From a virus, in the IMG/VR virus record IMGVR_UViG_3300031565_000304, positions 1 through 26,915 of that record: a stretch of DNA of 26,915 nucleotides. The stretch is one strand, 5' to 3'. Both the position numbers and the translations under genes were made by a program. Every line of letters begins with the position of its first letter. The first letter of the stretch is position 1. This document shows positions 1 to 26,915 of this stretch, piece after piece. The notes below the pieces were generated by a model. It worked only from the letters and a program-made list of their open reading frames with translations. It was not told where the DNA came from and searched no databases.

Positions 1-53
1 CAGTTTTATTACGTAATTATTCTGTCATTGAATATCATCTTCCGATGATAATG

Positions 54-135
54 TGAGGATGGTGGGACTCGAACCCACATGCCATTCGACACTGGTTTCT
101 TAGACCAGCCTGTAAACCAATTCCAGCACATCCCC
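54..135 (-). tRNA. tRNA-Leu (anticodon AAG)
   Basis: The minus strand folds as a class II tRNA. The acceptor GGGGATG pairs with CATCCTC with one G-T pair, the discriminator is A, and the anticodon stem CTGGT/ACCAG closes loop CTAAGAA, giving anticodon AAG. A 13-base variable region precedes T-arm GTGGG/CCCAC with loop TTCGAGT. Leu identity is supported by the Leu-like D region and A73. An AAG anticodon is rare in bacteria and would need A34-to-inosine editing to read widely. It is the last tRNA of operon 1 inside the window. Confidence 0.85.
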
Positions 136-140
136 ATAAA

Positions 141-203
141 TGAGACCACGTTCCGACCATAGCCAAGGATCGAACTTACGTATGCCTACTGCGTGGCTAC
201 TCA
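141..203 (-). other. structured spacer between tRNAs (tRNA remnant or small RNA element)
   Basis: The spacer between tRNA-Trp and tRNA-Leu is closed by an interrupted stem: TGAG at 141-144 pairs with CTCA at 200-203, and CCACG at 146-150 pairs with CGTGG at 192-196. On the tRNA strand it contains TAAGTTCGATCCTTGG, which resembles the 3' half of a tRNA with a T-loop, but there is no anticodon arm. It may be an eroded tRNA or a processing or structured element. Confidence 0.35.
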
Positions 204-208
204 TTTTG

Positions 209-295
209 CACGGGTAGGGGGATTCGAACCATAATGCATGCCTTACCATTTCTCCCCTTGGACGGAGAGTGTCTTACCAGTTAGACGATACCCGT
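209..295 (-). tRNA. tRNA-Trp-like (anticodon CCA), non-canonical loops
   Basis: Acceptor ACGGGTA pairs perfectly with TACCCGT. A1-T72 and discriminator G73 both fit bacterial tRNA-Trp. The D-arm GTCT/AGAC is intact. The anticodon region has T33 then CCA, but the perfect stem TCTCC/GGAGA leaves an 8-base loop (GTCCAAGG). An unusually long variable region contains AATG/CATT. The T-loop TTCGAAT is canonical, but only two of five T-stem pairs form. The operon leader peptide contains one Trp, which supports the Trp assignment. It may be functional with altered structure, or decaying. Confidence 0.6.
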
Positions 296-300
296 ATAAT

Positions 301-449
301 AAAGTAATTTGGACGAACCGTCCTTTTTGTACCGAGTCTGCTACTTAAATAGCATGCGCTGCATTGAAAGCGCACATCTAAAAAGTAAGCCTACGTGCCA
401 CGTTCGCACTTACGAGTTTCCATTACGAACCACGTTTCCAAATTACTTT
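301..449 (-). other. inverted-repeat-bounded structured spacer (element A)
   Basis: A perfect 13-bp inverted repeat (301-313 with 437-449) encloses a region that can form several hairpins on the tRNA strand: GGACG/CGTCC with a 3-base loop, TGCTA/TAGCA, TGCGCT/AGCGCA, and GTAAGTGC paired with GCAC plus TTAC. It fills the gap between tRNA-Ala and tRNA-Trp. No tRNA or plausible protein gene is visible. Strand is inferred from the flanking tRNAs. Confidence 0.5.
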
Positions 450-450
450 G

Positions 451-525
451 TGGAACAGGTGGGATTTGAACCCACGATCTTCTGCTTGCAAAACAGACGC
501 ATTAGCCAGACTATGCTACTGCCCC
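451..525 (-). tRNA. tRNA-Ala (anticodon TGC)
   Basis: Acceptor GGGGCAG/CTGTTCC (two G-T pairs), D-arm GCAT/ATGC, anticodon stem TCTGT/GCAGA with loop TTTGCAA giving TGC, T-stem GTGGG/CCCAC with loop TTCAAAT, discriminator A followed by CAA rather than CCA. It is a complete class I tRNA in operon 1. Confidence 0.93.
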
Positions 526-606
526 AAAATCCTCCCTGCTTTACCATGCGCTTTGTACTTCAGCACCAATTACTTGGCTAATGATTCGAACATTTCGCAG
601 GGGTTG

Positions 607-688
607 TCCTCTCGGAGAGACTCGAACTCTCACACCTCACGGCACTTGATCCTAAGTCAAGCGTGTCTACCAATTCCACCACGAGAGG
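607..688 (-). tRNA. tRNA-Leu (anticodon TAG)
   Basis: A class II tRNA. Acceptor CCTCTCG/CGAGAGG, D region TGGTGGAATTGGTAGACAC typical of Leu, anticodon stem CTTGA/TCAAG with loop CTTAGGA giving TAG, a long variable arm, and T-stem GAGAG/CTCTC with loop TTCGAGT. Discriminator A is followed by CAA. It reads CTN codons. Confidence 0.95.
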
Positions 689-693
689 GATTG

Positions 694-768
694 TGCTTCC
701 TGTAGGATTCGAACCTACGACTTCTTCCTTGTAAGGGAAGCACTCTGAACCAACTGAGTTAAGGAAGC
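694..768 (-). tRNA. tRNA-Val (anticodon TAC)
   Basis: Acceptor GCTTCCT/AGGAAGC, anticodon stem CTTCC/GGAAG with loop CTTACAA giving TAC, T-stem GTAGG/CCTAC with loop TTCGAAT, discriminator A followed by CAA. Its 5' end overlaps the last 10 bases, including the stop codon, of the upstream reductase gene, so tRNA maturation would cut into that message. Confidence 0.95.
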
Positions 769-1463
769 CTATTATTAAATTTAGATAAATCCATTTCGAT
801 TGTAGGAAGAACATCGTTGTACCAATCACCAATATCTGGTTTTGTTCTTTTTGCCAACTCAAAAACCGATTTGAATCGTGTGCCGATATTCCAAACACCA
901 GACCTATCTTCATTAATGAGTTCAATTATTTGACCAGCAATCACATCAACATAGTCAAAATTTCCCTTCACGTTCCCAAATGCTTTTTCATATGGAAATG
1001 GTGTTGGTTTAAATGAACATCTTACGAGCAAATAATCTTGAACTCTTAATTGGACGTGCGCATCTGAAAGTAATTTCGTATATGCATACCAAGTGTTTTG
1101 ATGAACAGGTACGTCTGTCTCTTTTTTTGCCGACCCCCCCTCGCTATTTGCGTAGATGTAATCCGTTGATATATGGACTAATTTGATGTATTCCGTGTCG
1201 CATATACTTGCAAGATTTGCGACAAATTCATAGTTTACATCCCAATGTTTTTGTCTTTCTTTATCGTAGGTGTTTGTATAACCAATACAGTTTACAACTA
1301 CGTCTGGATCGACATTCATTAATAAATCTGCAAAATCATCAAAGTTTTTAACCACATCAATTTCATCCTTTTCCATTGAGAGATATTCCCAACCCGTTTG
1401 CTTGATAATTTCCGACCCTAAAAGACCGTCACCTAATACTAATACTTTTGGATATTCATTCAT
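759..1463 (-). CDS. RmlD-like NAD(P)-dependent sugar reductase/epimerase (short form)
   Basis: A 234-residue extended short-chain dehydrogenase most like dTDP-4-dehydrorhamnose reductase (RmlD). The N-terminal Rossmann motif GDGLLGS (residues 11-17) binds the nucleotide. HISTDYIYA (98-106) holds the catalytic Ser/Thr region, and YAYTK (126-130) is the YxxxK catalytic pair. Family members usually run to about 280-300 residues, so the C-terminal substrate-binding part is shortened. In the host, RmlD makes dTDP-rhamnose for surface polysaccharides; a phage copy could act in nucleotide-sugar or surface modification, which is inference. The gene sits within tRNA operon 1, and its stop codon lies inside the tRNA-Val gene. 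Upstream are dyad symmetries and a possible TATATTTG box. The reductase fold is secure; the exact substrate is unknown. Confidence 0.8.
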   Translation of the reverse strand: MNEYPKVLVLGDGLLGSEIIKQTGWEYLSMEKDEIDVVKNFDDFADLLMNVDPDVVVNCIGYTNTYDKERQKHWDVNYEFVANLASICDTEYIKLVHISTDYIYANSEGGSAKKETDVPVHQNTWYAYTKLLSDAHVQLRVQDYLLVRCSFKPTPFPYEKAFGNVKGNFDYVDVIAGQIIELINEDRSGVWNIGTRFKSVFELAKRTKPDIGDWYNDVLPTIEMDLSKFNNRLP

Positions 1464-1478
1464 AATGCGTCATATTTT

Positions 1479-1501
1479 CCCCAAATATAATTATTTTGGG
1501 G
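1479..1501. promoter_or_regulatory. dyad upstream of the reductase gene containing a TATATTTG box
   Basis: Seven-base arms CCCCAAA/TTTGGGG flank an A/T centre about 16 bases before the reductase start. The minus strand of the dyad includes TATATTTG, matching the Bacteroidota -7 box TAnnTTTG; the nearest TTTG lies 23 bp upstream, longer than the usual 19-21. It could be a promoter-operator overlap. Confidence 0.35.
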
Positions 1502-1536
1502 ATAATATGCAACAAATCCCATAACGTTAAATACAT

Positions 1537-1573
1537 TTTACAAAATGGTGGGTTTTTGTAAATTATAATTTAC
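1537..1573. repeat. two overlapping palindromes in an intergenic gap
   Basis: TTTACAAAA (1537-1545) pairs with TTTTGTAAA (1554-1562), and a perfect 16-bp palindrome GTAAATTATAATTTAC lies at 1558-1573. Both lie between the small membrane protein gene and the reductase gene. They could be operator sites or a weak bidirectional hairpin. The A/T-rich composition makes chance possible. Confidence 0.35.
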
Positions 1574-1577
1574 ATTA

Positions 1578-1793
1578 TCATTTTCTTTTTAGAAATTTTA
1601 AAGGGTTTATCTTAGATAACACAAAATAAGATATAAAGAATAATACCGATGCAAGGTAAAAAACGGAAATTGAAATCCAGTAATTGCCTGTCATATCCAT
1701 TAACCATTTCAAAAGGGCATCGTAGCCTAATGGATTGAAAAATGTTCCAAGCATTAGGCAGAGGGTCGCTATTTTTTCTCTTGTTACCTTCAC
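1578..1793 (-). CDS. small two-helix membrane protein, function unknown
   Basis: A 71-residue protein with a weakly hydrophobic first segment (about residues 9-32) and a strong membrane helix (about residues 38-60), then a basic tail ending KFLKRK, suggesting a cytoplasmic C-terminus. The start is GTG at 1793, preceded by GGAAG three bases upstream; an ATG at 1803 in another frame gives a less protein-like product. It lies between tRNA-Glu and the reductase gene in operon 1, with a GTATTTAT element 39 bases upstream. No family recognised. Confidence 0.6.
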   Translation of the reverse strand: MKVTREKIATLCLMLGTFFNPLGYDALLKWLMDMTGNYWISISVFYLASVLFFISYFVLSKINPLKFLKRK

Positions 1794-1832
1794 TGTCTTC
1801 CATTTTTTTATGTTTTAATAAAATTATTTTAA

Positions 1833-1840
1833 ATAAATAC
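1833..1840 (-). promoter_or_regulatory. GTATTTAT element upstream of the small membrane protein gene
   Basis: An exact GTATTTAT in coding orientation, 39 bases before the GTG start at 1793 and just downstream of tRNA-Glu. It is a member of the repeated intergenic motif described in the findings. Confidence 0.45.
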
Positions 1841-1845
1841 TCTTG

Positions 1846-1917
1846 TACTCGGTAGGGGAATCGAATCCCTATTGCCGGGATGAAAACCCGAATTCCTAAC
1901 CGTTAGAAGAACCGAGC
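1846..1917 (-). tRNA. tRNA-Glu (anticodon TTC), copy 1
   Basis: Acceptor GCTCGGT/ACCGAGT with a G1-T72 wobble. Anticodon stem TCGGG/CCCGG with loop TTTTCAT gives TTC. T-arm AGGGA/CCCCT has an A53-C61 mismatch, with loop TTCGATT. Discriminator A is followed by CAA. Confidence 0.88.
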
Positions 1918-2036
1918 AAATTGAGCGGTGGAAAGGGAGTGTATGCCCTTATTACATGAGTCTCTATCGTGACTCAAAACCACAAAAACCGATGGACTTA
2001 ACCATTACTATCTTTCGACATTTCGATTTCGCTTTG
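1918..2036 (-). other. structured spacer between the two tRNA-Glu genes (element D)
   Basis: On the tRNA strand a three-hairpin fold is visible: ATGG/CCAT, then GTGG/CCAC enclosing GAGTC/GACTC and AAGGG/CCCTT. It superficially mimics a cloverleaf, but the loops lack tRNA consensus bases (no TTC T-loop, 8-base central loop). No protein gene is visible here. Confidence 0.4.
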
Positions 2037-2109
2037 TACTGCGTAGGGGGTTCGAACCCCTAATCTTCAGATTGAAGGTCTGACGGCTTACCAATTTGCC
2101 TAACGCAGC
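2037..2109 (-). tRNA. tRNA-Glu (anticodon TTC), copy 2 with C33
   Basis: Acceptor GCTGCGT/ACGCAGT with a G1-T72 wobble, a short D-stem GGC/GCC, anticodon stem TCAGA/TCTGA, and a perfect T-arm AGGGG/CCCCT with loop TTCGAAC. The anticodon loop is CCTTCAA, giving TTC with C at position 33 instead of the near-universal T. Discriminator A is followed by CAA. It duplicates copy 1 in isotype. Confidence 0.85.
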
Positions 2110-2278
2110 ATTTAATCGTCCGATAATCGTCTGGTTTATCCAGACAATCTTCCGATAATCGTCCGATTTTGTATCGTATATGACACTTTTTTACTGTTAT
2201 AGCGGTAATTTGTCTGGTTTCTCCAGACGAAAGTATTCTTTATGATACTTTTTACTGTTATAACGGTAAATTTTAAAG
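2110..2278. repeat. repeat-rich intergenic segment with hairpins and two 18-bp dyads
   Basis: The segment holds two GTCTGG/CCAGAC hairpins (2129-2145, 2212-2228), direct repeats of TCCGATAATCGTC (starts near 2119 and 2151), and two copies of an 18-bp imperfect palindrome: TTACTGTTATAGCGGTAA (2191-2208) and TTACTGTTATAACGGTAA (2252-2269). The paired dyads, each preceded by a T-rich ACTTTTT tract, look like operator sites or processing hairpins. No gene is visible. Confidence 0.5.
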
Positions 2279-2418
2279 AAATGCTTTGTCACTTGTTACG
2301 GATGATGGCTTTTTCATGCCACAGTCTCCTGCTTATTTAAGGCAGGTATGCTTATTACAACAACCCGTGTATCCTCATACCCCACACCCTCTCAATGTGG
2401 ACCGACAACAAAGCATTT
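2279..2418 (-). other. inverted-repeat-bounded structured spacer (element B)
   Basis: A perfect 10-bp closing stem, AAATGCTTTG (2279-2288) with CAAAGCATTT (2409-2418), encloses hairpins CCACA/TGTGG, GTAT/ATAC, CCTGC/GCAGG and TGGC/GCCA. The CCTGC hairpin and its AGTCT flank resemble part of element A. It abuts the 3' end of tRNA-Asp. Confidence 0.5.
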
Positions 2419-2419
2419 G

Positions 2420-2492
2420 CGGTACTGATGGGATTCGAACCCACGATCCCCTGCGTGACAGGCAGGTATCTTAACCACTGGACCACAGTACC
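2420..2492 (-). tRNA. tRNA-Asp (anticodon GTC), canonical copy
   Basis: Acceptor GGTACTG/CAGTACC, anticodon stem CCTGC/GCAGG with loop CTGTCAC giving GTC, T-loop TTCGAAT, discriminator G as expected for Asp, followed by CAA. Well formed. Confidence 0.95.
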
Positions 2493-2527
2493 AATTTATG
2501 GTCTCCGAAGAGACCTGATTTTAATAA

Positions 2528-2761
2528 TCAATTACTTCCAACTGGACCTTGAACGTGAACATGTCGCCTGTGTCCTTTTAGTTCTGCGCTCAGATTTAAA
2601 ACTTCTGCCACGTCATGAACACAATCCCTGAGAGGAACACCTTTTGTTCTTTTTTCACATTCACAGAGTCTTTCGAATTTCTTCACGTCATCCTCTGTCT
2701 TGACGTACTGCGTAAAATCGTATCCTAAATACGATACATACTTTTTCTGATCTTCAGTCAT
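2528..2761 (-). CDS. small protein of unknown function inside the tRNA operon
   Basis: A 77-residue soluble, charged protein with three Cys residues (two in CECE) and a His-rich tail (HRRHVHVQG). The start at 2761 is fixed by a strong Shine-Dalgarno AAGGAGGT four bases upstream; reading further upstream would run into tRNA-Asp. It lies between two tRNA-Asp genes. The strong ribosome site contrasts with other starts in the window, which lack one, and suggests high expression or different ancestry. No family recognised. Confidence 0.65.
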   Translation of the reverse strand: MTEDQKKYVSYLGYDFTQYVKTEDDVKKFERLCECEKRTKGVPLRDCVHDVAEVLNLSAELKGHRRHVHVQGPVGSN

Positions 2762-2765
2762 GATG

Positions 2766-2773
2766 ACCTCCTT
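2766..2773 (-). promoter_or_regulatory. strong Shine-Dalgarno site
   Basis: AAGGAGGT lies four bases before the ATG at 2761. It decides the start of the 77-residue protein and is an unusually perfect anti-16S match for this window. Confidence 0.75.
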
Positions 2774-2790
2774 TTTTAGATTAATAATTG

Positions 2791-2861
2791 CCGACCACGT
2801 GGGATTCGAACCCCTCCACCTCATAGACAGTGAGGCATACTACCATTATACTACGCAGTCG
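2791..2861 (-). tRNA. tRNA-Asp (anticodon GTC), aberrant T-stem
   Basis: Anticodon stem CCTCA/TGAGG with loop CTGTCTA gives GTC, and discriminator G73 fits Asp. Acceptor CGACTGC/GTGGTCG has two G-T pairs. The T-loop TTCGAAT is canonical, but only about three T-stem pairs form (AGGGG against CCCAC). It is the first tRNA after the promoter of operon 1. Either a functional variant or an eroding duplicate of the Asp gene at 2420. Confidence 0.75.
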
Positions 2862-2898
2862 ATAGTTGGGGGCAGACCCGATTGCCTACCCCCTATCG
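2860..2898 (-). other. hairpin at the 5' edge of the first tRNA-Asp
   Basis: CGATA (2860-2864) pairs with TATCG (2894-2898) and GGGGG (2868-2872) with CCCCC (2889-2893), separated by a GTT bulge. The stem includes the first two bases of the tRNA, so it may guide or compete with 5'-end processing. Confidence 0.45.
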
Positions 2899-2932
2899 TT
2901 GAATTTAATGATTTTTCTAATTTCCCAATACG

Positions 2933-2942
2933 TCAAAGAACA
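2933..2942 (-). promoter_or_regulatory. boxA-like antitermination element before tRNA operon 1
   Basis: The minus strand reads TGTTCTTTGA followed by CGTATTGGGAAA. This matches bacterial rRNA-leader boxA (TGCTCTTTAACA or TGTTCTTTGAAAA types), the NusB-S10 binding site. It lies just downstream of the leader terminator and about 70 bases before the first tRNA. Function is inferred from family knowledge. Confidence 0.55.
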
Positions 2943-2956
2943 AAATGCTATAAAAC

Positions 2957-2985
2957 AAAAAACCCGACTCTTGCGGGTCGGGTTT
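2957..2985 (-). terminator. intrinsic terminator/attenuator of tRNA operon 1
   Basis: A 9-bp stem (2960-2968 with 2977-2985, AAACCCGAC/GTCGGGTTT) is followed on the minus strand by TTTTTTGTTTT. It sits between the leader ORF and the tRNAs. GTCGGGT in the leader (3030-3036 as the minus strand) can pair over 7 bp with the 5' arm, which would prevent the terminator. Confidence 0.8.
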
Positions 2986-3006
2986 CGAATTTCTCTTTTG
3001 GTATTA

Positions 3007-3117
3007 TTATATACCAGTTTTCGATCTATACCCGACTGAACATATCTCTTCCGCATCATCCACCCATAATAGGGCAACGAGTACCAAGTTCATCAATATG
3101 TTCATCACGTTTTTCAT
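3007..3117 (-). CDS. leader peptide of tRNA operon 1 (attenuator ORF)
   Basis: A 36-residue ORF that starts MKNVMNI and contains the run LVLVALLWVDDAEE (codons TTG GTA CTC GTT GCC CTA TTA TGG GTG GAT GAT GCG GAA GAG). These six amino acids are the isotypes of the nine tRNAs downstream: Leu x2, Val, Ala, Trp, Asp x2, Glu x2. It lies between a Bacteroidota promoter and an intrinsic terminator. A segment shortly after the run, within TCA GTC GGG TAT, can pair with the terminator's 5' arm. The second tRNA operon has a homologous leader start (MKNLVNI). The inferred role is to sense charged tRNA by ribosome stalling rather than to make a functional protein. The N-terminal hydrophobicity follows from the Leu/Val run and need not mean membrane insertion. 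Confidence 0.7.
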   Translation of the reverse strand: MKNVMNILMNLVLVALLWVDDAEEICSVGYRSKTGI

Positions 3118-3140
3118 CGTTTTCTAAATTTTATCTGGTA

Positions 3141-3171
3141 CAAAGGTAGCACCATTTTTCATAAATACAAA
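3141..3171 (-). promoter_or_regulatory. Bacteroidota-type promoter of tRNA operon 1
   Basis: On the minus strand TTTG (3168-3171), 19 bases and TACCTTTG (3141-3148) match the Bacteroidota primary-sigma consensus TTTG-N19-21-TAnnTTTG. The leader ORF starts 23 bases downstream of the -7 box. The same boxes and spacing occur at 8384-8414. Confidence 0.75.
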
Positions 3172-3204
3172 TTATTCTGGAAAAAAATTACTTTTTTTAT
3201 GAAT

Positions 3205-3459
3205 TTACTTCTTCGGGAGGTATTGTTTTGTTTTATCGTCCCTTAAAAACTCTTCAATCGCCCATGCTATGAATTGTGGAGCGATGCCATATCCATCAAT
3301 TTTTTCATATTTATCTACAATAGCTATCAATTCTTCTGCCATTTTCCCTGAATAATATTCACCCGCCTCATAACCAGCGTCTTCATTTAGTTTAAAATTG
3401 GGTTCGAGTTTATTTACCATTTCAAACAATTTTTGTTTAGTGTTTTCCTGTTTTTTCAT
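3205..3459 (-). CDS. hypothetical protein with (L)NE-type N-terminal segment
   Basis: An 84-residue, mostly helical, charged protein with no recognised domain. Its N-terminal third ends with FKLNEDAGYEAG; the KLNE fits the hydrophobic-x-Glu cleavage rule of T4-type prohead proteases, and similar segments occur in several other proteins here. It follows the 558-residue gene after a 12-base gap and is probably co-transcribed. A small packaged or virion-associated protein is possible; that is inference. Confidence 0.6.
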   Translation of the reverse strand: MKKQENTKQKLFEMVNKLEPNFKLNEDAGYEAGEYYSGKMAEELIAIVDKYEKIDGYGIAPQFIAWAIEEFLRDDKTKQYLPKK

Positions 3460-3471
3460 AATTAATATATT

Positions 3472-5148
3472 TTAATAATCATCGTCATATCTTTCACCCC
3501 ATTGGTTCGTTCCATCTGAATACCTTTCATATTCAGAGGGATCACGCATTTGTGAGCCACTGAGATTATACCAAGTATTTGTTTCTGAATCGTAAAGTTC
3601 TTCTGATTGACTTGGTGAATAATGTGCCTTTTCTAATTCCTTACCATTCATAAAATAACGTCTATCTCTTTTAATTTGACCTACTTGTTCAGGCGTTACA
3701 TTATTTTCCTTTGCAAATTTATCCCATTCTGGTTGTGCAAATAAATCATCTCGTTCGGTAACATATCTATCTTCAGAAATTGGATCGGTTTCACCGAGAA
3801 AGTCACCATCATTACTATAAATCCAAAATGATACTTTTCTTTCAAAATTATTATTGTTCTCGTTCAATGGCATTCCAGCCACTTTATTCATTCTCTCAAA
3901 GAGAAGTTTTTTTGCTTTTAGTTTTTTATTTTCATTAAGTTCTTCCATAACATCATAAATTATTGCAGTCAATTCATCTTGACTAATATCATCCTTAGTG
4001 TTGTTTACTATTAGGTTCATTAAATTCCATCTATCCTTTTTACTGTGGAGCGGATCATTGCCGTCTGCAAGAAATCTTTTAACAATACCTTCTGCTGTCT
4101 GATTATTGAGTTTACCTTGTAATTCATTAACTACAGATTCATCCTCGATCCCCTTTTTAAATCGTTTAGCGAGTGCCTTACGTGCGGGTGTGCAAGTATC
4201 TTTGGTCATTGGAGTACAATAACCCTTGTGTTCTGGATTAACTGCTTTTTGAATCCACTTATCATCTTTTTCATTTATCTTTAGATTCAACATCCCAATT
4301 TTGCTGATCGTTGTTAAAAAGTCATTATATAATCTATCCCAATGAGTTTCAAGTCCCATCCTATCAAATTCAGTTGCAATTTCTTGAGCTACCTTTACAA
4401 TATACTCTGCATTTGCTTGTTGTGGTGTAATATGACCATCATTTATTGCAGCATCAATTAATCTTTGATATGTTTCTGCATTATCTGGATATTGATATTC
4501 ATTTAACATTTCATTCTCTGCCAATTCAAACGCTTCCTTCATTTGTTTACTACCACCAAAAAGATTTTTAATCCCATTCCAAAGACCTCTTGCGTCTTGT
4601 TTAATCTCACTACCCTTTGATAATACTTTATGTAAAACTCTTAATACGAACAGAAAAATTGCTAATTTAAGCCAAAACTGACCACCAACCCCACCAAGAT
4701 CAATGGCGGTATCCATAAATTCGGTTCCAAACCATTGATTGAGTTTTCCAGCTAATCCATCTTGGCTAAGTGTTTGTTGTATAATATGCGAATTAAAAAG
4801 TGCACCTCGTACACCAAGAATTATTGATAATATCGTTGAACCCTTTAATAGAGTTTGAATCTTTCTCGCTTTAGATTGGTCATCAATTGAGGCAGCGAGA
4901 ACACCGGTTACTTTCTGATAAGTATCACCCGCTTGTTGTGCAACCTGTTGTCTTTTTGCTTGTCCTTCTGGTGAATTCCAATCAGGAATACCTAATTTTT
5001 GTTGTAGTTGATCGATTAGTTCACCACCCTTTTCACCAGTTTGTTGTGCTATTTTCTTACCTCTATTGAGAAAATCCTCATTAAGAGGCATTCCACCAGC
5101 CAAGTGCATTTTTTCAAAAAAGATTTCTTTATCTGTTTTATGCGCCAT
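3472..5148 (-). CDS. large membrane-associated protein with two MPLNE motifs, unknown function
   Basis: A 558-residue protein. The N-terminus carries FFEKMHLAGGMPLNED (residues 10-25). Two hydrophobic segments (about 104-120 and 155-173) could span a membrane, followed by a long charged helical region. A second copy of the leader-like motif, LLFERMNKVAGMPLNEN, occurs near residues 412-430, suggesting a duplication or an internal processing site. The C-terminal part is Tyr/Asp/Glu-rich (ends RYDDDY). It starts at ATG 5148, 15 bases after a CTATTTAT element that is inverted relative to one serving the divergent TonB-like gene. It could be an internal virion protein processed at MPLNE; no family recognised. 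Confidence 0.6.
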   Translation of the reverse strand: MAHKTDKEIFFEKMHLAGGMPLNEDFLNRGKKIAQQTGEKGGELIDQLQQKLGIPDWNSPEGQAKRQQVAQQAGDTYQKVTGVLAASIDDQSKARKIQTLLKGSTILSIILGVRGALFNSHIIQQTLSQDGLAGKLNQWFGTEFMDTAIDLGGVGGQFWLKLAIFLFVLRVLHKVLSKGSEIKQDARGLWNGIKNLFGGSKQMKEAFELAENEMLNEYQYPDNAETYQRLIDAAINDGHITPQQANAEYIVKVAQEIATEFDRMGLETHWDRLYNDFLTTISKIGMLNLKINEKDDKWIQKAVNPEHKGYCTPMTKDTCTPARKALAKRFKKGIEDESVVNELQGKLNNQTAEGIVKRFLADGNDPLHSKKDRWNLMNLIVNNTKDDISQDELTAIIYDVMEELNENKKLKAKKLLFERMNKVAGMPLNENNNNFERKVSFWIYSNDGDFLGETDPISEDRYVTERDDLFAQPEWDKFAKENNVTPEQVGQIKRDRRYFMNGKELEKAHYSPSQSEELYDSETNTWYNLSGSQMRDPSEYERYSDGTNQWGERYDDDY

Positions 5149-5163
5149 GATTTTCAGTTTAAT

Positions 5164-5181
5164 ATAAATAGTTCTATTTAT
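5164..5181. promoter_or_regulatory. divergent pair of CTATTTAT elements
   Basis: ATAAATAG (5164-5171) and CTATTTAT (5174-5181) form a perfect inverted repeat with a 2-base centre. One copy points to the minus gene starting at 5148 and the other to the plus gene starting at 5232. In both directions the element reads CTATTTAT toward the gene. Confidence 0.55.
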
Positions 5182-5231
5182 GATAAAAAGCGTGGCACGA
5201 TAATTGAACTTTAAATTTAAAATATCATGAT

Positions 5232-6494
5232 ATGAAAAAAATACTATTAATCTTATTCACAGCACTTTTAATGATCCCTCTTTGGGGACAAGAAAGAGAA
5301 CTCTCAGATTACGAAAAATATCGTATGGAGAAGGAGAATGAATTATACCAAACAGAAGAAGAAGTTTTCTTCATTGTTGAGGACATGCCTAAGTTTCAAG
5401 GGGAAGATGGAAAAGAATTTCGCAAATACATTGCCGAAAACGTAAAATATCCAGAAGAAGCTGTAAAAAATGGTGTCACAGGAAAAGTGATCATTTCTTT
5501 TATTGTAAATAAAGAAGGTAAAGTGGTAAACGCTAAAGTAGAGAAAAGTGTTGATCCCTATCTTGATGCTGAAGCAATTCGAGTAGTTGAATCATCACCA
5601 AAATGGATGCCCGGTAAACAACGTGGTAAAGCTGTTAATGTTCAATTCACTTTTCCAATTAATTTTGTTTTAGACACACCAGTTGAGTCTGAAACCGTAG
5701 TAATTAATAACTATTACGACTATACTCAGCCAAATCTCCGTTTTAATCTTGCTTTTGGCTACGGATACGGTTATCATTACCAGCCTTATTATGGTTATTA
5801 TGATAACTGGTACGGATATTACCCGTACAATTATTACGGATACGGATATTATCCATACTATGGTTATAATTACTATTACGGACACAACCATTACTATGGT
5901 CATAATTATTACAACTACGGATATTATTCACGTCCACGTGGTCAGAGATATGCTACTTCAAATGCATTGGGTTGGAACAGAAATTACTACAAACCATATA
6001 ATAAGACATATAGTAGTGGTTATGTGAGTGCGCCAACAGCAGCCAAGAAAAATGTGGTTACTACCAGAACACAATCTACGAGACCAACATATAGTGAAAG
6101 TAATAGAAGTTATACTCCAACATATAAGAATCCAAGAATGTCTACACGTCCTTCATATAACAGTACAACTACCAGAAGTAAAACAACATCTGTACAACCG
6201 CAATCAAGAAGTGTGCAGCAAAGAAGTACAACGGTACGTACACAATCAAGTACAACCAGAAGTACAAGTTCGTATAGCAGACCTTCATCGAGTACAAGAC
6301 CTACGTATCAAAAGTCGGCTACACAAAGTAGGAGTTATAGTGCTCCGTCCAGAAGTAGTTATAGTGCGCCTTCAAGAAGCAGTTCAAGTTATAGTAGACC
6401 ATCAGGATCAAGTTCGTCTGGTAGAAGTTACTCAAGCGGAAGTGCCAGCAGGAGTTCCAGTGGGAGTGCCAGCAGGAGTGGTGGAAAGAAATAA
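5232..6494 (+). CDS. secreted TonB C-terminal-domain protein with Tyr/Gly-rich and Ser/Arg-rich tail
   Basis: A 420-residue protein. Residues 1-20 form a signal peptide (basic start, hydrophobic core, ending LWGQ). Residues about 48-147 are a TonB_C domain with the typical Bacteroidota pattern: KYIAENVKYPEEA, VTGKVIISFIV, DPYLDAEAIRVV, PKWMPGKQRG. Normal TonB proteins have an N-terminal membrane anchor and a Pro-rich spacer; here the domain follows the signal peptide directly. It continues into a Tyr/Gly/His-rich stretch (about 161-235) and a Ser/Thr/Arg-rich low-complexity tail. It would be exported, perhaps acting at the periplasm or outer membrane on TonB-dependent receptors, for example in superinfection control; that is inference. 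It ends tail-to-tail with the next gene with no gap. The tail has a different base use from its neighbours, which may indicate a host-derived gene. Confidence 0.8.
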   Translation: MKKILLILFTALLMIPLWGQERELSDYEKYRMEKENELYQTEEEVFFIVEDMPKFQGEDGKEFRKYIAENVKYPEEAVKNGVTGKVIISFIVNKEGKVVNAKVEKSVDPYLDAEAIRVVESSPKWMPGKQRGKAVNVQFTFPINFVLDTPVESETVVINNYYDYTQPNLRFNLAFGYGYGYHYQPYYGYYDNWYGYYPYNYYGYGYYPYYGYNYYYGHNHYYGHNYYNYGYYSRPRGQRYATSNALGWNRNYYKPYNKTYSSGYVSAPTAAKKNVVTTRTQSTRPTYSESNRSYTPTYKNPRMSTRPSYNSTTTRSKTTSVQPQSRSVQQRSTTVRTQSSTTRSTSSYSRPSSSTRPTYQKSATQSRSYSAPSRSSYSAPSRSSSSYSRPSGSSSSGRSYSSGSASRSSSGSASRSGGKK

Positions 6495-6953
6495 TTATTG
6501 AAAAATGGATGGTGGATCAATATCTAAACTTGGGTCATTCTCAAAATAAGGGGGTCCACCACCATGTATTTTATCAAACGTTTCAAATTCTGCTTTGATG
6601 TTTAATGCGCCCCCTGCGTTATTTGTGTGAATGTATATCTTTTGAGGTACTTCAAGATCATTGTCAAGACAATAATTTGTTAACCAGTGAGCACAATCCA
6701 ATCCTGTTTTTTCGTTATCAGGATCATAATCTTCGTAATCCTTTTCTAAAAAAAGATCAAACCCCAAATCATGGTCAAATGAAATTGCTGCTGGAATACC
6801 ATGTTCCTTAATATAACTAATAAAATCTTCATAGTTACGTACAATAATCCACTCTAACTCTTTATATATTGGTGATTCTTTGAAATAGGCATCTAAGGGA
6901 TTCCGATAATCATCAAGAAATAGATTATATGTCGTTTTGTCTTTCATCAACAT
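6495..6953 (-). CDS. cyclic-phosphate processing receiver (cREC) domain protein
   Basis: About 152 residues. The motifs LFLDDYRNP, VRNYEDFISYI, AISFDHDLGFD and KTGLDCAHWLTNYC match the cREC family, receiver-like domains common in phages and implicated by genomic context in cyclic phosphate or RNA-end metabolism. The acidic DD and DHD residues sit where metal binding is expected. The start is ambiguous: ATG 6953 or ATG 6947; a TTG at 6965 is less likely. It overlaps the upstream 49-residue gene by about 29 bases, so translation is probably coupled. It is the last gene of a four-gene small-protein operon. Confidence 0.75.
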   Translation of the reverse strand: MLMKDKTTYNLFLDDYRNPLDAYFKESPIYKELEWIIVRNYEDFISYIKEHGIPAAISFDHDLGFDLFLEKDYEDYDPDNEKTGLDCAHWLTNYCLDNDLEVPQKIYIHTNNAGGALNIKAEFETFDKIHGGGPPYFENDPSLDIDPPSIFQ

Positions 6954-7074
6954 CTTTTTTTCCAAGTCGTCTACGTTTCTTTGAGGTGAATCTTTTTAAC
7001 CAGCCTCTTACGTGACCAGCATATTCACCATTGATCGCTGAATTTTCTTTACTCCCAACTCTTGTCTTAGCCAT
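6925..7074 (-). CDS. 49-residue basic protein
   Basis: A short gene starting MAKTRVGSKENS with a Lys/Arg-rich middle (WLKRFTSKKRRRLGKKD). Its ATG overlaps the end of the preceding gene (shared AATGGCTAA) and its 3' end overlaps the cREC gene, so this is a tightly coupled operon. The positive charge suggests nucleic acid binding. No family recognised. Support comes from the overlap architecture and plausible composition. Confidence 0.6.
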   Translation of the reverse strand: MAKTRVGSKENSAINGEYAGHVRGWLKRFTSKKRRRLGKKDVDERQNDI

Positions 7075-7333
7075 TTCTTAATTCCCTTTTTACTTTCTCC
7101 CAGTTTCGAATTCCTTCTAAGTCTTTTACGTTTATACTAAATCTTGGGATGAGACCACCTTCAACCTTTTCCGTAATAATGATAGTCACATCATTTTGTA
7201 ATTCTTCTGGATCGTACATGGTGGGCGTGATGATTGGTTCGAATTTATCGATCTCCAAGTCTTCAATGCACTTCTTAAAATATTTTAGAAGTTCCTCTGC
7301 ATTTATTTCAGTTATTTTAGCGACCTTGCCCAC
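7067..7333 (-). CDS. small hypothetical protein, GTG start
   Basis: An 88-residue acidic protein beginning at GTG 7333 (MGKVAKITEINAEELL). It has a helical start and then a beta-rich part (VTIIITEKVEGGLIPRFSINV). It overlaps the upstream 45-residue gene by 17 bases and the downstream 49-residue gene by 8 bases. No family recognised. Confidence 0.6.
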   Translation of the reverse strand: MGKVAKITEINAEELLKYFKKCIEDLEIDKFEPIITPTMYDPEELQNDVTIIITEKVEGGLIPRFSINVKDLEGIRNWEKVKRELRNG

Positions 7334-7454
7334 GATATTTCTTTTGGTAGTTCTTTGAAGTTACAAGTTTGCTTGACTTGGATTTTGCATGAACGCCTTT
7401 ACGTTTTTGTTTCCCTTGAGAAACCCTTGTTGAATGTGTACTTACTTTTGCCAT
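7317..7454 (-). CDS. 45-residue Lys-rich basic protein
   Basis: Starts MAKVSTHSTRVSQGKQKRKG and ends KKYRGQGR, with about a third Lys/Arg. It is the first gene of the operon, 16 bases downstream of a good Bacteroidota -7 box. It resembles small ribosomal-protein-like or RNA-binding peptides in composition, but I cannot place it in a family. Its 3' end overlaps the next gene's GTG start. Confidence 0.65.
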   Translation of the reverse strand: MAKVSTHSTRVSQGKQKRKGVHAKSKSSKLVTSKNYQKKYRGQGR

Positions 7455-7470
7455 TTCTTTAAGTTTTTTA

Positions 7471-7501
7471 CAAAGATATTAAAATAAATGCAACCCGCAA
7501 G
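7471..7501 (-). promoter_or_regulatory. Bacteroidota-type promoter of the small-protein operon
   Basis: On the minus strand CTTG (7498-7501), 19 bases and TATCTTTG (7471-7478) match TTTG-N19-TAnnTTTG with one change. Its upstream half lies inside the terminator hairpin that ends tRNA operon 2. Confidence 0.65.
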
Positions 7502-7509
7502 AGTTGCAT
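7481..7509 (-). terminator. terminator at the end of tRNA operon 2
   Basis: A 7-bp stem ATGCAAC/GTTGCAT (7488-7494 with 7503-7509) with loop CCGCAAGA is followed on the minus strand by TTATTTT. It closes the tRNA transcript ten bases after the last tRNA-Gln and overlaps the next promoter. Confidence 0.65.
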
Positions 7510-7518
7510 TAAAAAAAG

Positions 7519-7591
7519 TTGTCCCCGCAAGGCTCGAACTTGCACTCGCCTGAACCAAAATCAGATGTGTTACCAATTACACCAGAGGACA
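7519..7591 (-). tRNA. tRNA-Gln (anticodon TTG), copy 1
   Basis: Acceptor TGTCCTC/GGGGACA with the weak T1-A72 pair typical of Gln, D-arm GTGT/ACAC, anticodon stem TCTGA/TCAGG with loop TTTTGGT giving TTG, T-stem GCAAG/CTTGC with loop TTCGAGC. Last tRNA of operon 2. Confidence 0.92.
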
Positions 7592-7596
7592 AAATG

Positions 7597-7668
7597 ACAA
7601 CCAGAGGGGACTCGAACCCCTGTAACCAGACCCACAATCTGGTGCTTTACCAGTTAAGCTACTGGAGG
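7597..7668 (-). tRNA. tRNA-His (anticodon GTG), acceptor-stem anomalies
   Basis: Anticodon stem CCAGA/TCTGG with loop TTGTGGG gives GTG, and the T-arm AGGGG/CCCCT with loop TTCGAGT is perfect. The acceptor CCTCCAG/CTGGTTG has two T-pyrimidine mismatches, and the apparent discriminator is T rather than the C expected for His. The 5' strand reads as CAAC and CCAG interrupted by TCCT, so an insertion may have broken it. The 5' end is uncertain by a few bases. Confidence 0.7.
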
Positions 7669-7670
7669 AG

Positions 7671-7743
7671 TTGACCCGGCAGGATTCGAACCTGCAATCT
7701 TCTGATTCAAAGTCAGACGTGTTAACCGTTACACTACGGGTCA
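7671..7743 (-). tRNA. tRNA-Gln (anticodon TTG), copy 2
   Basis: Acceptor TGACCCG/CGGGTCA with T1-A72, D-arm GTGT/ACAC, anticodon stem TCTGA/TCAGA with loop CTTTGAA giving TTG, T-stem GCAGG/CCTGC with loop TTCGAAT, discriminator A. Well formed. Confidence 0.93.
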
Positions 7744-7748
7744 ATATG

Positions 7749-7824
7749 GGGTGAAAGACGGGGTATGATCCCGCATGCTCCTGATTCACAGTCAGGTGAG
7801 TCTACCAATTCCTCTACAATCACC
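7749..7824 (-). tRNA. tRNA-His (anticodon GTG), aberrant T-loop
   Basis: Anticodon stem CCTGA/TCAGG with loop CTGTGAA gives GTG, and discriminator C73 is the His-specific base. The D-stem GAG/CTC is present. The T-stem GCGGG/CCCGT forms, but its loop is ATCATAC instead of TTCnAnT, and the inner two acceptor pairs are T-T. It complements the other His gene, which has a good T-arm but a poor acceptor. Confidence 0.72.
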
Positions 7825-7829
7825 ATGTT

Positions 7830-7969
7830 AAAACGGACAGGATTTTCACCTTGATCTATCCCCTCATATGGGGACCGTGTTGTTGCCGTACACCTTTCGT
7901 CAACCTTCATCGAGCGTTCCCTCTCGAATTCAGATGGTTACTTAATGCAAAGTATTACACCACCGTTTT
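7830..7969 (-). other. inverted-repeat-bounded structured spacer (element C)
   Basis: AAAACGG (7830-7836) pairs with CCGTTTT (7963-7969) and encloses hairpins TCCCC/GGGGA, CGAG/CTCG and GTTG/CAAC on the tRNA strand. It lies between the long-arm tRNA-Pro and tRNA-His. No gene is visible. It is similar in size and plan to elements A and B of operon 1. Confidence 0.45.
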
Positions 7970-7971
7970 TG

Positions 7972-8067
7972 TCGGGCATGTGAGATTCGAACTCACGGTC
8001 CACACTACCCTTGTGCAGACACTGGTTTCCAAGACCAGCAGCTTAAACCAAACTCGCTCAATACCCG
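7972..8067 (-). tRNA. tRNA with proline anticodon TGG and long variable arm
   Basis: Acceptor CGGGTAT/ATGCCCG with C1-G72 and A73 (bacterial Pro identity elements). Anticodon stem CTGGT/ACCAG with loop CTTGGAA gives TGG. T-arm GTGAG/CTCAC with loop TTCGAAT is canonical. Between the anticodon and T arms is a 25-base variable region forming an 8-bp stem GTCTGCAC/GTGTGGAC, a class II feature normally confined to Leu, Ser and Tyr. Prolylation is likely from its identity bases, but charging by SerRS or LeuRS cannot be excluded. Confidence 0.85.
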
Positions 8068-8074
8068 TTGTTGG

Positions 8075-8147
8075 TCGGGGTAGCCAGACTCGAACTGACG
8101 ACCTCGTGCTCCCAAAGCACGCATACTACCAACTGTACTATACCCCG
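8075..8147 (-). tRNA. tRNA-Pro (anticodon TGG), canonical
   Basis: Acceptor CGGGGTA/TACCCCG with C1-G72 and A73, anticodon stem CGTGC/GCACG with loop TTTGGGA giving TGG, T-stem GTCAG/CTGGC with loop TTCGAGT. It is the only tRNA here with a full CCA encoded after the discriminator. First tRNA after the operon 2 leader. Confidence 0.93.
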
Positions 8148-8161
8148 ATTATTTTCAAAAT

Positions 8162-8171
8162 GTAAAGAACA
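8162..8171 (-). promoter_or_regulatory. boxA-like antitermination element before tRNA operon 2
   Basis: The minus strand reads TGTTCTTTAC immediately after the leader terminator's T-run and 14 bases before tRNA-Pro. It matches the boxA core TGYTCTTTA. It occupies the equivalent position to the element at 2933-2942. Confidence 0.55.
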
Positions 8172-8172
8172 C

Positions 8173-8202
8173 AAAAAACCCCACTCATTTCTGAATGGGG
8201 TT
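8173..8202 (-). terminator. intrinsic terminator/attenuator of tRNA operon 2
   Basis: The stem AACCCCA/TGGGGTT (8177-8183 with 8196-8202) is extended inside by TCA/TGA and followed on the minus strand by TTTTTT. It sits between the leader ORF and the tRNAs. Its 5' arm, CCCCATTCAG on the minus strand, is perfectly complementary over 10 bases to the leader segment at 8244-8253. Confidence 0.85.
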
Positions 8203-8243
8203 CTTAATCACAAAATTCTACATGAAATTCGTTAACGTACCTT

Positions 8244-8253
8244 CCCCATTCAG
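8244..8253 (-). promoter_or_regulatory. antiterminator arm of the operon 2 attenuator
   Basis: On the minus strand CTGAATGGGG pairs over all 10 bases with the 5' arm of the terminator (CCCCATTCAG, 8191-8200 complement), so the two hairpins exclude each other. The arm overlaps the leader's TGA stop codon, so a ribosome finishing the leader would cover it and allow termination. Confidence 0.65.
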
Positions 8254-8306
8254 CATCCTTGTGGATGTTGTTGCGGTTGGGGTTGTATGTTAACTAAATT
8301 TTTCAT
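8250..8306 (-). CDS. leader peptide of tRNA operon 2 (attenuator ORF)
   Basis: An 18-residue ORF, MKNLVNIQPQPQQHPQGC. Nine consecutive codons specify only Gln, Pro and His (CAA CCC CAA CCG CAA CAA CAT CCA CAA), the three isotypes encoded by the six tRNAs downstream (Gln x2, Pro x2, His x2). It has a Bacteroidota promoter upstream and a terminator/antiterminator pair downstream, with its stop codon inside the antiterminator arm. A CCCCA in the Gln-Pro-Gln codons can also pair with TGGGG of that arm, giving a 1-2-3-4 arrangement like amino-acid operon attenuators. The first seven residues match leader 1 in pattern (MKN, V/L, x, NI). Too short to detect by coding statistics; the evidence is architecture and composition. 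Confidence 0.75.
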   Translation of the reverse strand: MKNLVNIQPQPQQHPQGC

Positions 8307-8383
8307 TTTTTCAGTCTTTTTACTCTTTCAATGTTTTGTCTTTTCAGTCTTTTATTATTACAGTCTTTCTTCTAAATACTCAG

Positions 8384-8414
8384 CAAAGGTAAAAAAAGAA
8401 ATTGATTCTGCAAA
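8384..8414 (-). promoter_or_regulatory. Bacteroidota-type promoter of tRNA operon 2
   Basis: On the minus strand TTTG (8411-8414), 19 bases and TACCTTTG (8384-8391) fit the consensus exactly and equal the operon 1 promoter in both boxes and spacing. The leader ATG lies 77 bases downstream, after several AAAGACTG-type repeats. Confidence 0.8.
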
Positions 8415-8433
8415 CTATTTCTAATATTTTTTA

Positions 8434-8473
8434 TAAAAAAACAATTGCACTCGGAAAAATGGAGTGCAATTGT
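8434..8473 (-). terminator. strong terminator upstream of tRNA operon 2
   Basis: A perfect 12-bp stem ACAATTGCACTC/GAGTGCAATTGT (8441-8452 with 8462-8473) is followed on the minus strand by seven T residues. It would end a minus-strand transcript starting near 8579 and insulate the tRNA promoter. Confidence 0.85.
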
Positions 8474-8575
8474 CGATTCTAAAAGTCTAATTTTCACATA
8501 ACCACTAACTGGCGCAGTAAAAAATCATTCCTGATTCATCAGACCTAACTTAATATTAATTAAGCAATGACTTTA
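8441..8575 (-). ncRNA. candidate small RNA
   Basis: Between a minus-strand GTATTTAT element (8579-8586) and the strong terminator is about 130 bases with no open frame longer than seven codons. It contains hairpins CTGAT/ATCAG and ACTG/CAGT. If the element initiates transcription, the product is a short untranslated RNA. Inferred from its boundaries only. Confidence 0.35.
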
Positions 8576-8578
8576 CAC

Positions 8579-8586
8579 ATAAATAC
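8579..8586 (-). promoter_or_regulatory. GTATTTAT element facing the candidate small RNA
   Basis: Exact GTATTTAT on the minus strand with no protein gene following. It is about 105 bases upstream of the terminator at 8441-8473. Confidence 0.4.
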
Positions 8587-8628
8587 TCGATGCTCGTAAA
8601 AATAATTTAAATTTATATAAATTTGTAA

Positions 8629-8636
8629 GTATTTAT
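8629..8636 (+). promoter_or_regulatory. GTATTTAT element overlapping a start codon
   Basis: The element's last two bases are the A and T of the ATG at 8635. If it is a promoter, the message would have to begin downstream, arguing either for a later start (Met14) or for a non-promoter role. Confidence 0.4.
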
Positions 8637-9168
8637 GAAAAAATATTCTGTGAGAAAAAAGGATTTCATACGAATGATTAATGAAGAAATTTCTAATTTC
8701 GATTTCTTGAGTAATGAACAACATCTCAAGGAAGAGGAATTATTTGAAATGCTCAATAATGAACAATTCCAAAAACAATTTATTATTGATGCTATTACTA
8801 AGTTTAAAGAAAAAATTAGTTTAGACAACAACGGTGCAACTGTTACCGATGATCCTAACTTTGATACTGCTCTATACCGTGACGATGAATTCCTTGAATA
8901 TCCCGCAAGAATTATTTACGAATACGATAAGACTAAAGAACCAATCGTGTTTGAAGTGATGTTTAACAATAATAAAATTGGTTTGGATGAGATGGAAGTT
9001 AACATGTTTAGTAAAGATGGGGACGATGTTGATTTTATGGCATTTAAAAAAGCACCGAAGAAAATCCAAGAATTATTTGTAGAAACATTTGTAAAACCAA
9101 TTATTGAAAATCGTGGTCAACCACAATTCGCTGGGGAAACGCCACATAGCACTACGCTAATGAAATAA
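8635..9168 (+). CDS. hypothetical protein with (I)NE N-terminal leader
   Basis: A 177-residue protein. The basic N-terminus MKKYSVRKKDFIRMINEE resembles short leaders that precede hydrophobic-x-Glu cleavage sites in T4-like internal proteins. The rest is acidic with mixed helix and strand and no recognised domain. The first ATG gives the leader; Met14 is an alternative start because a GTATTTAT element overlaps the first ATG. The cupin-like gene follows after 10 bases and is probably co-transcribed. Confidence 0.6.
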   Translation: MKKYSVRKKDFIRMINEEISNFDFLSNEQHLKEEELFEMLNNEQFQKQFIIDAITKFKEKISLDNNGATVTDDPNFDTALYRDDEFLEYPARIIYEYDKTKEPIVFEVMFNNNKIGLDEMEVNMFSKDGDDVDFMAFKKAPKKIQELFVETFVKPIIENRGQPQFAGETPHSTTLMK

Positions 9169-9178
9169 CTGATACCCA

Positions 9179-9598
9179 ATGACCGAAGAAAAACAAAAAT
9201 TACTGACTAAAATCCACGAGCAACTCAATAACAAAAAGAAGGAAATATTGAGACATCTTCCGATTGTACACGAGATTGAGGATGGCTTTGTAGTTAGATT
9301 CTTTAGTAAATGGGATCATTGTGAAGACAACGAAAAAATTAGATATCAAAAAATCATAAGTGATGTGCCAGATGAAGTATTGTATCATTTTTACATGCCA
9401 AAGGGTACAATTTTGGATATTCAAAAAAGAGAATATGCTGGATGTATAATTTGTTTAAGTGGTCACATAGAATTGTATGTAGATGGCGAAATTATTGAAA
9501 TGTACTCAAATCAAAAGAAGTGTTTATCAAGCGATCAATATCACGGGAGAGTGTTGAGAGACACGTATGTTATTACAAGAGCAAATCCCGAAATATAA
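9179..9598 (+). CDS. cupin-like small protein
   Basis: A 139-residue protein. The C-terminal half (YMPKGTILDIQKREYAG, CLSGHIELYVDGEII, then YHGRVLRDTYVI) follows the two-motif pattern of a single-domain beta barrel (cupin), with a Gly-His in the first motif and a His in the second. No enzymatic role can be assigned. Its stop codon directly abuts that of the opposite-strand Zn-ribbon gene, with no terminator between. Confidence 0.5.
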   Translation: MTEEKQKLLTKIHEQLNNKKKEILRHLPIVHEIEDGFVVRFFSKWDHCEDNEKIRYQKIISDVPDEVLYHFYMPKGTILDIQKREYAGCIICLSGHIELYVDGEIIEMYSNQKKCLSSDQYHGRVLRDTYVITRANPEI

Positions 9599-9802
9599 TT
9601 ACCATTTTCTCTCAGGACATCTTGATTTAGAACTTCTAACCTTTGCGGGAATGTAACATCCACAAACACCACATGTATTATTTTTGCGTAATTTAGGACA
9701 ATTAACACAAATTTGAACTCTGTTCTTTGCTAATTCTTCGATCTGTGGATTTTTAAATGTAAAATTTTTCCATCCACTATATATTTCCTGTATTCTTCCC
9801 AT
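9599..9802 (-). CDS. small Cys-rich zinc-ribbon-like protein
   Basis: A 67-residue protein with CVNCPKL, CGVCGCYIPAKVRSSKSRCPERKW: two Cys pairs plus further Cys residues, the pattern of a small treble-clef or ribbon found in many phages of Bacteroidota. It probably binds zinc; function is unknown. It is preceded immediately by the ParB-like gene (stop and start adjacent, TAAATG), so translation is coupled. Confidence 0.7.
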   Translation of the reverse strand: MGRIQEIYSGWKNFTFKNPQIEELAKNRVQICVNCPKLRKNNTCGVCGCYIPAKVRSSKSRCPERKW

Positions 9803-10582
9803 TTAAACTTTTCTTATATATTTATCAAATTTACCAAGCTGTTCTTTTGCAAGATTTGCACATACATAATCTTCACCAGCTTTAATTGCACCCATTACTC
9901 TATGATGCCCATCTCTTAATTGGAGTTTAAATACCCCGATATCACCCGTTTGATTACGAAATGCTTCTGCTAATTCAACCTCAAGACTAAGAAATTCTTC
10001 AAAGGCAGTAAAATCATCTTCATCTGGATTAAGTTCATTAAATTTTTGTGTTAAAGATTCCTCAGTTTCTTTTCCATTAACTAAATCATATTTGTGTTCG
10101 TCAAAAAATTTAAGAATGTTCGGGTCGGAAGTAATCATATATACGAACTCTTGATCCGACATATCCTCGGTCCCAATGTATTTATCCAATTCATTATCTC
10201 CCGTAGAATATGGTCTATCGTGCCCGTCTTGATCGATCATGAATCTATCTTGCACTTCTGCTTCTTGGTGTTCACGGATATCAATTAGGGTCACCACACT
10301 CCCAATTCCATATGAACATTCAAATTCAACAAGTTCTGGTGATTCAAGTATTAAATCCACCACAAATTGTAGTTTTTCATAATCGTAAATATTTCCACTC
10401 ATTCCATGTACGTCTTCGGCAGGAATAACAATCATTTGATCGGGATCACCATACCAAATCACATTTTTACCAACAAATTTTTTAGATAGTCTTTTAATAT
10501 CGTCTGGAAGAGTGGGATCGAAAAATTCCTCTTCCGTTACAAAGTTTCTGATTTCTTCGTTGATGATATTTTTCAATGTCAT
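9803..10582 (-). CDS. ParB/sulfiredoxin-fold-like protein
   Basis: A 259-residue protein. The N-terminus MTLKNIINEEIRNF resembles the (I)NE leader segments seen in neighbours. Near the C-terminus, FKLQLRDGHHRVMGAIKAGEDYV matches the ParB-like nuclease core (DGHHR then AxxAGxxxV) used by ParB, sulfiredoxin and several phage ATPase/nuclease proteins. The first two thirds are acidic and unrecognised. It begins two bases after the stop of the 706-residue virion-type gene and is probably in its operon. Fold assignment rests on one motif. Confidence 0.6.
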   Translation of the reverse strand: MTLKNIINEEIRNFVTEEEFFDPTLPDDIKRLSKKFVGKNVIWYGDPDQMIVIPAEDVHGMSGNIYDYEKLQFVVDLILESPELVEFECSYGIGSVVTLIDIREHQEAEVQDRFMIDQDGHDRPYSTGDNELDKYIGTEDMSDQEFVYMITSDPNILKFFDEHKYDLVNGKETEESLTQKFNELNPDEDDFTAFEEFLSLEVELAEAFRNQTGDIGVFKLQLRDGHHRVMGAIKAGEDYVCANLAKEQLGKFDKYIRKV

Positions 10583-10584
10583 GA

Positions 10585-12705
10585 TTATCTATAAATAATT
10601 CTACCGCCTTTACTTACAAGAAGATTAGCATTTGGGTTGCTTTTCGATTCAATTAAGGCATTATGTAATATTTCGGCAGATGTCAAACCGTTATTATATA
10701 CTCTTAGTTTCTGAATCTTACCATTAAAGTACGAATCAAAGTTTTGTTGAATCAATAAATCAGACTTTCTTGGGTCTTGTGATAAAATGTCTGCACCTGT
10801 ATATGTGAAATCTGCTATAAACAGTGGTTCATTCAAATTAAATTCGTAATCCGTTTCAATTAAAAGACCAATATACACAATTTGTTTTCCTGAATTGTCT
10901 TTTACTTTAAAGGTAGTTTTCATTGGCAACCAAGTATCACCCCCAGTTACAATAGTTGTTCCCGCATGCTGCATTGAAGTGGGGTCGATTCCAAGATATT
11001 CGTAGAATGCTGGATTTGTTATTATTGGTAGACCAGTATCACCGTAATATGATATTCCGTTGATGTATTCATATTGCGCTTCTTGTCTATCTGGAAACGG
11101 GTGTAATCCATATGTTTCTGGATCATTAAGTACATCATCAATACTAAGTGGAAACACATATTGGCTTTCTGAAATAATATCAACATCTTCTGTACCATAA
11201 ACAAACATTGTGATGTTATTCTGAACAAAGAAGTCGTTTTCATCATATGTTTTAAAGAAACCGCCATTATATAAATTTAAATTAATTTCATAATCACGAT
11301 TCGATAATACAGTAATTGGTTGAGCAAATTTTATGTAATATGTGTTAGCCGATACCCCTGTTGTGCCTCCAGTATATTCGACACGCATTACAGTAACAGG
11401 ATATTCAATTGTTGGATCGCAAATGTCTGCACTTTTAAATGTAGAGCTATCGGCACTTAATGATAATCCAGCTATTGGTGTTCCACCAGTGAATGGGTCA
11501 CACATTGTTGGATCGGGAGTGCTTTCGACAACAAAATTATCGTCAATATACGTTTGATCCTCACCAGTATATATTCCATATGTTTGAATATCATAATGCC
11601 ACGAATACTTTAACCCAAATGAACCACCACCCCAACTTATTGAATATGGCACGCCAATTTGTTTTTCACGATCATTATTAAATGCTTTAAAGAAATATTC
11701 TGGAAAGTCATTTAATATCCAAATCGCTCTTCCATTAACATACATAATAAATTTACCCGGTCTTTTTGGGGCACATTCAAGTAGATCAGGATCGTCAATT
11801 GTTTCATCTGGTGTAAATGCAATAGCAATCATTGTCCAACCAGTAGTTGGATAAATTGATGCTATTGATTTGTTTGTTATAATTTGATTATTTTCATCAA
11901 TATATTTATATGCAAGTTTCTTATCTTGAGTAATTTCAAACGCAATAACATTATTCGTTGTATTCCCACTCTGAGGAACTTCTTTATATATTGTAGTTGT
12001 ACTATTACCTTCGTAGGCAGCGAATGCTTTGGTGTTAATCGTTTCGGGTTGTATTGCCTCAAGATAGTTGTCTTCACTGGTTATCACACCTGAAACGGTT
12101 GTAATGTTTTGTTCAGAACCACCTGTTGTTGTTTCACCTGAGAAGAACGGATTATACTTGTCTTCTGCTCTCGCACCCATCATGTAGAAAATTCCTTGTG
12201 AATCAGGATATAAATAAACTAATGTTTCGATAGTAATACCATTATTATATCGTGCTGGCAATAGTTCGTAGTTATAACCATCCAATTTAAAGAATCCCTG
12301 TAAATATCCACCAGCAGCTTCGAAGTAATTTCCAGTGTCCCCTGAAGTAATCCCGCTTATTGGAAGAAATTCTGTGTTGATTGTCATTCCAGATGTTTCC
12401 CCGCTTGTTGGGTTCTGAACAACATTATACCCAACTCGGTACATTGAAAAGAGCGTGTCTGATGGTGTGACGGTAATTCCGTTCCACATTTCATTGGTTC
12501 TTCCATTGTCAAAACCAGTAAGACCAAAATCAATAAGGTCTATGTTATCTGATTTTGCACCAGACCATTTAGTGAGACTATATGCAGTCAAGCCAGTGTT
12601 TAAATCCCATGAATCTAATTCAGTAAGATCAATTTGGATTGCTAAGTTATCTGTGATAATATCGTTTAGACAGTCTAAATTCATTTTGTTGCAACAATTT
12701 ATCAT
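10585..12705 (-). CDS. LamG/concanavalin-like virion surface protein (tail fibre or head decoration candidate)
   Basis: A 706-residue, Gly/Thr/Asn-rich, beta-strand-rich protein with several GGT/GDT turns. The C-terminal sequence NGKIQKLRVYNNGLTSAEILHN is typical of the last strand and helix of LamG-type lectin domains. A mid-protein region (GITIETLVYLYPDSQGIF, later KFIMYVNGRAIW) matches the opening and middle strands of the same fold, so one or two such domains are likely. This suggests carbohydrate or surface binding on the virion. Starts: ATG 12705 overlaps a GTATTTAT element; Met8 (MNLDCLNDII) after an A-rich leader is a good alternative. Heads the minus operon 12705 to 9599. Confidence 0.65.
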   Translation of the reverse strand: MINCCNKMNLDCLNDIITDNLAIQIDLTELDSWDLNTGLTAYSLTKWSGAKSDNIDLIDFGLTGFDNGRTNEMWNGITVTPSDTLFSMYRVGYNVVQNPTSGETSGMTINTEFLPISGITSGDTGNYFEAAGGYLQGFFKLDGYNYELLPARYNNGITIETLVYLYPDSQGIFYMMGARAEDKYNPFFSGETTTGGSEQNITTVSGVITSEDNYLEAIQPETINTKAFAAYEGNSTTTIYKEVPQSGNTTNNVIAFEITQDKKLAYKYIDENNQIITNKSIASIYPTTGWTMIAIAFTPDETIDDPDLLECAPKRPGKFIMYVNGRAIWILNDFPEYFFKAFNNDREKQIGVPYSISWGGGSFGLKYSWHYDIQTYGIYTGEDQTYIDDNFVVESTPDPTMCDPFTGGTPIAGLSLSADSSTFKSADICDPTIEYPVTVMRVEYTGGTTGVSANTYYIKFAQPITVLSNRDYEINLNLYNGGFFKTYDENDFFVQNNITMFVYGTEDVDIISESQYVFPLSIDDVLNDPETYGLHPFPDRQEAQYEYINGISYYGDTGLPIITNPAFYEYLGIDPTSMQHAGTTIVTGGDTWLPMKTTFKVKDNSGKQIVYIGLLIETDYEFNLNEPLFIADFTYTGADILSQDPRKSDLLIQQNFDSYFNGKIQKLRVYNNGLTSAEILHNALIESKSNPNANLLVSKGGRIIYR

Positions 12706-12711
12706 AAATAC
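12704..12711 (-). promoter_or_regulatory. GTATTTAT element at the start of the LamG-like gene
   Basis: Exact match on the minus strand, overlapping the first ATG by two bases and about 20 bases before the alternative start at Met8. Confidence 0.45.
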
Positions 12712-12735
12712 TCCAAGTCTTTAATTAATAATTCT

Positions 12736-12743
12736 GTATTTAT
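12736..12743 (+). promoter_or_regulatory. GTATTTAT element upstream of the GP88-like gene
   Basis: Exact match followed by AAAAAAG, 14 bases before the ATG at 12758. With the element at 12704 it forms another divergent pair between two opposite genes. Confidence 0.5.
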
Positions 12744-12757
12744 AAAAAAGTTTGTGC

Positions 12758-13768
12758 ATGAACGACAAATACTTATTATACGATAGATTTAATCGTTTGG
12801 ATTCCAGTTTTAGATATCCTCTGCTTAAAGAAGAGGATAGCAAACATTATTCCCACAAACTAAATGAGGGTGTTGATAAAGGGATATTCACAAAACTTGC
12901 TGAAGTTTTTATTAAACACAATAAACTTTCTGGAAACGTAAATGAGGATAATCAATTTCTTAATGAATTCATTTCTTTAATGGAAGAGGAAGAGTTTGAC
13001 CCCTTTGCACATCTAAGAAACAAGGAGAAAATTAACGAAAAGGAAGATTGTCTACTCACAATAAGCATGGAAAATAGTAAGTTGGATCATCCATACATTT
13101 CATTACCTGCTGGTTATACGTGTCCACTTGCGGATATTTGTAAAACATTAGTTCCAAGGGACAGAGAGAAGATTCACGGTAAACTGGTTCAGGATTATGG
13201 TGAGATGCGATGTTATGCGGGGAGTGAAGAAGCAAGATACCCCAACGCTCAAGAAATGAGATGGAGAAATAAAGACCTCTTGGATCAATTCGATAAAACA
13301 GGAAAGATTGATTTAATTTTAAAATCCCTGAAGTATTTTGAACAAAATCACGGTAAAATTGATGTTTTCCGTATTCATGAATCAGGTGATTTTTATGAAC
13401 AAGAATATTTTGATTCTTGGCTTAAAGTTGCGGAGCAAAGACCAGATATATTATTTTATGCATACACAAAATCATTACCGTTTTGGGTTGCGAGAATGGG
13501 AGATATTCCCGACAACATGAAATTAATTGCAAGTGTTGGTGGGAAACGTGATGATTTGATTAGTAAACACGACTTGAAATATGCTGTGGTTGTACAATCC
13601 CCCGAAGAAGCTGCGAATCTAAGATTACCAATTGATGTGGACGATACGTTGGCTTATAAACAAGACGGTAATTTTGCCCTATTAATACATGGTACTCAAA
13701 AGGCGGGTAGTGATGCCATGAAAAACTCATTAAAAAACCGAGAGATAATTAAGAAATATAAGAAGTAA
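12758..13768 (+). CDS. GP88-like phage protein
   Basis: About 336 residues. The central region has YTCPLADICKT, EMRCYAG, then DVFRIHESGDFYEQEYFDSW and DILFYAYTKSLPFW. This is the pattern of the phage GP88-like family (Cys-containing first half, FR-H-SGD motif, then a Y/T strand), whose role is not established; some predictions liken it to a replication-associated or radical-SAM-like fold. The N-terminal 80 residues are acidic and contain KLNEG. The ATG at 12758 is chosen over an in-frame TTG six bases earlier. It is the first gene of the long plus-strand block. Confidence 0.65.
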   Translation: MNDKYLLYDRFNRLDSSFRYPLLKEEDSKHYSHKLNEGVDKGIFTKLAEVFIKHNKLSGNVNEDNQFLNEFISLMEEEEFDPFAHLRNKEKINEKEDCLLTISMENSKLDHPYISLPAGYTCPLADICKTLVPRDREKIHGKLVQDYGEMRCYAGSEEARYPNAQEMRWRNKDLLDQFDKTGKIDLILKSLKYFEQNHGKIDVFRIHESGDFYEQEYFDSWLKVAEQRPDILFYAYTKSLPFWVARMGDIPDNMKLIASVGGKRDDLISKHDLKYAVVVQSPEEAANLRLPIDVDDTLAYKQDGNFALLIHGTQKAGSDAMKNSLKNREIIKKYKK

Positions 13769-13772
13769 TTTA

Positions 13773-13780
13773 GTATTTAT
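13773..13780 (+). promoter_or_regulatory. GTATTTAT element upstream of the nucleotidyltransferase gene
   Basis: Exact match seven bases before the ATG at 13788, in the 19-base gap after the GP88-like gene. Confidence 0.5.
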
Positions 13781-13787
13781 AACAAAT

Positions 13788-14597
13788 ATGGGAGAGAACA
13801 AAAAAAATCCGAGAAGCTGGTCTGCACCGTACTGGAAAGACAATAATATATCTGACACGCTTAAAGAAGCGATTGAGCCAGATGAGGTTGACGTGTCTTC
13901 TATTCAATATCACGATGAGCTAAATCCATTGATTTGGGACAAGAATGGTAAGTTGAAAGAAGATGTTCGAAAAATTCTATTGCTTAATGCCAAAAGATTT
14001 ATTGAGTTTTCTGATTTAGAAAATCTTAATTATAGTGACATTATTTTAACTGGAAGTATGGCAAACTATAATTATAATGAAACCTCTGATATGGATGTGC
14101 ATATCATCTTAGATTTTAGTCAAATTTCAGAACACGATGACTTTGTTAGCGATTTTTTAAAAATGAAAAAAACGTTGTGGAATGAAAGAATGCCAATTCA
14201 GGTTAAGGGACATGATGTTGAAATGTATTATCAGGATTCAAAAGAACCACATCATTCAACCGGTACATATTCTATTTTAAAAAATAAATGGATTAACGAA
14301 CCAACCAAACAAATTGTTGACATAAATTCGTCAAACATTCAATTAAAATCTGCTGATTTAATGAACGCAATCGATGATTTGGCGGAAATGAATGACGCTG
14401 AAGTATTCTTAGAAAAATATAATCGATTGAAAGATAAAATTAAAAAAATGAGACAAAGTGGTTTAGAGAATGAAGGTGAGTTTTCCTCAGAAAATTTAGC
14501 ATTTAAGGTTCTTCGAAACACTGGATACATGGGTAAATTAATTAATCTAAAACAAGATTTTCTGACCCAAGAATTAAGCATGAATGAAAATAAATAA
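13788..14597 (+). CDS. predicted nucleotidyltransferase (Pol-beta superfamily)
   Basis: A 269-residue protein. DIILTGSMANYNYNETSDMD (about residues 84-103) is the hallmark GS-x(9-13)-DxD of the nucleotidyltransferase fold: the Gly-Ser pair holds the nucleotide and the two Asp residues bind metal. A third acidic position, HDVEMYY, follows at the expected distance. The C-terminal half is helical. Phage members of this family are common but have no settled substrate; tRNA end repair, RNA tailing or protein nucleotidylation are possible. The gene ends one base before the next ATG. Confidence 0.75.
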   Translation: MGENKKNPRSWSAPYWKDNNISDTLKEAIEPDEVDVSSIQYHDELNPLIWDKNGKLKEDVRKILLLNAKRFIEFSDLENLNYSDIILTGSMANYNYNETSDMDVHIILDFSQISEHDDFVSDFLKMKKTLWNERMPIQVKGHDVEMYYQDSKEPHHSTGTYSILKNKWINEPTKQIVDINSSNIQLKSADLMNAIDDLAEMNDAEVFLEKYNRLKDKIKKMRQSGLENEGEFSSENLAFKVLRNTGYMGKLINLKQDFLTQELSMNENK

Positions 14598-14598
14598 C

Positions 14599-14850
14599 AT
14601 GAAAAAAAGAATTATTGTAACTAAAAGTCAATTAAATGAATATGTCGAGAGGAAAAAGGCAGAACGCATTTTTTGCTCGATTTTGGATGCTTTGCACAAA
14701 AATTCGCAATTTTTGAGCGAACGAGTTTCTGTTACAAAATCAAATCAATCGGTTATTGAAAATTATAGAAGAAAAAAACTAATAACCCCACGTGTTGAGA
14801 AATTGTTGAAAGAAAATGGTCTTCTCAATGATAATGGGCAAATTATTTAA
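14599..14850 (+). CDS. small basic hypothetical protein
   Basis: An 83-residue protein starting MKKRIIVTKSQLNEYVERKK, Lys/Arg-rich and helical. The QLNE near the N-terminus fits the same leader-like pattern as several other proteins here. ATG 14599, one base after the upstream stop, is preferred to ATG 14584, which overlaps that gene. No family recognised. Confidence 0.6.
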   Translation: MKKRIIVTKSQLNEYVERKKAERIFCSILDALHKNSQFLSERVSVTKSNQSVIENYRRKKLITPRVEKLLKENGLLNDNGQII

Positions 14851-14877
14851 TTAAACATGCTTTTTAATGATGAAGAA

Positions 14878-14885
14878 GTATTTAT
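14878..14885 (+). promoter_or_regulatory. GTATTTAT element upstream of the acidic 915-residue protein
   Basis: Exact match followed by AAAAAAATG, 44 bases before the ATG at 14930. Confidence 0.5.
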
Positions 14886-14929
14886 AAAAAAATGTAACCG
14901 AAGATAATAACACATATATTAAATATATT

Positions 14930-17677
14930 ATGATGAAGAAAAATACAAGTAAAGATGCTCAAATAGCAAGAATGCAACAATTAGCAGACGTTAAAGGAAC
15001 GAGAGTTCATGAAAATAGAAACTCGTTAGGTACACTAATCGACTTCAAAAGGGGTGCTGATAAGGTTGCTTATGGCATCGTTAAGGAAAACCACCAATAC
15101 TTCATAAAAAAAGCCAATAGCCAAGGTAATCCTAATGTTGAGGATTTCGCTTATATCGGTGGACAGGAGAATATTACTGAGTACAGATATAATAAATTAT
15201 CTGAGGCTGATAAAAATAGAAATATGCTTCTTTTGACAATCAATGAAGCCTTGGGTGGAAAAGAAATTGTTACCAAGTCTGGATCAAAACCCTCTCTATT
15301 GAGTGAGGGTGAAAAACCTACTTTTGAAAAAGGAGTGAAGCCAGATTTCGGTAAGAAAAAAGATAAGGACGAGAAAAAAGAGGAAAAGGACGAGGAAGAA
15401 AAAGAGGGTAAGAAACACGAAAAGAAAGAAAGTCCTGAATTTGAAAAGGGTGAAAAAGAGGAAGAAAAGGAAGAGGCTGAAGAAGAGAAAAAAGAAGATG
15501 TTGATGAGGGTATTGAAGACGAAATTGCAAGTGCAGAAGAAAAACTTGCAGGTGCAGAAGAAAAAACTGCTGAAGAACCTGATGCTGAAGTTGCTGTAGA
15601 ACCAGAAGCTCCTGTTGAAGAACCATTAGATATTGACGCAATTGACGTTGACGCTGAAGCACCTGTAGATGGTGGTGAAGAAGAAATGTCTGTAGATGCA
15701 GAAATGCCTGTAGATGGTGGTGAAGAAGAAATGTCTGTAGATGCAGAAATGCCTGTAGATGGTGGTGAAGAAGAGGTTGTTGATACAAGTCTTGAAGGTG
15801 ATCCTGAAACTGCTGATCCTGAAGGCAGTCAATTATTTCAAGACTCAGAAGAAAAAAGGATAATCGACTCAGAGATTGGGAAATTAGCTGAAAAAATGGG
15901 TAAAGAAGAATTTACCGATGAAGAAGTTGAATCTGCTGTTGGAAGACTTTTAGACCCTCTTAAAAAGGAATTTGCTAAAATGGATATTGATACCAAGAAG
16001 GAAATTGCCAACGAGAACATTATAAAAATTAAACCAGAAGAAGAGGGTGGGCAAACACCTGAAGATCAACTTCAAATGTCAGATATTGAGGGTCAAGAAG
16101 ATGCAAACATGGAAATGGCTGAAGAAAAATCGTGTAATGAATGTGGTTTTGCCAAATATGCTGAGAGCAGAGGATATAATGCTGAATCTTTGATGGAATG
16201 TAGTGTTGATGAAATGGCAAGCCTTATGAATGGTTATGCTATGGAACAAGACGAAATGGGCGATGAAGACCTTGAGTCAATGGCAGTTTTTCATTCAGAC
16301 GAACTTGCAGAGTGTTTGAAAGAAGAATATGCAAACGAAGAACTTACAACACATCTCGAACCTTTTGTTAAGAAAATTAATGAAGTAGAAGATACGTCCA
16401 AAAAAAAAGCTGATACCGTAAAAGGTATGTTTTGGTGGCAAATAGAACCTCAAAAGGAGAAAGATGCTACTCTTAAAACATTAACTGAAGAAGAAGTTGT
16501 TTCTAAATACGGTGGAATGTCTGATGAAGACCTTGCAGCGTTAGATGAAAATACATTAAACGAACTTAACGAACTTAATTTCGGTGGTTTAAAGAATGTT
16601 GGTAGTTACTTAGGTAATAAAGCTAAGTCTGCTGTTGGTAACATTGGTACTGGAATTAAACAAGGAGTTCAAGGTGCTGTTCAAGGCATAACAAATGCAG
16701 TTACAAACAAAATTGAACAAGTTGCGAATTCAATGGACCAAATGGGTACTGAAATATCTCAACAATACCAAAAAGGAGTTAAAAGTACAGTTGAAGCAAA
16801 AATTCAAAAGGCTGCACAAAAATTCGGTGAAATGGTTAATAAATTGGATGTTGCATCACAAAAGGCAGGTGATGGTCCAATTAATAAACAATCGGTTATA
16901 ATGGCACTTCAAGGAATCCTTAAAGGCGGTGCTGTTGCAGAAGGCATGGACGGTAATGATCCACTTAATGTTCAGACACAACCAATGATGGAGGGTGAAG
17001 AAGAGGAAATTGAGGTTGAAAAGCCTGAAGGTGGAGAAGAGGAAGTATTTGACGTAACACAACACAAAGAACCAGAAATGAATATGACTGCTGGTTTTGA
17101 AACTATGGGTGCTGGAATACCTAAACCTGATGGTGCAGATGTAACTTCAGTTGAGATCACAAAAGATGCTGTTAATGTTACATTGAGTGAATCAGAAAAA
17201 AAGGTAAGAAACTACATTCGCAATCGCTTAGAAGAAATGGCAGGGAAAAGAAAACCAAGTCTTAATGAGGATAAAAAAAGTGAGTCGTTGAAGAAACTCG
17301 ATAAAATGATTGCAAGTCAAGTTGCATTATTTGAAAGTGTTGTAGAAGAAGGCGATTTTGGTAAAAACATTGCTAACTTTGCTGGTAAGATGTCACAAAG
17401 AATTGGTGGCGACATTCGTAGACAAAGACAACTAAAGCAAGCATTACCAACAATTGCAAATGATGAACACGCAATTAGTCAGTGGATAAGAGACATCTTT
17501 AGTGGAGGTCATGTTCATAAAAGCGCAGCCAGTTATATTGGTAGAGCAACTCCAGAGGCTAAATTGGATATTTTAACCCAAGTGGCTAATGATCCAAACG
17601 GTGTGGGAATGCTTCAAGCAAATCAGATGGGCGAATTGGTTTACAAACCAGTTGATCACACAACAAAAATCGGATAA
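14930..17677 (+). CDS. large acidic protein, candidate internal head/core protein
   Basis: A 915-residue protein. An N-terminal domain (about 1-105, with LGTLIDFKRGADKVAYGIVKE) is followed by a very Lys/Glu-rich and then Asp/Glu/Val/Pro repeat region (about 120-310), including tandem repeats of a 15-residue unit (PVDGGEEEMSVDAEM). A Cys-containing patch (SCNECGFAKYAESRGY) lies near residue 402. Helical, Ala/Gln-rich stretches (NKAKSAVGNIGTGIKQGVQG) follow, and then a basic C-terminal end. Several hydrophobic-x-Glu sites (SLLSE, SLNED) could be cleaved by a T4-type prohead protease. High expression and a virion core or DNA-associated role are plausible from size, acidity and position before terminase; that is inference. 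A strong terminator follows. Confidence 0.6.
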   Translation: MMKKNTSKDAQIARMQQLADVKGTRVHENRNSLGTLIDFKRGADKVAYGIVKENHQYFIKKANSQGNPNVEDFAYIGGQENITEYRYNKLSEADKNRNMLLLTINEALGGKEIVTKSGSKPSLLSEGEKPTFEKGVKPDFGKKKDKDEKKEEKDEEEKEGKKHEKKESPEFEKGEKEEEKEEAEEEKKEDVDEGIEDEIASAEEKLAGAEEKTAEEPDAEVAVEPEAPVEEPLDIDAIDVDAEAPVDGGEEEMSVDAEMPVDGGEEEMSVDAEMPVDGGEEEVVDTSLEGDPETADPEGSQLFQDSEEKRIIDSEIGKLAEKMGKEEFTDEEVESAVGRLLDPLKKEFAKMDIDTKKEIANENIIKIKPEEEGGQTPEDQLQMSDIEGQEDANMEMAEEKSCNECGFAKYAESRGYNAESLMECSVDEMASLMNGYAMEQDEMGDEDLESMAVFHSDELAECLKEEYANEELTTHLEPFVKKINEVEDTSKKKADTVKGMFWWQIEPQKEKDATLKTLTEEEVVSKYGGMSDEDLAALDENTLNELNELNFGGLKNVGSYLGNKAKSAVGNIGTGIKQGVQGAVQGITNAVTNKIEQVANSMDQMGTEISQQYQKGVKSTVEAKIQKAAQKFGEMVNKLDVASQKAGDGPINKQSVIMALQGILKGGAVAEGMDGNDPLNVQTQPMMEGEEEEIEVEKPEGGEEEVFDVTQHKEPEMNMTAGFETMGAGIPKPDGADVTSVEITKDAVNVTLSESEKKVRNYIRNRLEEMAGKRKPSLNEDKKSESLKKLDKMIASQVALFESVVEEGDFGKNIANFAGKMSQRIGGDIRRQRQLKQALPTIANDEHAISQWIRDIFSGGHVHKSAASYIGRATPEAKLDILTQVANDPNGVGMLQANQMGELVYKPVDHTTKIG
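15662..15774 (+). repeat. 45-bp in-frame tandem repeat, about 2.5 copies
   Basis: Copies begin at 15662, 15707 and 15752 (CCTGTAGATGGTGGTGAAGA...). The first two are essentially identical, which suggests recent slippage expansion of an acidic linker. Confidence 0.9.
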
Positions 17678-17700
17678 TTAAATATCAAAATTATATTAAA

Positions 17701-17734
17701 AATGACAATAAAGCAATTTATTGTCATTTTTTTT
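17701..17734 (+). terminator. strong intrinsic terminator
   Basis: A perfect 12-bp stem AATGACAATAAA/TTTATTGTCATT (17701-17712 with 17717-17728), loop GCAA, and eight T residues. It ends the transcript of the acidic protein gene. Confidence 0.92.
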
Positions 17735-17784
17735 GTAATAAAATTTGAAGTTTTTCGTAATATTGTATAAATGAAATACTAATT

Positions 17785-18162
17785 ATGATATACGAGACAT
17801 TAAATCCCATACGTGGGAAAAGAAAAGATGATGAATTATTCCGTCTTGCTGAAGAAGAGAAGGACTTCGAATACAGACGACTTTTCATTGAGGAAGCTGA
17901 ACAGGATATAATTGTTTCATATAGTCGAAGCAAATTGTTTGAGGATATTGCGTTGGTGGTTTTATTCGTTCATGCCCTAAGTATTTTTATGGAGGGACCT
18001 TTGTTTGGAATATCACTTCTATTTGCCTTTATATTATGGGTAACATCTGTGTTTTATAAATATCAACATCAGAAATTTCTTAAAAGAACTCGAAATACAT
18101 TACTTTTTGTTGATGCAGTTATCAAAAGCACGTATGGAATCACTCTTCCTAAGTATTTATAG
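17785..18162 (+). CDS. small membrane protein with two transmembrane helices
   Basis: A 125-residue protein. A charged N-terminal half (to about residue 50, with EEEKDFEYRRLFIEEAEQD) is followed by two hydrophobic helices (about 54-70 and 74-91) and a basic cytoplasmic-type tail. It could be a holin-like or membrane regulator; nothing specific identifies it. It lies after a strong terminator, so it needs its own promoter. The sequence GTATTTAT overlaps its last codons and stop. Confidence 0.6.
   Translation: MIYETLNPIRGKRKDDELFRLAEEEKDFEYRRLFIEEAEQDIIVSYSRSKLFEDIALVVLFVHALSIFMEGPLFGISLLFAFILWVTSVFYKYQHQKFLKRTRNTLLFVDAVIKSTYGITLPKYL
18153..18160 (+). promoter_or_regulatory. GTATTTAT element overlapping the end of the membrane protein gene
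   Basis: Exact match covering the last codons of the preceding gene, 14 bases before the ATG at 18175. Confidence 0.45.
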
Positions 18163-18174
18163 GAAATATTGATT

Positions 18175-18666
18175 ATGCATACAGATTCAAATTTAAAACT
18201 CATTTACGTATTAAAGATTGGATACAATGCCAACAACGAGGGGTTGTATGAATTTATTTTCTCAAGCGATGAAACAAATATAGAATATGAGGATTGGTTA
18301 TGGGATATGGCTCCAGCCTGTGATAATGCAGAACCACCACATAAAGATTTTGTTGATTCTATTTATAGTTTAAAAACAGGTTCATTTGATCTTGTGTGCC
18401 TTCATGAAGATGTTACTCGACCATATATGCATGGATATCACAACATAATTGCATTGGCATATGAAGATATTGATAATGAATGTGAGAATCCAGCAGATGA
18501 TGGTTTCAATCAATATGAGGATTTGTTTGAGGAACAAGATGAACCGCCTGTATTAGTTTTCCATTATGGAATAACTTTAGCAAAGGTTAAAGAACTACTT
18601 TACGAAAGAAAAATCATATTCAAGGGGAACGAGTTTGTTGAAAGTTCTTCAGTGAATTTGAAATAG
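18175..18666 (+). CDS. acidic hypothetical protein
   Basis: A 163-residue protein, acidic, beginning MHTDSNLKLIYVLKIGYNANN. It has a beta-rich start and a C-terminal LVFHYGITLAKVKELLYE. ATG 18175 is chosen over an in-frame TTG six bases earlier. No recognised domain. A terminator-like hairpin follows before the terminase gene. Confidence 0.6.
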   Translation: MHTDSNLKLIYVLKIGYNANNEGLYEFIFSSDETNIEYEDWLWDMAPACDNAEPPHKDFVDSIYSLKTGSFDLVCLHEDVTRPYMHGYHNIIALAYEDIDNECENPADDGFNQYEDLFEEQDEPPVLVFHYGITLAKVKELLYERKIIFKGNEFVESSSVNLK

Positions 18667-18696
18667 CCTATCTCACCATTTGGGAGAAGAGGATCG

Positions 18697-18728
18697 AAGC
18701 ACGACATGTCAAGATATGTGTCGTGCTT
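18697..18728 (+). terminator. hairpin terminator before the terminase gene
   Basis: A 10-bp stem AAGCACGACA/TGTCGTGCTT (18697-18706 with 18719-18728). The following TGCTATTTTAC is only weakly T-rich, so termination may be partial. Confidence 0.6.
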
Positions 18729-18748
18729 TGCTATTTTACTGACCCATT

Positions 18749-18756
18749 GTATTTAT
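18749..18756 (+). promoter_or_regulatory. GTATTTAT element upstream of the terminase gene
   Basis: Exact match 14 bases before the ATG at 18771, just after the hairpin terminator, where a new promoter is needed. Confidence 0.55.
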
Positions 18757-18770
18757 TATAAAATAATATA

Positions 18771-20834
18771 ATGGAGATAGAAGAAAAAAGTCCAAGTATT
18801 AGTCCCGAACACGTTCCCTTGATACCTCTTGATCCGAAACTTCAAAAGTTAAAGGAAGAGAAAAGGAAACTTGAAAAGGCATTAAGAAAGGCGGGTAAAC
18901 TACCAGAACCAATTATTGTCACACAAAGTGGTGATTTGAAGAAGGTTAGTGAACTATCTATGGCTGAAAGGGAGTATGAGATTATTAGATGTGCCTCTAA
19001 TCCAATATATTTTATTGAAACCTATTTAACTATTTTCGACCAAACACAGGGTGAAGGTGGTCAAATCGTACCGTTTGCTCTGTTTGATTTTCAGAAGGAA
19101 TTAATCAATACTTATCTTGATGAACGGTTTGTGATTGCTAACAAATATCGTCAGGCGGGTATCTCAACAACAACTTGTGCATATATTGCATGGTATGTGA
19201 TGTTTAAATCACATCGTAGTGTGGCAATTGTTGCGGATAAACTTGAAACAGCACGTGATGAATTAATGAACGATGTGGTTGACTTTATTGATGGTTGTCC
19301 TGATTGGTTGAGACCACATCCAGATGTTAAAGACACTCAAAAACTAAAGAGATATGATAATGGCTGTCAGTTGAGTGCATTCTCATCAAAAGGTCTTCGT
19401 GGTTATACTCCAACTTTATTGTTTTGGGATGAAACAGCATGGACAGAGAAATCAGATAAATTCTGGACATCTGCAAAACCAACTCTTCAAACTGGTGGTC
19501 GTGCAATTATGGTATCTACACCAAACGGTCTTGATCCAGTGTTCTACAAAACTTTCGAAGCTGCAAGACAAGGAAAAGAGAAGAGTACATTTAAGGCAGT
19601 TGAACTTTGGTGGTTCAATGACCCACGCTACAATAAAGGTTTGAGATGGGTTAAGAACAAGGGAAGAGAGAATGAGTTTGAGCGAATTGACACTGGCTTT
19701 ACTGATGCCGAGCGAATAAAAATGATGGATGATGGCTGGCAAGCAACATCTCCTTGGTTTGAAGAAGAGATTAAGAGTGCCAACGGTGATATGCGTAAGA
19801 TTGCACAGGAAATTTTATGTTCATTCCTTGGATCAGGTGACAACTTTATTGCAGAGGAGTTTCTGAGAAGAATTGAAGAGACGGAGATTAGACCTTTTCT
19901 ACGTCAAGAATATACTGACAAAAATTTCTGGATTTGGGAAGACCCAATTCATGGGACAGAGTATATAATGGCAATTGATGCTTCACCGGGTCACGGTGAA
20001 GATAATTCAACAATTAATATTCTCAAAGTTATTAATATTGTTGAAGAAAAGGAAGTTATAGAAAACGAAAAAATAAAAATTGTTAAAGTAAAAAGGCAGA
20101 AAGTGGAACAGGTTGCCGAATATTACGGTAAAGTTACACCACAATTACTTGCCGAAATAGCATATCAATTTGGTAAAAGATATAACAATGCGTATGCTGT
20201 TATTGATATCACTGGTGGATATGGTGTTCAAACGATTGAGAAATTAATTGATGTTGGTTATGGCGGTGAATATGGAAAGGAAACTGAGAACATTCATTAT
20301 GCAGAGGTTTCTCATAAACCATCCAGAGATAGACTCCAAGGTTACATTAAAAAGGGACAGAAAATAATGTCAGATGGTTCTATCATCCCCGTTGATTTGA
20401 TACCCGGTTTCTTTATCGGTCAAAACAGACCTTCGGTGCTTCTTGAGATGCAGAGAGCGATCCATTTAGAGGATGTAATCATCAGGTCAATAAGATTGCT
20501 CAATGAACTTAAAACGTTCGTTACAGTGGCTGGAAACCGTGTTGCTGACCATAAGAGATCATTCCACGATGATTCAATCATGGGATTGGCAATTGGTTTG
20601 TATGTTCTGAATTTTGACATGGCTCGTTTTAGACAAAATAAGGGTGCTACTAAAAAAATGTTGGATGCTATGCTCATGGCAAATGATCCTGAAAAAATGG
20701 CTGAAATGAAGAAGAAGTTGGAGGATGACAAGGAAAAGAAGAATATACCCATATTATCAAAGAATAAAGGAAACCCTGATTTACAGAAACATGTTGCAAA
20801 TGCTTGGTTGTTTAATGGGATAAAACAAAAGTAA
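18771..20834 (+). CDS. terminase large subunit (T4 gp17-like)
   Basis: A 687-residue DNA-packaging motor. The ATPase half has a Walker A-like KYRQAGISTT (about residues 125-134, a deviant form typical of terminases), Walker B LLFWDE (about 216-221) and the coupling motif VSTPNG. The RNase H-like nuclease half has MAIDASPG (about 400), AVIDITG, and HDDS (about 598), supplying the catalytic Asp residues. The C-terminal tail is charged. It cuts concatemeric DNA and pumps it through the portal, whose gene follows 71 bases later. The N-terminus has a Lys/Glu-rich extension of about 70 residues. No small terminase is obvious within the window. Confidence 0.95.
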   Translation: MEIEEKSPSISPEHVPLIPLDPKLQKLKEEKRKLEKALRKAGKLPEPIIVTQSGDLKKVSELSMAEREYEIIRCASNPIYFIETYLTIFDQTQGEGGQIVPFALFDFQKELINTYLDERFVIANKYRQAGISTTTCAYIAWYVMFKSHRSVAIVADKLETARDELMNDVVDFIDGCPDWLRPHPDVKDTQKLKRYDNGCQLSAFSSKGLRGYTPTLLFWDETAWTEKSDKFWTSAKPTLQTGGRAIMVSTPNGLDPVFYKTFEAARQGKEKSTFKAVELWWFNDPRYNKGLRWVKNKGRENEFERIDTGFTDAERIKMMDDGWQATSPWFEEEIKSANGDMRKIAQEILCSFLGSGDNFIAEEFLRRIEETEIRPFLRQEYTDKNFWIWEDPIHGTEYIMAIDASPGHGEDNSTINILKVINIVEEKEVIENEKIKIVKVKRQKVEQVAEYYGKVTPQLLAEIAYQFGKRYNNAYAVIDITGGYGVQTIEKLIDVGYGGEYGKETENIHYAEVSHKPSRDRLQGYIKKGQKIMSDGSIIPVDLIPGFFIGQNRPSVLLEMQRAIHLEDVIIRSIRLLNELKTFVTVAGNRVADHKRSFHDDSIMGLAIGLYVLNFDMARFRQNKGATKKMLDAMLMANDPEKMAEMKKKLEDDKEKKNIPILSKNKGNPDLQKHVANAWLFNGIKQK

Positions 20835-20837
20835 AAT

Positions 20838-20845
20838 GTATTTAT
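20838..20845 (+). promoter_or_regulatory. GTATTTAT element, first of two before the portal gene
   Basis: Exact match four bases after the terminase stop and 60 bases before the portal start. Confidence 0.45.
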
Positions 20846-20874
20846 CTAAAAAGTGGTTTTTCACGTAAAATCAA

Positions 20875-20882
20875 GTATTTAT
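20875..20882 (+). promoter_or_regulatory. GTATTTAT element, second of two before the portal gene
   Basis: Exact match followed by AAAAAAC, 23 bases before the ATG at 20906. Two copies precede this gene. Confidence 0.55.
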
Positions 20883-20905
20883 AAAAAACTATAATATTTT
20901 ATAAA

Positions 20906-22873
20906 ATGGCAGAACAAGATAAAAGAGGTACGATATTTCAGCAACTGAACAATTTCTTCAATTTAGATGGGTTCGGTTTCGCCCCTATTCAAAGAGATGA
21001 AAATAACACAAAAATCATTATCAGGGGTAATTCACCTGAAGATATCAAAAGAAAGGCATTAGAACTTGAGCAGCAAAAGAAAATACAAAGCAAGTATTTT
21101 CGAACAACTGACAGGGGATTCCAAAAAGCACTTCAATATGAAGCAGCACGTCTTCCAGCATACATTGATTATGAAGGTATGGAATACTACCCAATCATTT
21201 CATCTGCCCTTGACTTGTTTATGGAAGAAGCTACCACAATTGGTGAGAATGGAAAGATGCTGAATATCTATTCGAACAAAGAAAGAATTAAATATATTTT
21301 AGAAGAATTCTTCTATGATGTTGTAAATGTAAACGTTAACCTACCTTTCTGGACAAGAAATTTAACCAAATATGGTGACAATTTTGTTTTGCTTTATGGT
21401 GAAAGAAAGAAAGGTATTACTCACGTGAAGCAAATGGTTAACTATGAAATTGAAAGGTTTGAACGAATCCAAAAAGGTAAACCTGCTGTTAAGTTTAAGG
21501 AAAGAATGACAGGAGATGAGTTTAACATTTTCGAAGTCGCACACTTTAGATTACTGGGTGATGATAAATATCTACCATACGGATCGTCTGTATTAAATAA
21601 AGTTCGTAGAGTATTTCGTCAATTGGTAATGGCTGAAGATGCAATGCTTACTTATCGTATTATTCGTGCTGGTGAAAAGAAAGTCTTTAAAATTGATGTT
21701 GGAAACATTGATGAAGACGATATTGAAGAGTACATGTATAAGGTAGCTACCAAGTTTAAGAAAACGATGGAAGTAGCACCCAATGACGGTCAAATTGATT
21801 ATCGTTTCAATATTTTAGGGAACGATGAAGATTATTTCCTTCCAGTACGTAACGCAAACACTCAAACAGGAATTGAAACTTTACCGGGTGCTCAAAATCT
21901 TGACCAGATTCAAGATATTGAATACTTGAGAGACAATCTATTTACTGGACTTGGCGTACCAAAACCGTTCTTGTCATTTCAAGACGCTGCTGGTGGTGGA
22001 AAAAACATGGCGCAATACGACATTCGTTTTGCAAAGAAAATTAATCGTATTCAACAATCACTTATTCAGGAATTAAATAAAATGGCGATGGTTCACCTGT
22101 ATTTTATGGGTTACACTAAAGAGGATATGAATGACTTCACCTTGACATTGACGAATCCTTCAACTCAACAAGAGATGATGAAATCCGAACTGTTCCGTGA
22201 GAAAGCACAGGTTTATACTGAACTTACTCGTGGTGAAAACGGTATTGCTGCAATGTCACATACGTTGGCTAAACGAACAATCTTTAACATGACCGATAGA
22301 GATATCGTTGAAGACCTCAAACAACAAAAGATGGAGAAAGTTGTTAATCAGGAGCTTGCGGATGCACCTGTTATTATCAAACAATCTGGTCTTTTTGCTG
22401 ACATTGATAAGAAATTTGCTGATGAAGAATTAGCTGCTGCTGCTGCAACTGGAGGTACTGGTCAAGAAGGTATGGAAGGTGAAGGTGGTTTACCACCAAT
22501 GGGTGGTGCGGAAGGTGGAATGCCACCTCCAATCGAAGGATTGCCAAATCAAACACCGGGTGATTTACCCCCAATTCAGGTAGAGGGTAAAATGTCTGAA
22601 GAAGAATATGATAGACATCTCGAAAAATTGGTTTATGGTCAAAACAAAGAGAAGCAACATGAGGTTAAACGTAAGGAATTGCTTAAAGAGAGTAACGATA
22701 AGAACGAAGACCTTAATTCTAAAGCAATCAATATGGTTAATGAAATTGATGCCATTTTAGGGGAGTCTGAGAGCATTAATAACAATACTATTGTTGAGTT
22801 TGAAGAGATTGACGCTGAGTTACTTGATGAAATTGATTTAAGTGATGCTGAAGCAGCAAAAGAAGAAAAATAA
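20906..22873 (+). CDS. portal protein (T4 gp20-like)
   Basis: A 655-residue protein that would form the dodecameric portal vertex. Features shared with gp20-type portals are YEGMEYYPIISSALDLFMEEAT near the N-terminus, the stretch FWTRNLTKYGDNFVLLY, a clip/stem region with VLNKVRRVFRQLVMAEDAMLTYR, and DNLFTGLGVPKPFLSF before the C-terminal helices. The last 150 residues form a Gly/Pro-rich linker (GGLPPMGGAEGG) and an acidic helical tail not usual for short portals. It follows the terminase, as in T4-like phages, and precedes a core/scaffold candidate. Confidence 0.92.
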   Translation: MAEQDKRGTIFQQLNNFFNLDGFGFAPIQRDENNTKIIIRGNSPEDIKRKALELEQQKKIQSKYFRTTDRGFQKALQYEAARLPAYIDYEGMEYYPIISSALDLFMEEATTIGENGKMLNIYSNKERIKYILEEFFYDVVNVNVNLPFWTRNLTKYGDNFVLLYGERKKGITHVKQMVNYEIERFERIQKGKPAVKFKERMTGDEFNIFEVAHFRLLGDDKYLPYGSSVLNKVRRVFRQLVMAEDAMLTYRIIRAGEKKVFKIDVGNIDEDDIEEYMYKVATKFKKTMEVAPNDGQIDYRFNILGNDEDYFLPVRNANTQTGIETLPGAQNLDQIQDIEYLRDNLFTGLGVPKPFLSFQDAAGGGKNMAQYDIRFAKKINRIQQSLIQELNKMAMVHLYFMGYTKEDMNDFTLTLTNPSTQQEMMKSELFREKAQVYTELTRGENGIAAMSHTLAKRTIFNMTDRDIVEDLKQQKMEKVVNQELADAPVIIKQSGLFADIDKKFADEELAAAAATGGTGQEGMEGEGGLPPMGGAEGGMPPPIEGLPNQTPGDLPPIQVEGKMSEEEYDRHLEKLVYGQNKEKQHEVKRKELLKESNDKNEDLNSKAINMVNEIDAILGESESINNNTIVEFEEIDAELLDEIDLSDAEAAKEEK

Positions 22874-22902
22874 GTGCAGGTAAACATTTACAGTAATTTA
22901 TA

Positions 22903-22910
22903 GTATTTAT
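22903..22910 (+). promoter_or_regulatory. GTATTTAT element upstream of the core/scaffold candidate
   Basis: Exact match 19 bases before the ATG at 22930. Confidence 0.5.
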
Positions 22911-22929
22911 AAGAAATCACATAAGATAT

Positions 22930-23703
22930 ATGAAAAACATTAATATAGGGGTAGCAAATCTGGTAGTTTCCGACAAATTAAGGGAATCGATGTTTGACGA
23001 TTCATTGTTAGTGGAAACTAAGAACACCGCATCTAAGTTTTTCGATGTGGTTAAAAACTCACCTGTTCTTCAATTAGAGTTTAAGGTTTTCAACAGTATT
23101 GAGAATAAGCATATTAACAGTGATGCGCTTATTCCTAATTTCATCGATAAAAATGTTAGATTGTTTGAAACATATACTTTGGAAGAACTTTCCACTGAGC
23201 ACGATAAGTTAAAACCATTCATCGGTGAAGCGGTCATCGAAAATGAAAAGATAGCTTTATATGAGGCAATTACCACATTAATTGAAGAATCACTTAAACT
23301 AAGTGAGAATGTAAATATTGATAAAATGCATGAAGCATTTGATCTTGTCTTAGATCATATAAGACAGCCTAAAGAGGATGAGTCCACGAATATTGTTCCC
23401 GAAATCATTAATGAAGAGGTAATCGAAATCGCCATCAATAAGTTCAATGAAAAATATGAGAGCATGAACGAAGAAGATGTTAAGCTCTTTAAAAAACTTG
23501 TTGTGGCAGATAATAATATGAAAGAAGAACTCTTCAAAGAATTTAAAGAAGAAAACGTAGCTGCACTTGAAAAGTTGAATGAGGACAACAGCAATGATAA
23601 AATTGCAAAGTCACTTGAGAAAATTAATGAAATGACATTCAATGTCGCAACGGCTGACAGTGATATTGTAAAACTTTACGAATTAAAAAAAGCTATACTT
23701 TAG
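22930..23703 (+). CDS. helical acidic protein, prohead core or scaffold candidate
   Basis: A 257-residue protein, strongly acidic and mostly helical (IINEEVIEIAINKFNEKYES, KEELFKEFKEENVAALEK). In T4 the genes after the portal encode prohead core proteins, protease, scaffold and capsid; position and composition fit a core/scaffold role, though no sequence signature proves it. Its 3' end overlaps the opposite-strand hydrolase gene by 11 bases, so the T4-like morphogenesis cluster is interrupted here and the capsid gene is not in the window. Confidence 0.55.
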   Translation: MKNINIGVANLVVSDKLRESMFDDSLLVETKNTASKFFDVVKNSPVLQLEFKVFNSIENKHINSDALIPNFIDKNVRLFETYTLEELSTEHDKLKPFIGEAVIENEKIALYEAITTLIEESLKLSENVNIDKMHEAFDLVLDHIRQPKEDESTNIVPEIINEEVIEIAINKFNEKYESMNEEDVKLFKKLVVADNNMKEELFKEFKEENVAALEKLNEDNSNDKIAKSLEKINEMTFNVATADSDIVKLYELKKAIL

Positions 23704-25522
23704 ATCGATAATTTTGTAAACTCTGTAACATCTTAATCAATTCTAATTGAGGATGACAATCCGATTTGTCAGCACGATAACTTGTATGTGTCCAAATACC
23801 CTTTTTACCTTTCATTGCATTTTCTGAAATGGCTGGCGCACCATCTGGACTGCTTGTACTAATAAGTTCTGCGCCAGAATAATTATAATTAATGTTCCAA
23901 ATGTCTTCATTAAACACTAAACTAATGTCTGGAAACTTACCTCCCCTTGCGTTATCATTTTCATTCATTTTTGATTGAAACACTAATGATAATATTAAAT
24001 CCCTAACGGCATCTATTTGAGTTTGAGTATATGTTTCGAATGCATAGAATCCTCTAAAACCATTTGGATATCCCGTTTTTGAATTATAAAATGTAACATC
24101 GGTAACTGGACTTGCCCCTTTTCTTATTTCCTGAGACTGTCTATCTTTATCAAACATAATCGTAGGATACCAACCTAAATTACCTTGAGCATCTTTACCT
24201 TGTTTCAAACCACCCCAAGAATCAATCTCGATCCCTATGGAATGTTGATTTAGAGATTTGTTTCTATTGTCTTTGAGACCAAGATGATATGCCCAATAAT
24301 TGGTATTGAATAATTGATATATTCCACCATCTCTTGCGATTATAAATGCAGTGGCAACCTTTTCTCCTTTATCTCTCCACCATTTAATATCGCCACCAAC
24401 ACCACCTTTATCACCACTAACGGTATGGTGCAATACAATTTGTGCTTTGCTTGTAGCTTCACCTTGGAAGTACTGATCTGATGGGAAATATATAAATTTA
24501 TATCTACTATCTCTGGCAATTGAAAGGTCATCTAAGTCTGAGGCGATAATTCCATACTCATCGGCTTCAGTTACATTTGCAGCAAATGGGTCGAAATTTT
24601 CATTCGGATATGTTGCGAAGTCGTCATTACTTGCATGTCTAAATAAATCAGTATATCCAAAAGTGTGATAAAGTGGTTTATATTTTTTTATTTCTTTCCC
24701 ACCAAAAATTCTATTGTTGTTGTCGCCTAACACACCCCAAACAGTCAACACATAATCCAATGCATCTTTTACTATTGGGTTATTAACATCATTATCATAA
24801 TCCTTGAGTAACTTTTCAATTGATCTTGAATATGTATCTGTAACATATTTAGCACCTGCTCTAAAGCACAGTAGTGATGTGCTTGCGAGTTTTCCACAGT
24901 TTTCTGCAAAATATCTCATATATCTCGCCTGTGCTTTGATCATATATTCGGGATTGTTAATAATGTTTTGGTGTAAAATTATTCGATTTTGGGTAGCAAC
25001 TATTCGAGTACCGGGTGCACCACTATCTGGTTCATATGAGGAAACAGCAAGCTCTTGCTCAAGTCCATCAATAATTGCGTTCAATGGACGATATGCATTG
25101 AGGTTTTCTTCGCTCCAATAAAGAGGACCGCCTGCACCGAAATTATTTATAACAAGGCTAAAAATATCCAACATTTTGAATTGAAGTAATCCAGATGCAG
25201 TGGTTGTTTTAGAATAATACCAAAGTCGATAACCAGATTCAACATATGCTTGTGCAGCTAAAATGTTTGGATCGAGTTCATACATGTCACCATATTTTTG
25301 AAACCAATCAATTAACGATTGAGCTAAATTAGAAACATTCAATGGTTTCCCATCCGAAGCAATTGCATTTACCACCCACGTTTTATCAACCTTATTTCCA
25401 GTTCCATTATCACTAAACGGTAATGGTCCATTATTACCCTCTAAGAGTTTGTTTCCCCCAAGCGTAACAACCTGTGTTATAAATTCCTTACCCTTTTGTG
25501 TTATTATAGTATTTTTGCGCAT
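23693..25522 (-). CDS. two-domain peptidoglycan hydrolase (lytic transglycosylase plus amidase)
   Basis: A 609-residue protein. Residues about 65-125 (DPNILAAQAYVESGYRL, then SGLLQFKML) fit the SLT-type lytic transglycosylase core with Glu95 as candidate catalytic acid. Residues about 360-540 form an N-acetylmuramoyl-L-alanine amidase (Amidase_2/PGRP) domain: IVLHHTVSG with the metal-binding His, GGIYQLFN, AYHLGLKDNRN with a second His, HSIGIEIDSWG, and a C-terminal SDCHP. No signal peptide is visible, so it is more likely virion-associated (baseplate) than a secreted lysin. It begins one base after the stop of the tail-hub candidate, which supports a tail role. Confidence 0.8.
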   Translation of the reverse strand: MRKNTIITQKGKEFITQVVTLGGNKLLEGNNGPLPFSDNGTGNKVDKTWVVNAIASDGKPLNVSNLAQSLIDWFQKYGDMYELDPNILAAQAYVESGYRLWYYSKTTTASGLLQFKMLDIFSLVINNFGAGGPLYWSEENLNAYRPLNAIIDGLEQELAVSSYEPDSGAPGTRIVATQNRIILHQNIINNPEYMIKAQARYMRYFAENCGKLASTSLLCFRAGAKYVTDTYSRSIEKLLKDYDNDVNNPIVKDALDYVLTVWGVLGDNNNRIFGGKEIKKYKPLYHTFGYTDLFRHASNDDFATYPNENFDPFAANVTEADEYGIIASDLDDLSIARDSRYKFIYFPSDQYFQGEATSKAQIVLHHTVSGDKGGVGGDIKWWRDKGEKVATAFIIARDGGIYQLFNTNYWAYHLGLKDNRNKSLNQHSIGIEIDSWGGLKQGKDAQGNLGWYPTIMFDKDRQSQEIRKGASPVTDVTFYNSKTGYPNGFRGFYAFETYTQTQIDAVRDLILSLVFQSKMNENDNARGGKFPDISLVFNEDIWNINYNYSGAELISTSSPDGAPAISENAMKGKKGIWTHTSYRADKSDCHPQLELIKMLQSLQNYRSKV

Positions 25523-25523
25523 T

Positions 25524-26915
25524 TTAATAAATTTCTAATGTGTACATTGAATTGTATTTAGCTTGTGCTGGATTTTCTGCTGTTCCAACTCCCAACGTAA
25601 CTTCTTCAAAGGTCAATGAAGATGCGGTGTCTGAACTTCCACCATCGAATCCGACAATTGCAGCAGGATTTAGAACTCTTGGCATTGGATATTTAAGCAG
25701 TTTTGTTCCAGAAAAACTTGTAACCATTTTATTTGCGGTTATCTGATGTCTCACCGTTAATATTATATATGCTCCATTGAATATTGGTACGTTTTCTAAT
25801 TGAAAATATTGTGTTGGTTGAAGCATGGCATTTCCAAAACCAGTAATGTTTGCTCGATACGCTCTATTTTCATATGTGCTATATAAACTCTGTGCTTTAG
25901 GGACAGGCGATTGAGTTTTTTCATCACCAGCTAATCGTGAAAGTATTTGAATTGATTCGTTTGTTTCTGGATATTCTTTACTATCAATACCGAAATTATA
26001 AAACATGTTTTGGTTTTGTTCACCATAACGAACTCGAAATGCACGGACTTGGCTATATATATTTCCTTTCTCTGGTGTTACAGGATTTCCAAAGGAATCA
26101 TATTCATCGATTTGACGATCACCTTCTTCATTAGGTGTGCACCCCTCGTTTAAAAAGTCACTTGGTGGATTTCCTAAATCAGCAATTCCATCATCTTTAA
26201 ACGGTGAATATTTTTCAAGACCTGTTGGATAACTTGATGTTCCTCCAATAAACATACACACAAATACGGGGTGTTGTTCTTGTTTACCACTGGTATCAAT
26301 TTTAAAACAATCTTCCCATTCATCTTCTTGAAAACTCATGAAGTTTTGTAGTGGAAAAAATTCAAAGCCATTTAATGATAACATTTGAGATATTACTGTG
26401 AATATTGATAAATCGGGACTGTCCTTGGCATCAATTAGGTTTCTGACATCAATTATAGTGTCCCCAATTGGATTCATTGCTCTGTCAACAAAAGCAAATT
26501 GACTAATTAATCCTTTGTTGGTATTCGTTTTAAATGGATAACCATTTATGTTTTTACTTAATCCAGCAAGCCATTTATCATTTATGTTTTTAAACGAATA
26601 ATATGTTTGGGTCACAATATCTTGATCCCCAGTTGATTTTTCGAATTCCTTTTTTTCTTTATCTAATTGTTTTCGTCTTTTTTCAATTCTTGTATTTAAT
26701 TCCCCGAAAAACGTATAAAAGAATTGTTCTGTTTTTGATTTTATTTGTGCACCGTATGTATCAACATTAAAAGTATTATCCGTACCACTCAATTTTTCTT
26801 CAAGTGAACTGTAAAGAGGATTGATTTCTTCTTCGAATCTAAATGTTAACTCACTGTAACAAACTAATGCGACTCTATTCAACATACCATCCCACATGTA
26901 ATCAAATACCTTACT
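25524..26915 (-). CDS. tail/baseplate hub-like protein, 5' end beyond the window
   Basis: At least 463 residues. The frame stays open upstream of the Met at 26897 to the window edge, so the true start is outside. It has helical charged stretches (RIEKRRKQLDKEKKEFEK) and long beta-rich sections. The ending NGAYIILTVRHQITANKMVTSFSGTKLLKYP resembles the last strands of phage hub proteins (gp27/late-control-D type), where a Gly-Tyr-x-hydrophobic-x-x-V-x-H pattern is common. Adjacent to a peptidoglycan hydrolase, as T4 gp27 functions with gp5. Assignment is tentative. Confidence 0.5.
   Translation of the reverse strand, partial: SKVFDYMWDGMLNRVALVCYSELTFRFEEEINPLYSSLEEKLSGTDNTFNVDTYGAQIKSKTEQFFYTFFGELNTRIEKRRKQLDKEKKEFEKSTGDQDIVTQTYYSFKNINDKWLAGLSKNINGYPFKTNTNKGLISQFAFVDRAMNPIGDTIIDVRNLIDAKDSPDLSIFTVISQMLSLNGFEFFPLQNFMSFQEDEWEDCFKIDTSGKQEQHPVFVCMFIGGTSSYPTGLEKYSPFKDDGIADLGNPPSDFLNEGCTPNEEGDRQIDEYDSFGNPVTPEKGNIYSQVRAFRVRYGEQNQNMFYNFGIDSKEYPETNESIQILSRLAGDEKTQSPVPKAQSLYSTYENRAYRANITGFGNAMLQPTQYFQLENVPIFNGAYIILTVRHQITANKMVTSFSGTKLLKYPMPRVLNPAAIVGFDGGSSDTASSLTFEEVTLGVGTAENPAQAKYNSMYTLEIY

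Follow-up and report, generated by a model that had tools for sequence, protein, structure and literature searches.

In the window, the whole stretch of 26,915 nucleotides of viral DNA analysed here, two tRNA operons are each preceded by an element that, with a probability of roughly 0.9 and on the evidence of sequence comparison, is a ribosome-mediated transcription attenuator sensing the shortage of those charged tRNAs that the operon itself encodes. Both elements combine a promoter of the form TTTG-N19-TAnnTTTG (which we take, from general knowledge of the consensus, to be of the Bacteroidota type), a short leader ORF, an intrinsic terminator formed by arms 3 and 4 between the leader and the tRNA genes and, close to where the ORF ends, a copy of arm 4 (region 2) able to pair with arm 3 in its place. 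An earlier sequence-only reading had proposed suitably placed promoters and terminators, and TAnnTTTG and arms 3:4 were indeed located at both leaders; the antiterminator, absent from that account, is the decisive element. The features are the following, class A and class B being group names coined in this analysis.

3141-3171, minus strand: promoter 1, from sequence, with TTTG at 3171-3168, a 19 nt spacer and TACCTTTG at 3148-3141
3007-3117, minus strand: leader ORF 1, MKNVMNILMNLVLVALLWVDDAEEICSVGYRSKTGI, with class B leader homologues in many relatives
3030-3036, minus strand: region 2 of attenuator 1, GTCGGGT, antiterminator arm inside leader 1
2977-2985, minus strand: region 3 of attenuator 1, AAACCCGAC, common to terminator and antiterminator
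2960-2970, minus strand: region 4 of attenuator 1, GAGTCGGGTTT then a T run, terminator 3' arm
53-2861, minus strand: tRNA operon 1, whole extent, running past the left edge of the window
2861-2790, minus strand: tRNA-Asp, operon 1
2492-2419, minus strand: second tRNA-Asp, operon 1
2109-2036, minus strand: tRNA-Glu, operon 1
1917-1845, minus strand: second tRNA-Glu, operon 1
768-693, minus strand: tRNA-Val, operon 1
688-606, minus strand: tRNA-Leu(tag), operon 1
525-450, minus strand: tRNA-Ala, operon 1
295-208, minus strand: degenerate Trp-like tRNA, operon 1
135-53, minus strand: tRNA-Leu(aag), operon 1
8384-8414, minus strand: promoter 2, from sequence, with TTTG at 8414-8411, a 19 nt spacer and TACCTTTG at 8391-8384
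8250-8306, minus strand: leader ORF 2, MKNLVNIQPQPQQHPQGC, with class A homologues in relatives
8244-8252, minus strand: region 2 of attenuator 2, TGAATGGGG
8192-8203, minus strand: region 3 of attenuator 2, GAACCCCATTCA
8174-8187, minus strand: region 4 of attenuator 2, TGAGTGGGGTTTTT
7518-8147, minus strand: tRNA operon 2, whole extent
8147-8072, minus strand: tRNA-Pro, operon 2
8067-7971, minus strand: second tRNA-Pro, operon 2
7823-7747, minus strand: tRNA-His, operon 2
7743-7670, minus strand: tRNA-Gln, operon 2
7668-7596, minus strand: second tRNA-His, operon 2
7591-7518, minus strand: second tRNA-Gln, operon 2

The sensor core of leader 1, LVLVALLWVDDAEE, lies upstream of Asp, Glu, Val, Leu, Ala and Trp tRNAs, and that of leader 2, QPQPQQHPQ, upstream of Pro, His and Gln tRNAs. 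The tRNA calls agree with the isotype lists given earlier for both clusters, Trp being the weakest member of operon 1 because the gene at 208-295 reached just 24.7 bits with the isotype called '???', and its apparent CCA (Trp) anticodon was read from its loop. The claim that the amino-acid sets of leader and cluster are identical stands for these cores and fails for the whole ORFs, which also hold M, N, I, C, S, G, Y, R, K and T (leader 1) or M, K, N, L, V, I, G and C (leader 2). Such stretches are unusual, as neither 9-mers of P/H/Q alone nor 14-mers of L/V/A/W/D/E alone occur in 352,586 long-ORF windows of these phages. As for other isotypes beyond the left edge, none is called in the nearest relative, L225, whose cluster comprises Asp, Asp, Glu, Glu, Val, Leu, Leu, one uncalled gene, Ala, Ala, Leu, Trp and Trp.

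From this arrangement we infer the sign of control, the stalling of ribosomes and the response to tRNA shortage. RNA polymerase would initiate from the TAnnTTTG promoter, and the leader would be translated by a ribosome; with all leader-named charged tRNAs abundant, this ribosome would reach the stop codon (in leader 2, a UGA falling within region 2) and cover region 2, so that arms 3:4 would make the terminator and the tRNA genes would be off. With one charged tRNA scarce, the ribosome would stall in the sensor stretch and leave region 2 free to pair with arm 3, the terminator would not form, and the operon of the scarce isotype and its partners would be transcribed, while in the absence of translation the 1:2 hairpin would favour termination. 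Two points weigh against this reading: a ribosome stalled on the last sensor codons may already hide some of region 2, and additional tRNA would bring no relief where the amino acid itself is limiting. It is also conceivable, but unlikely, that the leaders stall ribosomes in sensing host amino-acid starvation, the tRNA genes being switched on within a starvation programme and not for refilling tRNAs. Indeed, uncharged and absent tRNAs are indistinguishable to a leader, and the trp, his and leu biosynthetic operons are generally known to use the same anatomy; however, the genes controlled here are tRNAs and not enzymes, a shortage of amino acid is not cured by more tRNA, and the amino acids grouped per operon are chemically unrelated.

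At the level of sequence, our comparison establishes the attenuator anatomy, the conservation of the frame, the residue-isotype match and compensatory changes. Arm 3 takes part in both of two mutually exclusive helices. In attenuator 1, the 3' arm of the leader 1 terminator recurs as GTCGGGT (3036-3030), whose pairing with arm 3 (2985-2977) reaches -13.2 kcal/mol, a value at least equalled by 22 of 2000 shuffles, and in attenuator 2, TGAATGGGG (8252-8244) is a near copy of the leader 2 terminator 3' arm, the pairing of the leader with arm 3 reaching -17.8 kcal/mol (0/2000 shuffles equal). Both sides have changed at 4 pairs of terminator 3:4 (0/500 shuffles), and antiterminator 2:3 displays compensatory change at 3 pairs (4/500 shuffles), a covariation score matched in 0/500, and pairing in 97% of cells; region 2 occurs in 57 distinct sequences. 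The 1:2 hairpin is the part of the attenuator with weaker support: it is predicted in both window leaders, and region 1 matches the region 2 of its own leader more closely than region 2 sequences swapped in from relatives (0/100,000 for class A and 31/100,000 for class B); the hairpin varies between relatives, and a consensus 1:2 helix sought by RNAalifold was not found.

The leader frames proved to be conserved in relatives, as the class A frame has a pN/pS of 0.31 versus 1.28 and 2.01 in the other two frames, pointing to purifying selection, and relatives' leaders likewise carry a TAnnTTTG promoter upstream and a terminator downstream. Conserved class A ends, such as MKNLVNI and EWGxYA, could suggest that the peptides themselves serve as small functional proteins (e.g., in synthetase binding) and only share the transcript. 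We regard this as very improbable, since these ends coincide with the pairing RNA regions 1 and 2, the class A frame of the window ends before EWG, and composition follows the tRNA set across families of little sequence similarity.

Relatives were found with the terminase as bait (the 558-aa neighbour gene, used likewise, gave no matches), and a P/H/Q leader was present in 24/24 relatives having the tRNA-Pro cluster (class A). The phages concerned are large and uncultured. Database searches with the RNA arms alone, leader residues being unused, retrieved dozens of unrelated leaders with residues that agree with the operon downstream (among them K/Y, I/R/T, E/R, D/C/G/R and poly-Leu) and landed at tRNA operons in 30/30, 12/12 and 74/88 cases in three sets; in an out-of-sample arm scan, 52 of the 93 matches had no downstream tRNA, 9 of these 52 lying at a contig end. 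ORFs were then scored as picked by position, without use of their residues, and grouped into families by average linkage (single linkage merged nearly all leaders into one and was dropped). With permutations that ignore phylogeny, the mean MCC was 0.517 for 39 leader families versus 0.009 when shuffled (z 11.4, 0/200,000 shuffles), while 13 families with nearly disjoint tRNA sets gave z 7.2 (0/500,000) and 24 more families, obtained out-of-sample with independent arm sequences, z 5.7 (0/300,000). Leader residues thus predict downstream isotypes better than shuffled pairings, no shuffle being as good in the three tests; this and the other computational checks suggested by the earlier reading all turned out in its favour. 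Some families in the automatic scans match poorly, partly because the ORF rule took the wrong frame or contigs end early. That the hairpins are ordinary terminators, the ORFs chance frames or small genes and the match a coincidence among many frames is hardly credible: short ORFs are common, several frames compete and the frame rule erred at some loci, yet position-chosen ORFs still beat all shuffles in three separate tests, the class A frame alone has a pN/pS below those of the other frames (>1), and the out-of-sample scan refutes it. In addition, codons that are rare in these phages are enriched in leaders (CTC 15% vs 3%; CGC 25 vs 2; GAG 45 vs 13).

The leader-tRNA pattern is therefore far more general than the two window operons. 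In the genomes examined, isotypes are divided among several attenuator operons per genome, with largely different sets. Where operons have been rearranged, the leaders have changed as well: in G040 the C/I/S/N/F/G/T/R group is divided between two operons, TRI and F/I/S/G/N/L/C, and the leader of each matches its tRNAs, while L212 gained both tRNA-Arg and an R in its leader. The gene downstream of the K/Y leader of G040 is Leu according to ARAGORN, yet reads Tyr (GTA anticodon) then Lys. A supposed joint loss of tRNA-His and leader H in G039 was wrong, as Rfam gives a weak extra tRNA reading GTG (His). Leaders specific to Leu-Leu-Met tRNA clusters were sought and none was found, named phages searched with five leader peptides gave no convincing match, and one arm pattern had two matches in bacterial genomes, neither with tRNAs.

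The E. coli and Salmonella trp, his, leu, thr and ilvGMEDA leaders exert ribosome-mediated transcription attenuation on amino-acid operons, those of ilv and thr being multi-amino-acid. The phage elements resemble trp/his-type attenuators in their control-codon-rich ORF, regions 1-4, competing terminator and antiterminator, control codons 5' of region 2 and rare codons, but they control phage tRNA genes instead of biosynthetic enzymes, one leader may monitor as many as 16 isotypes or more, and several leaders per genome share out the amino acids. The proposed antitermination upon aminoacyl-tRNA shortage also recalls T-box riboswitches, which differ in binding the tRNA itself and in acting mainly on synthetase and biosynthesis genes; a T-box in which uncharged tRNA binds directly and the leader ORF is incidental would share its input and tRNA-related targets with our elements, but is scarcely tenable, since no T-box (stem I with specifier loop, T-box sequence) emerged from Rfam scans covering the window plus ten related loci, and the leader-isotype match requires translation. 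The attenuation reading of the leaders is thus supported by the sequence comparisons.

The mechanism type is known from trp and his. Our literature searches returned no description of it acting, with multi-isotype sensors, on the tRNA operons of phages, in agreement with the earlier statement. The nearest published account (PMC4448311) is only speculation, about a Bacillus tRNA operon. Phage tRNAs have been presented as counter-defence, replacing those cut by host anticodon nucleases (PMC10264068, PMC11555353); these systems also concern phage tRNA clusters, there with regard to tRNA sequence and function, here to the control of expression, and neither attenuation nor a leader is mentioned in PMC10264068 according to a text search.

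For decades it has been disputed why phages carry tRNAs. A leader naming the exact isotypes of its operon tells which shortage the phage expects and when the tRNAs are made, and therefore makes ideas of codon supply and counter-defence testable. The least certain step of the model is the use of the attenuators: there is about an even chance that they provide tRNAs on demand once those of the host have been cleaved or depleted or no longer keep pace with the codon demand of the phage. More tentatively, the tRNA regulons of huge phages could act as a tRNA-damage sensor, in which a host defence cuts a tRNA and the stall on its leader releases the replacing operon; if true, such a circuit would offer counter-defence of a general kind by RNA alone, its target being recognised by codon. 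Altogether, the leader rule is predictive and usable to correct tRNA calls (as for the K/Y leader) and to locate tRNA operons where phage DNA lacks annotation; each leader would also constitute a ready multi-isotype charging sensor.

Both tRNA clusters of this 26.9 kb IMG/VR virus record are preceded by one shared layout, namely a TTTG-N19-TACCTTTG promoter, a short MKN-start ORF (the leader) and an intrinsic terminator. The sequence-only reading had placed promoter and terminator in the same arrangement, and the leader residues it quoted proved right when the ORFs were re-read.

Features of the window
2861-53, minus strand: tRNA cluster of operon 1 (Asp, Asp, Glu, Glu, Val, Leu, Ala, degenerate Trp-like gene, Leu)
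3117-3007, minus strand: leader 1
8147-7518, minus strand: tRNA cluster of operon 2 (Pro, Pro, His, Gln, His, Gln)
8306-8250, minus strand: leader 2
18771-20834: terminase, T4-like
20906-22873: portal

The operon 1 cluster extends beyond the left edge of the window and includes a nucleotide-sugar epimerase-like gene (phrog_540; 759-1463, minus strand). The degenerate tRNA at 208-295 (minus strand, 24.7 bits) is expanded in its variable region, and its anticodon loop is CCA-like. Note that a spacer of about 140 nt in this operon (2270-2418, minus strand) folds stably, has complementary ends (AAATGCTTTGT..ACAAAGCATTT) and keeps 76-87% identity across about ten relatives; it has no Rfam match and is a candidate structured RNA. 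Two more inter-tRNA spacers on the 150 nt scale (296-449, also with complementary ends, and 7824-7970, both minus strand) are kept in some relatives.

Close to the end of each leader ORF lies a near-copy (region 2) of the terminator 3' arm (arm 4), GTCGGGT at 3036-3030 for leader 1 and TGAATGGGG at 8252-8244 for leader 2, so that arm 3 has two alternative partners, arm 4 forming the terminator or region 2 forming the antiterminator. For leader 1, the computed energies are -15.3 (terminator) and -13.2 kcal/mol (antiterminator), for leader 2 -20.1 and -17.8 kcal/mol, and an antiterminator as good or better arose in 22 of 2000 shuffled leaders for the former and in 0 of 2000 for the latter. Moreover, the UGA stop of leader 2 falls within region 2, and a terminating ribosome would thus cover it. 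Judged from sequence, transcription attenuation is most likely the mechanism of window-type tRNA operons.

Relatives were gathered by terminase without using the leaders (80 loci; tRNA scan of 41 records; full reading of 24 contigs that carried tRNAs or were large), and their tRNAs recur in five groups: {Pro, His, Gln}; {Asp, Glu, Val, Leu, Ala, Trp}, with leaders resembling MKNLLDILMVVLAVDLLWADAEDKLCLVG; {Leu, Met}; {Lys, Tyr}, with leader YYYGKKSYKK; and {Cys, Ile, Ser, Asn, Phe, Gly, Thr, Arg}, with leader NINISSTINSRNGESIFCSSFTGRN. Leaders had been expected at the tRNA clusters of related phages, and indeed a P/H/Q leader, usually MKNLVNIQPQPQQHPQxxEWGxYA, was present in 24/24 records with a tRNA-Pro cluster, window counted (22 after merging two near-identical pairs), the exceptions in form being G027, with a weakened arm, and G038, whose frame would need an ATA start. 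A leader of their own was sought for Leu-Met clusters and none was found; the Leu(taa)-Leu(caa)-Met cluster recurrent downstream of the operon in phages with leaders of the leader 1 type (e.g., G028:42733-43903) has neither leader nor terminator of its own. Among related loci, tRNAs with a CTA anticodon (called Pyl) or a Stop call (G010:159544, G040:230500, L256) are possible suppressors, and the terminase homology of G043, G050, G071 and G044 is broken by inserts, possibly introns or inteins.

Searches by RNA arms alone led to the same organization. The pattern GAATGGGG..ACCCCATTC..GARTGGGGTTT matched viral contigs at 30 loci, each of which has a P/H/Q leader followed by Pro plus His/Gln tRNAs; GTCGGGT..ACCCGAC..GTCGGGTTTT gave 12, with leader and tRNAs in 12/12. 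A looser TCGGGT pattern gave 88 stretches. Among 88 arm matches inspected, two of them in bacterial genomes, tRNA genes lie immediately downstream in 74; four of the other 14 are truncated by the contig end. Many of these leaders share no sequence kinship, yet their residues fit their own operon.

Leaders found by RNA arms, with downstream tRNAs
TYQPKQTQGGKP: Pro, Gln, Tyr, Thr, Gly, Lys
KQIVKHVIQFCQNWYLRVF: Phe, Ile, Gln, Lys, Val, Tyr, Cys, His, Arg, Trp, Leu, Asn
FVMTLTVLFQFTQT: Gln, Phe, Thr, Val, Leu
NISNWRRNSH type: Ser, His, Trp, Asn, Arg
IKITRITRKRRTT: Thr, Arg, Ile
IRIERREETNR: Glu, Arg

Rearranged operons offer natural experiments. In G040, a virus whose terminase is 57% identical to that of the window, the fifth group is spread over two operons, Thr-Arg-Ile with leader ITITQITRIRGTKT and Phe-Ile-Ser-Gly-Asn-Leu-Cys with leader FLNLNNNPSNLNSNFISGNIFLGTC; behind the K/Y leader of this virus, the gene called Leu by ARAGORN has the sequence of a tRNA-Tyr (GTA), and Lys (TTT) comes next. 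In locus L212, the P/H/Q operon gains tRNA-Arg and the leader gains R.

With leaders detected by arms and an overlapping ORF, blind to isotypes, mean agreement (MCC) between sensor-stretch residues and operon isotypes was 0.517 over 39 families, partly distant kin, against 0.009 (sd 0.045, maximum 0.231) in 200,000 shuffles that ignore phylogeny. For 13 families with barely overlapping tRNA sets, 0/500,000 shuffles, phylogeny ignored, reached the observed value. An own-operon isotype is named by 71% of sensor residues versus 32% expected. An out-of-sample scan with the previously unused arms TTGGGT and CAGGGT found tRNAs at 41 loci and none at 52, and its 24 families, some distantly related, gave z 5.7 (0/300,000 shuffles, phylogeny ignored). 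Among the new matches are a poly-Leu leader ahead of five tRNA-Leu genes, IIRMRIIR (Arg, Ile, Met) and NLNINLNNLNTCVMNITV (Asn, Leu, Ile, Thr, Val, Met, Cys). Leader residues predict downstream isotypes better than shuffled pairings do, a check that the sequence-only reading had proposed.

In the alignment of 29 P/H/Q-type sequences, both sides changed at four terminator pairs (0/500 shuffles) and at three antiterminator pairs (4/500; covariation score 0/500); one A-to-G substitution in arm 3 is compensated in three sequences, by T-to-C in region 2 and by a fitting change in arm 4. There are 57 region 2 sequences among 118 leaders. Pairing of region 1 is better with the region 2 of the same leader than with the copies in relatives; this would account for the conservation of the leader ends. 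P/H/Q-type leaders are also conserved as reading frames (pN/pS 0.31 versus 1.28 and 2.01 in shifted frames). Codons rare in the same phages are enriched among sensor codons, to which RNA pairing may contribute.

Carriers' terminases range from about 71% down to 31% identity with that of the window, with none detected in several records. Five leaders searched in named phages gave no carrier, and an Rfam scan of ten loci gave nothing besides tRNA and a group I intron. The sequence-only reading was aware of no earlier description of such a phage tRNA operon, and our literature search likewise returned no account of leader-peptide control of these operons (subscription papers and most preprints lay outside it). 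Attenuation itself is classical; as far as checked, the new elements are tRNA genes as target, a multi-isotype sensor and amino acids shared out among several leaders per genome. If any charged tRNA that the leader names ran short, stalling would release the operon encoding that tRNA, a regulatory sign suggested by the geometry, with region 2 at or past the sensor end; the natural trigger may be starvation, codon demand or the cutting of tRNAs by a host defence.

What the first reader, a model, noticed from the sequence alone, without database searches (positions are those of the whole stretch)
8173..8414. Complete attenuator in front of the Pro/His/Gln tRNA operon
The parts are in order: promoter (8384-8414), 18-codon leader, antiterminator arm CTGAATGGGG overlapping the leader stop, terminator (8177-8202) with T6, boxA-like site, tRNAs. 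The antiterminator arm pairs over 10 bp with the terminator's 5' arm. A CCCCA in the Gln-Pro-Gln codons pairs with TGGGG of that arm, giving segments 1-2-3-4. A ribosome completing the leader would sit on segment 2 and allow termination; one stalled at Gln, Pro or His codons leaves it free to block the terminator.
Basis: partly seen in the sequence, partly recalled or inferred. Interest (0 to 1): 0.93.

Follow-up and report, generated by a model that had tools for sequence, protein, structure and literature searches.

The report
Phage tRNA operons with leader-peptide attenuators
A family of large bacterial viruses places in front of each of its transfer-RNA gene clusters a tiny coding region rich in exactly the codons those transfer RNAs read, followed by a transcription stop signal, so that the virus probably makes more of a transfer RNA only when ribosomes run short of it.

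Summary
The window is part of a T4-portal phage, probably of a Bacteroidota host. Before the Pro/His/Gln tRNA operon lie a TTTG...TACCTTTG promoter, the leader MKNLVNIQPQPQQHPQGC*, competing arms, a terminator and a boxA-like site. Relatives have four leader classes, Pro/His/Gln, Asp/Glu/Val/Leu/Ala/Trp(/Met), Tyr/Lys and Thr/Cys/Ile/Ser/Phe/Gly/Asn/Arg: all 20 amino acids. In a divergent relative with regrouped operons the leaders follow the grouping. Two distant huge phages show likely further cases. Of 39 attenuator-like elements in 1.17 Mb, 35 precede tRNAs. Best explanation: ribosome-mediated (trp/his-type) attenuation in which shortage of a charged tRNA stalls the leader ribosome, prevents termination and switches on the operon encoding that tRNA. 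No report of attenuated tRNA operons was found in the library searched. All evidence is computational; at full-length equilibrium the terminator wins in most states, as for E. coli thr, his and phe in the same calculation.

The parts
8384..8414 (-). Bacteroidota-type promoter TTTGCAG-N-TACCTTTG of the Pro/His/Gln operon
   Evidence: TTG-N19-22-TAnnTTTG lies within 200 nt upstream of 38 of 41 leaders, against 2.7% of random windows
8250..8306 (-). Leader ORF MKNLVNIQPQPQQHPQGC*; codons 8-16 all Gln/Pro/His
   Evidence: conserved in 14 contigs (A1)
8279..8294 (-). Segment 1 (GTTAACATACAACCCC), pairs with segment 2
   Evidence: CCCC:GGGG kept in most relatives, the GTTAAC stem only in part
8244..8253 (-). 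Segment 2, antiterminator arm CTGAATGGGG, overlaps the leader stop
   Evidence: 10 bp with segment 3; compensatory U-A to C-G in two relatives
8191..8200 (-). Segment 3 CCCCATTCAG (5' arm of the terminator)
8173..8204 (-). Intrinsic terminator (segments 3:4) with T6 at 8178-8173
   Evidence: terminator stem covaries in A1
8162..8172 (-). boxA-like TGTTCTTTACA between terminator and first tRNA
   Evidence: G[TC]TCTTT within 35 nt after the terminator in 21 of 40 attenuators, against 0.9% background
7518..8147 (-). tRNA operon Pro, Pro, His, Gln, His, Gln
7487..7510 (-). Terminator-like hairpin at the end of the Pro/His/Gln operon
3141..3171 (-). Promoter TTTGTATTTATG..TACCTTTG of the second tRNA operon
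3007..3117 (-). Second leader ORF MKNVMNILMNLVLVALLWVDDAEEICSVGYRSKTGI*
   Evidence: homologues in 12 or more contigs
3030..3036 (-). Antiterminator arm GTCGGGT inside the second leader ORF
   Evidence: 6 of 300 shuffles as good
2957..2986 (-). Second terminator GAAACCCGACCCGCAAGAGTCGGGTTTTTT
53..2861 (-). Second tRNA operon: Asp, Asp, Glu, Glu, (small ORFs), Val, Leu, Ala, Leu-like, Leu

Best explanation
Each tRNA operon of these phages is controlled by ribosome-mediated transcription attenuation. RNA polymerase starts at a host-type promoter and makes a leader mRNA whose 18-42-codon ORF is rich in codons for the amino acids of the tRNAs encoded downstream. If those charged tRNAs are plentiful, the ribosome reaches the leader stop, which lies so that it covers arm 2; arms 3:4 then form the terminator and the tRNAs are not made. 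If any of those tRNAs is scarce, the ribosome stalls upstream of arm 2; arm 2 pairs with arm 3 before arm 4 is made, and polymerase reads through, past a boxA-like site in about half of the cases (probably NusB/S10 antitermination for the untranslated array), into the tRNA genes. The system thus makes tRNAs on demand, plausibly when host tRNAs are cleaved by defence nucleases, lost as host transcription stops, or outstripped by phage codon demand. Shown here: anatomy, conservation, matching of leader to operon, mutually exclusive pairing. Inferred: stalling, readthrough, the boxA function and the biological trigger.
For: (a) Leader residues match operon content in every class. The correct leader-operon assignment is the best of 24 permutations in each of five genomes. 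(b) In divergent relative G003 the operons are grouped differently and the leaders follow, down to codons: Arg AGA before tRNA-Arg(UCU), Arg CGT (two of three) before tRNA-Arg(ACG). (c) Specificity: 35 of 39 terminator + competing arm + leader elements in 1.17 Mb precede tRNA genes, and a further one is a Tyr/Lys leader near the end of the fetched stretch. (d) 16 of 17 Tyr/Lys leaders found by a scan of IMG/VR have Tyr/Lys tRNAs downstream. (e) The 2:3 arms beat nearly all shuffles in most elements and show compensatory changes. (f) The folding signature equals that of E. coli thrL, hisL and pheL. (g) A promoter precedes 38 of 41 leaders, and the terminator-tRNA gap is often 15-30 nt. (h) Likely further cases in two huge phages, LR756508.1 and LR756511.1.
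Against: No expression data. At full-length equilibrium the terminator wins in nearly all states, so the switch must be kinetic. In the window element, RNA without a ribosome and before arm 4 is made already prefers 2:3 (0.83), so an untranslated leader might read through. Arm 2 is weak in some elements (G003 Ser/Arg/Cys, G003 Pro/Asp/Tyr/Gly/Met, G010 Asp/Glu, G015 Asp/Glu). Covariation inside one class rests on one pair with two double changes. Synonymous codons are not spread more widely than expected overall.
Confidence: 0.9

Rival explanations
1. The leader is a conserved arrest peptide: the nascent QPQPQQHP chain (proline-rich) stalls ribosomes regardless of tRNA supply, and regulation answers to another signal such as EF-P or a drug.
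For: The Pro/His/Gln peptide is conserved at amino-acid level and proline-rich.
Against: Other leader classes have quite different peptides, each matching its own tRNAs; leaders follow regrouped operons in G003.
Confidence: 0.05
2. The terminator ends an upstream unit, the short ORF is a real small protein or chance, and the tRNAs have their own promoter.
For: Terminator-like hairpins are common; a weak sigma-70-like match spans 8166-8137.
Against: That match runs into the tRNA itself; the terminator-tRNA gap is often 15-30 nt; a promoter lies just upstream of 38 of 41 leaders; leader content follows operon content.
Confidence: 0.03
3. The element is a T-box or a protein-bound attenuator (TRAP or PyrR type) that senses tRNA or a ligand directly.
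For: Both give terminator/antiterminator switches.
Against: No Rfam T-box hit; PyrR scores 24 bits against a cut-off of 54; a translated ORF with cognate codon runs is not needed in those systems.
Confidence: 0.02

Closest known systems
Ribosome-mediated attenuators of enteric amino-acid operons (thrL, hisL, pheL, trpL)
   Same: Leader peptide with cognate codon runs, 1-2-3-4 arms, intrinsic terminator; same folding signature in the same calculation for thrL, hisL and pheL
   Different: The regulated genes are tRNAs, not biosynthetic enzymes; one leader covers 2-8 amino acids; several attenuators in one phage genome together cover all 20
Leader-peptide attenuation in Bacteroidota hosts (Flavobacterium psychrophilum, PMC9723704)
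   Same: Same phylum as the probable host, same TAnnTTTG promoter type
   Different: There it was reported upstream of amino-acid biosynthesis operons, not tRNA genes or phages
T-box riboswitches
   Same: Answer to tRNA charging by antitermination
   Different: Bind uncharged tRNA directly and need no leader peptide; no Rfam hit here
Phage tRNAs as replacements for cleaved host tRNAs (PMC10264068; Yang et al. 2021, cited in PMC11025619)
   Same: Purpose proposed for phage tRNAs
   Different: No regulatory mechanism was found in the papers read; here is a candidate sensor

Membership tests
Ribosome-mediated (leader-peptide) transcription attenuation | Short translated leader with runs of codons cognate to the regulated function | tested here: met
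   (translation itself is inferred)
Ribosome-mediated (leader-peptide) transcription attenuation | Intrinsic terminator between leader and regulated genes | tested here: met
Ribosome-mediated (leader-peptide) transcription attenuation | Mutually exclusive antiterminator (arm 2 pairs with arm 3) | tested here: met
   weak in about 4 of 41 elements
Ribosome-mediated (leader-peptide) transcription attenuation | A ribosome at the leader stop covers arm 2 | tested here: met
   arm 2 overlaps the stop or lies just upstream of it in most elements; farther upstream in a few (three of the G003 leaders, window second leader), where a ribosome translating the end of the leader would cover it
Ribosome-mediated (leader-peptide) transcription attenuation | Protector 1:2 pairing | tested here: inconclusive
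   CCCC:GGGG mostly kept, extended stem not conserved; other classes not examined pair by pair
Ribosome-mediated (leader-peptide) transcription attenuation | Readthrough rises when the cognate charged tRNA falls | not testable with these tools
   Needs a reporter or infection experiment
Classical amino-acid-operon attenuators (trp, his, thr, phe) | Targets are amino-acid biosynthesis, transport or synthetase genes | tested here: not met
   Targets are tRNA genes; a feature of the known examples, not of the mechanism
T-box riboswitch | T-box sequence, specifier loop, Rfam T-box match | tested here: not met
   No T-box hit
PyrR-type attenuator | PyrR binding RNA motif | tested here: not met
   24.1 bits against gathering score 54

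The most novel reading that the evidence does not exclude
A genome-wide tRNA supply sensor: four leader-peptide attenuators in one phage together monitor the charged tRNAs of all 20 amino acids and switch on only the operon that replaces the missing tRNA, serving as an inducible answer to loss of host tRNAs (for example by host anticodon nucleases), and used also by distant huge phages.
Probability: 0.55. Interest if true: 0.93.

Novelty: new variant of a known kind. Interest (0 to 1): 0.9.

Why it matters
Why phages carry tRNA genes has been open for decades (PMC10264068). A regulatory circuit that turns each tRNA operon on when its own tRNAs run short would say that the tRNAs are wanted when the pool is depleted, and makes that directly testable. 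It would also extend leader-peptide attenuation to tRNA genes and to phages, with one leader sensing many amino acids.

Tried and rejected
Equilibrium folding as a test of the switch: it favours the terminator in most states, but also for E. coli thr, his and phe, so it does not discriminate; the trpL run did not locate the known arm and says nothing. Spread of synonymous codons in leaders as a sign of isoacceptor sensing: no overall excess (two of 16 leaders below 0.01). The same leader in bacterial genomes: pattern matches in GTDB contigs were P/Q-rich coding or unrelated frames without tRNAs. Controls T4 and crAss001, with tRNA arrays, gave no attenuator; the KVP40 stretch fetched held no tRNAs and says little. 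Flavobacterium phage immuto, among the nearest isolates by portal, has three tRNAs and no such element in the stretch read. A separate leader for the distal Leu/Leu/Met tRNAs was sought and not found; they probably belong to the Asp/Glu/Val/Leu operon. A candidate in LR756511.1 at L369 was judged too weak. Literature searches found no report; most subscription journals and preprints are not in that library.

Full report
What the window is. The record is a 26,915-base virus contig with a T4-type terminase and portal. The portal of the nearest named phages is only 39% identical, among them Flavobacterium phage immuto and Microcystis phage Mel-JY01. The promoters in front of the tRNA operons have the TAnnTTTG -7 box of Bacteroidota sigma-A (PMC9723704), so the host is probably a member of that phylum (inference). 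ARAGORN finds 15 tRNA genes, all on the minus strand, in two arrays.

The observation. Promoter 8414-8384; leader 8306-8250 (MKNLVNIQPQPQQHPQGC*); arm 2 CTGAATGGGG 8253-8244, overlapping the stop; arm 3 8200-8191; terminator 8204-8173; boxA-like site; then Pro, Pro, His, Gln, His, Gln tRNAs. Codons 8 to 16 are nine Gln, Pro or His codons in a row, the three amino acids of the operon. The 2:3 pairing of -18.9 kcal/mol was not reached by any of 300 dinucleotide shuffles.

A second attenuator in the same window. In front of the other array (Asp, Asp, Glu, Glu, Val, Leu, Ala, Leu-like, Leu) lies the same arrangement: promoter 3171-3141, leader 3117-3007 MKNVMNILMNLVLVALLWVDDAEEICSVGYRSKTGI, arm GTCGGGT 3036-3030, terminator 2986-2957. 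Its core LVLVALLWVDDAEE consists of Leu, Val, Ala, Asp and Glu, the amino acids of that operon, plus one Trp; relatives carry tRNA-Trp in this operon.

Relatives. Loci were found through the portal (80 loci) and gene 9803-10582, and stretches around their tRNAs were read. tRNAs are grouped in the same way across the clade. A scan for terminator, upstream competing arm and short ORF, with two leaders read by eye, gave four leader classes: Pro/His/Gln (..NIQPQPQQHPQ..); Asp/Glu/Val/Leu/Ala/Trp, with Met (MKTLLDILLVSLMAVALLWDDDAEEV..); Tyr/Lys (MRTFGTYYYGKKSYKK..); and Thr/Cys/Ile/Ser/Phe/Gly/Asn/Arg (MKAQVSNINISSTINSRNGNGIFCSSFTGRN..). Together these are all 20 amino acids. A pattern scan of IMG/VR for the Tyr/Lys core returned 18 stretches; of the 17 read as leaders, 16 have Tyr and/or Lys tRNAs close downstream, and in the remaining one (L136) the fetched stretch ends just after the leader.

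Does the leader follow the operon? In four genomes with all four leaders the correct leader-operon assignment is the best of 24 permutations; these genomes are related, so this is not four independent tests. The stronger test is G003, a divergent 195-kb relative whose tRNAs are grouped differently. Before Ser/Cys/Arg: MKTVITNRWSRWSSSSNRATERTLVCQNVM. Before Pro/Asp/Tyr/Gly/Met: MEKVYTYNENTSINPMGYMGAPAADD... Before Asn/Thr/Lys/Ile/Met/Cys: MYSLNIHTTINNTICNKKQNG... Before Phe/Val/Leu/Arg/Gln: MKNINNILRQLSLQFLQLLFVFSRQKF... Again the correct assignment is best of 24. Even codons fit: the Arg codons are AGA where the operon has tRNA-Arg(UCU), and CGT (two of three) where it has tRNA-Arg(ACG).

Specificity and controls. 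In 1.17 Mb searched on both strands there are 263 terminator-like hairpins, 39 with competing arm and leader ORF, of which 35 lie within 1.5 kb upstream of tRNA genes; of the other four, one is a Tyr/Lys leader (L103 19.6 kb) near the end of its stretch. These stretches were chosen because they hold tRNAs, but the scan did not use the tRNAs. The tRNA arrays of T4 and crAss001 show no such element. No bacterial genome among the GTDB contigs scanned gave a Pro/His/Gln leader before tRNAs. A promoter TTG-N19-22-TAnnTTTG lies within 200 nt of 38 of 41 leaders, against 2.7% of random windows. The boxA-like G[TC]TCTTT, often extended to GTTCTTTGACATGTTGGAAA, follows the terminator within 35 nt in 21 of 40, against 0.9%.

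RNA structure. Arm 2 is either at the leader stop (window and L099: TGAATGGGG or TGAACGGGG) or read through as GAATGGGG = Glu-Trp-Gly with the stop a few codons later; in both layouts a ribosome at the stop would cover arm 2. In the Pro/His/Gln alignment the 2:3 helix is 95.5% paired, against 14-61% when slid, with one pair changed on both sides in two sequences (L099, L103) in step with the terminator stem. This covariation is modest because the element is so conserved. Across all elements, 20 of 41 reach P of about 0.01 or less against shuffles (median P 0.013); the G003 Ser/Arg/Cys and Pro/Asp/Tyr/Gly/Met elements and the G010 and G015 Asp/Glu elements do not stand out.

Folding by ribosome state. 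With a ribosome stalled at a cognate codon and arm 4 not yet made, 2:3 forms with probability 0.75-0.9 in most elements; with a ribosome at the stop, the terminator forms; for full-length RNA the terminator wins in most states. E. coli thrL, hisL and pheL give the same pattern in the same calculation. The switch must therefore be kinetic, as in the classical systems. One caveat: in the window element RNA without any ribosome also favours 2:3 before arm 4 is made (0.83). The second window element is less clear (2:3 at 0.4 in the stalled state).

Wider occurrence. The huge phage LR756508.1 has MSRFHTLPLINILNANLALANNNPISLSGSSALDA with a -25.6 kcal/mol competing arm, 671 nt upstream of Leu and Asn tRNAs. 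LR756511.1 has a GTG-started leader VHTFSASLRLSSYSLSSLLYSNVRRGT, after a TTGACA..TAAAGT promoter, before four Ser, five Leu and two Tyr tRNAs. Both look like further cases in distant phages; they come from scans with few hits, and the arm of the second is weaker (-13.5).

Mechanism and purpose. Shown: the parts, their conservation, the match of leaders to operons and the exclusive pairings. Inferred: translation of the leader, stalling, readthrough, the boxA function, and the trigger. Because the regulated product is the tRNA itself, the circuit is a direct feedback on tRNA supply. Loss of host tRNAs to defence nucleases (PMC10264068) or to the shutdown of host transcription, or heavy codon demand of the phage, are candidate triggers; amino-acid starvation would also trigger it, although more tRNA would not help then.

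Novelty. The mechanism is a known kind (leader-peptide attenuation). The target (tRNA operons), the carrier (phages), the many amino acids per leader and the coverage of all 20 amino acids by four leaders were not found in the papers searched. That library lacks most subscription journals and preprints.

Noticed in passing
window 8430-8600 (-); also L099, L112, L114, L123: A conserved stretch of about 110 nt with hairpins and a terminator lies upstream of the Pro/His/Gln promoter in at least five contigs (AAGTCATTGCTTAATT..TTAAGTTAGGTCTGA..CAGGAATGATTTTT..GCCAGTTAGTGGTTATGTAAA); no Rfam family. Possibly a small phage RNA.
   Followed up: partly
window 208-295 (-); also unnamed tRNAs in L104, L108, L110: tRNA-like genes with an 8-nt anticodon loop (four-base anticodon, e.g. 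ccaa, tgaa, aaga) within the arrays; could be frameshift-suppressor tRNAs or degenerate copies.
   Followed up: no
window 7971-8067 (-): A 97-nt tRNA-Pro (TGG) with a long variable arm, unusual for Pro and resembling a type II (Ser/Leu-like) body.
   Followed up: no
L105 about 7.9-8.5 kb; L117 about 2.7-3.1 kb; L118 about 3.4-4.1 kb: HNH-type homing endonuclease-like genes (judged by eye) sit between the attenuator terminator and the first tRNA, so the attenuator would also control them.
   Followed up: no
window 1578-1793 (-); L120 about 2.6-2.9 kb: A small membrane-protein-like ORF (..GTFFNPLGYDALFKWLMDMTGNYWISISVFYLASVLFFI..) lies inside the tRNA array and recurs inside a tRNA array of another phage.
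   Followed up: no
downstream of leader promoters, e.g. window about 8383-8370; L099, L113, L123: A GTATTTA motif recurs about 5-12 nt after the TAnnTTTG box of many leader promoters.
   Followed up: no
G003 loci L087, L088, L089 just after the terminators: A recurring segment with GAAACGT and TCGAAAG-like words lies between terminator and first tRNA in place of the boxA-like site.
   Followed up: no
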